Positions 1-54,658 of a stretch of 54,658 nucleotides of DNA are shown piece by piece. Each line of letters begins with the position of its first letter. The stretch's first letter is position 1. Origin of the DNA: Bacteroidales bacterium (GTDB lineage: Bacteria; Bacteroidota; Bacteroidia; Bacteroidales; WCHB1-69). The notes under the pieces were generated by a model that was given only the letters and a program-made list of their open reading frames with translations, was not told the DNA's origin and did no database searches. Made by a program: the position numbers and the translations under genes. The stretch lies in contig JAFPVR010000011.1 of assembly GCA_017395245.1 (NCBI GenBank), positions 1 through 54,658 on the forward strand, written 5' to 3'.

Positions 1-1053
1 TAGCAGGGAGAGCCAATTCCACATTTTCGAGCCATTATAATATGATTTATAGTAATCACTCGAATTGGAGAATCTTTCTGATTCCTTATCCTTGAAGTAT
101 GATTTATTATACCCCATAACAACCTCCCAGATATTTTGTGTAATCGGGAACTGTCCGATATAATATGTTGGCAAACTAACAAGATGTGCTGGATGTTCGT
201 TACTTTCTGCATCTTCAGTTTGTTCAGTTGTTGCTCCAATCATCATTTCACCACCCTCCACTCGAATCAAATTAAACTTTAGAACGCCTAAATCCACAGA
301 ATAGATGTCACCACTAATCATTGTCTTTTCGGGCCACTCTTGGTCTGGTTTGAAAGGCTTGCGTTCTTCCCATTCAATTTCAATTTCCTTATCTTCTTCA
401 AAATCGATATGCTCTTTGAGAATCTTTTGCTCTGCGGTGATAGCATTAACAGCCTTGAACCTATAATCTCCCTTCCGAGGAACGGGTAGATAATATGGTT
501 CATCCGACATACCTTCGAGGCTACATACCAATTTACCCTCCTTGAACACTTGACAGTTCTCGTTGGAATAAAATTTGAACACGGATGTGGCCTTATCCTG
601 GATACTAGGCTTTGAAAGGAGATACTCTTTCTCTATCAACTTATCGAGATATGCCTCAAAGAAAGAGAAGTTAAACTCTGGAGCGTTTTTCAGACTTAGT
701 TCCTTCAGCCTATCAGGGAAGAAATTCTGTGACGGCATCTGATAACCATTCAACAGGATGGGTATGATATTCTTTTTCTTCTCCAGTGCAAAGGCTATCT
801 CATGGCAGAACCAATCTTCTTTCTCCCAGTTCTCTTTCTTGCATCCGTCAAGCGAGCTTTCTTCCAGAATGACAATCACATCCTTGGCATTCTCAATGTA
901 ATTCAGCAACTGCACGTTGAAGTTGTCTCGCCCCATTTCTTCCAAATCGAAGAATGTGGAGTAGCCCCGTGTCGTCAGTCTGTAATACAGATTGTTTGCC
1001 GTTGGTAGGCTCTTCCGTTTATAGCTTATGAATATGTCGTATTTGTTCTCCAT
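1..1053 (-). CDS. TIR domain + FGE/SUMF1-like domain protein (3' part cut by window)
   Basis: Reading the minus strand from the ATG at 1053 gives 351 codons with no stop up to the window edge. Residues 1-~130 are a TIR fold: it opens KYDIFISYKRK, has DVIVILEESS near 58-67, and WFCHEIAFAL at 81-90, where E85 fits the catalytic glutamate of NADase TIRs. After a linker of about 120 residues, residues ~264 onward match the start of the formylglycine-generating-enzyme/sulfatase-modifying fold: VEGGEMMIGA, EHPAHLVSLPTYYIG, then PITQNIWEVVMG. TIR domains in bacterial immunity usually cleave NAD+ or make signalling nucleotides; FGE-like domains in such fusions are often ligand-binding rather than enzymatic (family knowledge). 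It starts 13 bases after the stop of the R-M-S fusion gene, so the two are probably co-transcribed. Whether the FGE core cysteines remain cannot be seen. Confidence 0.85.
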   Translation of the reverse strand, partial: MENKYDIFISYKRKSLPTANNLYYRLTTRGYSTFFDLEEMGRDNFNVQLLNYIENAKDVIVILEESSLDGCKKENWEKEDWFCHEIAFALEKKKNIIPILLNGYQMPSQNFFPDRLKELSLKNAPEFNFSFFEAYLDKLIEKEYLLSKPSIQDKATSVFKFYSNENCQVFKEGKLVCSLEGMSDEPYYLPVPRKGDYRFKAVNAITAEQKILKEHIDFEEDKEIEIEWEERKPFKPDQEWPEKTMISGDIYSVDLGVLKFNLIRVEGGEMMIGATTEQTEDAESNEHPAHLVSLPTYYIGQFPITQNIWEVVMGYNKSYFKDKESERFSNSSDYYKSYYNGSKMWNWLSLL

Positions 1054-1066
1054 TCGATTATTGAGT

Positions 1067-4000
1067 TTATTTCGATTCTTTTCTTATCACACACTTCAAC
1101 ACACCGATAGTCCTGTAATCTGTATCGCTGTCCAGTTCGATTGTGTCATAGTCGTTGTTCAGCGGAATCAGCTCCACCTTGCTGTGCTGCCAGCCGTCTT
1201 CGGTTTGGTGTTTCTCGCTTTGATACTTTTTGATAGTGTACTTGCCGCCATAGTCGAGGTCTTTCTCGCTGCATTCGGTGAGAACGATTTCGCCATTACG
1301 CGAACCGGCCTTGTACCACTCGAACACACAGATGTCGCCATCCTTTATCTTGGGCTGCATGGAATTACCTTTGGCATGTACGGCGAAGTGACGTTTGGGG
1401 TCGGGTGTGAAGCCGTTGCCTGTGGCATCTACCCAGCCTTCCTCTTCAGGAACTTCACCTTCCTCGAAGTAACCACAGGCGGCACGAAGAGTGTAGAGCG
1501 GGACACAACCCTCGCGATACGTGGGAAGAACGATTATCTTGGTAGCTTCTTTCTCTGTCTCGTTTTCGGCATGAGTCAGTCCTGCTGCCTGTTCACCATC
1601 TTCAATGAGTTCTCGATACAAAACTGCCTTTTTGCGAGCTGGGGCTTCGTCACAAATTATCTTGAGAGATTCTATCTCGCTTTCAATTGTTCCAATTTTG
1701 TCAACAATAGATTTTTGTTCAGTTAATTGAGGAAGGGTTATAGAGAAACGTATAATATTCTCTTTTTTACCCCTTGGCATTTTCATACCCTTAATATCCT
1801 GCATTGCCCAATCAAAGAAAATCTGCCGTCTCATAGAGTAATATATGTATTTCGAATCACAGTTGGTCTTGGGACGAAATACGAGGACATCTGGTGAACA
1901 GCCGCCAGATTTGTCAGCATACCAAATCTTTTTTAGATATGGACGTATGTTTGAAACCAAAATATCGCCTTTATGGTATTCAATTATGGAATCTACATTT
2001 GGAACGCCTTCATAAGACACTGCTCCTCCAAAATTCTGTAGAAGATTGTCTGTGCTAATATATGTATCAGGATTAATCTTACTATAAGCGATTCTTTCCG
2101 TAGAATATGGGGCAATTTGCTCAAGGGTTGTTTTATCACCATCAACACCAGAAAGAATCATATCTATCTTTTCTTGCAACTCGGAAATTCTTTCTTCTGC
2201 CTTATGTGACTCGTCATCAATCTTCTGACATTCTGTTACAATCTTTTGTTGTTGAGTTATCGTTGGAAGAGGTATTTGAATATTTTTCAAATACTTAAAA
2301 TGCCTTTCATATTTTTCAGAGTTTTCTATCTTAATAGTGAGCAAAAAATGATATAGGAATTTTGTGAGAATCTCTTTTTCGTTAACCTTTATAAGTTGTG
2401 TACCATCTGCACCTCTGACAAACTTAAAATCGGCATATTTGAAAGTACACGAATGATCGCCAAAAACAATCAACGGCAAATCTGTTATCGGTTCATTAAT
2501 GTTTGTATAGCCCGAAATGAGATTATCCGCTTCCTGAGTAATAACAGGGAACTCTCCCTCTGACAATATTTCTTCTTTGCTGATTTTTGTCAATGAACCG
2601 TCAACATGTAATAACAATTGCTCCAACCGTTTTGTTGGATATCTATACTGAACCACTGCCTCCTTTTGTTCAACAAGAGTTCTGATAACAAGATTAAAAG
2701 TCGTTTTCCCAAAATCAATCAAGTCGGTAAGTCGAGCAATTTGCAAAAGAGCATTATTCTCCCCTACAAAAGGTTTTTCGTCAATAGCCTTTGCTGTCCC
2801 GAATGAGAATTTGTTACAACTGCCCGTAATATGTTTCCTCAGTGCGTATGAGAATTTCGAAACATCATTGTCATCGCCAGGATTATAAAGAGGCGTTTCA
2901 ATGTATTTGATGGAATTGATGGCTTGAACGATTTCAGTATCTTTATCGTCCTCGTCATCTGAAGTTTCGGTTTCCTGAACTTTACTTGTCAAGTACTTGA
3001 TGCCTTCATCACCCTTGCGGTTGCTCCAGTCATAACCCAAAAACTTGACCACCTCGGATTTATTGCTCTTATTATTGACCTTCTCAGGTGGGGACTGCAA
3101 AATGGCAACGTTATTGTTTTCCGTCTGAATATAGACATTAAGCTTTTTGCATTCAATGTCTTTTGCAAAGGCTACGAATTGTCTTTTATATTCAGCTTCC
3201 TCTAGTTGCTTGTAGTCATCACTCGACAAGAAAAGAGCAAACTGATTCTTATATTCTTTTGATTTTTCTTTTTGGCCTTCCCGATAGTAACTGGATTTTG
3301 CAAACCAGTCTTTTTGGATACTTTTGCTTATACTGCTCTTCTTGAAGTTAGAGGCATAGTCTTTGAAGACGTATGTTTCTTTTAGGTTGTCTCCAAGAAT
3401 ATTGTCCTGCATAAACGCGAAATACTCATCTTTGGGATAGCCCTGTTTCTGGACATAGGAATCAATTGAGCTGCTGGTTGTATATTGGGTGTAATCCTTC
3501 TTGTCCATAAAAGTGTGGAGCAACCCTTCCGAGTTTTTCTTTACTTTTTGGGCAAAAAGAATAACGGTGTTTGTTCCTGTCGAGCCAAATGTGCGACTGT
3601 TCATCACGGCGATTGCCAGGATGTTGAAGTTCGCGAAAATGATTTCACGGGTTTTGGTGTAGATATTCTCGTTGCTCAATAGAGAACTTGGAAGGACGAT
3701 GCCCATCAAACCGTCTTTCTTCAAAAAATGTTGGGCACGTTCTACGAAGAAACACTCAATGGACCTGTTCGTGGAATACGCTTTCTCTTCTACAGACTTT
3801 GCGAGTTCAAACTGGTCACGGTCTTTTTGCTCCATTGTATTCAGGAACCCTTTCACGCTATATGGCGGATTGGCAATAATACAATCAAATGATTCTTTGT
3901 CAAACCCTTGATAGCGTACATCCATCGTGTTGATATGGCTCAACGAGTCCTTGAAGACAATGCGAGAGTCCTGACAGCCATTAATGATTGTGGCGATCTT

Positions 4001-5512
4001 CGCGACCTGGCTCAACGTCTGACTTTTCTCTATTCCGTAAATCTTAGCCTTAGGGTAATGTTTTACGAACTCTGTTAGGAAATGTCCTGCGCCACAAGCA
4101 TAATCTAGAACTTTTACCTTGTCAGTATTTGGGAACTGAGGCAATGAGTTGATGATAAAGTTGACAATGGGAAGCGGAGTAAAGAATTGCCCTTCCGTTT
4201 GGTGTACGTTCTTAGAAAGGAGACCTTCAAACAGGTCGCCGAAAAAATGGTTTGTCTCGCTTGAACTCAGATTGATGTCCTGAATAAGGGCTGCAATCTT
4301 TATCAGGATCTGAAAGTTCATTTCAAATTCCTCACGATTCTCCACATCAATGAAGTTGAACTTCTTGATGTTGTAGAACTTCATTTCTTCAAACAGTTCC
4401 TTTATGCCTGCAAAAAGACCATTCTTCAAGGAACGATTAGTATCCTCAAAAATCTGCTTGATATCCTCCTCGTCTTTGTTCACCACCTCCACATTAAAGA
4501 GTTGCTGCTTTCCCAACTGGTAGAGTTTCAACAAGCGGTTGCAGTACTCCTTGGGTGTATCGCGGGCTATTCCTTTATAATAAAACTGAAGGTCATCCGG
4601 GTTGTTGAGTTCGTCGGTAATCTTGCATAGGAATAAATCTATGAGGATATAAAACGAATGTTCGAAATCGGTGATGGCATGATTTCTCAATATCGTTGCA
4701 AACTCATGGTAAATGGGGCGTATTTCAGCATGAGACAATCCTTTCAAATCATTGATTGTATATTTGAGCTTGCCAACAGAATAGGCCTCGATGTCATCTT
4801 CAAACAGGCCCTTGGTTTCGAATGACTTTCCGTATGTCTGATTCCACACGTCATAATACTTTCCCTGCGCATCCGCAAACGACTTGGCATTGTCAAGTTC
4901 ATTCAGACGTTTCTCATTATCCTTCAGCGTGATAATGTGATTTTTGAGAATGACATCTTTTTCATCGAAGTCTGCAGCAAAAAGAACAAGATTCTGGCAT
5001 AGCCCCATCACATTAACCAGCGGACCAAGGTAACTGAATAGTTGTCCACCATCTTTCTGCATCAAGTTCCACTCCTTGCTGAACTCGGCGCCATAGGTCT
5101 TGTTTTCGATCAGAACAAGAGGATTGTACTCTTTGTCAAACACAAGGATGTCGCCATAAGAGGGTTTGTTTACATGCCCGACTTTAAACGCAGGTTCAAA
5201 GACCAGATGTTTGGGCTCGTATCCCTTTTGTAGCAAAAGATGGACGCATACAAGACAGACAAAGTTCTCGTTCGCACTAAAGTTCAGCGTCGTGTCTCTG
5301 TGGATTACAAAGCCCTTTGCCGGCTTGTCTTTTAAAGGGAATTCGCCCTCCTTGAAAAGGGAATCGATAGGAGCATAGGTAATCTTCTGAGTATCGAAGT
5401 CTACTTCAATACTTGCGCCTTGCGGATATTCCCTTCTATATATGTTCCCCTTTTTCGAAAAACCGAAATCCGGATGCGTTAAAAGGGCGGCTAAATTATC
5501 TTTTGTAATCAT
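1067..5512 (-). CDS. Single-chain R-M-S restriction-modification enzyme fused to a C-terminal LexA/S24-type peptidase
   Basis: About 1,481 residues from the ATG at 5512 (a GTG three codons upstream is the alternative). Order: N-terminal PD-(D/E)XK nuclease of HsdR_N type (YGDILVFDKEYNPLVLIENK, near 120-138, giving D-x(n)-E-x-K); helical linker; N6-adenine methyltransferase of HsdM type (motif I DYACGAGHF near 470, motif IV NPPY near 548); an HsdS-like region from about 950 to 1310 with two target-recognition-like halves each ending in a coiled coil (PLPTITQQQKIV; TLPQLTEQKSIV); then an S24 peptidase domain over the last ~140 residues with Ser in GNSMQPKI (~1384) and Lys in YTIKKY (~1428/1429), the LexA/UmuD dyad pattern. 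No separate translocase is present, so it probably acts as a type IIG-like enzyme. The S24 domain suggests self-cleavage or DNA-damage control, which is inference. The gene is AT-rich relative to core genes, suggesting transfer. No stop or frameshift separates the domains. Confidence 0.88.
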   Translation of the reverse strand: MITKDNLAALLTHPDFGFSKKGNIYRREYPQGASIEVDFDTQKITYAPIDSLFKEGEFPLKDKPAKGFVIHRDTTLNFSANENFVCLVCVHLLLQKGYEPKHLVFEPAFKVGHVNKPSYGDILVFDKEYNPLVLIENKTYGAEFSKEWNLMQKDGGQLFSYLGPLVNVMGLCQNLVLFAADFDEKDVILKNHIITLKDNEKRLNELDNAKSFADAQGKYYDVWNQTYGKSFETKGLFEDDIEAYSVGKLKYTINDLKGLSHAEIRPIYHEFATILRNHAITDFEHSFYILIDLFLCKITDELNNPDDLQFYYKGIARDTPKEYCNRLLKLYQLGKQQLFNVEVVNKDEEDIKQIFEDTNRSLKNGLFAGIKELFEEMKFYNIKKFNFIDVENREEFEMNFQILIKIAALIQDINLSSSETNHFFGDLFEGLLSKNVHQTEGQFFTPLPIVNFIINSLPQFPNTDKVKVLDYACGAGHFLTEFVKHYPKAKIYGIEKSQTLSQVAKIATIINGCQDSRIVFKDSLSHINTMDVRYQGFDKESFDCIIANPPYSVKGFLNTMEQKDRDQFELAKSVEEKAYSTNRSIECFFVERAQHFLKKDGLMGIVLPSSLLSNENIYTKTREIIFANFNILAIAVMNSRTFGSTGTNTVILFAQKVKKNSEGLLHTFMDKKDYTQYTTSSSIDSYVQKQGYPKDEYFAFMQDNILGDNLKETYVFKDYASNFKKSSISKSIQKDWFAKSSYYREGQKEKSKEYKNQFALFLSSDDYKQLEEAEYKRQFVAFAKDIECKKLNVYIQTENNNVAILQSPPEKVNNKSNKSEVVKFLGYDWSNRKGDEGIKYLTSKVQETETSDDEDDKDTEIVQAINSIKYIETPLYNPGDDNDVSKFSYALRKHITGSCNKFSFGTAKAIDEKPFVGENNALLQIARLTDLIDFGKTTFNLVIRTLVEQKEAVVQYRYPTKRLEQLLLHVDGSLTKISKEEILSEGEFPVITQEADNLISGYTNINEPITDLPLIVFGDHSCTFKYADFKFVRGADGTQLIKVNEKEILTKFLYHFLLTIKIENSEKYERHFKYLKNIQIPLPTITQQQKIVTECQKIDDESHKAEERISELQEKIDMILSGVDGDKTTLEQIAPYSTERIAYSKINPDTYISTDNLLQNFGGAVSYEGVPNVDSIIEYHKGDILVSNIRPYLKKIWYADKSGGCSPDVLVFRPKTNCDSKYIYYSMRRQIFFDWAMQDIKGMKMPRGKKENIIRFSITLPQLTEQKSIVDKIGTIESEIESLKIICDEAPARKKAVLYRELIEDGEQAAGLTHAENETEKEATKIIVLPTYREGCVPLYTLRAACGYFEEGEVPEEEGWVDATGNGFTPDPKRHFAVHAKGNSMQPKIKDGDICVFEWYKAGSRNGEIVLTECSEKDLDYGGKYTIKKYQSEKHQTEDGWQHSKVELIPLNNDYDTIELDSDTDYRTIGVLKCVIRKESK

Positions 5513-5527
5513 AATATACACTCTATA

Positions 5528-5638
5528 CTATTCGACACTTATATTGAATGGCGGCCTAAGGAGGGGGTAAAGGAACGCCTTCACCACACTCCGTATGGCA
5601 GTCCGCTGATGTTCCGAGGTTTCAAGTTTGAATATCAT
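5528..5638 (-). pseudogene. 36-residue stub resembling the N-terminus of a restriction Res/helicase subunit
   Basis: A short reading frame begins MIFKLETSEHQRTAI and continues RSVVKAF before an unrelated tail and a TAG. The opening resembles the first residues of type III Res and related DEAD/DEAH helicases, where a lysine-rich strand is followed by a Q-motif-like helix ('..HQ..AI..VV..F'). Everything after that helix is missing. It sits 14 bases downstream of the 60-residue ORF and 15 bases upstream of the R-M-S fusion, all on the same strand. I read it as the surviving 5' end of a res-like gene deleted when the present R-M-S gene arrived. The match rests on about 20 residues, so chance similarity is possible. 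Confidence 0.4.
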
Positions 5639-5652
5639 TTTTCTTCGTTGTT

Positions 5653-5835
5653 TTAGTCATTTTCTTTTTGCATCAATCGCTTGGTTTCTTTCATCTCCTG
5701 TTGTATCAGGCGCATACGTTCTCGCAGTTGTTCCTGTGCGGTCAGAGCATCCATGATGTAGATGTTGCCGTAGGCGGCAACTCCAATGAACCGGTTCATG
5801 CGAAGCTTGTCCTTATTGTTTTGTTTCTTGCTCAT
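5653..5835 (-). CDS. Small hypothetical protein, 60 residues, helical
   Basis: I place the start at ATG 5835 (MSKKQNNKDKLRMNRFIG); an in-frame ATG at 5880 would overlap the upstream nuclease gene. It lies 13 bases after the stop of the DUF1016 nuclease, as expected in an operon. The second half (AQEQLRERMRLIQQEMKETK) is strongly charged and looks like one amphipathic helix or coiled coil; a short hydrophobic strand (FIGVAAYGNIYIM) precedes it. No family recognised. Its position between two restriction-type genes suggests an accessory subunit or regulator of the cluster. Confidence 0.5.
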   Translation of the reverse strand: MSKKQNNKDKLRMNRFIGVAAYGNIYIMDALTAQEQLRERMRLIQQEMKETKRLMQKEND

Positions 5836-5848
5836 CTTTCGGTTGTTA

Positions 5849-7048
5849 CTATTCGTTATCTGTTTCATTCTGTTTTTCACCCTCCTTCATCTCCCTAAAC
5901 TGCTCTTCGGTGATATTCTCAAGCATATACTTGCGGATGTCGTCCTCGGAGGGCAACTGCAGGCGGTATTTGCTGACGAAGAGGTTTTGCGAGAGACCTT
6001 CTGTTGCATACTGTACGGTGGTCTCGCCATAGTCGGTGCAAAGTAGCAGACCGATGGGCGGGTTGTCGTCCTCCTGCATCACCTCGTGCTTGAAGTAGTT
6101 CATGTAGAGGTTCAGCTGAGAGGCATACTCGTGGCGGAAACGGTCAATCTTCAGGTCGATGATGACGTGACACTTCAGGATGCGGTGGTAGAAGATGAGG
6201 TCAGCCTTGTAGTAGTCCTGATCAATGAGGATGCGCTTCTGACGATACTCGAAGCAGAACCCACGGCCCATCTCCAAGAGAAAACGCTGCAGGTTGTTTA
6301 GAATGGCCGTCTCCAACTTGGTCTCGGTGTAGACATCTTGCTGCTCCATACCCAGAAACTCCAATGTGACGGGGTTGTGCAGAATGTCACGAGGAGTCAC
6401 CTGCTGAGCATTCTTGGCTGTTAGACGTTGCAGGGCTTTCTTGTCCTTCGACAATCCCATGCGTTCATAATATTGCGAGGACACCTGACGGTCGAGTTCT
6501 GTAAAAGTCCAACAACCACGTATCGTTTCCTGCTCGTAGAATGCTCTTTTCAACGGATTGTCAATGCTTGTCATGTATAATAGGCAAGAATAGTTGAGCC
6601 TATTAAAAAGTCTTTCAGGTGGCGTAGCCCATTCTTCCAATTTGGCGGACGGCATCCGCCATTTTTCATCACCTTGATTCTCTGCCGTTTGCAATTTGGC
6701 GGATGGCAACCGCCAAATTGGGAACGCATCCGACTCCAATAGTCGTGGTTGGTGTGTTTTAACGTATCTTGCAACCTCAACGCCCAATATAGGATAAATA
6801 AGGTACAATTGCCTGAACTCGCGAAGTCGTCTTGGCTCAAATCCTTTACGGTTAATCCTTTCAGCCAAGCGGTTAATGAGCTTCTCGCCATACTTGGCAC
6901 GGTCTTCGCCGTTTTGTTCAAACTCCACAATATAATATCCCACCAACCAATTGCGTGCCGTCAACGAGAGGTTTACGGCATGTGCGGCTTGCGCCTGCAA
7001 TGCATCCTGGATGAGGTTGATGCGTCCTACTAACGATTCAAAGTCCAT
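5849..7048 (-). CDS. DUF1016/YhcG-type PD-(D/E)XK nuclease
   Basis: 399 residues, close to the usual family length. The N-terminal half is the DUF1016_N helical domain (ARNWLVGYYIVEFEQNG, then RLREFRQLYLIYP). The C-terminal half is the PD-(D/E)XK nuclease domain: QKRILIDQDYYKADLIFYHR followed by KCHVIIDLKIDRF, giving D-x(n)-D-x-K active-site spacing. Family members are often found beside type I R-M genes and in defence islands. Residues ~110-140 hold a duplicated WR-L/M-PSAKL peptide encoded by two DNA palindromes inserted in the linker between the domains (separate entry). It is probably the first gene of the operon that runs to the TIR-FGE gene. A weak TAnnTTTG-like element (TAATATTG on the minus strand) lies about 35 bases upstream of the start. 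Confidence 0.88.
   Translation of the reverse strand: MDFESLVGRINLIQDALQAQAAHAVNLSLTARNWLVGYYIVEFEQNGEDRAKYGEKLINRLAERINRKGFEPRRLREFRQLYLIYPILGVEVARYVKTHQPRLLESDAFPIWRLPSAKLQTAENQGDEKWRMPSAKLEEWATPPERLFNRLNYSCLLYMTSIDNPLKRAFYEQETIRGCWTFTELDRQVSSQYYERMGLSKDKKALQRLTAKNAQQVTPRDILHNPVTLEFLGMEQQDVYTETKLETAILNNLQRFLLEMGRGFCFEYRQKRILIDQDYYKADLIFYHRILKCHVIIDLKIDRFRHEYASQLNLYMNYFKHEVMQEDDNPPIGLLLCTDYGETTVQYATEGLSQNLFVSKYRLQLPSEDDIRKYMLENITEEQFREMKEGEKQNETDNE
6643..6720. repeat. Two in-frame palindromes inside the DUF1016 nuclease gene
   Basis: Two related inverted repeats about 50 bases apart. The second (6692-6720) has perfect 11-base arms (CAATTTGGCGG / CCGCCAAATTG) around a 7-base loop; the first (arms 6643-6649 and 6655-6661) has 7-base arms TGGCGGA / TCCGCCA. 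Both keep the reading frame and both encode W-R-(L/M)-P-S-A-K-L. The core TTGGCGGA also occurs in the two hairpins at 13246-13386, so all four may belong to one repeat family. Confidence 0.75.
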
Positions 7049-7169
7049 TCTCTTTTCTCTGTTTTATAAATTCGTATGCAATATTACGAAAAAAAAACTT
7101 ACACTACTTCATTTCTGATATAAAACTTCATTATTCGAAGGGTTTTACACACGATACAATATAATCACT

Positions 7170-7295
7170 TCAACCCGCCATAGCTCTTGGCAGCCGGAAG
7201 CGCTCAATCTGCCCCTGCAGTCGCTTCGCCCACTTCTCGTCCTCGCCTTTGTAGGAGATGAAAGCGTAATATTTATATGTGGTTAGCAGTTCCAT
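7170..7295 (-). pseudogene. Truncated TIR domain (N-terminal fragment, 41 residues)
   Basis: The minus-strand frame from ATG 7295 reads YKYYAFISYKGEDEKWAKRL then IERFRLP before a stop. This is the first strand and helix of a TIR domain (box 1 'FISY' followed by '..D..WA..L...IE.YRLP'). The rest of the domain is absent. It sits upstream of the DUF1016 operon and next to two other damaged signalling genes, so I take it as a decayed relic. A translated 41-residue peptide cannot be excluded. Confidence 0.6.
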
Positions 7296-7341
7296 CGCCT
7301 TATAAATAATTTTAGTTGATCACCGCCGCAGCTACCTCTTA

Positions 7342-7833
7342 CTAATTATATTTCTTTCCTCTCATGTTCAATTGATTTACAACAACCTCTATCTGCTCAA
7401 AATCTTTATTTTTTGTCTCTTCATTCAACAAGGTGAAAGGTACAATTTTATCATGAGAGAATAGTGTCTTGCCTATATTCATGGGGGCAGGTTCCCATCC
7501 ATTGAGCAGTTTCTCAACATTCCATCGATTATGTTCAACTTCCGCAAGGCATTCTTTCTCTTTCTTAGTTAACAATATAGGAGTGTGGGCTTTGCCTATA
7601 CTTCTCATCATCGAAAGCTTAGAGATTGCACCGTCATAATCCACTAAACAGGGATGGTGCTTGAGGGTGTCGTCGCGCTCGGGGCCGTAGGTCCAGCCGT
7701 CGTTCATGCGGCCAGCAGCCCAAATGTCGTGCACGTTGCGGGCCAACTCTTCCGTAAGCATCCGCAATTCCTCTGACAACTCCACATTGGAGGTGTCAAT
7801 AAGGTGTGGGGTGTAAGGGTTCTTGTTTGCCAT
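7342..7833 (-). CDS. RyR-domain protein with two RyR-like modules, the first shortened
   Basis: 163 residues from ATG 7833, chosen because a TATTTTTG promoter lies 23 bases upstream; the longer frame to 7920 would run through that promoter and the terminator. Residues 7-65 match the bacterial RyR module (YTPHLIDTSNVELSEEL, then GWTYGPERDD and HHPCLV) but lack its usual closing segment. Residues 97-150 form a second module (VEHNRWNVEKLLNGW, then IVPFTLLNEETKNKDF). RyR modules in Bacteroidota are found near NAD/nucleotide-signalling and conflict genes and are thought to bind ligands; the substrate is unknown. The TIR fragment downstream and A1S_2505-like fragment upstream fit that context. The hybrid first module suggests a past deletion between tandem copies. 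Confidence 0.7.
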   Translation of the reverse strand: MANKNPYTPHLIDTSNVELSEELRMLTEELARNVHDIWAAGRMNDGWTYGPERDDTLKHHPCLVDYDGAISKLSMMRSIGKAHTPILLTKKEKECLAEVEHNRWNVEKLLNGWEPAPMNIGKTLFSHDKIVPFTLLNEETKNKDFEQIEVVVNQLNMRGKKYN

Positions 7834-7855
7834 TTCTACTGTATTTTCGACCCTG

Positions 7856-7863
7856 CAAAAATA
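7856..7863 (-). promoter_or_regulatory. Bacteroidota -7 element (TATTTTTG) for the RyR gene
   Basis: Minus-strand TATTTTTG, matching TAnnTTTG, 23 bases before the chosen ATG at 7833. Confidence 0.6.
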
Positions 7864-7895
7864 AAAAAATGTTTCGATGTCACAATCCCTTAAAG

Positions 7896-7929
7896 AAAAA
7901 AGTCTTGTGCCGAAACACAAGACTTTTTT
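7896..7929. terminator. Bidirectional intrinsic terminator
   Basis: Near-perfect 14-base arms (A6 GTCTTGTG / CACAAGAC T6) around a 6-base loop, giving a U-tract in either direction. It separates the A1S_2505-like pseudogene from the RyR gene on the minus strand. Confidence 0.85.
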
Positions 7930-8015
7930 GTGGAATATTAACCCGCCAACTCGGATCCGTCGTAAGACACAAAAGTGACAACCTAAATCAGCAAATCACA
8001 GTTCAGGCTCACGGT

Positions 8016-8273
8016 TTACCTATCATCAATATCCCTGGGGTATTCTCCGGCATATACCCTGTCCATAACCATATAGCTATTCTGGATGGGCTTAGTAGGA
8101 GATAAAATCTCCACAAAAGCCTGTGGCAAAATGATATTTTCTATGTCAATGGCATCTTGGAACAGTGGAGCAATCTCCCCAACCTTGAATCCTGCAAGGT
8201 TGCTGCCAAACACAAATATCTCATTCGCCTTCAGTTCCGTTATTCTCTCTGGTGTATATTCTCTGTTGTACAT
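8016..8273 (-). pseudogene. A1S_2505-like ORF with an internal deletion, plus an unrelated tail
   Basis: 85 residues. It opens ITELKANEIFVFGSNLAG, the N-terminal signature of the A1S_2505/phage-associated family, and jumps directly to FKVGEIAPLFQDAIDIENII, which belongs near that family's C-terminus (usually after 'GCGIAGF'). The middle, about 90-100 residues, is missing; the join falls at 'AG', present at both sites, so recombination across a short identity is likely. The last ~25 residues (NSYMVMDRVYAGEYPRD) look like the beginning of a second protein, perhaps a phosphatase-like fragment found beside ADP-ribosylglycohydrolases; that part is weak. Probably not functional. The family assignment is from memory of its motifs. 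Confidence 0.55.
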
Positions 8274-8326
8274 AGCTTTCTCATTTTTAAAATTCTAATC
8301 TAAATCCTTTTTGCTTCATATTGGAA

Positions 8327-8354
8327 GTTTCAGGTTTCAAGTTTCAGGTTCTGG
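8327..8354. repeat. Period-7 repeat (GTTTCAR units)
   Basis: Four 7-base units, GTTTCAG / GTTTCAA / GTTTCAG / GTTCTGG, in the spacer between rseC and the A1S_2505-like relic. The reverse complement (TTGAAAC, CTGAAAC) is the same family as the arrays at 41181 and 46111. Confidence 0.75.
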
Positions 8355-8390
8355 TATATACCCTAAGGTCTGGAATACGTTAGGAAATAA

Positions 8391-8822
8391 TCAGTTCGTC
8401 CCAATTTTCCGTATCCCGAACTCAATCCCTTTTTCCACCCCCTTGCTGAACGATTTCAGCACGAGGTAATAGACGACAACCCCCAGCACCGCAATCCCGA
8501 CGCTCAGCAACTCCTTGCCGGTGAGCGCGTAACAACCGAAAAGGAAGACGAGCAGGACGAGGAGCGGCAGCAAATATGCCAGAACCACAGCTCTGTTGCC
8601 GGCAGAGGTTTCCAACAGCAGCTCCACAGTCTCCCCCACCCTGTATTCCTCACGGCGGGTGTTCTTCACAGTGATGACCTCCTTCCGGCGGTCGGAAGGG
8701 ATGCAAATGCTCTTGGCATGGCAGCCACTGCATGCGGAACTCACGATGACTTCCACGCTGATTTCGTCGCCATCAATGGCGCGGACGATGCCTTCTCTAC
8801 AGATGTTGGTTTCTTCGTTCAT
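8391..8822 (-). CDS. rseC: RseC/MucC family membrane protein
   Basis: 143 residues. The N-terminal part has the RseC pattern: an EGIVRAIDGDEISVEV strand followed by a cysteine cluster CSGCHAKSIC, then a basic positively charged stretch. Two membrane helices follow (VVLAYLLPLLVLLVFLFGCY and VGIAVLGVVVYYLVL) before a charged tail. RseC proteins act with electron-transport (Rnf) complexes in reducing iron-sulphur sensors such as SoxR, or in envelope stress control. In Bacteroidales the gene usually stands near rnf genes; here it follows radA with a repeat in between, and no rnf gene is seen. Symbol is by family. Confidence 0.8.
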   Translation of the reverse strand: MNEETNICREGIVRAIDGDEISVEVIVSSACSGCHAKSICIPSDRRKEVITVKNTRREEYRVGETVELLLETSAGNRAVVLAYLLPLLVLLVFLFGCYALTGKELLSVGIAVLGVVVYYLVLKSFSKGVEKGIEFGIRKIGTN

Positions 8823-8850
8823 GTTTGTTCTTTTGTTCTTGTCTCATCGA

Positions 8851-8926
8851 CCCGGGGTGGCGGCCTACGGCCTTACCCCGGGCTACCGAGCTCTTGCCCC
8901 TTAACGGGGCTGCTCAAGGAATAATA
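8851..8926. repeat. Two-hairpin composite repeat overlapping the 3' end of radA
   Basis: First hairpin: arms CCCGGGGT (8851-8858) and ACCCCGGG (8875-8882). Second: GCCCC (8896-8900) and GGGGC (8906-8910). Tail: CTGCTCAAGGAATAAT. The same tail follows paired hairpins at 38632-38671 and 40087-40217, and inverted at 18001-18079. The radA stop codon falls in the loop of the second hairpin. Confidence 0.75.
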
Positions 8927-10286
8927 ACCGTGCCATCTCCTCCACCTTGGTGATGGGGATAATCTTCAGTTTGTAGTCCGACGGGCGGATGCCTTTGAGG
9001 TTGTATTTGGAGACGAACATGCGGGTGAAGCCTAACTTGTCGGCCTCGGCGATGCGCTGGGCGATGCGCGTCACGGGGCGCACCTCGCCGCTCAGGCCCA
9101 TCTCGCCCGCAAAGCAGGTCTTGTTGTCCAAGGCGATGTCGGTGACCGACGACAGGATGGCGGCCACAATGGCCACGTTTATGGCGGGATCCTCCACCCG
9201 CAGACCGCCCGCAATGTTCAGGAAGACATCCTTGGCACCGAGCTTGAACTGACAACGCTTCTCCAACACGGCTAACAGCATGTTCATGCGGCGGATGTCG
9301 TAGCCCGTGGCGGAACGCTGCGGCGTACCATAGACCGCACTGCTGACCAACGCCTGCGTCTCAATCATCATCGGACGGTTGCCCTCCAGCACGCAGGCGA
9401 TGGCGTTGCCGCTGTAGTCTTCATCGTGCTGGGAAACCAAGATTTCCGACGGGTTCTGCACCTCGCGCAAGCCGTCTTGCAGCATCTCGAAAATACCCAA
9501 CTCGGAGGTGGAGCCGAACCGGTTCTTAATGCAGCGCACCATGCGGTAGCCATAATGCTGGTCACCTTCGAACTGCAACACCGTATCCACGATATGCTCC
9601 AACAGCTTGGGACCGGCCAGCGAGCCGTCCTTGGTGATGTGGCCGATGAGGAACACGGGACAGGCCGTACGTTTGGCAAAGTGCTGAAACTCGGCCGCAC
9701 ACTCCTTGAGCTGCGAAATCGAACCAGCCGCAGATTCCAACAAGTCGCTCTGCATCGTTTGGATGGAATCGACAATGAGAATATCGGGATTAAGGGAATC
9801 TATATGCTTGAAAATCTGTTGTGTGCTGGTTTCCGTAAGGACATAGCAGTGTGGTGCGGGGTCGCTGGAGAGGCGGGCGGCACGCATTTTGAGCTGCGCT
9901 TCGCTCTCCTCGCCGGAGACGTAGAGTACCTTCTGGTCACGCAGTTTCAGCGCCATCTGGAGCAGCAGGGTGGATTTGCCGATGCCCGGCTCGCCGCCCA
10001 ACAGGACAATGCTGCCGCGCACGATGCCGCCGCCCAGCACACGGTCAAACTCCGCGTATCCAGTCGCGGTGCGCGGGAATTTCGTGAGTTCTATGTCGTC
10101 GATGACCTTGGGGCTGCTTTGCGTCAGAACGGGCGAAAAACGGCCTTTCTGGACCGTTGCTGACTCCTGGAGGACAACCTCCTCCTCAAAGGTGTTCCAC
10201 TCGTTGCATTCGGGACACCTACCCAGCCACTTCGCCGACTGCGCCCCGCAGTTCTTGCAGTAGTACATCGATTTACTCTTCGCCAT
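8901..10286 (-). CDS. radA: DNA repair protein RadA/Sms
   Basis: 461 residues from ATG 10286 (MAKSKSMYYCKNC); the upstream ATG at 10316 would overlap the promoter. RadA is a RecA-like ATPase that promotes branch migration of recombination intermediates. Order: C4 zinc finger (CKNCGAQSAKWLGRCPEC); Walker A GGEPGIGKST; Walker B region DILIVDSIQT; the RadA signature KNRFG; then a Lon-protease-like C-terminal domain (NIAGGLRVEDPA, GEVRP). The last residues (LLFLEQPR) are encoded by the composite repeat, so the native C-terminus has been replaced or extended. A TATTTTTG element lies 20 bases upstream, and rseC follows on the same strand. Confidence 0.97.
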   Translation of the reverse strand: MAKSKSMYYCKNCGAQSAKWLGRCPECNEWNTFEEEVVLQESATVQKGRFSPVLTQSSPKVIDDIELTKFPRTATGYAEFDRVLGGGIVRGSIVLLGGEPGIGKSTLLLQMALKLRDQKVLYVSGEESEAQLKMRAARLSSDPAPHCYVLTETSTQQIFKHIDSLNPDILIVDSIQTMQSDLLESAAGSISQLKECAAEFQHFAKRTACPVFLIGHITKDGSLAGPKLLEHIVDTVLQFEGDQHYGYRMVRCIKNRFGSTSELGIFEMLQDGLREVQNPSEILVSQHDEDYSGNAIACVLEGNRPMMIETQALVSSAVYGTPQRSATGYDIRRMNMLLAVLEKRCQFKLGAKDVFLNIAGGLRVEDPAINVAIVAAILSSVTDIALDNKTCFAGEMGLSGEVRPVTRIAQRIAEADKLGFTRMFVSKYNLKGIRPSDYKLKIIPITKVEEMARLLFLEQPR

Positions 10287-10305
10287 AGGGGTTCTTTTTG
10301 GACGG

Positions 10306-10313
10306 CAAAAATA
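10306..10313 (-). promoter_or_regulatory. -7 element (TATTTTTG) for radA
   Basis: Minus-strand TAnnTTTG match 20 bases before the radA ATG at 10286; this spacing fixes the start choice. Confidence 0.65.
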
Positions 10314-10314
10314 C

Positions 10315-10341
10315 AAAAAAACGGCCTCTTGTCAAGAGGCC
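10315..10341 (-). terminator. Intrinsic terminator of the PepSY-like pair
   Basis: Minus-strand hairpin GGCCTCTTG / CAAGAGGCC followed by seven T. It ends transcription from 10370-10789 immediately before the radA promoter. Confidence 0.8.
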
Positions 10342-10369
10342 TGTACAATTTTTACGTCAACCAAGGATC

Positions 10370-10789
10370 TTAGTCGTCGAGACCGATATAGTTGCCGTTT
10401 TTGTCAAAGCGAAGCTCAAGGTTGTTATTCATATCCACCTCATAGCGTCTGTCGTCGTATTTGATTTTGGTGGCGTAGTTGGCGGGGAAATTGGCGGACA
10501 CATACTGTGCGATATTGGTGGGAAGAACGCCTACGGGCAGCGGGTTCAGACCGCAGTCCACCTTCGTCCATTGACCGCTATGGCTGAACTCCAACGACGT
10601 GCCGTCATGCAAAATGACATCGTAACCGAGGCCGTCGCGCTGCACGGAGAGCACATTGACCCCGTTGAAGTTGGCCGCGACAAACTGTTTCGCCTGGGCA
10701 GGCAGTTTGTCGGGGGAAATCATTCTGTCGCACGATGCGAACGCGCCCAACATAAAAACGCCCATCAAAATGGCAATGATTTTCTTCAT
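10370..10789 (-). CDS. PepSY-like exported lipoprotein
   Basis: 139 residues. A signal peptide ends in a lipobox (LGAFASC, Cys20), so the protein is probably lipid-anchored. The mature part has two copies of the PepSY-like (former DUF2874) motif: LPAQAKQFVAANFNGVNVLS with a following EFSHSGQWTKVDC, and IAQYVSANFPANYATKIKYD with YEVDMNNNLELRFDKNGNY. These domains are common in Bacteroidota periplasmic proteins; the function is unknown. The next gene upstream, 10880-11296, is a paralogue with the same layout, so this is a tandem duplication. Confidence 0.85.
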   Translation of the reverse strand: MKKIIAILMGVFMLGAFASCDRMISPDKLPAQAKQFVAANFNGVNVLSVQRDGLGYDVILHDGTSLEFSHSGQWTKVDCGLNPLPVGVLPTNIAQYVSANFPANYATKIKYDDRRYEVDMNNNLELRFDKNGNYIGLDD

Positions 10790-10834
10790 AATTGAAAATG
10801 TTTGGTTTTAGGAATCGTAGGGGCACAAAAAATC

Positions 10835-10861
10835 GTAGAGACGCAAATGTTGCGTCTCTAC
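10835..10861. repeat. GTAGAGACG palindrome
   Basis: Perfect 12-base arms with a 3-base loop, beginning GTAGAGACGCAA. It lies between the two PepSY-like genes. Related copies: 35232, 35284, 37694 and 47185. Confidence 0.85.
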
Positions 10862-10879
10862 GTGTGTCACTACCGGATA

Positions 10880-11296
10880 TTAATCATCGTAAGTCAGGAA
10901 ATTGCCGTTCTTGTCGAATTTCAGTTCCATGTCATTGTTCAATTCGACGTCATAACCACCATATTTCTTGTCGATTTTAACAATGGTGTTATTTGGGAAT
11001 TTAGTTTTCACATACTTGGTGATGGCGGGAGGCACGATGGTGGCGGGAACGGCGGAACCCGGGCATTTCACCTCTTTCCAATCGCCTTGAAGAGTGAATT
11101 CCACCTTGGTGCCGTTGGCAAGATAGACTTCATAATCGTCGTCCACTGTGGCGGAAAGAAATTCAACACCGCTGAAATGTTTAGTGATGAACTGTTGCGC
11201 CTTCTGGGGAAGCTGCGCAAAGGTGACAGGTCTGTCCGTGACCGCATATACATTGATGGCGGCCACACTCAACAATAAAACAAGTAACTTTTTCAT
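10880..11296 (-). CDS. PepSY-like secreted protein
   Basis: 138 residues. An N-terminal signal peptide (MKKLLVLLLSVAAINVYA) lacks a lipobox cysteine, unlike its paralogue at 10370-10789, so it is probably soluble in the periplasm. Two PepSY-like modules follow: LPQKAQQFITKHFSGVEFLS ... EFTLQGDWKEVKC and ITKYVKTKFPNNTIVKIDKK ... DVELNNDMELKFDKNGNF. A TACTTTTG promoter lies 38 bases upstream. It is likely the first gene of a two-gene unit ending at the terminator at 10315-10341. Role unknown. Confidence 0.85.
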   Translation of the reverse strand: MKKLLVLLLSVAAINVYAVTDRPVTFAQLPQKAQQFITKHFSGVEFLSATVDDDYEVYLANGTKVEFTLQGDWKEVKCPGSAVPATIVPPAITKYVKTKFPNNTIVKIDKKYGGYDVELNNDMELKFDKNGNFLTYDD

Positions 11297-11333
11297 CTTA
11301 TCAGGGTTTAATTATGCATACAAAACAGGACGG

Positions 11334-11341
11334 CAAAAGTA
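11334..11341 (-). promoter_or_regulatory. -7 element (TACTTTTG) for the PepSY-like genes
   Basis: Minus-strand TAnnTTTG match 38 bases before the ATG at 11296. Confidence 0.6.
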
Positions 11342-11428
11342 CAAAAAAGTTTAACAGGGACGACAAAGAATCAAGTCTCCCAAAAAAACGCATCACTTTA
11401 TATTTGGACTCGAGGGAAGCGCAGCTTG

Positions 11429-13009
11429 TCATCCCACCACCCACTCCCCGACGGTCATCGTCTCCCGCTCGAAAGCCACACCGACTTTGACGACCTTGTG
11501 GCCTTCGGTTTCGTAAGGCTGAGCGTAACCTTTGGTGTTGATTTGGTCGAGGGCCTCCTGCGCCGTGCCGTTCGCCTTCAACTCGAAGACGTAGGTGGTG
11601 TCAGGCATCTCCACCACGATGTCGGTGCGGCCGCCAGCACACTTGACCTGCGTACGTACATAGACGTTGAGCATCGAGAAAATCAGGTACAGCGACCATT
11701 CGTAGAACCCTTCGTAGTTCTTCACCTCCGCCAACTTCTTTTGGAAACCTTCCACGTAGGGCAGTCCGGCGAAGTAGGCCTTCATCTCCTGCATGGCGAG
11801 GTCGATGTCGTTCTTTTTCAGGACGCGCCAGAACTTCAGGGCGAAGCCATCCTGCACGTAACTCCCGTCCAGCCCGATGTAGGAGGGAATCAGTCCGTCG
11901 ATGAATCCCGTGCGAACCTCGTTGTTCGGGATGGACAGAATATAGGAGTTGGACTCGCGGTCGTACTCCTTGATGGTGAGGTAGCCGGTTTGGTAGAGCA
12001 GCGGCAGGGCGGTGTTCATGGCCTCGGGGGGACGGTCGAAAGCGGTCGCCGAGGCTTCGATGCGCTCTATCGTGGTGATGTCGGTGCGGAAGTGCTGCAT
12101 CTGTCTGATGAGGAAGGTCGGGGTGCCGCTCTCGAACCAGTAGTTGGCGATTTTGCGTTGGTTGAAACATTTGAGCAGACTGAACGGGTTGTAGATGTCA
12201 GGCGACACTTCAGAAAAGCGGTAGCCGTCGTACTGTTTTTTCAGCTTGTCGTGCATTTCCTCGGGCGTGCATTCGTATACTTCCGCCAGCATCGCGATGT
12301 CGGGGGCCATGTCGGTGGCCAGTTCCTCTTCCGTGATGCCGCAGATGGCCGCGTACTTGGCGTCCATCGAGATGTTGGTGAGATTGTTGATGGTGGAGAA
12401 GATGCTCAGCTGCGAGAACTTGGTGATGCCGGTGATGAAGCAGAAGCGGATCAAAGCCTCGTTCGCCTTAAGCTGGATGAAGAACTCCTGCATCACGTTG
12501 CGGAACCCGCCCAACAAATCCGACAGGTGGAGCTTGTCCAACAGCGGCGCGTCGTATTCGTCGATGATGACGACCACTTGCTTGCCAGTTTTCTCGTATG
12601 CGCGGTGAATGAGGCCGCTGAACATTTTTCCCGGGGAAGTCTCCGATTCGTCCTTTCCATATACCTCGCACATTGGCTTCAATATCCACATCAGGGTTTC
12701 TCGCAATGCCTCAATCGAACTTTCCGCTTTGGCTACGCTCAAATCCACATGGATGACCGGATATTGTTCCCACTCCGTCTCCAAATCCATAATCTTGAGT
12801 CCTTCGAAGAGTTCTTTCTGTCCTTTGAAATAGGAGTCCAGCGTGGTGGTCAGCAGCGATTTGCCGAACCTGCGGGGGCGGCTGAGGAAGACGTATTTCA
12901 TGCGGGTCATTTCCCACATCAAGTCTGTTTTGTCGATATAGATGTAGTTCCCTTTCCGGATTTCCGAAAAGGTCTGGATTCCCACGGGGTATTTGCGGAC
13001 GTTGTTCAT
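11429..13009 (-). CDS. AAA-ATPase-like / PD-(D/E)XK nuclease protein (DUF1703 type)
   Basis: 526 residues from ATG 13009 (MNNVRKYPVGIQTFSEIRK), which lies 21 bases after a TACCTTTG promoter; the longer frame to 13156 would start upstream of it. N-terminal AAA-like domain: 'YIDKT' sensor strand, Walker A SRPRRFGKSLL (~40), Walker B VVIIDEYDAPL. C-terminal PD-(D/E)XK fold of the DUF1703 family: GRTDIVVEMPDTTYVFELKA, giving D-x(n)-E-x-K. These proteins are multicopy in Bacteroidales genomes and resemble mobile or defence ATPases; the role is unproven. It is divergent from the helicase operon, with both promoters in the 456-base spacer. Confidence 0.9.
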   Translation of the reverse strand: MNNVRKYPVGIQTFSEIRKGNYIYIDKTDLMWEMTRMKYVFLSRPRRFGKSLLTTTLDSYFKGQKELFEGLKIMDLETEWEQYPVIHVDLSVAKAESSIEALRETLMWILKPMCEVYGKDESETSPGKMFSGLIHRAYEKTGKQVVVIIDEYDAPLLDKLHLSDLLGGFRNVMQEFFIQLKANEALIRFCFITGITKFSQLSIFSTINNLTNISMDAKYAAICGITEEELATDMAPDIAMLAEVYECTPEEMHDKLKKQYDGYRFSEVSPDIYNPFSLLKCFNQRKIANYWFESGTPTFLIRQMQHFRTDITTIERIEASATAFDRPPEAMNTALPLLYQTGYLTIKEYDRESNSYILSIPNNEVRTGFIDGLIPSYIGLDGSYVQDGFALKFWRVLKKNDIDLAMQEMKAYFAGLPYVEGFQKKLAEVKNYEGFYEWSLYLIFSMLNVYVRTQVKCAGGRTDIVVEMPDTTYVFELKANGTAQEALDQINTKGYAQPYETEGHKVVKVGVAFERETMTVGEWVVG

Positions 13010-13029
13010 GACGGACGGTTTTTTCGCGG

Positions 13030-13037
13030 CAAAGGTA
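13030..13037 (-). promoter_or_regulatory. -7 element (TACCTTTG) for the AAA/PD-(D/E)XK gene
   Basis: Minus-strand TAnnTTTG match 21 bases before the ATG at 13009. Confidence 0.6.
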
Positions 13038-13116
13038 CAAATTTTTCGATTATCGATTCGCAGGGCGAAAAAACTGCAAAAACCGAGATGTTTTCTGCAT
13101 CTATCTATATTTTTCT

Positions 13117-13124
13117 TACTTTTG
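13117..13124 (+). promoter_or_regulatory. -7 element (TACTTTTG) for the helicase island leader
   Basis: The only plus-strand TAnnTTTG match seen in the spacer. It lies about 340 bases before the helicase ATG, leaving a long leader that contains the two inverted hairpins. Confidence 0.5.
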
Positions 13125-13245
13125 CCGCACTTTTTGTTGCAAGTCGCGACAAGCAAGAGATAATTGTTGTTAATAAAAGGTATTAAAACAGACTAATAAA
13201 GTTAGATAGTATAAAGTAAAATAGTATATCACAGAGCTTTGCGCT

Positions 13246-13416
13246 CTTATTCTCGAACTGAAAATCCGCCAAATTTTTAAAAGACGAGAGAATAAGAAAG
13301 CGAAAGGTTCGCGCCTCTGGGCGTGAATTGTTTCGTGCTTATTGATCGTCTTAGGTTCTTGGCGGAGCCGCAGTTCTCAATAAGCAAACAAAACGGGATG
13401 ATCTCACGCCTTTTTT
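13246..13416 (+). ncRNA. Candidate structured leader RNA: two inverted homologous hairpins and a U-tract
   Basis: Hairpin 1: CTTATTCTC (13246-13254) pairs with GAGAATAAG (13288-13296). Hairpin 2: TGCTTATTGA (13336-13345) pairs with TCAATAAGCA (13377-13386). Hairpin 2 on the minus strand carries the same loop as hairpin 1 on the plus strand: GAACTG, four variable bases, TCCGCCAA, six or seven bases, AAGACGA. The stems differ but stay paired. In one transcript the loops are complementary (13255-13260 with 13371-13376; 13265-13272 with 13359-13366). An outer stem, GGCGTGA (13320-13326) with TCACGCC (13404-13410), is followed by six T, like a terminator or attenuator. It ends about 50 bases before the helicase ATG. 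It could instead be an inverted repeat pair with no RNA function. Confidence 0.45.
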
Positions 13417-13465
13417 GCATACTTATCTGGAATAACGGGTGGTAAAGTTCGCAATCAGACGGACG

Positions 13466-16400
13466 ATGGAACTGCCCAAACAATTCGACAACATCACCAC
13501 GAGAGTCATAGACGACTTGAAAGCCACTTTGAAAAAGGGCTCCAAAGTCTCTTTGGCCGCTGCTTCTTTCTCCATTTTCGCTTTTGAGGCACTCCAAAAG
13601 GAGCTGGAGAAAGTGGCTGAACTGCGTTTTATCTTCACCTCCCCCACATTCAACAAGGAACACGCAAAGAAGCAGAAACGGGAGTTTTATATCCCCAAGC
13701 TGAACCGCGAGCGCACCCTTTACGGCTCCGACTTCGAGATCAAGCTGCGCAACAACCTCACGCAGCGGGCTATAGCCAAAGAATGCGCCGACTGGATTCG
13801 CCGGAAAGTCCGTTTCAAGACGAATGTCTCACAGATGCAAATGGCGGGCTTCCTGAATGTGAAGGCGGATGACGAACAAATGACCTACATGCCCTTCAAC
13901 GAGTTCACGACAACGGAGCTGGGCTGTGAGCGCGGCAACAACATCTTTCAGCTTATCCAACGCCTGCCGTCACCCACCAGTGACGCTTATCTGAAATATT
14001 TCGATGACTTTTGGCAGGACAAGGAGAATTTCGCCGATGTGACGGAAGCCATCATTGAGAACATTGAAAACGTCTATAAGGAGAACGCGCCCGACTTCCT
14101 CTATTTCGTCACGCTCTACAACATCTTCCACGAGTTCCTGGAGGACATCAGCGAAGATGTGCTGCCCAACGAGGCGACAGGCTTCAAGTCATCGCAGATT
14201 TGGAACACATTGTACAACTTCCAGAAGGACGCGGCACTTGCCATCATAAACAAACTGGAAACCTATAACGGCTGCATTCTTGCCGACAGCGTGGGTCTTG
14301 GCAAGACGTTCACCGCCCTTTCGGTCATCAAGTACTATGAGAACCGCAACAAGTCGGTGCTCGTTCTTTGCCCAAAGAAGCTGTACAACAACTGGAACAC
14401 CTATAAGAGCAACTACAAGAACAACCCGCTGGAAAAAGACCGCCTTCGCTATGACATCCTTTTCCATACCGACCTGAGCCGCGACAACGGCATGAGCAAC
14501 GGCCTTGACCTCGCGCTGCTGAACTGGGGCAACTATGATCTCATCGTGATTGACGAAAGCCATAATTTCCGCAACGGCGGCAAAATCACCACAGACCAAG
14601 ACGACGAGAACCCACGCGAGAACCGCTACCTGCGATTGATGAACAAAGTCATCCGCGCCGGGGTGAAAACCAAAGTGCTGATGCTTTCGGCCACCCCTGT
14701 CAACAACCGTTTCAACGACCTGAGGAACCAGTTACAGCTGGCCTATGAGGGCAGGCAGGAACTCATCAACGACAAGTTGGATGTTGACCGTCCCATCGAG
14801 GACATCTTCCGCTCGGCACAGGCACAGTATAACGCCTGGTCGAAGATTGAAGACCCGAATGAGCGCACGGCGGAGCGGTTGTTGGAAATGCTCTCGTTCG
14901 ACTTCTTCCAAGTGCTCGATGCGGTCACCATCGCACGAAGCCGGAAGCATATTGAGAAATACTACGACACCACCGACATCGGAAAGTTCCCGACACGCCT
15001 GATACCCCTCTCCAAACGTTCCAAACTGACCGACCTTGACGATGCCATCACCTTCAAGGATATTTCCGAACAGCTTTATGAGCTAAATCTCGGTGTGTAT
15101 GCGCCGTCAGACTATATCCTGCCGTCAAAGCGCGACAAATACGAGATTGACAAAGACGGTGAAGGCTCCAACCTCGGTATGTCCGGGCGTGAGAAGGGAC
15201 TGAAGAAACTCATGGCCATCAACCTGCTGAAACGCCTTGAATCATCCGTCAACTCTTTCCGTCTGACCCTCGCGCGAATGAAAGAGCAGATTGACGAGAC
15301 GCTGAAAGCCATTGATCTTTTCGTTGAAACAAGGCAGGAAACAAAGCTTTCTGTGCAGACGCTGGAAAGCATGCTGGACGGGGACGAAAGCGAGAACGAC
15401 TTCCTCGTGGGAGGGAAGAAAACGCGCGTGGCATTGGCCGATATGGACTGCCGCTCATGGAAACGCGACTTGAAAGCCGACCAAGAAATCATCGGCCTGC
15501 TCTTGACTATGCTTGCGGACATCACACCCGAACACGACAGCAAACTGCAAATGCTTGCTGAAAACCTGCGGGAGAAGTTCGACAACCCCATAAACGGCAC
15601 CAACAAGAAAGTCCTCGTCTTCACGGCCTTCTCCGACACAGCCGAATACCTCTACGAGAACCTCGCACCCGTCATCATGGAGAAAGCCGGGCTTCATACA
15701 GGGTTCGTCACGGGTAACGGCGTGGCATCAACCATCAAAGGACTACGTTCCGATTTCAACACGATTCTGACGCTCTTTTCCCCCGTGTCAAAAGACGCGG
15801 ACAAACTGTTTCCAAGGGAAAACAGGGCGATTGACGTGCTTTTCGCCACCGACTGCATCAGCGAGGGTCAAAACCTGCAGGACTGCGACTATCTCATCAA
15901 CTACGACATCCATTGGAATCCCGTGCGCATCATCCAACGCTTCGGCCGTGTCGATCGTATCGGCTCGCGCAACGAGGTCATCCAGTTGGTGAACTACTGG
16001 CCAGACATCGAACTTGACGACTACCTGCGGCTCAAAGGCCGCGTGGAGGCTCGCATGACAGGCGTGAACATCACGGGCGCAGGCAACAGCAACGTTCTGC
16101 TTTCTGACGAGCAGCAAGCCGATCTTGACTACCGCAAAAGCCAGCTCCAGCGGCTTCAGAATGAAGTGGTGGACTTGGAGGACATGGACACGGGCATCAA
16201 CATCATGGATTTGGGCTTGAATGAGTTCCGGCTGGATCTGCTGGCCTACATGAAAGACAACCCCGACATAGAACACACGCCGTTCGGCATGTGCGCCGTT
16301 GTTCCTGCCTCCGACCAGGCAAGACCTGGCGTCATCTTCATTCTGAAGAACAGGAACAACGCGGTGAACATCGGGCGGCAGAACCTCCTGCATCCCTTTT

Positions 16401-16741
16401 ACATGGTTTATCTGTCCGATGACGGAGAACCCATCATCAACCATCTTGCACCCAAACAACTGCTTGATGTCATGCGGCTTTCTTGCAAGGGCAAGACAGA
16501 ACCAGTATTGGAATTGTGCCACGAGTTCAACAAGGAGACAAAGGACGGCCGCAAGATGCAGCATTATAGCGAACTGCTGCAAAAAGCTGTTGGCACCATT
16601 GTGAACCAAAAGGAAGAAAGCGACCTCGAAAGCCTGTTCTCCTTTGGAGAAACCACCGCTCTCGTGAATGACATCAACGGGCTTGACGACTTCGAGCTGA
16701 TATGCTTCCTTGTCATCAAGGAAGGAGGTGCCCGTGGATAA
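13466..16741 (+). CDS. SNF2-type helicase with PLD-like N-terminal domain
   Basis: 1,091 residues from ATG 13466 (MELPKQFDN); a GTG nine codons upstream is the alternative. Residues 1-~165 resemble the PLD-like N-terminal region of this helicase family (SLAAASFSIFAFEALQKEL, RFIFTSPTF), but I see no HxK(x)4D motif, so nuclease activity is doubtful. SF2/SNF2 core: Walker A ADSVGLGKTFTAL (~275), DEAH-like VIDESHNFRNG (~362), SATPVNNRF, then the C-lobe VLVFTAFSDTAEYL, TDCISEGQNLQ and RIIQRFGRVDRIGS (~826). It heads the operon helicase - DUF4391 - mod - res. The DUF4391 start codon overlaps the end of this gene. Its likely job is duplex DNA translocation or remodelling in support of the restriction complex; that role is inferred from the neighbourhood. 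Confidence 0.9.
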   Translation: MELPKQFDNITTRVIDDLKATLKKGSKVSLAAASFSIFAFEALQKELEKVAELRFIFTSPTFNKEHAKKQKREFYIPKLNRERTLYGSDFEIKLRNNLTQRAIAKECADWIRRKVRFKTNVSQMQMAGFLNVKADDEQMTYMPFNEFTTTELGCERGNNIFQLIQRLPSPTSDAYLKYFDDFWQDKENFADVTEAIIENIENVYKENAPDFLYFVTLYNIFHEFLEDISEDVLPNEATGFKSSQIWNTLYNFQKDAALAIINKLETYNGCILADSVGLGKTFTALSVIKYYENRNKSVLVLCPKKLYNNWNTYKSNYKNNPLEKDRLRYDILFHTDLSRDNGMSNGLDLALLNWGNYDLIVIDESHNFRNGGKITTDQDDENPRENRYLRLMNKVIRAGVKTKVLMLSATPVNNRFNDLRNQLQLAYEGRQELINDKLDVDRPIEDIFRSAQAQYNAWSKIEDPNERTAERLLEMLSFDFFQVLDAVTIARSRKHIEKYYDTTDIGKFPTRLIPLSKRSKLTDLDDAITFKDISEQLYELNLGVYAPSDYILPSKRDKYEIDKDGEGSNLGMSGREKGLKKLMAINLLKRLESSVNSFRLTLARMKEQIDETLKAIDLFVETRQETKLSVQTLESMLDGDESENDFLVGGKKTRVALADMDCRSWKRDLKADQEIIGLLLTMLADITPEHDSKLQMLAENLREKFDNPINGTNKKVLVFTAFSDTAEYLYENLAPVIMEKAGLHTGFVTGNGVASTIKGLRSDFNTILTLFSPVSKDADKLFPRENRAIDVLFATDCISEGQNLQDCDYLINYDIHWNPVRIIQRFGRVDRIGSRNEVIQLVNYWPDIELDDYLRLKGRVEARMTGVNITGAGNSNVLLSDEQQADLDYRKSQLQRLQNEVVDLEDMDTGINIMDLGLNEFRLDLLAYMKDNPDIEHTPFGMCAVVPASDQARPGVIFILKNRNNAVNIGRQNLLHPFYMVYLSDDGEPIINHLAPKQLLDVMRLSCKGKTEPVLELCHEFNKETKDGRKMQHYSELLQKAVGTIVNQKEESDLESLFSFGETTALVNDINGLDDFELICFLVIKEGGARG

Positions 16742-17420
16742 TATTCTAAATTACCCTAAAAGCACCATCGTTGGCCGTGTCGTGCCGAAAACGATGTTCT
16801 ACAAGTTTATGGAGGTGAACCTGCGTATGAAATCGCGCTTCGTCAATGACGTGGTGAACATCATTTGGCTATACAAGTTGTCGGCCTCCTCCCTCAATGT
16901 CACGGACACGGAGGAAATGAAGGAAATAGAGGTGTTTGTTGTGAACCTGAAACAGCCGGATTGCCCGACGGATTTGTTCAGCTTCATCGACACAAACATG
17001 CCGCACCATATCGTCTTTGTCCTCATGCACGACAACAGTGCGATGTTGCTCATCAACTACAAGGATTGGGCAGACGACACCCATACGAAATTCCGCATAC
17101 GTCAGGCCTTTGCTTCACCTTGGATGCCGATTGCCGACCTTGAACTGATTGTGCAAGGTCAGTCTTTACCTCGCATTTATGACAACTTCGTGGCGCAGGT
17201 GTCCGGCATCGGGGAACACAAGGCAGGCAGTATGGCCGAAATTGTGGAGCTAAAGAAACAGATTGCTGCCGCCGAAGCAGATCTGCAAAGTCTTGAGAAA
17301 CGGATGCGCAAAGAGCCGCAGTTAGACAAGCAGCTGCAGATGAACAAACAGGTGAAAACCAAACGATTGGCTATGGCTGAATTAAAGAAAAGATTGGAGA
17401 TAATCAGAACTAAGAACTAA
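16734..17420 (+). CDS. DUF4391 domain protein
   Basis: 228 residues if started at GTG 16734, chosen because a strong Shine-Dalgarno (GGAAGGAGG, 16720-16728) precedes it; a TTG at 16710 is in frame but has no such site. The start overlaps the helicase stop by 8 bases, so translation is probably coupled. The first ~160 residues match DUF4391 (RVVPKTMFYKFMEVNLRMK; NIIWLYKLSASSLNV; HIVFVLMHDN). The C-terminal ~60 residues (AEIVELKKQIAAAEADLQSL...) form a coiled coil that could mediate assembly. DUF4391 genes are regularly seen next to this helicase type and type III R-M genes; the biochemical role is unknown. Confidence 0.85.
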   Translation: MDNILNYPKSTIVGRVVPKTMFYKFMEVNLRMKSRFVNDVVNIIWLYKLSASSLNVTDTEEMKEIEVFVVNLKQPDCPTDLFSFIDTNMPHHIVFVLMHDNSAMLLINYKDWADDTHTKFRIRQAFASPWMPIADLELIVQGQSLPRIYDNFVAQVSGIGEHKAGSMAEIVELKKQIAAAEADLQSLEKRMRKEPQLDKQLQMNKQVKTKRLAMAELKKRLEIIRTKN

Positions 17421-17460
17421 GAGAAAAGGGAGGAGAAGTAACGACAATGGAATTCAATAA

Positions 17461-17730
17461 TTATTTGGAATAATGGAATCGCAAGGATATAACGTAAACA
17501 AAAACCATCCCATCGCTAATGGAATAGACCAAGCGATGCTCATCCGTTATACGCCGACTCCAAAGTCCCTGTTGCTGTCCTTTCAACGGTTCGGGCTTGC
17601 CAATTCCTGTAAAAGGATGGCTAACGATATCCTGAAGCAAGGCAGAGATACGTTTCATAATACGTTTGTTGCCTGTTTGCTTCCAGTATTGAAGGTCTTC
17701 GTCCGCCCTGGGAAGGAATACTATTTCCAT
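17461..17730 (-). CDS. YoeB-type mRNA interferase toxin
   Basis: 89 residues, the usual size. RelE/YoeB fold: MEIVFLPRADEDLQYWKQ at the start, the core LLQDIVSHPFTGIGKPEPLK, and the catalytic C-terminal signature LWSRRITDEHRLVYSI ending in FHYSK. YoeB toxins cleave mRNA in the ribosomal A site. The start overlaps the antitoxin's end by 10 bases, the standard antitoxin-then-toxin order. The pair is antisense to the surrounding defence operon, between DUF4391 and mod. Confidence 0.93.
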   Translation of the reverse strand: MEIVFLPRADEDLQYWKQTGNKRIMKRISALLQDIVSHPFTGIGKPEPLKGQQQGLWSRRITDEHRLVYSISDGMVFVYVISLRFHYSK

Positions 17731-17960
17731 AATTCCTCAATCTTGACCACTCGTCCCCGACCATTCTTAATGTCTTCCTGTCCTTGCCGGATAACCTCCG
17801 CCATGGCGGGCGAAGACATCAGATATTCAGTCTCGTCCATTGTCTTTTTCTGGGCTGCGATTCTCTTCAACGCTTTCAACGCCTTTTTCATAAGACCTTC
17901 GTCTTCAGCAATGATACTTAGCTCGCGGAACAGCTCCGCATTTAATTGTAATGTCGTCAT
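17721..17960 (-). CDS. Antitoxin of the YoeB-type module
   Basis: 79 residues from ATG 17960 (MTTLQLNAELFRELS), chosen because a TATTTTTG promoter lies 26 bases upstream. The longer frame to 18104 runs through that promoter and a repeat. The N-terminal half is a Bacteroidota antitoxin helix region (IAEDEGLMKKALKALKRIA); the C-terminal half is acidic and proline-poor (IRQGQEDIKNGRGRVVKIEE), fitting a toxin-wrapping tail. It should neutralise the adjacent toxin and repress the promoter with it. Confidence 0.85.
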   Translation of the reverse strand: MTTLQLNAELFRELSIIAEDEGLMKKALKALKRIAAQKKTMDETEYLMSSPAMAEVIRQGQEDIKNGRGRVVKIEELWK

Positions 17961-17985
17961 TTTCTTGTCCTTTTTATTTCCGCTG

Positions 17986-17993
17986 CAAAAATA
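17986..17993 (-). promoter_or_regulatory. -7 element (TATTTTTG) for the toxin-antitoxin pair
   Basis: Minus-strand TAnnTTTG match 26 bases before the antitoxin ATG at 17960. Confidence 0.65.
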
Positions 17994-18000
17994 CAAAAAA

Positions 18001-18079
18001 TTCTTCCTTGAGCAGCCTCGAAGAAGCAAAACGCGCAAAGCACAAGTAACCCCACACAAGGTGAAGCCGCAGTGTGGGG
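18001..18079. repeat. Composite repeat, inverted copy, before mod
   Basis: Hairpin arms CCCCACAC (18050-18057) and GTGTGGGG (18072-18079). On the minus strand this is followed by GCGTTTTG and then GGCTGCTCAAGGAAGAAT, the tail seen at 8901, 38651 and 40195. It fills the spacer between the toxin-antitoxin promoter and mod. Confidence 0.75.
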
Positions 18080-18106
18080 CCCAACAAAGACTAAAAACCC
18101 ACAATT

Positions 18107-20020
18107 ATGGAAAACCTCAAACATGTAGAAAAACAGTCCCCTGACGGCGCGCGCCTCACCCTCGACGCCCTTTATCAGATTGCCCCCTCGTGTTTCACCG
18201 AAGCAAAAGGCGAGGACGGAGAAATCCATCGTGTAGTGGACTTCAACAAACTCCGTCTGCTGCTTGGAGACAACGCCGTGGAAGACAATCCCGAAGTCTA
18301 TGACTTCACGTGGGTTGGTAAACGAGCCGCCTTGCAAGAGGCTGCAGCACCTATCAACAAGACGCTGCGTCCGTGTCCGGAGGAAAGTGTGGATTGGGAG
18401 AAGACCCAGAACCTTTACATCGAGGGCGACAACCTCGAAGTGCTGAAACTGCTCCAGAACTCCTATATGGGCAAGGTCAAGATGATTTATATTGACCCGC
18501 CATATAATACAGGTAATGATTTTGTGTATCATGATGACTTTCATCGCACGCAGCGTGAAGAAGATGAGGCTGCTGGGGTCTTCAATGAAGAGGGTGACAG
18601 GATGATTAAGAACACAGAGACAAATGGTAAATTTCATTCAGATTGGTGTTCAATGATGTATTCAAGGTTGATGATTGCGAGAAGCTTGTTAACCGAAGAT
18701 GGAGCGATTTTTATCTCCATTGATGATAACGAATTGCATAGCCTTAAGAAAATATGTGATGAAGTGTTTGGATCAAGTAATTTCCGAAACACTATCGCTT
18801 TAAGAAGAAGAATTAAAAGCCTTAATGTTCAATTTTCTGATGCCGGACTACAAACATTAAATGTAGGATTTGAATATGTGTTGGTTTATGCTAAACCTTT
18901 GTTTAAAATGATGCCAATCAGGGTGGAAAAAAGATTAGACCAACAATCAGACGAAGGTAAATGGCAAGGTTTTTGGAGTAATGCTGATAGGCCGACGATG
19001 CGTTATGATGTTCTGGGATTTACTCCATCAAAAGGTCAATGGCGTAAACAAAAAGATTATGCTATAAGAGCAGTGAAGAATTATATGGATTATTTATCAG
19101 TTCAAAACCAATACGAATCTTTGGAAGACTATTCAAAACAAACAGGCATAACAGAATTTATTCGCAGGGATTTGTCCGGAAAAGGAGAAAATGGAGGAGT
19201 CTATCATTGGCAAGCACCTGATAATACGACCTTACGAACATCAAATTGGCTTGACATAGAAGTTTCACAAATCCAAAAGGAAATCAAATTGCCGTTTGAT
19301 AATCCTAAAAACATAAAAGTACCAATAGAAATAGCAAAATTATCAGGAATAAAGGACTGTGACTTAGTATTGGATTTCTTCTCCGGTTCCGCCACTACCG
19401 CCCATGCTGTAATGCAGCTCAACGCAGAAGATGGGGGCAACCGCAAGTTTATTATGGTACAGTTGCCCGAGGAAACAGCAGAAGACAGTGAGGCTTACAA
19501 AGCTGGCTACACAAATATCTGTGAAATCGGCAAAGAACGCATCCGCCGTGCAGGAAAGAAAATAAAAGCAGAGAATCCGGATGCAAAAGACCTTGACACG
19601 GGTTTCCGTGTCTTCAAGTGCGAGAGCAGCAACTACAAGGATGTTGCCTTTGCGCCGAAAGAGTATTCACAAGAAATGCTGCTGGGCTTGCTCGACAACA
19701 TCAAAGAGGACCGCACAGACCTTGACCTGCTCTTTGACTGTATGCTCCGCTGGGGCGTTGAGTTGTCGCTGCCGCTCTCTTCGCAAAAAGTCGATGGCTG
19801 CACCATCCATAATGTGAATGACGGCGACCTCGTGGCCTGCTTCGATGGCAAGGTCACAGAATCCGTGATTGACGCTATCGCCGCCCTCTCTCCCGTGCGC
19901 GTCGTCTTCCGCGACAACAGTTTTGACGAAGCCGCACAGAAGATGAATCTCTTCGAGCTCTTCAAGCAGAAGTGCGACTGGACGGATGAAGAGGTCAAAA
20001 ACAACATTCGTGTCATCTAA
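18107..20020 (+). CDS. mod: Type III restriction-modification Mod subunit (N6-adenine methyltransferase)
   Basis: 637 residues. It modifies adenine in the recognition site and sets specificity for the Mod-Res complex. Beta-class motif order: DPPY (motif IV) in IYIDPPYNTGNDF at ~129, then the SAM motif FFSGSATTAHAV at ~424. The ~300 residues between include the target-recognition domain. The C-terminal part (PKEYSQEMLLGLLDNIKED; LLFDCMLRWGVELSLPL) matches the Mod region that contacts Res. Bases ~18485-19380 are clearly AT-rich, while both ends are GC-rich, so the recognition domain appears exchanged. No TAnnTTTG promoter was seen immediately upstream. Res follows 13 bases after the stop. Confidence 0.95.
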   Translation: MENLKHVEKQSPDGARLTLDALYQIAPSCFTEAKGEDGEIHRVVDFNKLRLLLGDNAVEDNPEVYDFTWVGKRAALQEAAAPINKTLRPCPEESVDWEKTQNLYIEGDNLEVLKLLQNSYMGKVKMIYIDPPYNTGNDFVYHDDFHRTQREEDEAAGVFNEEGDRMIKNTETNGKFHSDWCSMMYSRLMIARSLLTEDGAIFISIDDNELHSLKKICDEVFGSSNFRNTIALRRRIKSLNVQFSDAGLQTLNVGFEYVLVYAKPLFKMMPIRVEKRLDQQSDEGKWQGFWSNADRPTMRYDVLGFTPSKGQWRKQKDYAIRAVKNYMDYLSVQNQYESLEDYSKQTGITEFIRRDLSGKGENGGVYHWQAPDNTTLRTSNWLDIEVSQIQKEIKLPFDNPKNIKVPIEIAKLSGIKDCDLVLDFFSGSATTAHAVMQLNAEDGGNRKFIMVQLPEETAEDSEAYKAGYTNICEIGKERIRRAGKKIKAENPDAKDLDTGFRVFKCESSNYKDVAFAPKEYSQEMLLGLLDNIKEDRTDLDLLFDCMLRWGVELSLPLSSQKVDGCTIHNVNDGDLVACFDGKVTESVIDAIAALSPVRVVFRDNSFDEAAQKMNLFELFKQKCDWTDEEVKNNIRVI

Positions 20021-20033
20021 TCCAAGCATTACT

Positions 20034-23000
20034 ATGGCCAAGAAACTGACACTCAAATTCAAGAACCAGCAGTTCCAAACGGATGCGGCGCGTGCTGTCA
20101 CGGATGTCTTCCACGGCCAGCGCAATCAGTCAATGGTGGAGTTCACCCATGATATGGGGCGTGTCTCTGACGGCACGCTGTTCGATGTGGTGGGCTTCCG
20201 CAACCAGCCGGTTACTGTTTCGGCAGGACAGCTGTTGGAGAACATCCGCGCCATTCAGATTCCCGCGCAGTTGCGTCCATCGGAAACGATAGACACAAAC
20301 GATCTGCGCCTGACCATCGAAATGGAAACAGGTACGGGCAAAACCTACACCTACATCAAAACGATGTACGAGTTGAACAAACTCTACGGCTGGAGCAAGT
20401 TTATCATTGTGGTGCCGAGCATCGCCATCCGCGAAGGTGTCTGTCGCTCCTTCGAGATTATGAGCGAACACTTTGCCGCCGAATATGGTAAGCGCATCCA
20501 ATCGTTCATCTACGACAGCAAGCAGCTGACCAAGATAGACCAATTCGCCAGCGACAGCAATATGCACGTCATGATCATCAACACGCAGGCTTTCGCCGCC
20601 CGTGGCGAGGACGCCCGCCGTATCTATATGAAGCTGGATGCTTTCCGTTCTCGTAAGCCCATCGATGTGATAGCGGCCACCAATCCCATCCTTATCATAG
20701 ACGAGCCTCAGTCCGTTTTGGGCGCAGACAAGAAAAACGCCACTCGCAACCGTCTGCAGGAGTTCCATCCGCTCTTTACACTGCTTTACAGTGCTACTCA
20801 CCGCGCAGGCGACATCGTAAACATGGTCTATCGCTTGGATGCAATGGATGCCTATAATAAGAAGTTGGTAAAGAAGATTTCGGTGAAAGGTATTGAGCAG
20901 AAGGGCACCACGGCCACCAACGGCTACGTGTATCTTGAAAGCATAGAACTCTCCAAAGGCAACCCCATGGCCCGGATAGGCTTCGACAAGCGGATGGCCA
21001 GCACCATCAAGCCTGTGATTCAGACGGTCTCGGATGGTTTCGACATTTTTCAGCAGTCGGGGCAGCTGCAAGAGTACGCTCATGGCTACCGCATCGAGAG
21101 CATTGACGGCTTCAACCGCACTGTGCGCCTCTTGAACGGCTTGGTGTTGGGTGAAGGCGAAATGGTGGGCAAAGTGAACGACATCTATGTGCGCCGCCAT
21201 CAGATACGCGAGACCATCCTCTCCCATATCCATAAAGAACGCAAGCTCTTCTCCATGGGCATCAAATGCCTTTCGCTGTTCTTCATTGACCATGTCGATA
21301 ACTACCGTATCTATGAACCCGGAGGCGGAACGAAGAACGGCACATACGCCGAAATCTTCGAGGAAGAATATGCCAGCATCGTGGGACAGCTGCAACTGAG
21401 CATCACGGACGACCCCGAATACGTGGCCTATCTGCAGAAGTTCACAGCACCGGAAGTCCACAACGGCTACTTCTCCCGCGACAAGAAGGGCCACTATGTT
21501 CAGCCATCTGCTACGGAAATAAAGAATGAAAGCAGTAATGACGTTTCCGCATACGATCTGATTATGAAGGACAAGGAACGTCTGCTTTCGTTCAGCGAGC
21601 CCACACGTTTCATATTCTCCCATTCCGCCTTGAAAGAGGGCTGGGACAATCCCAATGTCTTCCAAATCTGCACGCTGAAAGACAGCGACAACACGACCAA
21701 GAAACGGCAGGAGGTGGGACGCGGTATGCGCCTTTGTGTGAATGACCAGGGCGAACGACAAGACGAGAACGTGCTGCATGGCAGGGTTTTCGAGGTGAAC
21801 GAGCTGACCGTCATTGCCAGCGAGTCCTACAACTCCTTCGCGGCCAAACTGCAGACGGAAATCGCGGATGCTGTGGGCGACAGACCTGTGAAGGTGAATT
21901 CACAGCTCTTCTTGGATTTGCTTGTCACCAACGCGGCTGGTGAACAGAAAAAGTTCAGGGAAGACGATGCACAAGAACTCACGTTCACGCTTCGCATGAA
22001 AGGCTATATTGACAAACAGGGACAACTCACCAAACAATACCACGATGACAAGCAGCAAGGCGTGCTTGACTTCGGGGAGGAGTACAACGAGTACAAGAAT
22101 GACATTGTCAACCGTCTTGACGCCGTGTTCAATCCGGATGCCGTCCGTCCCGAAGACGCAAGGCGCACTCGTGAAGCGAAATTTGACTCGAAGAGATTCG
22201 AGAGAAAGGAGTTCCAGGCATTGTGGAGCAAAATCAACCACAAAACCTACTACACCGTGGATTTCAAGACGGAAGATCTTATCAACCGCGCCGTCATTGA
22301 GCTTGACAACCATCTGCAAGTCACCAATATCAACATCCAAGTGGTGTCGGGCACGCTGGAGAGCATCGAGAGCAAAGACCAGCTGACAGCCGGCACTGCC
22401 ATGAGACAGACGAAAGCCGAGACAACTTCCATCCATGAATTGGTCGGCGAGAAGGTGAAATATGATCTGATTGGCAAATTGGTGGAAGACACGGGATTGA
22501 CACGAAAGGCCATCGTCACCATCTTGCAAAAAATCAGTCCTAAAACTTTTATGCAGTTTAAAGCCAATCCAGAGGAGTTTATCATCAAGACTGGCAACAT
22601 CATTAACGAATGCAAAGCCATCGCCGTGATAGAACACGTGGCCTACCATAAGCTCGACAAGAAATTTGACGCCGACATATTCAGCGCTTCAGAACTCAAA
22701 GGCCGTTTGGGTGTCAATGCTATGGAATCGAAAAAGTCTCTCTACGACCTTGTAGTGGTGGATTCGAAAGGCATAGAGATGGACTTCGCCAAAAAACTTG
22801 AATCGCAGAACGAGGTGGCGGTCTATACCAAATTGCCAGGCGGTTTCTATATCAACACACCAGTAGGGCATTACAATCCTGATTGGGCTATTGTATTTCA
22901 CGATGAACCCGACATCAAACATATCTACTTTGTGGCTGAAACAAAAGGATATGATGATGATGAAATCTTGGATTATCGTAAGACTGAGGAAGTGAAAATA

Positions 23001-23102
23001 GCATGTGCTCGTCGCCACTTCAGTACTATTTCAGACAGCAAGGTTACCTATAGAGCTGTGAAATCGTATGACAAGCTCAGAGATATAATAACAAGCGACT
23101 AA
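20034..23102 (+). CDS. res: Type III restriction-modification Res subunit (helicase-endonuclease)
   Basis: 1,022 residues from ATG 20034 (MAKKLTLKFKNQQFQTDAA), which follows the mod stop; an earlier in-frame ATG would overlap mod. SF2 motor: Walker A METGTGKTYTYIKTM (~98), motif II IIDEPQSV (~222), motif III region YSATHRAG, motif VI RQEVGRGMRL. C-terminal PD-(D/E)XK endonuclease: HYNPDWAIVF (D ~949) and FVAETKG (E-x-K ~967). With Mod it should translocate along DNA and cleave between or beside unmethylated sites. All motifs look intact, so the pair is probably active. Confidence 0.95.
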   Translation: MAKKLTLKFKNQQFQTDAARAVTDVFHGQRNQSMVEFTHDMGRVSDGTLFDVVGFRNQPVTVSAGQLLENIRAIQIPAQLRPSETIDTNDLRLTIEMETGTGKTYTYIKTMYELNKLYGWSKFIIVVPSIAIREGVCRSFEIMSEHFAAEYGKRIQSFIYDSKQLTKIDQFASDSNMHVMIINTQAFAARGEDARRIYMKLDAFRSRKPIDVIAATNPILIIDEPQSVLGADKKNATRNRLQEFHPLFTLLYSATHRAGDIVNMVYRLDAMDAYNKKLVKKISVKGIEQKGTTATNGYVYLESIELSKGNPMARIGFDKRMASTIKPVIQTVSDGFDIFQQSGQLQEYAHGYRIESIDGFNRTVRLLNGLVLGEGEMVGKVNDIYVRRHQIRETILSHIHKERKLFSMGIKCLSLFFIDHVDNYRIYEPGGGTKNGTYAEIFEEEYASIVGQLQLSITDDPEYVAYLQKFTAPEVHNGYFSRDKKGHYVQPSATEIKNESSNDVSAYDLIMKDKERLLSFSEPTRFIFSHSALKEGWDNPNVFQICTLKDSDNTTKKRQEVGRGMRLCVNDQGERQDENVLHGRVFEVNELTVIASESYNSFAAKLQTEIADAVGDRPVKVNSQLFLDLLVTNAAGEQKKFREDDAQELTFTLRMKGYIDKQGQLTKQYHDDKQQGVLDFGEEYNEYKNDIVNRLDAVFNPDAVRPEDARRTREAKFDSKRFERKEFQALWSKINHKTYYTVDFKTEDLINRAVIELDNHLQVTNINIQVVSGTLESIESKDQLTAGTAMRQTKAETTSIHELVGEKVKYDLIGKLVEDTGLTRKAIVTILQKISPKTFMQFKANPEEFIIKTGNIINECKAIAVIEHVAYHKLDKKFDADIFSASELKGRLGVNAMESKKSLYDLVVVDSKGIEMDFAKKLESQNEVAVYTKLPGGFYINTPVGHYNPDWAIVFHDEPDIKHIYFVAETKGYDDDEILDYRKTEEVKIACARRHFSTISDSKVTYRAVKSYDKLRDIITSD

Positions 23103-23161
23103 ATGGTGTTTTTCTTGGGCGACCGGGCATAAAACTCCGTGAATTAGATTCCTCGCCTCAT

Positions 23162-23239
23162 GAGAATATTCTCATCGCCTCATGAGAATATTCTCGTTGG
23201 CCGATGAGAATATTCTCGTTGGCCAATGAGAACGTTATC
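23162..23239. repeat. 22-bp direct repeat with palindromic core
   Basis: The perfect palindrome GAGAATATTCTC occurs at 23162, 23184 and 23206, exactly 22 bases apart, with a decayed fourth copy at 23228. Spacers read roughly GTTGGCCGAT or ATCGCCTCAT. It lies downstream of res. Confidence 0.85.
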
Positions 23240-23257
23240 ATTTGGGACACCGATAGG

Positions 23258-23455
23258 AGCTGCGGCATTCCTGCCGCACAGAAAACAGTAGGAGCTGCGG
23301 CAAGAATGCCGCACTAAAAGACCGACATACTACGCGGCAAGAATGCCCGCAGCTACTATTGCGGCAAGAATGCCGCGGCTACTACGCGGCAAGAATGCCG
23401 CGGCTACTATTGCGGCAAGAATGCCGCAGCTCCTACGCGGCAGGAATGCCGCGGC
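23258..23455. repeat. Array of seven GCGGCA-hairpin units
   Basis: Seven copies of a small hairpin, GCGGCA / TGCCGC with a mostly AGAA loop, at about 23262, 23297, 23335, 23361, 23385, 23412 and 23437, linked by RGCTNCTA-type spacers. Spacing is about 24-37 bases. I see no gene in 23103-23530. Confidence 0.85.
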
Positions 23456-23480
23456 TCCTATGTAAACCTTATCCCTCAAC

Positions 23481-23509
23481 AAAAAAGGGACCCCGTGTGG
23501 AGTCCCTTT
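23481..23509 (-). terminator. Intrinsic terminator of the giant surface-protein gene
   Basis: Minus-strand hairpin GGGACTCC / GGGGTCCC followed by six T, 22 bases after the stop at 23531. It may also stop transcription arriving from res. Confidence 0.8.
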
Positions 23510-23530
23510 CGGATATCATAAAATGCGTGA

Positions 23531-26500
23531 TTACTTCAGAATCGTAACCTTGTAGTTGGCAACGCCTTCGTCGGTGGTGACATTCACGATATAGGCACCG
23601 GCGGCCACGTTGAGGTTGATAACCTCGTGGCTGGTGCTCACAGCGCCGCTGTAAACCATCTTGCCGTAAGCGTCGAAGATGCGGACATTCTCAATGTTCA
23701 TACCCTCGTTGTTGAGGATGTGGACATTCTGATGCTCGGCAAAGACCTTGATGTTGCTCTTCACGAGATCCTCGATACCGTCAGGAATCGTGGTGGGATC
23801 GGTGGTGAAGGTAACCAGGTTGGTCCAGTCGCTGAGGTTGTTGCCAGCGCAATGAGCGCGAACTTGCCACATGTAGGTGGTGTTCGGGGTCAGGTTGGTG
23901 AGCTGGTAGCTGTTGCCCGAAACATTGCCCACAGAAGTGTAGTTGCTCGTCGCGGTCTTGTACTGAATGTCGAAGGTGGTAGCCGTCGGGTGTGACCAGT
24001 GCAGCTCAGCAGAGGTCTCGTCGATGTGCGTGGTGTACAAGAAGGTCGGGACCTCGCACTCAGCAGCCTTGAATGTGGCGGCGATGGTGTGGTTGGCCGT
24101 CACGTTGGTGAAGACGTAAGAGCTGACAGCACCCATGCTGATATTGTCAACCGTCACATTGTCAATCACATAACCGTTAGCAGGCGTAATGGTGTAGGCT
24201 TGGGCCGCACCGTAGTTCACCGTGGTGTTGCCATTCGGCGTGATAGAGCCGTTGGCACCGGCAGAAGCGGTGATGGTGTAGGTCTTGGCCGTCATCGTGG
24301 CCGTGAGGGTCTGGTTGGCGTTGATGGCCGCGAAGGTGTAGGTGTAGATACCGTTCACATTCGGGACATTGGCGAGGGTGACGTTCGTGCCGTTCACCGT
24401 GATGGCGGTAACGCTGTAACCCACAGCCGGGGTAATCACGAAGGACGGGGTAGCACCATACAGAACGGTGGTGGTTCCCGGAGCAATCGTACCGTGAGCG
24501 GGCTGGTTCACCGTGACCGTGTACTCATTCGACTCGAAGGCAGCATAGATGGTGTGGTTGGCCGTAACACCGGTGAAGGTGTAGGTCGTCACAGCACCCA
24601 CGGAAGCGCCATCCACGAAGACATCGCTCACATGGTAGCCGCTGTTAGCCGAAATCGTGTAGGTCTGGTTGCCGTTGTGAGCCACCGTGGTGTTACCGGC
24701 AGGCGTGATGGTGCCGCCGTTGCCAGCCGTAGCCGCGATGGTGTAAATGTTGGCGGCGAAGGTGGCGGCAATCGTGTGGTTACCGTCGAGAGGCAGGAAG
24801 GTGTAAGAAGCAACTGCACCAATGGAAGTACCGTCAACCGTCACGTCGACAATGCCGTAACCAGCATCAGGCGTGATCGTGAAGGTCGGGGTGGCACCGT
24901 ATGCAAAGGTAGAAGTAGCAGGAGCGATAGCACCGTGAGCACCGGCATTCACCGTCACCGTGAAGACGAACTGCGCGAAGGTGGCGCTGATGGTGTGGTC
25001 GGCATCAACATTGTTGAACGTGTAGGTGGTGGTGGTCAGGGCATCGGCCTGCGTGTAAGTGGTGGCCGTACCATCAACCGTCACAGAGGCAATGTAGTAA
25101 CCCGGAGCGGCATTGATGGTATAGGTCGCATTTTGATGATACAGGTAGGAAGAGGTGCCCAGCGGGGAAATCGTACCGTTGTTGCCGCAAGTGGCCGCAA
25201 CCGTGTAGGTGCTCGGGGTGAAGGTCACCACGTAGTCGTAGTTGTCGAGGATGTTGGTCAACGTCTCGGTGTAAGTCGTGCTCGGATCGGCAACCGTCAG
25301 GGCGACATTGTTGCGGGTGATCGTAGCAATGCTGTAACCGGTAGCAGGCGTAGCCGTGAAGGTGTAGGTGTAGTCGGGATCGTAGTCGAACTCAGCACCA
25401 GGGGCGACCGTACCTTCACCGAAAGCAGTGGTCGTAATGACATAGTGGTTCGGGGCGAAGGTCACTTCCACAGTGTGATGACCAATCAGGTGCTCGAAGG
25501 AGTAAATATCAATGTTGGTGTGCTCCACACCGTCAATGATAATGTTCTCCACATGATAACCCGGGGCCGGGGTGATGGTGCTCAGCAGGTCGCCATAACC
25601 CTCGACGGTCACGGTGTAGGTAACAGCCTCGTTCGTGGCATCAGCCTCAAACACACCGTTGATGGTGCCCTTGCCGCCATTCACCGTGTAGGTGACGGTA
25701 GCGCTGTCAAGAGAAACCAACACGTTGATATCCTTGTCTTCCATCACAGGATCCAAGGTAAGTCCATACTGGCCGTTGCCAAGGTTTGTGACCTGTGCAG
25801 TGTAATCCATACCGTTCACATAGAGCTTATCGAAGCTGAAGTACGGAGCCATCGTGAAGGTGCCGTTGTGGGCAGCGCCATGGGCAACCACCTCATGGTT
25901 CGGCGTATAAACCGCGCCAGGAGCGTTGTTGTTGTAACCGGTAGCGGGCACGTTGGTCACCGTAGCATTCACATTGTATTGGTTCGGAACGAAGGTGACC
26001 GTAATCATATCACCCATAGTAGGAACGTAAGCGCAATAGTCGATCGCGGCATTGTTGGTGTTCTCGCCTCTCAACAATTCCGTAGAACCATTTTGATGGG
26101 AAACATAAACAGCACCCACATGGTAACCTGCATCAGGAGTCATAACCAGCATGACTTCCTCCATAGGAACAACATAGGCGGTGTAGGTAGGAATAGGCAT
26201 CGGGACAATCTCAGAATTCTCAATGCTCACTGTACCATTGGCCGTTGTTTGAACACCAACCAACATAGCCTTCTTTACGGAAACATTGTCAATACTGAAA
26301 CCAGCAGTACCAACCGCGCTCTCCGCATGGAATAAAATATGGCCATTGTCAAGTTCCTCTCCCTCATCCGTAATGAAATAGGTACGATAAGTGACATAAT
26401 CCGTGTTATTGAAGCTATGGGAAGACACCAAATAGTTGTGCTCGGGAACGAATCCCATATTATCGTTGAAGTAAGTCGTGAAGGCTTCCGTGTAATATGC

Positions 26501-29500
26501 ACTGTTAGCCTTATAGTCGTAAGAAAGGAGGTACATCTCAGCAGGTGCACCCGCCTGATAAGAGCTCAAAGGACCAAAGCACGGAGAGATAATCCAATCG
26601 TTAGCCGCATTCTCATCGGAAGCGTTGTAACGGATAGCCGTACCCGAAACAGCGAAGGTGGCATCGTCATTGTCGTCGTTCACGACAAACCATTCTTGAG
26701 AAGCTGAGGGGGAAGAGAAGGTCTCCAGATACGGGAGATCCTTAGATGTAGTCAGATACGTAATACCAGAGGTCTTCTGGTTGTTCTCCGTCGCGGTCTC
26801 GCTCGGAATCGTCACCCAAGCGGTGATGATGTTAGCGTTCGCCGTGAGGGCCGGAGCCGTGTTGAAGGTATAGACGTAGGTGTCACCCTCATTCATCGGG
26901 GTGATCAACGTGACCGTCTCGTGTACGGCATCGCCGTCGTTCACTTTGTAGTAAGCCTCGAAAGTGCTGATCGGAGACTCGAGCATGTTCTTCACCGTAA
27001 TACGGGCAATCGCATCGGAGAGGTCGCAGTTGCTGGGGTTGGTGTAGACATCCACCAAAGCGATATCGACCAAAGCGGGACAGAGGACCGTGACGGTCAC
27101 CGCCTCGCTCTCGTCACCAGCGCCGCAATCAGCCTTGACAGAAACCTCATAGGAATCGCCGGGCTGCATACCCGTGATCGTGTAGGTGGGTTGCGTAAGC
27201 GTGAGTGTGGTGGCATCGCCCACATTCGGAGTCAGCGTCACAATCCAAGAGGCCTCGGTGCCGCCAGCCGTCCAAGTAATGGTGGAAGAACCGTTCTCCA
27301 CGTCGGTGGCCGTCAAAGCGGTCGGGGCGGGACAGGAAATCGCAGCGCAATAAGAAGAGAAGAAACCATTGGTTTGGGCATTTGAGCCAGAATAGACGAC
27401 ATTGCCGTTTTCGTCCGTAATGGTGAAGGAAGTCTCACTTGCATACGAACCAGTAGTCCAATTACAAACCATGAGCGTACCATTGGGTATCGTCACATTG
27501 TAAGAGGCGGTAGAACCATTATCAATGGTAAGCGATTGGGTCGTACCATCGCTGAACGCCAAATCAATGGAATTGCCGTTCCAACCATCACCGTATGAGT
27601 CAGTCAGATCAAAGGTGTAGAAGCAACCTTCGGCAACCGTTTTGAACGTTGCCGTCTCATAGACGGACTCATCGCCGCTACAGATGGTCTTCACGCGCAC
27701 ATTGAAATTAGTGTTGGCCGTCAGGCCGGTAATCGTATAGGTGTTGTTCGTCACATCCACGGAAGTCCATTCGGTGGCATCGGCAGCTTTGTAACCCACG
27801 CGCCATGCAGTGGCACCGTTGGCATCCCAAGTGACAGTGGCACCTGCGTTCGTCACATTGCTCACAGCCACATTCGTAGGTGCAGCACAATGCTCGTCAC
27901 CGCAAACGAGACCGGAAATGTTAATCTTGATATTGGGACGATAATAACTTCTTGTACCCGTCACACCATCAGGAAATTCGTAATCCATGGCAGCATCCTG
28001 TTGCTTGTACAGAACACTATTGGTTACATTGGTGTATTTGTATTTCAAAGAGCTGGTCCATGCCGAACCTCTTCTTGAAACAACAACGACCAAATTATCA
28101 GTTCCATTATATTCGTAAGGAGTGTCAAGCGTATAGGTTTCCCAACCCGTGGCTGAACCCACTGAACCACCCGTTCTACTATAAACAAGCGTTAAATCAC
28201 TGAACGTAGTCCAATCTGAAGTACTGCTATAGGTGGAAGAAGAACGCGTACCCAAGTAAATCTTCAAGGAAGAATAATTATAGTTGGATGAAGAGCCAAC
28301 TTCAAAAGACAACGCATTAATAGTGCCGCCATTTTCGAATTCGGAAGCCGGATAAATCATTTCCGCATAGGAATTGTTATAGTAGTTGCACATGGGCGGA
28401 TAATAGGAGGTGCTGGTTCCATTACCAATGACTACATCCGCAAAGCCAGGCACAAAGGTGGCGCACTCCGTGGTGAAATCGCCGGTGAGCCAAGGCGTGG
28501 TCTCGTCAGCGCAAACGGGTCTCACACGCACAGAATAGTCGGTGCTGGGAGCAAGGTTGGTGAGCGCAACATTGGCGGCGGCAGCATTCAAAGTCGTCCA
28601 GTCATCGGAGCTGGAGGCCTTGTACTGCACGTTCCAAGCCGTCTCAAGACCGCCAGGTGTCCAAGACACGTTGGCGGAGGTGGTCGTCACATCGGCGATT
28701 GTCAAGCCGGACGAAGGACGGCAAGAGGGAGCCAACGACACGGTGAAGTCGTCCAAGTTCCAAGAAGCGGTGGAAGAGGTGTTCGTATAGCGAAGAGCGA
28801 TGCGGGCATTGGCAGGCGTGCTGAAGGGGAACATATACGTGCCCATAAAATTACCCACGCCATTGCGGGAGGACGGATTAGGAGTTGTGGATACCGGCAC
28901 AAAAGTGGTCATATCGGTCAGGTCAGTGAGATAACCCACTTCCATAGCACCGCCGCTTGTACGGGTAGCCCAGAAAGAAACCTGCAGATCGTAGGTGTTG
29001 TTGGCAAACGCGGGCAGCACCAGCACATTGGTGGAACCTTTTAATTCGGCGGAATTCTGACCGGAGTGGCAGGATGAAGAATAGCCGCAATAAACGAACG
29101 GACCGTTCGGTTTCACGGGAGTCTCCCAGCAGATGAACGGTTGCTCGCCACTGCCTTGGTAACCCTCAAAGTCTTCGAACCAAGGATTATCTGCAGTCAC
29201 AAGGATGGGATCGCATTTGGTGGTGGCGGAAGCCGAGGCGGTCCACTCGCTCAGGTCACCCATACCGCAGTTGCTCTGCACGTAGAAATCGTAGGTAGTG
29301 GAAGCAGCGAGACCATTAACCGTGAACGGGTTGGCATTGGCAGCCACCACAGTACCCGTACCCTGCGTGAAGCCGGCGGGACCGTATTCGATGTTCCAAG
29401 CGGTGGCATCGCCATTCTCCGTCCAGCTCAAAGTGGCCGTATTGTTGGTCACAGCGCTGACAGCCAAGTTGCCGGGGGCGATACAGTTCGGGAGCAGACG

Positions 29501-32500
29501 CACCATGAAATCGTCAAGATTCCAGGAGCAGCTGTAAGTGGCGGAAGTGAAGCGCAATGCGATACGCGCATTGGGATCCGTGATGCCGGTGAAGAAGAAC
29601 GGACCATACTCCAATGAGTTGGCACGGTTATAGCTGCCGCTCTGCGCGGGGATAACCTGAATCTCCACAAACGTGCTGGCATCAGTCGGATCGGTGACAT
29701 AACCCAGCTGCATAGTGCCGGGGGTGGTGCCGGTGACCATACCGTAGTAAGTGAACTGCAGGTCGGCAAGCGGGTTGGTGAAGGCGGGGAACACCAAGGT
29801 GGAAACCTCGCCATTGTCACCCTTCAGTTCAGCCGTGTTTTTACCTGTATGGGCGGTCGTGGCATAGTTGCGATAGATGAACGGGGAGTTGTAGTGGCTC
29901 ATCTCCGGGGTGGCCCAGCAATTGTCGAATGCCAGGTTGCCAGAACCCGTGTAGCTCTCAAAGCCTTCCGTCCAAGGATGTTGTGCGGTAATGGTGATGG
30001 GACCGCACTCGGTGGTGAATGTCAGTTTGGACGACCAGTTGCTCTCGTAGCCCAGACCGCAGTCGGCCTTCACATACACCTCGTAGGTGCTGTAGGCGTT
30101 GAGACCCGTCAAGGTGACAGTGGCCTCGGTTACATTCACTTGCGTGCCGGTGCCGAGGGTGAAGCCTTCGTAGCCATATTCCACCGTCCAGGCGGAGGCG
30201 TTGCCGGCGTTCCAAGTCACCTTGGCGGTGTTCTGACCCTTGTCGGTCACGGCAAGACCCGTGGGAGCGGGACAGATGGTCGGCATCGTAAAGTTAATCG
30301 TGCTCCAGTCGCTGGTCACGCCCTCGCCGCAGATAGCTCTCACGGCAATGGTGTAGGCAGCGCCCTCAGCCAGACCGGTAAGGTTGGTCTGGGAAGCGTT
30401 CGTCACATTGAGGGTAATGTCGGCGTTGTTGCCGGTCACATGCACCTCGTAGGCGTTAACACCGTTCACGGGCAGCCAGTTCACGTTCACAGTGTGAGCG
30501 ACTGCAGTGGCGGTGAGATTTTGCGGGGCAGGACAGTTGGCCTCGGTGGTGAAAGTAGCAGCAGCCTCGGTGCTCAAGCCGACGGTACCGCAGTCGCCCT
30601 TCACGCGCACCATGTAGGCGGTGTTCTGCTCAAGGTCGGTCAACGTATAGGCATTGGTGGTGGCAATAGCGGTAGCCCACTCGTCGGCATTCGCAGGCTT
30701 GTAGCTCACCACGTAGGAAGTGGCATCGCCTTCCCAAGCCAACTCCGCGCCGTCGGTGGTGACATCGCTTACGGTCAGGGCCGTGGGAGCGGCGCAAACC
30801 AGATCACCACAAACAGAGCCCGTATAGTCCACCAGCATATTCGGCAAATAAGAGCTTTGAACACCAGTATTGGAACCCGGGTGGTTGCCATAGCTTTCAG
30901 GAGAGCTGTCGCTTCTTCTGTACAACACACCGTTGGTTGCCGAAGTGTAACGATATTGGACACTATTGTAGGCTTGAGCCGTACGGGCTGTGACAATGAC
31001 CAGGTTGCCTTCACCATTATAATAATAAGGTGTATTGAAGGTATAGGTCTCCCAACCGGCCGTGGAACCGAGTGTGCCATTCGTTGATTCGTACACCAGG
31101 GTCAGATCATCCATCGAAACCCAGTCTGTAGTGCTGGTGTTGGTGGCAGTGGCCTTCGTGCCGACATAAATTCTGAAATAGTCATAATTGTGGGTCAGTG
31201 CCGCATTGACATACCAAGAAACGGCGTTGATGTAACCGGGCGTCTCGAAATTCGAAGCCGGATAAACCATCTGAGTCCAGGAGTTCTTATAGTAGGCGTT
31301 CGCCGGAGCAATGTTGGTCGTGCCCGTTCCCGTACCGATGGTGATTTCCATCTCACTCTCCGTCAGTTGCTGGCAGGGCACATTGAACTGGGCGTTGGCC
31401 CAGAGGCTGCTCGTCTCACCGCAGACGGCTTTCACGCGCACGTTATAGTCCGTGTTGGTAGCGAGATTGTTCAGCGTGACGGTGGTGCTTGTGGCATTCA
31501 CGCTCTGCCAAGCATCGGCGTCGGCAGCCTTGTACTCCAAAGTCCAAGCCGTCTGGCCAGCGGGAGCACTCCAAGTCACCGTAGCGGTCTGGCCGGTCAC
31601 CGTGGCGGCAAGGTCGGTCGGAGTGGTGCAGGTGGCGTTGAGCGTCACATTGTCAATGGCGGCGGGAGTCTGCACACCCACGGCATTGTCGTTGTGCCAG
31701 GTGAAGACGATGTATTTCGCACCGGCGTAAGAAGCGGGAATCACCACGCTCTGGGTGGTGAACTCGTTCACGTTGTAGTAGCGGGCCAGGTAGGTGGCAG
31801 GCAGGGTGCCGGCGGTCGGAGCCTCGTCGAGGACAGAGACTTGCAGATAGTCGTCAGACTCGCCCACGGTTCTGAGGTCGAAGGTCAGCATCAGGTCGCT
31901 GGCAGGCAGGGTCGTGTAGATATAGGCGTGAGCGTCAGTGACAGATGTTACATTATATTTATTAGTAGCACCGTTGGAGGAAGAGATGTAGAGAGCGCCG
32001 TCTTGGAAACTGGCGGGCTCGCCGATATACCACTTGTTGGCGGAAGTGCCGTTCACGAGTGTCCACTCATTGTGGTCGCCATCATTGAAGTCGCAGGTGA
32101 AAGGCACGCTGATGGCAGCGAGATCGCCATCGTTGCGCGGGAAAATCTCGGTAGTGCTGTTGTACTGACCGACGAAGCCGAGCAGATTGCCGCCGTTGCC
32201 AGCCGCAAAGGTGGAGTTCAAGGTGTAGTACTGGTTATAAACCGTGATCGTATTCTCGCCCTGGTTGAACGTGATGCTTCTGTTGGAGCTGTTGATCGTT
32301 CCCGGGGTGAAGTAACCGTCGCGGATAACCACCAACTTGTGCATGTAAGCCTCAGGGTTGGCCATAATCTGGGCCACAGTGGCCTCAACGGGCAGAATGG
32401 CAGTACCGGGGGTTCCCGGGGCGGTATTCTGCGTGGGCACTAACTCAAGCATGTTTTTATAATTCTTCAATGTACCATATACACCACCGGAGATAATGTC

Positions 32501-33469
32501 ACCATTGGTGTATTCCGTCGTAATCTTGTTATTATCGTCGAAAACGAGCAGACCGCCGGTGGCATCCTGCACATAAACGTTCTTGTTATGACGCCAAACA
32601 AATTGGACATCGCCGGTAAGATTGTAAACCGTGGTGTTATCGGCATTGGCATCAAGCAACGCAGCGATATTGGAAACCTCAAGCGGGAAGTCGATGGCGA
32701 GAGTGGTGATAAGGCTGTTGTCATCCCCAAGAGTGGCGTAGGCACTCACCAAAGAAGTCGTGCTCACCGTGAAGGGGGCGTTGTAGAGAATGGGTTCACC
32801 GCCGTTGACGGTGTAGTAGATGTTGGCACCAGGGGTCAGGCAGCTCAGTTCGACCGTCTGGGCGGTGTAGTACGTGCCGCTCGGGATGTTGAACGTGGGA
32901 GCCATCACGGCCGGAGCCGGACCTTGCTTATAAAGGGCAAGGCTCTTCTGGGTGCCCCCATAACCGGCAAAACGGGGATTGTTCCCGTTATTGTAGTTGT
33001 AGCTCAAAATGCGCTGGGTGTTGGCAACATTCGTCATAACCCAACCAGTGCTGCTGAGCGAGGGCGTCCAAGTACTCTGTTCGCTTGCCGTAGCAACCAG
33101 ATAAGCTTTGTTACCAGTGCCGTGATACTCAACGTACTTGCCGGCCTCTTCATTGAAGAAGGTGACGTTGCCGTCAGCATCCACGTCAATACGCCACACA
33201 ATGTTGGCAGGCGGGTTAAAGAACACGGGGGTAGTCGCATTGATGTAGCCACTGGCCGTGTTGAGCATGGCATAATCGCCGTTTTCCTCCGTGCCGGTGA
33301 CGACGTAGTAGCCGGATGTCAGCTCATCAAGCGAGTTAATCTGGGTGAACAAGCCCGTGCCGTCATATTCGGCGAAGACATTGCCCACAGCCATCAGCGT
33401 TACCAGCATGATGGCGGCAAGTCGCTGGATTTTCAAACCCAGCTTCTTAAAACTGTAGGATTTTCTCAT
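23531..33469 (-). CDS. Giant T9SS-secreted multidomain surface protein (3,312 residues)
   Basis: Signal peptide at residues 1-33 (LAAIMLVTLMAVGNVFA). Then: a lectin-like N-terminal region; a chitobiase-C-like module near 195-265 (PTFNIPSGTYYTAQTVELSC); an OB/DUF5689-like stretch near 270-440 (NVYVQDATGGLLVF); choice-of-anchor J modules from ~455; many fibronectin type III modules (AAPTALTVSDVTTDGAELAW); two further MAM/cleaved-adhesin-like modules (WTEGFESYTGSG; WFEDFEGYQGSG); and two copies of a ~200-residue unit holding GWETYTF/L. About ten InlB/'bacterial repeat' units of ~65 residues follow (~2590-3136; G-x-I-x-P-x-G...TITPA-x-GY). A last FnIII and a type A sorting domain (~3233-3312, ending YKVTILK) close it. 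It is probably an adhesin or matrix-binding protein anchored at the cell surface; the ligand is unknown. Intact despite strong internal repetition. Confidence 0.93.
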   Translation of the reverse strand: MRKSYSFKKLGLKIQRLAAIMLVTLMAVGNVFAEYDGTGLFTQINSLDELTSGYYVVTGTEENGDYAMLNTASGYINATTPVFFNPPANIVWRIDVDADGNVTFFNEEAGKYVEYHGTGNKAYLVATASEQSTWTPSLSSTGWVMTNVANTQRILSYNYNNGNNPRFAGYGGTQKSLALYKQGPAPAVMAPTFNIPSGTYYTAQTVELSCLTPGANIYYTVNGGEPILYNAPFTVSTTSLVSAYATLGDDNSLITTLAIDFPLEVSNIAALLDANADNTTVYNLTGDVQFVWRHNKNVYVQDATGGLLVFDDNNKITTEYTNGDIISGGVYGTLKNYKNMLELVPTQNTAPGTPGTAILPVEATVAQIMANPEAYMHKLVVIRDGYFTPGTINSSNRSITFNQGENTITVYNQYYTLNSTFAAGNGGNLLGFVGQYNSTTEIFPRNDGDLAAISVPFTCDFNDGDHNEWTLVNGTSANKWYIGEPASFQDGALYISSSNGATNKYNVTSVTDAHAYIYTTLPASDLMLTFDLRTVGESDDYLQVSVLDEAPTAGTLPATYLARYYNVNEFTTQSVVIPASYAGAKYIVFTWHNDNAVGVQTPAAIDNVTLNATCTTPTDLAATVTGQTATVTWSAPAGQTAWTLEYKAADADAWQSVNATSTTVTLNNLATNTDYNVRVKAVCGETSSLWANAQFNVPCQQLTESEMEITIGTGTGTTNIAPANAYYKNSWTQMVYPASNFETPGYINAVSWYVNAALTHNYDYFRIYVGTKATATNTSTTDWVSMDDLTLVYESTNGTLGSTAGWETYTFNTPYYYNGEGNLVIVTARTAQAYNSVQYRYTSATNGVLYRRSDSSPESYGNHPGSNTGVQSSYLPNMLVDYTGSVCGDLVCAAPTALTVSDVTTDGAELAWEGDATSYVVSYKPANADEWATAIATTNAYTLTDLEQNTAYMVRVKGDCGTVGLSTEAAATFTTEANCPAPQNLTATAVAHTVNVNWLPVNGVNAYEVHVTGNNADITLNVTNASQTNLTGLAEGAAYTIAVRAICGEGVTSDWSTINFTMPTICPAPTGLAVTDKGQNTAKVTWNAGNASAWTVEYGYEGFTLGTGTQVNVTEATVTLTGLNAYSTYEVYVKADCGLGYESNWSSKLTFTTECGPITITAQHPWTEGFESYTGSGNLAFDNCWATPEMSHYNSPFIYRNYATTAHTGKNTAELKGDNGEVSTLVFPAFTNPLADLQFTYYGMVTGTTPGTMQLGYVTDPTDASTFVEIQVIPAQSGSYNRANSLEYGPFFFTGITDPNARIALRFTSATYSCSWNLDDFMVRLLPNCIAPGNLAVSAVTNNTATLSWTENGDATAWNIEYGPAGFTQGTGTVVAANANPFTVNGLAASTTYDFYVQSNCGMGDLSEWTASASATTKCDPILVTADNPWFEDFEGYQGSGEQPFICWETPVKPNGPFVYCGYSSSCHSGQNSAELKGSTNVLVLPAFANNTYDLQVSFWATRTSGGAMEVGYLTDLTDMTTFVPVSTTPNPSSRNGVGNFMGTYMFPFSTPANARIALRYTNTSSTASWNLDDFTVSLAPSCRPSSGLTIADVTTTSANVSWTPGGLETAWNVQYKASSSDDWTTLNAAAANVALTNLAPSTDYSVRVRPVCADETTPWLTGDFTTECATFVPGFADVVIGNGTSTSYYPPMCNYYNNSYAEMIYPASEFENGGTINALSFEVGSSSNYNYSSLKIYLGTRSSSTYSSTSDWTTFSDLTLVYSRTGGSVGSATGWETYTLDTPYEYNGTDNLVVVVSRRGSAWTSSLKYKYTNVTNSVLYKQQDAAMDYEFPDGVTGTRSYYRPNIKINISGLVCGDEHCAAPTNVAVSNVTNAGATVTWDANGATAWRVGYKAADATEWTSVDVTNNTYTITGLTANTNFNVRVKTICSGDESVYETATFKTVAEGCFYTFDLTDSYGDGWNGNSIDLAFSDGTTQSLTIDNGSTASYNVTIPNGTLMVCNWTTGSYASETSFTITDENGNVVYSGSNAQTNGFFSSYCAAISCPAPTALTATDVENGSSTITWTAGGTEASWIVTLTPNVGDATTLTLTQPTYTITGMQPGDSYEVSVKADCGAGDESEAVTVTVLCPALVDIALVDVYTNPSNCDLSDAIARITVKNMLESPISTFEAYYKVNDGDAVHETVTLITPMNEGDTYVYTFNTAPALTANANIITAWVTIPSETATENNQKTSGITYLTTSKDLPYLETFSSPSASQEWFVVNDDNDDATFAVSGTAIRYNASDENAANDWIISPCFGPLSSYQAGAPAEMYLLSYDYKANSAYYTEAFTTYFNDNMGFVPEHNYLVSSHSFNNTDYVTYRTYFITDEGEELDNGHILFHAESAVGTAGFSIDNVSVKKAMLVGVQTTANGTVSIENSEIVPMPIPTYTAYVVPMEEVMLVMTPDAGYHVGAVYVSHQNGSTELLRGENTNNAAIDYCAYVPTMGDMITVTFVPNQYNVNATVTNVPATGYNNNAPGAVYTPNHEVVAHGAAHNGTFTMAPYFSFDKLYVNGMDYTAQVTNLGNGQYGLTLDPVMEDKDINVLVSLDSATVTYTVNGGKGTINGVFEADATNEAVTYTVTVEGYGDLLSTITPAPGYHVENIIIDGVEHTNIDIYSFEHLIGHHTVEVTFAPNHYVITTTAFGEGTVAPGAEFDYDPDYTYTFTATPATGYSIATITRNNVALTVADPSTTYTETLTNILDNYDYVVTFTPSTYTVAATCGNNGTISPLGTSSYLYHQNATYTINAAPGYYIASVTVDGTATTYTQADALTTTTYTFNNVDADHTISATFAQFVFTVTVNAGAHGAIAPATSTFAYGATPTFTITPDAGYGIVDVTVDGTSIGAVASYTFLPLDGNHTIAATFAANIYTIAATAGNGGTITPAGNTTVAHNGNQTYTISANSGYHVSDVFVDGASVGAVTTYTFTGVTANHTIYAAFESNEYTVTVNQPAHGTIAPGTTTVLYGATPSFVITPAVGYSVTAITVNGTNVTLANVPNVNGIYTYTFAAINANQTLTATMTAKTYTITASAGANGSITPNGNTTVNYGAAQAYTITPANGYVIDNVTVDNISMGAVSSYVFTNVTANHTIAATFKAAECEVPTFLYTTHIDETSAELHWSHPTATTFDIQYKTATSNYTSVGNVSGNSYQLTNLTPNTTYMWQVRAHCAGNNLSDWTNLVTFTTDPTTIPDGIEDLVKSNIKVFAEHQNVHILNNEGMNIENVRIFDAYGKMVYSGAVSTSHEVINLNVAAGAYIVNVTTDEGVANYKVTILK

Positions 33470-33573
33470 AGTTTGTAGATTTTATGAATAATAATGAATT
33501 TTAGTTTGTCCTTTATTTTAATACGGTTTTATGCACGTTTCACACTTTACACAATATATAATTTACCAAGCGG

Positions 33574-33581
33574 CAAAGATA
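33574..33581 (-). promoter_or_regulatory. -7 element (TATCTTTG) for the giant surface-protein gene
   Basis: Minus-strand TAnnTTTG match 105 bases before the ATG at 33469, leaving a long AT-rich leader. It is divergent from the glnA promoter. Confidence 0.6.
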
Positions 33582-33659
33582 CTTTTTTTTTTACATCAAC
33601 ACAATTTTGTTCATTTTTTTCTGAAAAATTATTTTCGCCGTATGCAATGTGAAAAAATG

Positions 33660-33667
33660 TATATTTG
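33660..33667 (+). promoter_or_regulatory. -7 element (TATATTTG) for glutamine synthetase
   Basis: TAnnTTTG match 48 bases before the ATG at 33715. Confidence 0.65.
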
Positions 33668-33714
33668 CCCCGCGAAATAAACGACTATAACTTATCAAAA
33701 ATAACAAAAAAAGT

Positions 33715-35223
33715 ATGAAAGACAACATCACCATGAGCCTTAATCCGCTCGTGAATTATTTCAAGAAAAGTCCGAAGGAATTCACCAAGGCGGACATGAT
33801 CAAATACGTCGAGGAGAACAACATCCCGATGGTCAATTTCCACTATGTGGCTGGCGACGGACGTATCAAAACCCTCGGCTTCGTGCTTCACAGCCGCGAA
33901 TATCTGGAGCAGATTCTCTCCAACGGCGAGCGCGTGGACGGTTCGAACATTTTCCCGGCTTTCATCCATGCCGGTTCCAGCGACCTCTACGTGATCCCGC
34001 GTTTCTCCACCGCCTTCCTCAATCCCTTCTCCCAAATCCCCACCCTCTCCTTCCTCTGCTCTTATTATAATAATGAAGGCAAACCGTTGGAGAACTCCCC
34101 GGAGTACATCCTGCGCAAGGCGGCCAAATCGTTCACCGAGGTCACGGGCAACTACTTCCAGGCCATGGGCGAACTCGAATACTATGTCATCGGCGATGAA
34201 GACGACCTTTTCACCATCCCCGACCAGCGCGGCTACCACGAGTCCTCCCCGTTCACCAAGTTTGAAGGTTTCCGTGCCGAATGCATGCTCAAGATTGCCG
34301 AAATGGGCGGCCTCATCAAATACGGCCACTCCGAGGTGGGCAATTTCACCATGGACGGCAAGATTTACGAGCAGAACGAAATCGAATTCCTCGTCACCGA
34401 CGTGCAAGACGCTGCCGATCAGTTGATTTTAGCCAAGTGGATTATCCGCAACTTAGCTTACGAGTACGGCTTCGACGTGACCTTCTCCCCGAAGATTACC
34501 ACCGGCAAGGCAGGCAGCGGCCTTCACATCCACACCTGCATCGTGGACGGCAAGGGCAAGAACCAGATGGTGACCAAGGGCAAGCTCAACAGCATCGCCA
34601 AGACCGCCATCGCAGGTTACATGACCTGCGCCGGCTCCCTCACCGCTTTCGGCAACACCAACCCGACCTCCTACTTCCGCCTCGTGCCGCACCAGGAGGC
34701 GCCCACGTCCGTCTGCTGGGGCGACCGCAACCGCTCCGTGCTCGTGCGTGTGCCGCTGGGCTGGACCCACAAAAACGACATCGTGGCCGAGCTCAACCCG
34801 TTGGAGAAGGCCGTCAACAAGGATCGTTCCCAGAAGCAGACCGTCGAGTTCCGCTGCCCGGACGGCTCCGCTGACATCTACCTGCTGCTCGCCGGCCTTG
34901 TCTGCGCCGCCCGCCACGGCTTCGAAATGGAGAACGCCCTCGAATTTGCCAAAGAGACCTATGTGGACGTCGACATCCACCGCCCGGAGAACAAGGCTTT
35001 GGTCGAAAGACTCGCCCAACTGCCCGCCTCCTGCTGGGAATCCGCCGACGAACTCAGTGCCCACCGCAACATTTTCGAGGCCCACGGCGTCTTCGACCGT
35101 TCCATGATCGATGACATCATCAAACAGCTCAAATCCTTCGACGACCGCAAAATCCGCGAACAAATCGTCAAGAAACCCGAGCTGATGGCCCAAATGGTGA
35201 AAGAATATTTCTATTGCGGTTAA
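33715..35223 (+). CDS. glnA: Glutamine synthetase
   Basis: 502 residues, within the range for type I enzymes. It condenses glutamate and ammonia with ATP. Motifs: beta-grasp N-domain with NFHYVAGDGRIKTLGF; QAMGELEYYVIGDEDD (metal-binding Glu); AGSGLHIHTCI (the GSGxHxH loop); NPTSYFRLVPHQEAPT; WGDRNRSVLVRVPLG (phosphate/substrate Arg residues); and VEFRCPDGSADIYLLLAGLV near the end. I do not see the adenylylation-site tyrosine context clearly, so control by adenylylation is uncertain. Start at ATG 33715; MSLNPLV six codons later is possible. A palindrome followed by T7 terminates it. Confidence 0.93.
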   Translation: MKDNITMSLNPLVNYFKKSPKEFTKADMIKYVEENNIPMVNFHYVAGDGRIKTLGFVLHSREYLEQILSNGERVDGSNIFPAFIHAGSSDLYVIPRFSTAFLNPFSQIPTLSFLCSYYNNEGKPLENSPEYILRKAAKSFTEVTGNYFQAMGELEYYVIGDEDDLFTIPDQRGYHESSPFTKFEGFRAECMLKIAEMGGLIKYGHSEVGNFTMDGKIYEQNEIEFLVTDVQDAADQLILAKWIIRNLAYEYGFDVTFSPKITTGKAGSGLHIHTCIVDGKGKNQMVTKGKLNSIAKTAIAGYMTCAGSLTAFGNTNPTSYFRLVPHQEAPTSVCWGDRNRSVLVRVPLGWTHKNDIVAELNPLEKAVNKDRSQKQTVEFRCPDGSADIYLLLAGLVCAARHGFEMENALEFAKETYVDVDIHRPENKALVERLAQLPASCWESADELSAHRNIFEAHGVFDRSMIDDIIKQLKSFDDRKIREQIVKKPELMAQMVKEYFYCG

Positions 35224-35231
35224 TATTTTCT

Positions 35232-35259
35232 GTAGAGACGTGGTGCACCGCGTCTCTAC
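35232..35259. repeat. GTAGAGACG palindrome downstream of glnA
   Basis: Arms GTAGAGACG / CGTCTCTAC enclosing GGTGCACC, 9 bases after the glnA stop. Directly followed by a second copy at 35284. Confidence 0.85.
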
Positions 35260-35283
35260 AAACGAAAAATACATTCTTACGTT

Positions 35284-35320
35284 GTAGAGACGTTGCGCGC
35301 AACGTCTCTACAATTTTTTT
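35284..35320 (+). terminator. Perfect 28-base GTAGAGACG palindrome with T-tract (likely glnA terminator)
   Basis: Perfect palindrome at 35284-35311 with 14-base arms starting GTAGAGACGTTGCG, then AATTTTTTT. Same family as 35232, so a repeat appears to serve as an intrinsic terminator. Confidence 0.75.
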
Positions 35321-35413
35321 AAACACCTGTAACGAAATCGCCCTTCTGTGCGACACACCATATTGAAAAGGCAAAAAAAAATCGGACGTAATGAGTTGGT
35401 ATTATAAAAATTG

Positions 35414-35421
35414 TAATTTTG
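35414..35421 (+). promoter_or_regulatory. -7 element (TAATTTTG) for the choice-of-anchor L protein
   Basis: TAnnTTTG match 45 bases before the ATG at 35466. Confidence 0.6.
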
Positions 35422-35465
35422 CCATCTGGAAACTAGGATAGTTATACCCATAAGAAATAAGCTTT

Positions 35466-37661
35466 ATGAAAAGACATATATTTACTTTGGTTCTGATATT
35501 GTTGGGATTTCAGGCGGCATTGTTCGCACAGAACAACGTAACGGTGCAGTCGTTGCAGAACACGCACGTAGACACCATCCTGAAGTACCATCTCGCAGGT
35601 GAGGGTGTGGAGCTGAGCAACGGCGCGTTCAACATGACCCCCGGTATTGTCACTTCAAACCAGATTGGCAGTTTCAACCGGAATAATTATACGCAGTTCC
35701 CGTTTGCGACAGGCTTAATCATGACCACGGGTGCCTGTTCGGTGGCGGCGGGTCCCAACAGCTCCGGTAGTGCGTCAAGTACGGCCAACGTCACCTACCA
35801 CGACGCCTTGCTGCAACAATACAACCAAGGTTATACGGTGCAGAACAGCGCGGCCTTGGACTTTGACTTCCTGACCTACGCCGATACGTTCGCCTTCCAT
35901 TACGTGTTCGGTTCGGAAGAGTACCCCAACTTCGTCTGCGCCTCTTACAACGACCTCTTCATCTTCCTGCTCACCGGTCCCGACCCGGTGACCAACCAGG
36001 TAGTGACGCGCAATGTGGCTGTCATTCCCGGCACCGTGACGGCGGCCAACCCCGAGGGCCTGCCTGTGTCCATCAATACGGTGAACGGCGGTGCCTCCAG
36101 CAGCGGCGGCTCCACCTGCTACAACGGCACCTACTCTGCCTACTACATCTCCAACGGTAGCGGTAGCGGCGCCAACGGCATTGAGTACAACGGCTACACC
36201 GTGGAATTGGCAGCGGAAGGCAACGTTAACGCCTGCGACAGCTACCACATGCACCTCGCCATCTGCAACGCTGGTGACAACTCCTACGACTCAGGCGTGT
36301 TTCTTGAAGGCAAGAGTTTCAAGAGCGAAGTGAGCACCAAACTGCTGATGCGCAACACCTACTGTCTCCACGAACCTATCGTGTTCGAATACCAGGCCGA
36401 AAATATCGATACGGTGTTCATCCTCACCCCGAGCGGCGACACGATCTGGCCGCCACTCACGATCGAAAGTGCAGAATATGACGATTCCGGCGAATACTTC
36501 CTCTACGTCCACAAGGCCATCACATGCGCCAGCATCTGGGCCCACGACAGTATCCAAATCAATGTCATCAACACCTTCAAACCCGACCTCGGCGAAGACC
36601 AGTGGCACTGCACCGGCGAGGTGATCACCCTCAACTCCAACTACAGCGACAGTACCGCCACCCTGATGTGGAACACGGGAGAAGACACCCCCGACATCGA
36701 TGTTATCACCTCCGGCGAATACATTCTCGAAGTGGAGATGTTCAACCCCAACACAAACACCAACTGCTGGAGCTCCGACACCGTGAATATCAACTTCTAC
36801 CCGCTGCCGAAGGCCGACTTCGAGTCTGACGTGACCTCCGGCTGCACGCCCGTCATCTGCCAGTTCTCCAATCTCACCACCACCTCCTCCGACACCATCA
36901 CCAGTCTCTGGATTGTGTTCGATGAAAACTACAATGTGGTGGAATACACCTACGATTACGAGCCCACCTTCCACTTCACAGACGCTGGCTCCTATACCGT
37001 GAAACTGGTTGTCACCACCGCAGAGGGTTGTAAAGATTCCATCACGAAATGGAACTACATCGTCACAGCGCCTCAGCCCACCGTTGACTTCCTCGCCACC
37101 CCGGAAACCTGCTTGATGAGCGAGACCAACGGCGAGATAAGCTTCTCCGCCTTCCTTTCCGACAATGTTGCCGACAACACCAGCGGCCTTGTATGGAACT
37201 TCGGCGACGGAGATGAGACCACAGGCGAGACGAGCACCTCCCACACCTACACCACCTGGGGCGACTACACGGTGACGCTGTCGCTGACCACCGAATCCGG
37301 CTGCGGCGACTCCATCAGCCACACCATTGTCATTGAGGACGACCTGATTTTCCCGAATGTGATTACGCCCAACGGCGACGGCATCAACGATGTGTGGGCC
37401 ATCGGCAACCTCAACACCGACATCAACCCCGAGGATCCCGACGGGTACCGCAACAACGAGCTGCGCATCAGCGACCGCTACGGCAAGGTGGTTTTCCAAG
37501 CCAAGAACTACGACACCTGGTCGAAAGACGGGCAAATCCACCAAGGTCTCAACCCGTTCAACGGCGACGGCCTCAGCGACGGTGCCTACTATTTCACGTT
37601 CACCTACAAAGGCAAGGCCAAAACCTTCTCCTGGAGTGGGTCAATCACGATTGTAAGGTAG
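35466..37661 (+). CDS. T9SS type B cargo: choice-of-anchor L and PKD domain surface protein
   Basis: 731 residues. Signal peptide MKRHIFTLVLILLGFQAALFA. Residues ~25-280 are a choice-of-anchor L domain (FPFATGLIMTTGACSVAAGP; FHYVFGSEEYPNFVCASYND; DSYHMHLAICNAGDNSYDSG). An Ig-like stretch follows, then two PKD domains (the second with VWNFGDGDETTGETSTSHTY). The last ~90 residues are the gliding-motility-associated C-terminal (type B sorting) domain: FPNVITPNGDGINDVW, RISDRYGKVVFQ, GLSDGAYYFTF. It should be exported by the T9SS and held at the cell surface; the binding partner is unknown. Confidence 0.93.
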   Translation: MKRHIFTLVLILLGFQAALFAQNNVTVQSLQNTHVDTILKYHLAGEGVELSNGAFNMTPGIVTSNQIGSFNRNNYTQFPFATGLIMTTGACSVAAGPNSSGSASSTANVTYHDALLQQYNQGYTVQNSAALDFDFLTYADTFAFHYVFGSEEYPNFVCASYNDLFIFLLTGPDPVTNQVVTRNVAVIPGTVTAANPEGLPVSINTVNGGASSSGGSTCYNGTYSAYYISNGSGSGANGIEYNGYTVELAAEGNVNACDSYHMHLAICNAGDNSYDSGVFLEGKSFKSEVSTKLLMRNTYCLHEPIVFEYQAENIDTVFILTPSGDTIWPPLTIESAEYDDSGEYFLYVHKAITCASIWAHDSIQINVINTFKPDLGEDQWHCTGEVITLNSNYSDSTATLMWNTGEDTPDIDVITSGEYILEVEMFNPNTNTNCWSSDTVNINFYPLPKADFESDVTSGCTPVICQFSNLTTTSSDTITSLWIVFDENYNVVEYTYDYEPTFHFTDAGSYTVKLVVTTAEGCKDSITKWNYIVTAPQPTVDFLATPETCLMSETNGEISFSAFLSDNVADNTSGLVWNFGDGDETTGETSTSHTYTTWGDYTVTLSLTTESGCGDSISHTIVIEDDLIFPNVITPNGDGINDVWAIGNLNTDINPEDPDGYRNNELRISDRYGKVVFQAKNYDTWSKDGQIHQGLNPFNGDGLSDGAYYFTFTYKGKAKTFSWSGSITIVR

Positions 37662-37693
37662 TTGGACCGGAGTTACACCGGAGTTAGGCAGGT

Positions 37694-37743
37694 GTAGAGA
37701 CGCAAAATTTTGCGTCTCCGCAAATCGCGGCGTGCGTCTCTAC
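37694..37743. repeat. GTAGAGACG palindrome, compound copy
   Basis: GTAGAGACGCAAAA (37694-37707) pairs with TTTTGCGTCTC (37708-37718); a second right half, GCGTGCGTCTCTAC, ends at 37743. The latter contains the stop codon of the exporter gene at 37740. Confidence 0.75.
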
Positions 37744-38624
37744 AACACCAGAAATCCAGCACCGACTAACAATCCCAACGTCATGGTCATTCCCTTCATA
37801 ATCAAGAAATTGCGTTTAGATTGCGCCATGAGCGGGATGCCTGCATGGCCGTTTTGCGCGATGGCGTTAGCCAATAATATCGCAAACGGGATGTTACCCT
37901 GCAGGAAGAGCATCACAAAGATGAGGTGCGGTCCTGAAACCGGCAGGAAACCCACCGCCACGGCAACCAACAACAGCAACCATTTCGTCCAGACATTCTG
38001 CTCCAAAAGGGCTTGCAAATCCACGAAATGGTTGAGGATTCCCAACACGAGCAACGTTCCGAAAGCGTAGAGAAACAGTTTCAGCGCATGCTTCTTAACC
38101 ACATGCTCCCATACGTGCTCGCGAAGGAAATGGAGAATCCGTTCCTTCCAATGATGTCCCCGATTCTCAACATGTTGGTGTTGATGTTCCGCATGTATCT
38201 CGAAATCGTGGTTCTCAAAATCAATGAGCCTGTTCTCCGGAAATTTCAACAGGACAAGTCCGAAAACGAAACCGATGACGAACAGAACACCCGTCAGGAC
38301 GAGGGCTTGTTTGGGGTCTTGAGCCGCCAGGAAAAGCGCCTCGTCGCCAAAAGTGGCCACCATACCGCCCATAAGAGCCCCGAAAGAGAGCATCCGGTGG
38401 GTGAAAAGCGACACGACGACAAAGCCGCCGGCACATCCCGGAATCGCACCCAACAGGCACGCCAACGCGACCTCCGCGACGGGTTTCCCGTGCAGTTTCT
38501 TGAACAGACGCCCTGACGATGAGATGTTCACAGACTCCACCACCGCCATCAGCAACAGCACCAACAGCGTAATGGAGACAGATTCCTGCAGCGCGTCCCA
38601 AAGTATATCTAAAACGTTCTTCAC
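37740..38624 (-). CDS. Putative heavy-metal/manganese exporter, ArsP_2 type
   Basis: 294 residues with roughly 8-10 membrane helices in two halves. Each half carries a G-P/A-rich re-entrant motif: GAIPGCAGGFVVVSLF near 60 and GFLPVSGPHLIFVMLF near 230. The halves are separated by a soluble loop rich in histidine (HDFEIHAEHQHQHVENRGHH, ~140-160) that could bind metal. This matches the 'putative 10TM heavy-metal exporter' family (ArsP_2), also named putative manganese transporter. The stop codon comes from the palindrome at 37694-37743. The hydrogenase gene lies 44 bases upstream on the same strand, with a composite repeat between, so it may be the last gene of that operon. Confidence 0.8.
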   Translation of the reverse strand: MKNVLDILWDALQESVSITLLVLLLMAVVESVNISSSGRLFKKLHGKPVAEVALACLLGAIPGCAGGFVVVSLFTHRMLSFGALMGGMVATFGDEALFLAAQDPKQALVLTGVLFVIGFVFGLVLLKFPENRLIDFENHDFEIHAEHQHQHVENRGHHWKERILHFLREHVWEHVVKKHALKLFLYAFGTLLVLGILNHFVDLQALLEQNVWTKWLLLLVAVAVGFLPVSGPHLIFVMLFLQGNIPFAILLANAIAQNGHAGIPLMAQSKRNFLIMKGMTMTLGLLVGAGFLVL

Positions 38625-38631
38625 AGCTTTA

Positions 38632-38671
38632 CCGAGCTTTTGCCCCTGTCGGGGCTGCTCAAGGAATATTA
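38632..38671. repeat. Composite repeat between exporter and hydrogenase genes
   Basis: Contains CCGAGCTTTTGCCCC, GGGGCTGCTCAAGGAATATT: the second hairpin and tail of the family seen at 8851-8926. Its last bases form the hydrogenase stop codon at 38669. Confidence 0.7.
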
Positions 38672-40045
38672 GAGATTAAGGTTCTTCGCAATCGACGGGT
38701 CGGTCTTTTTCGCACCCCAGACCTTGGCGGAAATGTCGTGGGCCTCCTTCGGGGTCATGAGGTCGTAGTGTTCCATAGCGCGTTGCACAAAGATGCACTG
38801 CTGAATCTGGGCCTTGTCGCTGACAACGGCGTCGGCGAGAGCCTTGCAGGAGGGATAGCCACAGAGGTGGCAATCGACTTGCGGCAGGTTCTGGTTGATT
38901 TCGAAGGCCCGTTTCATTTTCTGCATGGCGACGGCCACATTGTCGTCCATCTTGTCCATCGAACGCGGCTCAACCTCGCCCACATGCCGTTTGTCGGCCA
39001 GATAATCGAAATAGTTGAGCAGGTCGTTGTCCTCGGCATCCACCTCCTCGGAGCATTTCTGCATCCGGCGACGCTGCCGTTCAATCATGAGGAAGCGGTT
39101 CTCAGCGGTGAGAATGCCGCCGCAGCAGCTGCCGTCGCAGGCGCGGAGCTCCAGAAAATCGATGTCCTGGATGTCCTCGTCCTCCACCTTTTCGAGAAAC
39201 TCCGACACGTTGTGGATGTCATCGATAGCCAGATTGCGGCCCGTACGCAGCATCTTGGTCTCGCCACCGGTGAGCGGATAGGTGATACTGGCCTTCGACA
39301 GCCGGTGGAAGCGCACCGACTCGTCGCACATTTTGTACTCACCCGTCTTAATAACACGCAACACCTTGCTGTACAGATAGTTCATATTGATAACACCGGA
39401 AACCGGCGACTTGTCCTCGCCTACAGGACTCTTGATGGCGGCGATTTTCGCGGCACATGGAGTCACGTAGAAGATGCCGATATCCTCCGGAGGAACCCCT
39501 TGTTCGGTGAGGCTCTTCTTGATGTACTCGGCTGTCATGTCGAACGGTGCCTTCAACCGGTAGATATTGTCCACCAGCACAGGGAATTTCACCTGGATGA
39601 GGCGCACGATGGCCGGACAGAACGAGGAGATGACAGGCTTCTCGTAGGGCACATTGTTGCTTTCCAGGTCACGCCGGTAGTACTCCTTGAAGAAATCCAC
39701 ACTCTTCTCCACCTCATAGACGTACTTGAAGCCGAGGTGCAGCAGTGCGGAAAGGATGGTGCGCTCACGGATTTTCTCCTCGAACTGGGCGAGGAAAATG
39801 GAGGGCACCAGCAACACCGGGTAGTTGTAGTTGTAAACGGTCTGGAAATCGTCCTGCTCGATGTAGATGGCGTTCATCGGGCAGGCCACGTAGCACCTGC
39901 CGCAATCGACGCAACGGTTCGGGTCGAGCACCGGGTGCCCGTCCTCCACATGGATGGCGCTTGTGGGGCACACGCCCGTACAGTGCGAGCATCCGATGCA
40001 GAGGTCGTATTTGAATTTCAATGCGTGGTGGAAATCTTCGGCCAT
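38669..40045 (-). CDS. Sensory-type [FeFe]-hydrogenase-like iron-sulphur protein
   Basis: 458 residues. N-terminal 2x[4Fe-4S] ferredoxin domain (CIGCSHCTGVCP; CVDCGRCYVACP). Hydrogenase large-subunit domain with H-cluster-type cysteines: SFCPAI (C143, motif L1), TPCAAK (C197, L2), ACDGSCCGG (C303 and C307, L3). These differ from catalytic enzymes (TSCCP, MPC, C-x3-C-x-GGGQP), as in group C/D sensory hydrogenases. A C-terminal [4Fe-4S] module follows (DCHLCGYPSCKALADAV). No PAS domain is present, unlike many HydS proteins. The operon order is DRTGG protein, RsbW-like ATPase, then this gene, a set known near bifurcating hydrogenases in fermenters. It likely senses H2 or redox state; catalysis is possible but less likely. 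Confidence 0.87.
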   Translation of the reverse strand: MAEDFHHALKFKYDLCIGCSHCTGVCPTSAIHVEDGHPVLDPNRCVDCGRCYVACPMNAIYIEQDDFQTVYNYNYPVLLVPSIFLAQFEEKIRERTILSALLHLGFKYVYEVEKSVDFFKEYYRRDLESNNVPYEKPVISSFCPAIVRLIQVKFPVLVDNIYRLKAPFDMTAEYIKKSLTEQGVPPEDIGIFYVTPCAAKIAAIKSPVGEDKSPVSGVINMNYLYSKVLRVIKTGEYKMCDESVRFHRLSKASITYPLTGGETKMLRTGRNLAIDDIHNVSEFLEKVEDEDIQDIDFLELRACDGSCCGGILTAENRFLMIERQRRRMQKCSEEVDAEDNDLLNYFDYLADKRHVGEVEPRSMDKMDDNVAVAMQKMKRAFEINQNLPQVDCHLCGYPSCKALADAVVSDKAQIQQCIFVQRAMEHYDLMTPKEAHDISAKVWGAKKTDPSIAKNLNL

Positions 40046-40086
40046 AGTTGTTCGTTTGTGTTATCAACTTATTTTGTCATCTCCCA

Positions 40087-40217
40087 CCCCACACTGCGGC
40101 TATCGCCTTGTGTGGGGTTAATTACTGCTTTCCTGCCCCACACTGCGGCTATCGCCTTGTGTGGGGTTAATTGCACTCCGTGCGTTTTGTCCCTCCGGGA
40201 CTGCTTAAGGAATAATC
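40087..40217. repeat. Composite repeat with duplicated CCCCACAC hairpin
   Basis: Two identical hairpins, CCCCACAC / GTGTGGGG, at 40087-40117 and 40136-40166, 49 bases apart. Then GCACTCCGTGCGTTTTG, a small GTCCCTCCGGGAC hairpin and the tail TGCTTAAGGAATAAT ending at 40217. An inverted copy lies at 18001-18079. Confidence 0.85.
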
Positions 40218-40233
40218 TTCATATACATACATA

Positions 40234-40282
40234 CTTCACAATTCACACTTCACAAATCACACTTCACAAATCACAAGTCACT
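40234..40282. repeat. Period-7 repeat (CTTCACA/AATCACA units)
   Basis: Seven units in register: CTTCACA, ATTCACA, CTTCACA, AATCACA, CTTCACA, AATCACA, AGTCACT. The last unit overlaps the stop codon of the RsbW-like gene. Confidence 0.85.
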
Positions 40283-40694
40283 ACTGGAAATAATTGACCA
40301 TCTCGATCCGGGTGCCTTTGCCGACCTCGGAGGTGATGTTGAGGGAGTCGGAATTGTTCTTGATGTTGGGGAGACCCATGCCGGCGCCGAAACCCATCTC
40401 GCGAACCTTCTGCGAGGCAGTGGAATAGCCCTTCTGCATGGCACGGTCGATGTCAGGGATACCGGGACCCTCGTCGTCGAGCACGATCTTGATATGGTCC
40501 TCCTCCAGATCGACGGTGATGTCGCCGCGATAGGCATGGGCCACGATGTTGACCTCCGCCTCGTAAAGCGCGACAACCGTCTTCTTCACTATCTCAGGGC
40601 TTACCCCGATTTTCTTCAGCATGCGCTTCACCTGGCTGGATGTGGAACCCGCGTTGGTGAAATCGCCGCCTTCTACATGGTAAACAAAATTCAT
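40281..40694 (-). CDS. RsbW-like GHKL ATP-binding protein
   Basis: 137 residues: a lone histidine-kinase-type ATPase domain, as in anti-sigma factors. N-box: VVALYEAEVNIVAHAY (Glu/Asn). G1 box: LDDEGPGIPDIDRA. G2: GFGAGMGLPNIKNNSD. G3-like: GKGTRIEM. No kinase histidine domain is attached. It sits between the DRTGG gene and the hydrogenase gene, and in such operons it is thought to relay the sensor's signal or phosphorylate a partner; no partner is visible here. The stop codon lies in the period-7 repeat. Confidence 0.88.
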   Translation of the reverse strand: MNFVYHVEGGDFTNAGSTSSQVKRMLKKIGVSPEIVKKTVVALYEAEVNIVAHAYRGDITVDLEEDHIKIVLDDEGPGIPDIDRAMQKGYSTASQKVREMGFGAGMGLPNIKNNSDSLNITSEVGKGTRIEMVNYFQ

Positions 40695-40720
40695 AATGTC
40701 AGATTTGGTTAATAATCAGG

Positions 40721-41068
40721 TTAATAGACCGCAGGGAGACCCGCACCGTACAGGATACCGGCAGTCTTGTACATGGAAAAACTCGTCCGGATGACCACCA
40801 TATCGTTATCCTCCGCCAATTCCTTCATCTCTTCCGTCACCTCCTTGCCACGTACGATAAGCAGGAACGTGATGTCGGACATCTCGCACGTCCGGATCGA
40901 TTGCAAATTGCTCAATCCCGTGAGCAGCAGCAGGTTGTTGACATCCTTCAGGGTGAGCACGTCGCTCATCAGGTCGGAAGCAAAAACACACTCAATCTGT
41001 TGGTCCAGATTGTCTTCGCCGCAAATAATCTCGCCTTGCACCAGGTCTTTAATCTCTTTGAGTGTCAT
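40721..41068 (-). CDS. DRTGG domain protein
   Basis: 115 residues covering a single DRTGG domain: EIICGEDNLDQQIECVFASDLMSDVL at the start, then NLLLLTGLSNLQSIRTCEMSDI and the closing VVIRTSFSMYKTAGILY. DRTGG domains occur beside CBS domains and in phosphotransacetylase, and as stand-alone genes in hydrogenase-linked operons; the ligand is unknown. It is the first gene of the three-gene unit with the RsbW-like ATPase (26 bases downstream) and the hydrogenase. A TATCTTTG promoter lies 43 bases upstream. Confidence 0.88.
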   Translation of the reverse strand: MTLKEIKDLVQGEIICGEDNLDQQIECVFASDLMSDVLTLKDVNNLLLLTGLSNLQSIRTCEMSDITFLLIVRGKEVTEEMKELAEDNDMVVIRTSFSMYKTAGILYGAGLPAVY

Positions 41069-41110
41069 TTCAAAAAAGGTTTTCTATAAATGTTTTGAAA
41101 AAATAATCCG

Positions 41111-41118
41111 CAAAGATA
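41111..41118 (-). promoter_or_regulatory. -7 element (TATCTTTG) for the hydrogenase operon
   Basis: Minus-strand TAnnTTTG match 43 bases before the DRTGG ATG at 41068. Divergent from 41159. Confidence 0.65.
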
Positions 41119-41158
41119 CTTTTTTTTTAAATGTCACGTTCACCTATTGTTTTTTGTG

Positions 41159-41166
41159 TACTTTTG
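41159..41166 (+). promoter_or_regulatory. -7 element (TACTTTTG) upstream of the heptad array
   Basis: TAnnTTTG match about 220 bases before the ATG at 41387. The whole GACTTGA array would lie in the leader RNA. Confidence 0.55.
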
Positions 41167-41180
41167 CCGCCGCGTTTGAA

Positions 41181-41278
41181 GACTTGAGACTTGAGACTTG
41201 AGACTTGAGACTTGAGACTTGAGACTTGAGACTTGAGACTTGAGACTTGAGACCTGAAACTTGAAACTTGAAACTTGA
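41181..41278. repeat. 14-unit period-7 tandem repeat (GACTTGA)
   Basis: Ten perfect GACTTGA units, then GACCTGA and three AACTTGA units, in unbroken 7-base register. The array sits between the promoter at 41159 and the gene at 41387. Ten identical units make slippage likely. Confidence 0.95.
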
Positions 41279-41347
41279 AACGTATAATAATAATGAATGA
41301 CGAAGGACGAAAAGACAAAAGACTGACTGTTAGCGAAAAACTCCAAG

Positions 41348-41375
41348 GTCTAAAGTCTTAAGTCTAAAGTCTAAA
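41348..41375. repeat. Period-7 repeat (GTCTAAA)
   Basis: GTCTAAA, GTCTTAA, GTCTAAA, GTCTAAA, 12 bases before the ATG at 41387, where a ribosome-binding site would be. Confidence 0.85.
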
Positions 41376-41386
41376 AAAACTAAACA

Positions 41387-41899
41387 ATGAACGTATTAGG
41401 AATTTGCATTTTAGTGAGCGTCGTGATATTGGTCGCGGGCGCCGTGTACGTCACGAAGATGGTGATGGAAGCGAAGGCGAAAATCGCCGCATTGGAGAAC
41501 AGCAAGGACAACCGGGCGGTGATGCTGCCGCTGCGGCTGCAGGCCTACGAGCGCATGGCCCTCTTTTTGGAGCGCATCGACCCGAACCAGTTGGTGCTGC
41601 GCATCCATAACACCGGCCTTACTGTCTTGCAGGAACAGAACCTCCTGCTGACAGCCATCCGCAGCGAATTCGAGCACAATATTTCGCAACAGATCTACCT
41701 CTCCGACGCCGTGTGGCAGCGGGTGTGCGAGGCCAAGTCCGACATTGAATCCATTATCACCACCGTGGCCGCCGACTATGACAAGGACGCCGACAGCCGC
41801 GAGTTCGCCGAGATGGTGCTGACTGTCACCGCACAAAAACCTGTGGTGGAACTGGCCATCCAGATTCTAAAGGCCGACATGCAGAAGTGGGCGTATTAG
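41387..41899 (+). CDS. Conserved Bacteroidota single-pass membrane protein
   Basis: 170 residues. One N-terminal membrane helix (VLGICILVSVVILVAGAVYV) is followed by a cytoplasmic or periplasmic helical domain (PLRLQAYERMALFLERIDPN; LTAIRSEFEHNISQQIYLSD; ESIITTVAADYDKDADSREF). I recognise it as a small conserved family in Bacteroidota (possibly DUF7935; the name is uncertain) with no assigned function. The stop codon is part of the AGTTAGC repeat that follows, and the leader contains the 14-unit heptad array, so expression could vary with repeat number. Confidence 0.75.
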   Translation: MNVLGICILVSVVILVAGAVYVTKMVMEAKAKIAALENSKDNRAVMLPLRLQAYERMALFLERIDPNQLVLRIHNTGLTVLQEQNLLLTAIRSEFEHNISQQIYLSDAVWQRVCEAKSDIESIITTVAADYDKDADSREFAEMVLTVTAQKPVVELAIQILKADMQKWAY

Positions 41900-41921
41900 C
41901 AGTTAGCAGTTAGTAGTTAGT
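41894..41921. repeat. Period-7 repeat (AGTTAGC)
   Basis: TATTAGC, AGTTAGC, AGTTAGT, AGTTAGT. The first unit contains the TAG stop of the preceding gene. Confidence 0.8.
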
Positions 41922-41963
41922 GTTAAAATCCAAAACAAATTGCTGGACTGAACGATTTTTTTG

Positions 41964-41971
41964 TATTTTTG
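41964..41971 (+). promoter_or_regulatory. -7 element (TATTTTTG) for pruA
   Basis: TAnnTTTG match 51 bases before the pruA ATG at 42022. Confidence 0.65.
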
Positions 41972-42021
41972 CGCCGATTTTTTATACCCAAACATAAAAA
42001 TTTAAGAACAAAGAATTTATT

Positions 42022-43647
42022 ATGAACAACGCGAATTATGTTTTCAGAGAGCCGCAGAACGAGCCGGTTTTCTCCTACGCGCCCGGCACACCGGAAAGAG
42101 CCCTGTTGCAACAGGAATTAGACAGACAGTATAACCAAGAGATTGAGATTCCGTTGATCATCGGCGGTAAGGAAGTCCGCACCGGTGACATGGGTCAGGT
42201 GGTGATGCCCACCGAGCACAACCATGTGCTGGCCAAATACCACAAAGTGGGCAAGAAAGAGGTCCAGATGGCCATCGACGCCGCCATGGCAGCCAAAAAG
42301 GACTGGGAAGAGACCCCTTGGATTCAACGCGCTTCCATCATGATGAAAGCCGCCGAGCTGCTCGCCACCAAATACCGCTACATCCTGAACGCCTCCTGTA
42401 TGCTGGGTCAGGGCAAAAGCCCGATGCAGGCCGAAATCGACTGCCCGTGCGAGGCCATCGACTTCCTGCGCTTCAACACCTATTTCGCTTCCCAGCTCTA
42501 CAGCCAGCAACCCATCTCCGACCACGCTACGCTCAACCGCAACGAGTATCGCGGCATGGAAGGCTTTGTGTATGCCATCACCCCGTTCAACTTCACCTCT
42601 ATCGCGTTGAACCTCAACGTGGCGCCCGCCCTCATGGGCAACGTCACCATCTGGAAACCGTCCACCACGGCTATCCTCTCCAACTACTACCTGATGAAAC
42701 TCCTCCAGGAGGCCGGTCTTCCCGACGGCGTCATCAACTTCCTGCCCGGCAGCGGTTCCGTCATCAGCGAAGTGGCCTTCAAGTCACCGCATCTGGCGGG
42801 TATCCACTTCACCGGCAGCACCGGCACCTTCAAGAGCTTCTGGAAGCTCATCGGTGAGAACATCGACATCTACAACACCTACCCGAAGATCGTGGGTGAG
42901 ACCGGCGGCAAGGATTTCATCTTCGCCCACAAGACCGCTCCCGCACGCGAGTTGGCCGTCGCCATCCTGCGCGGCGCCTTCGAGTACCAGGGCCAGAAAT
43001 GCTCCGCAGCCTCCCGCGCCTACGTGCCCCAATCCATCTGGGACGAGACGCTGAAGCATATCAAAGACATGATGAAGACCGTGAAGATGGGTGATGTCCG
43101 CGACTTCTCCAACTTCATCAACGCTGTCATCGACGAGAAATCCTTCGACAACATCGCCGGCTACATCGACCGTGCGAAAGCCTCCAAGGATGCGGAAATC
43201 GTGCTCGGCGGCAACTACGACAAGTCGGTTGGCTACTTCGTGGAGCCCACCATCATCCTCGCCAAGACCACCACTTACGAGTCCATTTGTGAGGAGATCT
43301 TCGGACCGGTCATCACGGTGTACGTCTATGAAGACGACAAATATGAGGAAATGTTGCATGTTTGCGACGAGACTTCTCCGTACGCCCTCACCGGCTCCAT
43401 CATCGCCCGCGACCGCTACGCCATTATGCAGGCCGAAAACATCCTGCGTCATTGCGCCGGCAACTTCTACATCAACGACAAGCCGACAGGCGCGGTGGTG
43501 GGTTGCCAACCCTTCGGCGGCGCCCGCGCTTCCGGCACCAACGACAAGGCCGGCAGCATCCTCAACCTCGTCCGCTGGATCAGCTCCCGCTGCATCAAGG
43601 AGACCTACGTCCCCGCCACGGACTACGGCTACCCGTTCCTCGGATAA
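42022..43647 (+). CDS. pruA: L-glutamate gamma-semialdehyde (1-pyrroline-5-carboxylate) dehydrogenase
   Basis: 541 residues, the single-domain form typical of Bacteroidota. It oxidises glutamate semialdehyde to glutamate with NAD+, the second step of proline degradation. Aldehyde dehydrogenase motifs: ITPFNFTSIALNLNVAPALM and NVTIWKPS (NAD+ binding), HFTGSTGTFKSFW, the general base Glu in VGETGGKDF, and the catalytic Cys in GQKCSAASRAYV. The end CQPFGGARASGTNDKAGS is characteristic of the PruA group. No proline dehydrogenase gene is adjacent. A strong terminator follows. Confidence 0.96.
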   Translation: MNNANYVFREPQNEPVFSYAPGTPERALLQQELDRQYNQEIEIPLIIGGKEVRTGDMGQVVMPTEHNHVLAKYHKVGKKEVQMAIDAAMAAKKDWEETPWIQRASIMMKAAELLATKYRYILNASCMLGQGKSPMQAEIDCPCEAIDFLRFNTYFASQLYSQQPISDHATLNRNEYRGMEGFVYAITPFNFTSIALNLNVAPALMGNVTIWKPSTTAILSNYYLMKLLQEAGLPDGVINFLPGSGSVISEVAFKSPHLAGIHFTGSTGTFKSFWKLIGENIDIYNTYPKIVGETGGKDFIFAHKTAPARELAVAILRGAFEYQGQKCSAASRAYVPQSIWDETLKHIKDMMKTVKMGDVRDFSNFINAVIDEKSFDNIAGYIDRAKASKDAEIVLGGNYDKSVGYFVEPTIILAKTTTYESICEEIFGPVITVYVYEDDKYEEMLHVCDETSPYALTGSIIARDRYAIMQAENILRHCAGNFYINDKPTGAVVGCQPFGGARASGTNDKAGSILNLVRWISSRCIKETYVPATDYGYPFLG

Positions 43648-43667
43648 TCCTGTTGAAATCTGTTATC

Positions 43668-43698
43668 AAAAAGGCGACTCATGGGGGTCGCCTTTTTT
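43668..43698. terminator. Intrinsic terminator after pruA
   Basis: A5 GGCGAC (43668-43678) pairs with GTCGCC T6 (43687-43698) around an 8-base loop. A-T symmetry allows use from both strands, including for the gene at 43740-44237. Confidence 0.88.
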
Positions 43699-43739
43699 GG
43701 CTTAAACGGTCACGAAGACACGGGCAGGGAGTTCACGCT

Positions 43740-44237
43740 CTACGCCACGGTGACGGTGGTGTTGCCGCTGCCCGATGAGCTGAGCGTGATGACATTAGGC
43801 CATGCGCCGGTGAGGAAGACCTCTTCAAAACCGTCCTTCATCGCGATTTTGATGGCGTCGGGATGCTCCGTGGCGTAGGCGCTGATGGCGGCCTCCACCT
43901 CGGAGATGTCGATCGCGTCGCCCGCCACCCAACGCTCGGCCAGAGGCGCCAGCGCACAAGTCAGATGCTTGCCGTTCTCGGCGTGATAGCGGTTGTAGGG
44001 GTTGCCGTTGCCCTTCGGCGTGAAGGTCTGCTTGATGGTGAATTGGTGATACCTCAGATGCATCTGCACCATCTTGAAGATGGCCTGGCGCTTCAAGGCC
44101 GCAGGGGTCTTGAACATGCGGGCAGGCATGGTGGGGGTTGAACGGGCGTAGGTGACGCCGTTACGCGTGTAATAGGTGATACCGTCAATGGTACCGGAAG
44201 CTTTGCGGCCAACGCCGACTTGTTTGATAATTGCCAT
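43740..44237 (-). CDS. Hypothetical Bacteroidota protein, possibly DUF6266-like
   Basis: 165 residues, no signal peptide. It begins MAIIKQVGVGRKASGTIDGI and continues TYYTRNGVTYARS. The 'G-x-x-x-G-x-I-x-x-x-x-Y-Y-x-R-x-G' start is like the small DUF6266-type proteins common in Bacteroidota, but the rest (KRQAIFKMVQMHLRYHQFTI; ALAPLAERWVAGDAIDISEV) gives no clear family. The end is Ser/Gly/Thr-rich (SSSGSGNTTVTVA). A promoter lies about 120 bases upstream, beyond a period-7 repeat in the leader. No function proposed. Confidence 0.65.
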   Translation of the reverse strand: MAIIKQVGVGRKASGTIDGITYYTRNGVTYARSTPTMPARMFKTPAALKRQAIFKMVQMHLRYHQFTIKQTFTPKGNGNPYNRYHAENGKHLTCALAPLAERWVAGDAIDISEVEAAISAYATEHPDAIKIAMKDGFEEVFLTGAWPNVITLSSSGSGNTTVTVA

Positions 44238-44253
44238 AGCTGTTTGATTTTAA

Positions 44254-44305
44254 TGGTGAATGATTGGTGATTGGTGAATTGTGATTGGTGATTAGTGAAT
44301 AATGC
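44254..44305. repeat. Period-7 repeat (TTGGTGA units)
   Basis: TGGTGAA, three offset bases, then TTGGTGA, TTGGTGA, ATTGTGA, TTGGTGA, TTAGTGA, ATAATGC, in the leader of the gene at 43740-44237. A shorter echo (TAGTGAA, TTAGTGC) lies near 44338-44352. Confidence 0.8.
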
Positions 44306-44356
44306 AGGTACAGGAACTCACAAAAACAGATAGTGTATTAGTGAATTAGTGCACTG

Positions 44357-44364
44357 CAAATATA
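44357..44364 (-). promoter_or_regulatory. -7 element (TATATTTG) for the 165-residue hypothetical gene
   Basis: Minus-strand TAnnTTTG match 120 bases before the ATG at 44237. The TTGGTGA array lies within the leader. Confidence 0.5.
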
Positions 44365-44540
44365 ATACACATATTTGCGTTTTCGTCAATTGTTGATAAC
44401 TTTTTTTCTCGTTGGCTTTCAACATGTTGCACGGGTATTGTCATCGTCCTGCACGCAAGAGAGGCAAAAATTTCGCAGAAAATCGCTTTTTTTTCCGCAA
44501 AATCGAAAGCGGCAGGTTAGGGGGAGGGAGGGTTACAGGA

Positions 44541-44613
44541 TTACGCGATTTCACGGTTGGAAGGTTACGCGGTTCAGGGTCAGAGGGTTACGCGGTTGCT
44601 GGGTTATGGTTAC
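44541..44613. repeat. 73-bp direct repeat, left copy beside the RAYT gene
   Basis: Matches 45848-45920 at 70 of 73 positions in the same orientation. It is itself built from degenerate 8-base units such as GGTTACGC and GGTTCAGG. Confidence 0.9.
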
Positions 44614-44625
44614 GTGGTTGCAGGG

Positions 44626-45789
44626 TTATTTGACAATTCTGGCCTTGCCGGAGAAGGAGCAGATTTCGGCGGCGAGGGTGTTGAGGTTATGAAAGCGGCT
44701 GTAGTCGCTGTCGGAGGGCACGCCGCCCACGTCGCCCATCCGGTCGAGCTGCCAGGGGGCGAGGATGAGCAGGCTGCCGTCGGCGCAGGCTTCGAAGCGC
44801 TGCCGTTCGGGTTTCCAATAGGGTGTGATCGGTTCTTTCTGCAGGTGGATGAGCGGGTAGCCTTTCTCCATGCATTCGTTTTTCATCAGCAGTTCCCCTT
44901 TCGAGATGCCGGGGGTCACGATCACTGTGGCGCCACCGAGAACGACCTTCTCCCATTCTTCGTGCTGGCGGGCGTAGTCCTCGGTGTCCTCGTAGGGCTG
45001 TCCGGTGGCGGGATGCCGCCGGTGGCACTGCACCTGCACCCTGTTGGCCCACCGCAGGAGGAACAGGTTCCCGAAGGCGCCGTAGTCGTGTCCGCCTATC
45101 TGCACGTGCAGGCAGCGCCGCATCAGGTCGGGCAGGGCCCGCCGCACAAGGGCGCGCCGCGGGTTGTCGTGCACGTAAGCGATCATCGCCTCCCTGTGGC
45201 GGTCGTCCAGGCACACCGTATCATCGTAGTTGTCGTCGAACAAGGGGCGGTGTTGGCGGGGCACCAGGGCGTAGTATTGTTGGCGCTGGTTTTTGGAAAG
45301 GTTGTTTACAAGCGCCCCTTCGCTGTGAAACCTCTTCGCTTTTTCCCGCAACCAAAGCGGGGTTGCGGGGCTGTTGCAATCGACCGATATTGGTCGGTTG
45401 CGCGAATCCGGCACCCCCAGCATTTGCTGCCACCTGCTGGTGCAAGCGGCTTTAAAGGCCTGTATTATATCCCCAAGGCTCCATTCCATCGGCTCCTTCA
45501 CCTCTATCACGCCGTGGAAGTGGTCGGGCATGCACACGCAGGCGTGCACGACCACGCGGTTGCCGTGTTTGGCTTGCATGGCCGGCGTTTGCTCCCAAAA
45601 CTGCCGCACCGCTTCCCCTAATGGGGTGGGGGTTATCGTTTCGTGGCCATTCTCGGTCGAGAAAGAGGCCAGCAACGGACGGCGCCCGCTCACCACCAGT
45701 GTGATAAGATAGGTACCGGCATCATGATAGTCGTGACCTGGGTTGCGTGGACGGTAGGAGGTGGTTTTCATAATTTGTTTGTCATTCAT
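44626..45789 (-). CDS. REP-associated tyrosine transposase (RAYT, IS200/Y1 family)
   Basis: About 387 residues from ATG 45789, 22 bases after a TATTTTTG promoter; ATG 45771 (MKTTSYRPRNPGHDY) also fits. Y1 HUH motifs: AGTYLITLVVSGRRPLL near the start, the HUH pair in CVCMPDHFHGVIEVK, and the probable catalytic Tyr in IAYVHDNPRRALVRR. RAYTs are single-copy housekeeping-like relatives of IS200 transposases thought to mobilise REP palindromes. The C-terminal ~160 residues (WEKVVLGGATVIVTPGISKG ... ERQRFEACADGSLLILAPW) are longer than a minimal RAYT and resemble a DprA-like or second domain, as seen in some Bacteroidota copies. It lies between 73-bp direct repeats. Confidence 0.85.
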   Translation of the reverse strand: MNDKQIMKTTSYRPRNPGHDYHDAGTYLITLVVSGRRPLLASFSTENGHETITPTPLGEAVRQFWEQTPAMQAKHGNRVVVHACVCMPDHFHGVIEVKEPMEWSLGDIIQAFKAACTSRWQQMLGVPDSRNRPISVDCNSPATPLWLREKAKRFHSEGALVNNLSKNQRQQYYALVPRQHRPLFDDNYDDTVCLDDRHREAMIAYVHDNPRRALVRRALPDLMRRCLHVQIGGHDYGAFGNLFLLRWANRVQVQCHRRHPATGQPYEDTEDYARQHEEWEKVVLGGATVIVTPGISKGELLMKNECMEKGYPLIHLQKEPITPYWKPERQRFEACADGSLLILAPWQLDRMGDVGGVPSDSDYSRFHNLNTLAAEICSFSGKARIVK

Positions 45790-45810
45790 AATACCTTGTT
45801 TTTGAATGCG

Positions 45811-45818
45811 CAAAAATA
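45811..45818 (-). promoter_or_regulatory. -7 element (TATTTTTG) for the RAYT gene
   Basis: Minus-strand TAnnTTTG match 22 bases before ATG 45789. Confidence 0.6.
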
Positions 45819-45847
45819 CGAAAATTTCGGGTTTCACGGTTACAAGG

Positions 45848-45920
45848 TTACGCGATTTCACGGTTGGAAGGTTACGCGGTTCAGGGTCAGAAGTTTACGC
45901 GGTTGCAGGGTTATGGTTAC
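45848..45920. repeat. 73-bp direct repeat, right copy beside the RAYT gene
   Basis: Same orientation as 44541-44613, with three mismatches (two near its middle and one 17 bases from the end). Confidence 0.9.
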
Positions 45921-45974
45921 CTGCGGTCTTTCCGGGCACTTGCCACGCCGCCGCCAAGGTCTTCTTTCGGTTGT

Positions 45975-46081
45975 GAGCGACAGTGGATCCGACAGTGGAG
46001 CGACAGTGATCCGACAGTGGAGCGACAGTGATCCGACAGTGATCCGACAGAAGAGCGACAGTGGTCCGACAGAAGAGCGAC
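45975..46081. repeat. 11-bp tandem repeat (GAGCGACAGTG / ATCCGACAGTG)
   Basis: About ten units alternating GAGCGACAGTG with ATCCGACAGTG or ATCCGACAGAA; one unit has an extra base. No gene is seen between 45790 and 46243, which is nearly all repeat DNA. Confidence 0.88.
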
Positions 46082-46110
46082 GCAGATGCAAGGTTGCCGC
46101 ACCTCAACAG

Positions 46111-46201
46111 CTGAATCCCGAATCCCGAATCCCGAATCCTGAATCCCGAATCCCGAATCCTGAAACCTGAATCCTGAAACTTGAAACCTGAAACTTGAAA
46201 C
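46111..46201. repeat. 13-unit period-7 repeat (CCGAATC to TTGAAAC)
   Basis: Thirteen units in exact register changing gradually from CTGAATC/CCGAATC to CTGAAAC/TTGAAAC. The final units are the same as those at 41257-41278 and, inverted, at 8327. It ends 11 bases before the promoter at 46212. Confidence 0.93.
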
Positions 46202-46211
46202 TAAAAAATTG

Positions 46212-46219
46212 TATCTTTG
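46212..46219 (+). promoter_or_regulatory. -7 element (TATCTTTG) for the YD-repeat-like gene
   Basis: TAnnTTTG match 25 bases before the ATG at 46244. Confidence 0.65.
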
Positions 46220-46243
46220 CCCCAACTTTAAAACCCCAAAACA

Positions 46244-47134
46244 ATGAAAAGTCTCAAAATCATCAAGAAGGAATACCAGCGGGTCGGTTATGACGCGCAA
46301 GACATTGAACCTGTGGAATATACGGAAGGCTATGCCGAATATGACGACAACGGCCTCCTCCTGCGCGAGGAACGTTACGAACCTGACGGCTCCCTCAACA
46401 CACTGACCGTCAACACCTACGACGAGAAAGGGAACCTAGTGCAGACCGAGCAATACGACCAAGACCATATCCTGCTGCAAAAGTCTGTGAACCAGTACGA
46501 TGAAAACGGCCTTTTAGTGGCGCAAAGCAACTACTACGGCGACGCCTCCGACGAATATGTCACTAAATTTTACTACGATGATGAAAACAACGTGGTGAAA
46601 CAGGAAGTTTACGTCAACGGGAAACTCGATTATGTGGAAAAAACGACCACATACCAAGACGGCCGCCCCGAAACCGTGACCGAGAACGACGACTACGGCA
46701 ATGTCATGTATGTTCATCATTATCAGTACGATGAGAAGGGGCAAGTTTCCGTTTACTCCCGCGAAGAGGTGCAGAACAACGACCGCCGCACCTACGAATT
46801 CACCTACAACGACAACGGCGACCGCGTCAAAGACCTCATCTATGACTATGACATGAAGCTGATTGCCAAAGTCAACCGCACCTTCGACGAGCAGAACCGC
46901 CAGATTGAGATTGTGGAGGAGGACCTCGACAGCTACCGCCGCATCACCATGGAATATGACGGCGACCGCGTGGTGAAAAACACGATGTTCAACAAGAATG
47001 GCGACATCACCGGCTGGGCGGAATACGAATACGCGGACGACGGCCGCCAGAGCATGGCCCGCGAGTTCATCCCCGACGAGGTGGAACCGGAGAATTTCCG
47101 CATGTTGCGCGAAACGGTGTATGTTAGGGGCTAA
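46244..47134 (+). CDS. Cytoplasmic YD/RHS-repeat-like protein
   Basis: 296 residues, no signal peptide or membrane helix. About ten degenerate units of ~22 residues with a 'Y-D-x-x-G-x-x-x-x-x-x-x-Y' pattern: YDDNGLLLREERYE, YDEKGNLVQTEQYD, YDENGLLVAQSNYY, YDEKGQVSVYSREE, YNDNGDRVKDLIYD. This is the beta-hairpin repeat of YD/RHS proteins, but without a secreted toxin core or export signal. It is very acidic. The function is unknown; a beta-sheet scaffold is the most that the sequence supports. It stands alone between its own promoter and a GTAGAGACG palindrome. Confidence 0.75.
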   Translation: MKSLKIIKKEYQRVGYDAQDIEPVEYTEGYAEYDDNGLLLREERYEPDGSLNTLTVNTYDEKGNLVQTEQYDQDHILLQKSVNQYDENGLLVAQSNYYGDASDEYVTKFYYDDENNVVKQEVYVNGKLDYVEKTTTYQDGRPETVTENDDYGNVMYVHHYQYDEKGQVSVYSREEVQNNDRRTYEFTYNDNGDRVKDLIYDYDMKLIAKVNRTFDEQNRQIEIVEEDLDSYRRITMEYDGDRVVKNTMFNKNGDITGWAEYEYADDGRQSMAREFIPDEVEPENFRMLRETVYVRG

Positions 47135-47184
47135 GGCGTTAAACCTTCAGGTTAAAAACACATCTTTCTCCTGATTTCGCCATT

Positions 47185-47212
47185 GTAGAGACGTGCCGTG
47201 GCGCGTCTCTAC
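47185..47212. repeat. GTAGAGACG palindrome before serS
   Basis: Arms GTAGAGACG / CGTCTCTAC around a 10-base centre, between the YD-repeat gene and serS. Confidence 0.8.
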
Positions 47213-47251
47213 AGGACGTAAAACATTTGTCCTAACATTTTTAAAAAATCG

Positions 47252-47259
47252 TATCTTTG
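47252..47259 (+). promoter_or_regulatory. -7 element (TATCTTTG) for serS
   Basis: TAnnTTTG match 22 bases before the serS ATG at 47281. Confidence 0.65.
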
Positions 47260-47280
47260 CGCCCTTAAAATTTCAAGACG

Positions 47281-48552
47281 ATGTTACAGATCCAACTTTT
47301 AAGAGAGAATCCCCAAGAGGTTATTGACAGACTGAAAATCAAGAATTTCGACGCTACGGAACTGGTGGCCGAGATTCGTGAACTGGATAGCGAAAACCGC
47401 AACCTGAAGAAAAAAATCGACGACAACCTGATGGCGCAGAACCAGGGCGCGAAGAAGATCGGACAGCTCTTCAAAGAGGGCAAGCGCGACGAGGCCGAGG
47501 CTCTGAAAGCCGAGATGGCCACCCTGAAGGAGAGCGAGCGCGCCGACCGTGCCAAACTGCAAGAACAGGAAGAACTGCTGCAGAGCAAGATGGTGCTGCT
47601 GCCCAACCTGCCCAACGCCGCCGTGAAACCCGGAAAGGGCGCGGAAGACAACGAAATCGTTTACAAACAAGGCGACGATTCCAATCTGCCGGAGGGCGCA
47701 CTCCCCCACTGGGAACTCGTCAAGAAATACGACATCATCGACTTTGAGCTCGGCACCAAAATCACCGGCGCCGGCTTCCCCGTCTACAAAGGCAAAGGCG
47801 CCCGTCTGCAACGCGCCCTCATCGACTTCTTCCTCGACGAAGCCACCGCAGCCGGCTTCACGGAAATCCAACCGCCCTACATGGTGAACGAGGATTCCGC
47901 CTACGGTACCGGCCAACTGCCTGACAAAGAGGGACAAATGTATCACTGCCAGGTCGATAACTTCTACCTCATCCCCACCGCCGAGGTGCCCGTCACCAAC
48001 ATCTACCGCGATGTGATTCTCAAGGAGAGCGACTTCCCGTTGAAGAACTGCGCCTACTCTGCCTGCTTCCGTCGCGAGGCCGGCTCCTACGGCAAGGACG
48101 TGCGTGGCCTCAACCGTCTACACCAGTTCGACAAGATCGAGATTGTGACTATCGAGCACCCCGACCGCTCCTACCAGACGTTGGAGGAGATGACAAACCA
48201 CGGCAAAATGCTGCTTACCAAGCTGGGTCTGCCTTTCCGCGTACTGCGTCTTTGCGGCGGTGACATCAGCTTCACTTCCGCCCTCACCTACGACCTGGAA
48301 GTCTATTCCAAGGCCCAGCAGAAGTGGTTGGAGGTCAGCTCCGTCTCCAACTTCGAATCCTACCAGGCCAACCGCCTGAAACTGCGGTACAAAGATGCCA
48401 CCGGCAAGACCAAACTGGCCCACACGCTCAACGGCAGCGCATTGGCATTGCCGCGCGTGCTCGCCGCCCTGTTGGAAAACAACCAGACCGACAAGGGCAT
48501 CGTCATCCCCGAAGTGCTTCGTCCCTACACCCGCTTCGACATCATCGACTAA
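47281..48552 (+). CDS. serS: Serine--tRNA ligase
   Basis: 423 residues, full length. It charges tRNA-Ser (and tRNA-Sec where present) with serine. N-terminal tRNA-binding coiled coil (~30-100: RELDSENRNLKKKIDDNLMA onward). Class II catalytic core: motif 1 region ALIDFFLDEATAAGFTEIQP, TAEVPVTN, motif 2 FRREAGSYGKDVRGLNRLHQ, and motif 3 LNGSALALPRVLAALLENNQ near the end, closing with VIPEVLRPY. It begins a tightly packed run of serS, TPR protein and methyltransferase genes, with gaps of 6 and 5 bases. Confidence 0.97.
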   Translation: MLQIQLLRENPQEVIDRLKIKNFDATELVAEIRELDSENRNLKKKIDDNLMAQNQGAKKIGQLFKEGKRDEAEALKAEMATLKESERADRAKLQEQEELLQSKMVLLPNLPNAAVKPGKGAEDNEIVYKQGDDSNLPEGALPHWELVKKYDIIDFELGTKITGAGFPVYKGKGARLQRALIDFFLDEATAAGFTEIQPPYMVNEDSAYGTGQLPDKEGQMYHCQVDNFYLIPTAEVPVTNIYRDVILKESDFPLKNCAYSACFRREAGSYGKDVRGLNRLHQFDKIEIVTIEHPDRSYQTLEEMTNHGKMLLTKLGLPFRVLRLCGGDISFTSALTYDLEVYSKAQQKWLEVSSVSNFESYQANRLKLRYKDATGKTKLAHTLNGSALALPRVLAALLENNQTDKGIVIPEVLRPYTRFDIID

Positions 48553-48558
48553 CCTTCG

Positions 48559-50430
48559 ATGAAAAGACTGTTCGTCATACTGCTGCTGCTTGTTTCCTGC
48601 GGCGGTCCCCTGCTGGCCCAACAAAGCCAGGAGGAACAGCTCGCCATGCAGTATTACAAGGATAAGGAATACGACAAGGCTGTGGAACTTTTCGAGAAAA
48701 TCCACGCCAAAAAGCCGGATTCCTACATCTATTATTATTACTACTACTGCCTTTTGGAGCTTGAACGCTACGACGACGCGGAGAAAATGCTCAAAAAGCA
48801 GGTGAAGGCCTATCCCAACGTGCAACGCTACAAGGTTGACCAAGGTTACGTGTACGAGCGTGCCGGCGACAACGCCAAAGCCGAGAAAATCTATCAGGAA
48901 TGTTTGAAAAACATGCCGGCCAAGGAGACCTCTGTCAACGAGCTCTACAATGCCTACATGTCGCGGGGCAAATACGAGTACGCCGCCGATGCGATTCTCA
49001 AAGGCCGGAAAATGCTCAACAACGAACAACTCCTGTCCAAAAGCCTCATCAGCCTCTACAAAATTCTGCACCAGAACGATAAAATCGTGGATGAAATTAT
49101 TGCCTTGGTGAAGACCGACAACGAAAAGTACCAGAAAGACGTGGAAGCGGCTATCCAAGATTTGTTGTTGGATGACGAGGACAACGAACAATACATGTCC
49201 ATCCGAACGGCCTTGCAGAAATTCTCCCAAAAGAATCCTAACAACATTCTTTGTATCAAAGAGTTATATTGGATAAGCCAATTACACAAAGACTTTGAAG
49301 AGGCGTTGATTCTCGCCAAGTCGTTGGACAAGCGGCTGAAGATGGAGGGTATTTTCACCTACGAATTGGCCACCGTGGCCGCCGACAACCGCGACTACAA
49401 CACGGCCATCGAAGCGCTGAACTACATCATCAAGCAGGGCGAGGATGCGCACAATTACGTGCAAGCGAAGATGAAAATCCTGGATGTCAAGTACATGCAG
49501 CTCATCGCCTCCTCGCCGGTAAAGATGGTGGATGCCGTGAACCTGGAGCAGGACTTCAAGAAAGCCCTGGATGAAAACGGTCTCCATTCCGGCACTATGG
49601 ACTGGATTCGCAAGTACGCGCACCTGCTGGCGTTCTACGTCAACAAGCCGCAGGAGGCGATGGATGTGCTCAACCAGGCCATGACCGCCACCCGCGACAA
49701 CAAGGAGAGGAACCAATACAAGATTGATCTCGCGGATGTTCAGTTGTATACCGGCGAGGTCTGGGATGCCTCCCTGAACTACTCGCAGGTTGACAAGGAC
49801 ATGCCCAACGACGTGTTAGGCAACGAGGCGAAGTTCAAGAATGCGAAACTGTCGTTCTATATCGGCGAGTTTGCCTGGGCGAAGAGCCAGTTGGACGTGC
49901 TTGCCGCCGCCACCACCAAACTCATCGCCAACGACGCCATCTACACGTCCATGCTCATCTCCGACAACTTAGACGAAGAGGAAGAGGTGGACGAGGATGA
50001 CACCACGGCGGCTGGACTGTTCAGCCATTCCGAGGGCAACCTCGCGCTGAAAATGTACGCCAAAGCCGAATTCCTGATTTTCCAGAATAAGGACGACGAA
50101 GCGTTGAAAGCCCTTGATTCCGTGATGATTCTCTCCCCGTTCGGCACGCTGGTGGATGACGCACTCTACCAAAAGGCACTCATCCTCATCAAGCAAAAGA
50201 ACTACTTGGAAGCCGAAAAGCTGCTCAAACGGGTTGTGGAGGACTTCGGTGACCAGCTTTTGGCCGACGACGCCCTGTTCCAGCTGGCCGAGCTGTACGA
50301 ATATTACCTCAAAGACGTCAACCAGGCCATGGAATATTACCAAAAAATCCTCAAAGACTACAGCGACAGTCTTTACGTGGTACAAGCGCGCGCCCGCTAC
50401 CGCGCTTTGCGTGGCGACAATTTAAATTAA
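48559..50430 (+). CDS. TPR-repeat lipoprotein
   Basis: 623 residues. The N-terminal signal peptide MKRLFVILLLLVSCGGPLLA has a possible lipobox (LLVSC, Cys14) or may be cleaved after LLA. Many tetratricopeptide repeats follow: at the N-terminus YYKDKEYDKAVELFEKIHAK and YCLLELERYDDAEKMLKK; at the C-terminus ALILIKQKNYLEAEKLLKRV and YLKDVNQAMEYYQKILKDY. An acidic linker (NLDEEEEVDEDDTT) lies near 475. It is probably a periplasmic or outer-membrane scaffold for protein complexes; the partner is unknown. It begins 6 bases after serS. Confidence 0.87.
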   Translation: MKRLFVILLLLVSCGGPLLAQQSQEEQLAMQYYKDKEYDKAVELFEKIHAKKPDSYIYYYYYYCLLELERYDDAEKMLKKQVKAYPNVQRYKVDQGYVYERAGDNAKAEKIYQECLKNMPAKETSVNELYNAYMSRGKYEYAADAILKGRKMLNNEQLLSKSLISLYKILHQNDKIVDEIIALVKTDNEKYQKDVEAAIQDLLLDDEDNEQYMSIRTALQKFSQKNPNNILCIKELYWISQLHKDFEEALILAKSLDKRLKMEGIFTYELATVAADNRDYNTAIEALNYIIKQGEDAHNYVQAKMKILDVKYMQLIASSPVKMVDAVNLEQDFKKALDENGLHSGTMDWIRKYAHLLAFYVNKPQEAMDVLNQAMTATRDNKERNQYKIDLADVQLYTGEVWDASLNYSQVDKDMPNDVLGNEAKFKNAKLSFYIGEFAWAKSQLDVLAAATTKLIANDAIYTSMLISDNLDEEEEVDEDDTTAAGLFSHSEGNLALKMYAKAEFLIFQNKDDEALKALDSVMILSPFGTLVDDALYQKALILIKQKNYLEAEKLLKRVVEDFGDQLLADDALFQLAELYEYYLKDVNQAMEYYQKILKDYSDSLYVVQARARYRALRGDNLN

Positions 50431-50435
50431 CAGCC

Positions 50436-51404
50436 ATGCGAATCGTCTCCCTTGAGGACTTCCGGGACATCTACATCAAAGCCTGTCAGCGCGGTATCCC
50501 CTTCCTGCTCAGCAAATTGTCTCCGTCGTCCGACCAAAGGACCAAGAGCAGTTTCAACCAGACGGACATTCCCGTGGCGTACTGGTCGCAAATCCCCCTC
50601 GTGAGAAAGCGGTGGAATGTGATGATGACGGGCGATGAGGAGATGGAATTCGAAGAATACACCTCCCGAAAGCTTTCGCTGACGCAACCCGGGGTTAAGA
50701 TGCTGTCCGTAGGCTCGGGTGTCTGCAGCCATGAGCTCCGTTTCGCCGCCCTGAACCCCAACTGGGAAATCACCTGCATCGACTTTTCCGAGAAACTGCT
50801 GCAGGAGGCCGCCCAGAACGCCCGGGAGAACGGATTGTCCAACATCCGGTTTGTCGCGGAGAACATTTACCGTTACGAACTCCCCGACAACACCTACGAC
50901 ATCGTCTTCTTCAATGCCTCGCTGCACCATTTCAAAAACATGGGCACCTTCCTTGAGCGAATGCGCAAGACGTTGAAGCCCTCTGGCTATCTGGTTATCA
51001 ACGAGTTTGTGGGTGCCGACCGGATGTTGTACGACAAAACGCAGATAGCGGCCATCAACGAAGGGCTGCAACTGTTGGACAAGTCTTACCGCACAATATA
51101 CCGCACCCATCTGTCCAAAAACCGCTACTACGGCTCGGGGCTGCTGCGAATGTTGATTTCCGACCCCTCGGAGTGTGTCGAGTCGGAGCGTATCCTGCCG
51201 GAAATCCACCGGCTGTTCACCACCGTCGAGGAAAAAGGGTACGGCGGGAACATCCTGATGCCGTTGTTGAAGGATCTGTCTCACCATTTCATGTCATGCG
51301 GGCCGCAGGAGGAGGAGACCCTGCGCACGCTTTTCGCGCTGGAAGACGAATACTTGCAACAACATACCAGCGACTATCTATTTGGGATATATACCAAGTC
51401 GTAA
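50436..51404 (+). CDS. Class I SAM-dependent methyltransferase
   Basis: 322 residues. The Rossmann core starts near 85: motif I MLSVGSGVCSHELRFAAL, acidic loop ITCIDFSEKLLQEA, motif II region YDIVFFNASLHHFKNMGTF, and motif III-like TLKPSGYLVINEFV. An N-terminal ~80-residue helical extension and a C-terminal ~130-residue part (YRTIYRTHLSKNRYYGSGLL; HHFMSCGPQEEETLRTLFAL) may form a lid over the substrate. The substrate cannot be told from sequence; small metabolites or lipids are typical. It starts 5 bases after the TPR gene, so it is probably co-transcribed. Confidence 0.87.
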   Translation: MRIVSLEDFRDIYIKACQRGIPFLLSKLSPSSDQRTKSSFNQTDIPVAYWSQIPLVRKRWNVMMTGDEEMEFEEYTSRKLSLTQPGVKMLSVGSGVCSHELRFAALNPNWEITCIDFSEKLLQEAAQNARENGLSNIRFVAENIYRYELPDNTYDIVFFNASLHHFKNMGTFLERMRKTLKPSGYLVINEFVGADRMLYDKTQIAAINEGLQLLDKSYRTIYRTHLSKNRYYGSGLLRMLISDPSECVESERILPEIHRLFTTVEEKGYGGNILMPLLKDLSHHFMSCGPQEEETLRTLFALEDEYLQQHTSDYLFGIYTKS

Positions 51405-51422
51405 ATCTTGGCAAGATTTTTG

Positions 51423-51430
51423 TATCTTTG
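51423..51430 (+). promoter_or_regulatory. -7 element (TATCTTTG) for secA
   Basis: TAnnTTTG match 35 bases before the secA ATG at 51465. Confidence 0.65.
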
Positions 51431-51464
51431 CCGCTTTATTTTTGAAAAGGTATAATCATACACT

Positions 51465-54658
<3,194 letters not shown>

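Follow-up and report, generated by a model that had tools for sequence, protein, structure and literature searches.

A type IIG restriction-methylation enzyme from a Bacteroidales bacterium of the gut ends in a predicted self-cleaving S24 module of the UmuD/LexA type, and the protein is one case of a module common to many restriction proteins. As judged by sequence, the module is a portable unit shared by restriction proteins of types I to IV, and its presence on so many unlike enzymes suggests a general tie of restriction to the cell's own DNA state. The window, meaning the whole stretch of 54,658 nucleotides analysed here (assembly GCA_017395245.1, contig JAFPVR010000011.1), contains the gene at 1067..5512 with an ATG start (1481 aa). 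This gene, its domains and both neighbouring genes lie on the minus strand.

The fused gene and its restriction-methylation part

The open reading frame call shows no internal stop across the joined nuclease, methylase, specificity and S24 regions. An alternative GTG start at 5521 is possible, giving an ORF of 1067-5521 (minus strand, 1484 aa) with the ATG (5512) three codons inside it. Domain residues from Pfam and PADLOC follow the GTG numbering, while Ser1384, Lys1428 and Cys1346-Gly1347 follow the ATG numbering. The gene lies close to the start of the contig. A 36-aa frame upstream (5528-5638), resembling the remnant of another gene, was without match among the ORFs of 74 loci and was set aside.

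At the N-terminus lies an HsdR_N-like PD-(D/E)XK nuclease region (5075..5239). The Pfam family HSDR_N_2 matches residues 95-149 below threshold (20.5 bits against a cut-off of 25), and the nuclease motif GD...ENK, encoded at 5099-5155, occurs in the window protein as well as in all five fused orthologues (6/6 fused proteins). The N6-adenine methyltransferase domain (N6_Mtase, 3518..4252; residues 424-668, 110.6 bits in Pfam) follows, with its DYACGAGHF and NPPY motifs. Methylase_S is matched by Pfam in two stretches (53.2 bits). The one corresponding to the first target-recognition domain (2198..2590) contains a 120-column block that is only 18-22% identical to four of the five orthologues but 95% identical to that at L077. 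The second target-recognition domain (Specificity_I/Methylase_S, 1658..2125) is defined by the other Methylase_S stretch and by the PADLOC model PDLC03135, matching residues 1133-1288. The PADLOC type IIG model PDLC03624 spans residues 4-1305 almost end to end (795 bits), placing the end of the enzyme proper at residue 1302 in ATG numbering, ahead of the S24 module. Residues 1-1302 are thus predicted to form a complete type IIG enzyme, with nuclease, methylase and two recognition domains in one chain. The first-pass annotation had read the gene as an R-M-S enzyme joined to an S24 domain in one frame, and the uninterrupted ORF, the Pfam and PADLOC matches and the GD...ENK motif bear this out.

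Two neighbours deserve mention. Downstream, and open at the contig start, is a TIR-like protein (1..1053), treated here as a neighbour, whose residues 6-102 match Thoeris ThcB4 at E 7.4e-7 and 28.3 bits, where the model's cut-off is 220. Upstream lies a YhcG/DUF1016 PDDEXK nuclease gene (5849..7048, Pfam), regarded as a neighbour only, and a YhcG gene likewise follows the fused enzyme at L081.

Recurrence of the fusion

The fusion of a type IIG enzyme with an S24 module in a single ORF was found at five further Bacteroidales/Prevotella loci (L072, L074, L075, L077 and L081), making six with the window. L077 lies on a 1,008,584-base contig of Prevotella aff. ruminicola Tc2-24. That two genes were joined wrongly in assembly or gene prediction might be suspected from the position near a contig start, but the frame has no internal stop and the same fusion recurs at five other loci, one of them on a contig of more than 1 Mb, so that the chance of an artefact is practically negligible. 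The tail-less IIG homologues that reach their C-terminus (L067, L005 and L068; n=3) stop at the equivalent of residue 1302, where the tail begins.

The S24 module

The module (1070..1504) is supported by PF00717, module alignments and profile matches to UmuD and LexA. Peptidase_S24 (PF00717) matches residues 1357-1474 with 45.9 bits, against a cut-off of 23.3, and a PF00717 search of the organism's own genome found the domain at E 3.1e-13. When a profile of 49 modules was compared with the PDB, UmuD (8gmt) was the best match at E 1.9e-8 and the best LexA followed at 1.9e-6; a search with the single sequence gave a weak match (E 0.076). A chance S24 match is ruled out by the PF00717 score, the own-genome search and the UmuD/LexA profile matches. 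No helix-turn-helix (HTH) was present among the Pfam matches of the window protein, whose N-terminal part is the restriction-methylation enzyme.

The catalytic dyad is predicted to comprise Ser1384 (codon 1361..1363; Ser of GNSM) and Lys1428 (codon 1229..1231; first Lys of YTIKKY), 44 residues apart, in agreement with the pair proposed in the first-pass annotation. A predicted cleavage site ahead of the domain, missed there, emerged from the module alignment: the UmuD-type dipeptide Cys1346-Gly1347 (1472..1477) lies 38 residues ahead of Ser1384, and the module profile aligns it with the CG in the QCG of UmuD.

These features are constant, but for one Lys, across 92 modules that diverge to around 30% identity with that of the window. 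The Gly after the cut and the catalytic Ser are present in 92/92 and the Lys in 91/92, the sole exception being L082, which is frame-broken before the Lys position; the Ser/Lys pair is thus kept across homologues. P1 is Cys or Ala in 92/92, the share of Cys being biased upward because both search patterns include the PLY..AAC motif. The P1-to-Ser distance ranges from 35 to 40 and the Ser-to-Lys distance from 42 to 47. The dipeptide [AC]G is also present in 26/26 modules obtained from whole-genome protein searches, for which no motif pattern was used; their P1 is Cys in 6 and Ala in 20. At P2, Ala occupies 92/92 modules compared to 6/25 S24 proteins that stand alone in the same order, 25 of 29 loci having given a scored row and four none. 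Thr is seen at P2 in L059, a broken gene outside the 92.

Taken together, the module is very probably a working self-cleaving S24 peptidase. The dipeptide lies about 44 residues past the end of the enzyme proper, and cutting would therefore free the S24 tail only. The suggestion made in the first-pass annotation, that cleavage might release the recognition module, is consequently unlikely. A cut enzyme would instead resemble the tail-less relatives.

Distribution across restriction proteins

In the 92-protein set the module is C-terminal on HsdR, HsdS, type III Res, type IV PLD-helicases, AlwI and Sau3AI-like enzymes, HNH enzymes and Schlafen-group helicases. No lone methyltransferase bears it among the classable proteins. 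In systems with separate R and M it is R that carries the module (HsdR at L073, Res at L083, AlwI at L101), and the proteins scanned beside them (HsdM and HsdS, Mod, D12 methylase) are free of it. Two HsdS proteins, at L071 and L126, bear the module. Among 3986 ORFs of at least 80 aa from the 74 loci, matches to the module profile were confined to the 74 chosen ORFs, to the second piece of L082 and to one additional long ORF, L111 (1128 aa).

The set of 92 omits L143 (a 116-aa partial), and includes near-copies (90 different of the 91 in the tree, for which L082, whose frame breaks within the module, was not used) as well as ORFs truncated where a locus ends. Outside the 92 but inside the 26 are L058 and L059 (contig edge, broken frame), together with L028, L030, L032, L064 and L066, some of which are the same contigs as pattern-search loci.

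The module appears to have been exchanged between enzymes. On the module tree the IIG state needs four changes, and the starred branches force four; a single clade of IIG modules is nevertheless not rejected by the AU test (p 0.095), and the case for exchange is built chiefly on the DNA mosaic and on the unlike host enzymes. The mosaic is a block of DNA common to the window and L071, where the module is on HsdS; the match runs to 1021, so that the first bases of the TIR-like gene fall inside it.

At E up to 1e-6 the tail was found in 1/40 genomes of the genus, this being the organism's own, and in 18/395 genomes of a phylum sample, own genome included; of these 18, a IIG ORF was seen for the window alone. 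In tblastn searches, the 148-aa tail had no match in phage records and one in plasmid records, on a 1.8-Mb Halomonas replicon at a place where no feature is annotated. A single clear case came from viral contigs, L070, on a 58-kb contig and HsdR-class by clustering, along with nine weaker tail matches. The full-length protein had no relative in the viral contigs, and coverage of at most 52% among the 20 plasmid records listed of 432. On these searches, an origin of the module in phages or plasmids was rejected.

A possible role in switching restriction off

We tentatively propose, with confidence just short of even, that RecA-triggered self-cleavage alters restriction, most likely through removal of the enzyme (restriction alleviation). 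Graded separately, the RecA filament is the probable trigger, and a net effect of switching restriction off is an even call. RecA filaments on single-stranded DNA, arising through damage, repair or phage replication, would cause the module to cut its own Cys1346-Gly1347 bond and shed the 135-residue S24 tail. The new C-terminus, Arg-Ala-Ala-Cys (Ala-Ala in many relatives), would be like that of the cut LexA N-terminal piece, which is reportedly destroyed by ClpXP. The restriction protein would then most likely be removed, or deprived of an S24-mediated dimer, and separate modification proteins, module-free in the loci examined, would stay active. Such built-in alleviation would shield a damaged chromosome carrying unmethylated sites. 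Excerpts of earlier work report that cut LexA exposes ClpX signals (PMC10584840) and that restriction alleviation involves the removal of EcoKI HsdR by ClpXP (PMC4231737, PMC11109961). The organism's own genome encodes RecA and a ClpX-type zinc finger protein.

The placement of the module on R and not on adjacent methylases argues for an OFF switch, as does the constancy of the P2 Ala relative to free-standing S24 proteins, which could also be simple ancestry. Other observations count against it, among them the reported RecA exception IrvR described below. Known ClpX tags end in Ala-Ala, and in the window's subgroup, where P1 is Cys, the new end would be Ala-Ala-Cys. Alleviation leaves some cases unexplained, because the module is also found on type IV enzymes and Schlafen helicases, which are not known to have a partner methylase. 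In a type IIG enzyme R and M share one chain, so both would be lost, and in the two HsdS carriers (L071, L126) the HsdS also serves modification. Finally, restriction alleviation in E. coli is not an SOS function according to excerpts of PMC11109961 and PMC4231737.

The same cut might act in the opposite sense, the S24 tail blocking the activity of the enzyme or sequestering it as a dimer until RecA-triggered cleavage frees it in active form. Phage replication or damage would then arm restriction or suicide, just as UmuD is activated by cleavage. The similarity of the cut product (residues 1-1346) to natural tail-less IIG enzymes, presumably active, and the P1 Cys shared with UmuD are consistent with this, as are the Schlafen helicase and type IV carriers, for which arming on phage replication would be sensible. 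We consider it unlikely nonetheless, since ordinary type II carriers (AlwI, Sau3AI-like) must act once DNA enters and since, as we infer, a nuclease armed during DNA damage would put at risk a chromosome whose repair tracts are unmethylated.

A maturation timer, in which slow, RecA-free self-cutting delays a new or newly acquired enzyme as the methylase protects the host, would suit the presence of the module on the restriction partner, its absence from the neighbouring methylases scanned and the mosaic history of the carrier genes. IrvR of Streptococcus mutans, a LexA-like S24 protein, is reported as an exception to the RecA rule (PMC7101444, in excerpt). Carriers without a methylase partner (type IV, Schlafen) do not fit a timer, and RecA-mediated cleavage is described in an excerpt of PMC8565304 as the common feature of SOS-like S24 regulators; we regard it as improbable. 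Slightly more improbable still is that the S24 fold serves only for dimerisation or docking, its catalytic residues being relics. The S24 domain of LexA is indeed a dimerisation domain (PMC10584840, in excerpt), but relics would be expected to lose the Gly, Ser and Lys that are here kept almost without exception down to around 30% identity.

It has long been asked how cells protect their own chromosome, when damaged and partly unmethylated, from their restriction enzymes. A self-cleaving tail conserved on the restriction partner would offer a direct handle on this question, and would link RecA filaments to phage defence in Bacteroidales. More broadly, we give an equal chance either way to a general post-translational damage switch for DNA restriction, in which many enzymes of types I to IV, from Bacteroidota and some further phyla, share one exchangeable RecA-responsive self-cleaving tail, with RecA filaments acting directly on defence enzymes and not on a transcription factor, in an order thought to be without a LexA-type SOS repressor.

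Comparison with known systems

No description of S24 tails on restriction enzymes appeared among the matches listed from the open-licence literature, taken as titles and the starts of abstracts, and neither S24 nor LexA occurs in a long 2025 restriction-modification review or in two eLife papers on related systems. The PADLOC type IIG model ends before the S24 module, whereas the window protein continues into it. UmuD, the best PDB match of the module profile, shares the aligned Cys-Gly site and the S24 motifs, but is a small free-standing translesion polymerase subunit, while the window protein has the module as the C-terminal tail of a restriction enzyme of 1481 aa. LexA, including the non-canonical LexA of Bacteroidetes (PMC8565304, in excerpt), similarly has a functional N-terminal part followed by a C-terminal S24 domain, with an Ala-Gly type site and the Ser-Lys dyad. 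LexA, however, has an N-terminal HTH, in place of which the window protein has a nuclease-methylase. The protein occurs, moreover, in Bacteroidales, an order from which, according to an excerpt of PMC8565304, both LexA-like SOS regulator groups of the phylum are absent. In its proposed outcome the system is closest to the alleviation of EcoKI by ClpXP, in which the restriction function is removed when unmodified sites are present in host DNA and modification is spared (PMC4231737, PMC11109961, in excerpt). For EcoKI an HsdR degron was sought and not found (PMC4231737, in excerpt), whereas here the self-cleaving tail would itself make the signal.

A type IIG enzyme with a C-terminal S24 module

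The frame at 1067-5512 (minus strand) is free of stops throughout and encodes 1481 residues from its ATG, this numbering being 3 less than that from the GTG at 5521. PADLOC model PDLC03624 (REase_MTase_IIG) scores 795 bits over residues 1 to 1302, and Pfam finds N6_Mtase and two Methylase_S stretches, plus HSDR_N_2 below threshold. The GD...ENK nuclease motif and the DYACGAGHF and NPPY methylase motifs are intact, as they are in five orthologues, and the body of the protein is, on these features, a complete type IIG restriction-methylation enzyme. Beyond residue 1302 a linker of about 35 residues leads to the S24 module, which scores 45.9 bits for PF00717 (cut-off 23.3), bearing out the uninterrupted fusion described in the first-pass annotation. 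At E up to 0.001, only one other S24 protein, UmuD-like and of 143 amino acids, was found in the genome.

The Ser/Lys dyad noticed previously is indeed present as Ser1384 and Lys1428, 44 residues apart, and the cleavage dipeptide that was to be sought ahead of the domain is found as Cys1346-Gly1347, 38 residues N-terminal of the serine. The single module is a weak query against PDB sequences (E 0.076) and a profile was needed: one built from 49 modules matches UmuD (8gmt) with E 1.9e-8 and LexA chains with, at best, 1.9e-6, its CG falling on the CG of UmuD.

Conservation was assessed over 92 module proteins, namely that of the window, 73 from contig scans (genome_contigs and the viral collection) and 18 that whole-genome searches yielded. 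The catalytic Ser and the Gly after the predicted cut occur in 92/92, and Lys in 91, the sole exception being frame-broken. The residue before the predicted cut (P1) is always Cys (69) or Ala (23). Since one contig-scan search pattern contained AAC, a fairer sample for P1 is the set of 26 modules from whole-genome protein searches (18 matches and 8 S24-only rows listed, the window's included), where [AC]G is again invariant (26/26) and Ala (20) outnumbers Cys (6). The preceding residue, P2, is Ala in all 92 modules but in only 6 of 25 free-standing S24 proteins of the same order, a hand count from a listing of 29 loci, 4 of them without a scored row, with the site taken at the usual distance. 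Thr occupies P2 in L059, a broken gene outside the 92. The residues predicted to be required for self-cleavage are conserved across the modules.

Distribution of the fusion

Scanning a five-module alignment against genome_contigs (one genome per species, 84,980 species) yielded 73 loci. In five of these (L072, L074, L075, L077 and L081) the module ends an ORF of 1493 to 1525 amino acids, stop to stop, that matches residues 2 to 1306 (GTG numbering) of the window enzyme, with bodies 74 to 86% identical to it. The fusion, as read from these ORFs, is real, and the earlier concern that it might be missing from all relatives, as an assembly artefact would be, is removed. Three type IIG homologues have no tail (in genomes G055, G174 and G047, at 58%, 33% and 31% identity), their ORFs stopping at the equivalent of residue 1302, while the remaining homologues compared ran into the end of their locus or had alignments stopping short of this point. 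The tail is therefore an addition after a complete enzyme.

A gene for a 216-residue protein lies upstream of the fused enzyme in three of the five orthologues (L074 5291-5941, L077 5282-5932, L081 5206-5856); in L077 it encodes a T5orf172 GIY-YIG protein, and the product is a possible partner of the enzyme. In L077, from Prevotella aff. ruminicola Tc2-24, the enzyme is also adjoined by a gene group (10455-16992) containing a 1141-residue SbcC/Rad50-type ATPase, which resembles a Wadjet system.

Partner proteins and module exchange

The module is, judging by its matches, not restricted to the window's enzyme type. N-terminal parts were clustered, and 20 representatives plus the window protein were scanned with Pfam, the other 71 being classed by BLAST clustering alone; S24 exceeded its cut-off in 19 of the 20, with L062 at 23.2 against 23.3. 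Schlafen-group-3 helicases, a class we take to be DUF2075, predominate (39/92), followed by type I HsdR (19; L086 is counted here because Pfam makes it an EcoEI-type HsdR, although by clustering it falls with the type IV group). Type IIG enzymes and PLD-helicase-DUF3427 proteins (PADLOC type IV) number six each, type III Res and HNH proteins four each; among the last, L097 is above cut-off and L129 is sub-threshold for HNH but matches a PADLOC type II enzyme at 256 bits. HsdS, AlwI and a helicase with sub-threshold T5orf172 are each represented twice; a NOV_C protein, a Sau3AI/MutH protein (equivalog above its cut-off) and a protein combining sub-threshold TnsA-like and ResIII parts occur once each. 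Five proteins, in two groups, are unclassified, and no lone methyltransferase was found among those classed.

Nor, in the loci inspected, is the module present on the separate modification proteins adjoining these partners: HsdM and HsdS beside HsdR-S24 (L073), Mod beside Res-S24 (L083), a D12 methylase beside AlwI-S24 (L101), a fragment of a C5 methylase next to the Sau3AI-like enzyme (L116) and an N6 methylase protein beside HsdS-S24 (L071). When the module profile was run against 3986 ORFs of at least 80 amino acids from the 74 loci, just two matches came up besides the 74 chosen ORFs: the second fragment of the frame-broken L082 gene and one long L111 protein (5726-9109, 1128 amino acids), which shares its locus with a Schlafen-type one.

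Two proteins of about 750 residues (L087 8549-10846 and L098 2164-4410) carry the module internally, with more than 100 residues C-terminal of it; neither has a PADLOC match, and S24 is the sole Pfam match in L087. In the viral collection, a contig of 58 kb encodes an HsdR-class protein with the module (L070 4800-8441); the gene is borne by a phage, or else the contig is misplaced.

The module moves between partner proteins. The window shares 575 bp at 86.6% identity (window 1594 to 1021) with L071, despite the partner there being HsdS and not IIG; the block covers the module with its linker, runs over the stop codon and takes in 33 bases at the beginning of the TIR-like gene that follows. Relative to the five IIG orthologues, by comparison, the body is 82 to 89% identical in DNA and the module stretch only 72 to 77%. 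A tree of 91 modules pairs those of the window and L071 (97/95) and requires 22 changes among 14 partner classes, the minimum possible being 13. Since an AU test does not reject a single clade of the six IIG modules (p 0.095), several origins of these are not claimed from the tree alone. Recognition domains of the IIG enzymes are exchanged as well, their blocks sharing 9 to 44% identity (the first domain of L077 stands apart, at 95 and 79%) in contrast to 69 to 100% for nuclease and methylase blocks.

Genomic neighbourhood

Directly after the enzyme lies the TIR-like gene (1-1053), which runs off the start of the contig; in L071, too, the HsdS-S24 gene is followed by a TIR gene (TIR_2). A second defence cassette (13439-23102) comprises an SNF2-type helicase (PADLOC C3a139 HKD+Snf2), a 236-residue protein without a PADLOC match, a type III methylase (18107-20020) and type III Res (19986-23102). 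The window also encodes an AAA-ATPase-like/PDDEXK_9 protein (11429-13156), of a family common in gut Bacteroidales, and a 3312-residue ORF (23531-33469, minus strand) that by eye contains many repeated domains.

Predicted consequence of self-cleavage

Release of the recognition module, as originally envisaged, does not fit the position of the cut site: this lies C-terminal to the whole enzyme, so that the tail would be released instead. What remains would be equivalent to a naturally tail-less enzyme carrying an extra linker that ends in Ala-Ala-Cys or Ala-Ala. We favour the interpretation that cutting would switch restriction off, because in ordinary type I, II and III systems the module sits on the restriction partner, none of the scanned methylases next to it carrying one, and because the amino acids that would form the new end hardly vary. 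The new C-terminus could act as a ClpX signal, such as the introduction of PMC10584840 reports for LexA, or the S24 dimer could be lost; restriction would cease, with modification continuing where a separate protein carries it. This would amount to restriction alleviation by a dedicated part; a degron in EcoKI HsdR is reported in PMC4231737 to have been looked for in vain.

The opposite reading, that the enzyme is restrained by its tail until cleavage releases it, is less favoured. Several observations nevertheless run against switching off: the module is found on type IV and Schlafen proteins and on two HsdS proteins, Cys occurs at P1, and R and M are joined in one chain in type IIG enzymes. 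In addition, PMC7101444 reports that the S24 protein IrvR does not follow the RecA rule.

Relationship to known systems

RecA and a protein with a ClpX zinc finger are encoded in the window's genome. Both groups of Bacteroidetes SOS regulators are reported, in section 16 of PMC8565304, to be absent from Bacteroidales, and the S24-RecA axis may therefore act there on enzymes instead of a repressor. Among the entries listed by searches of the open-licence literature, and in word searches of long papers, no description was found of a regular combination of S24 with restriction enzymes. Such proteins may already carry names in database annotations, and both components, judged by their sequence features, belong to known families, the type IIG enzymes and the S24 peptidases.
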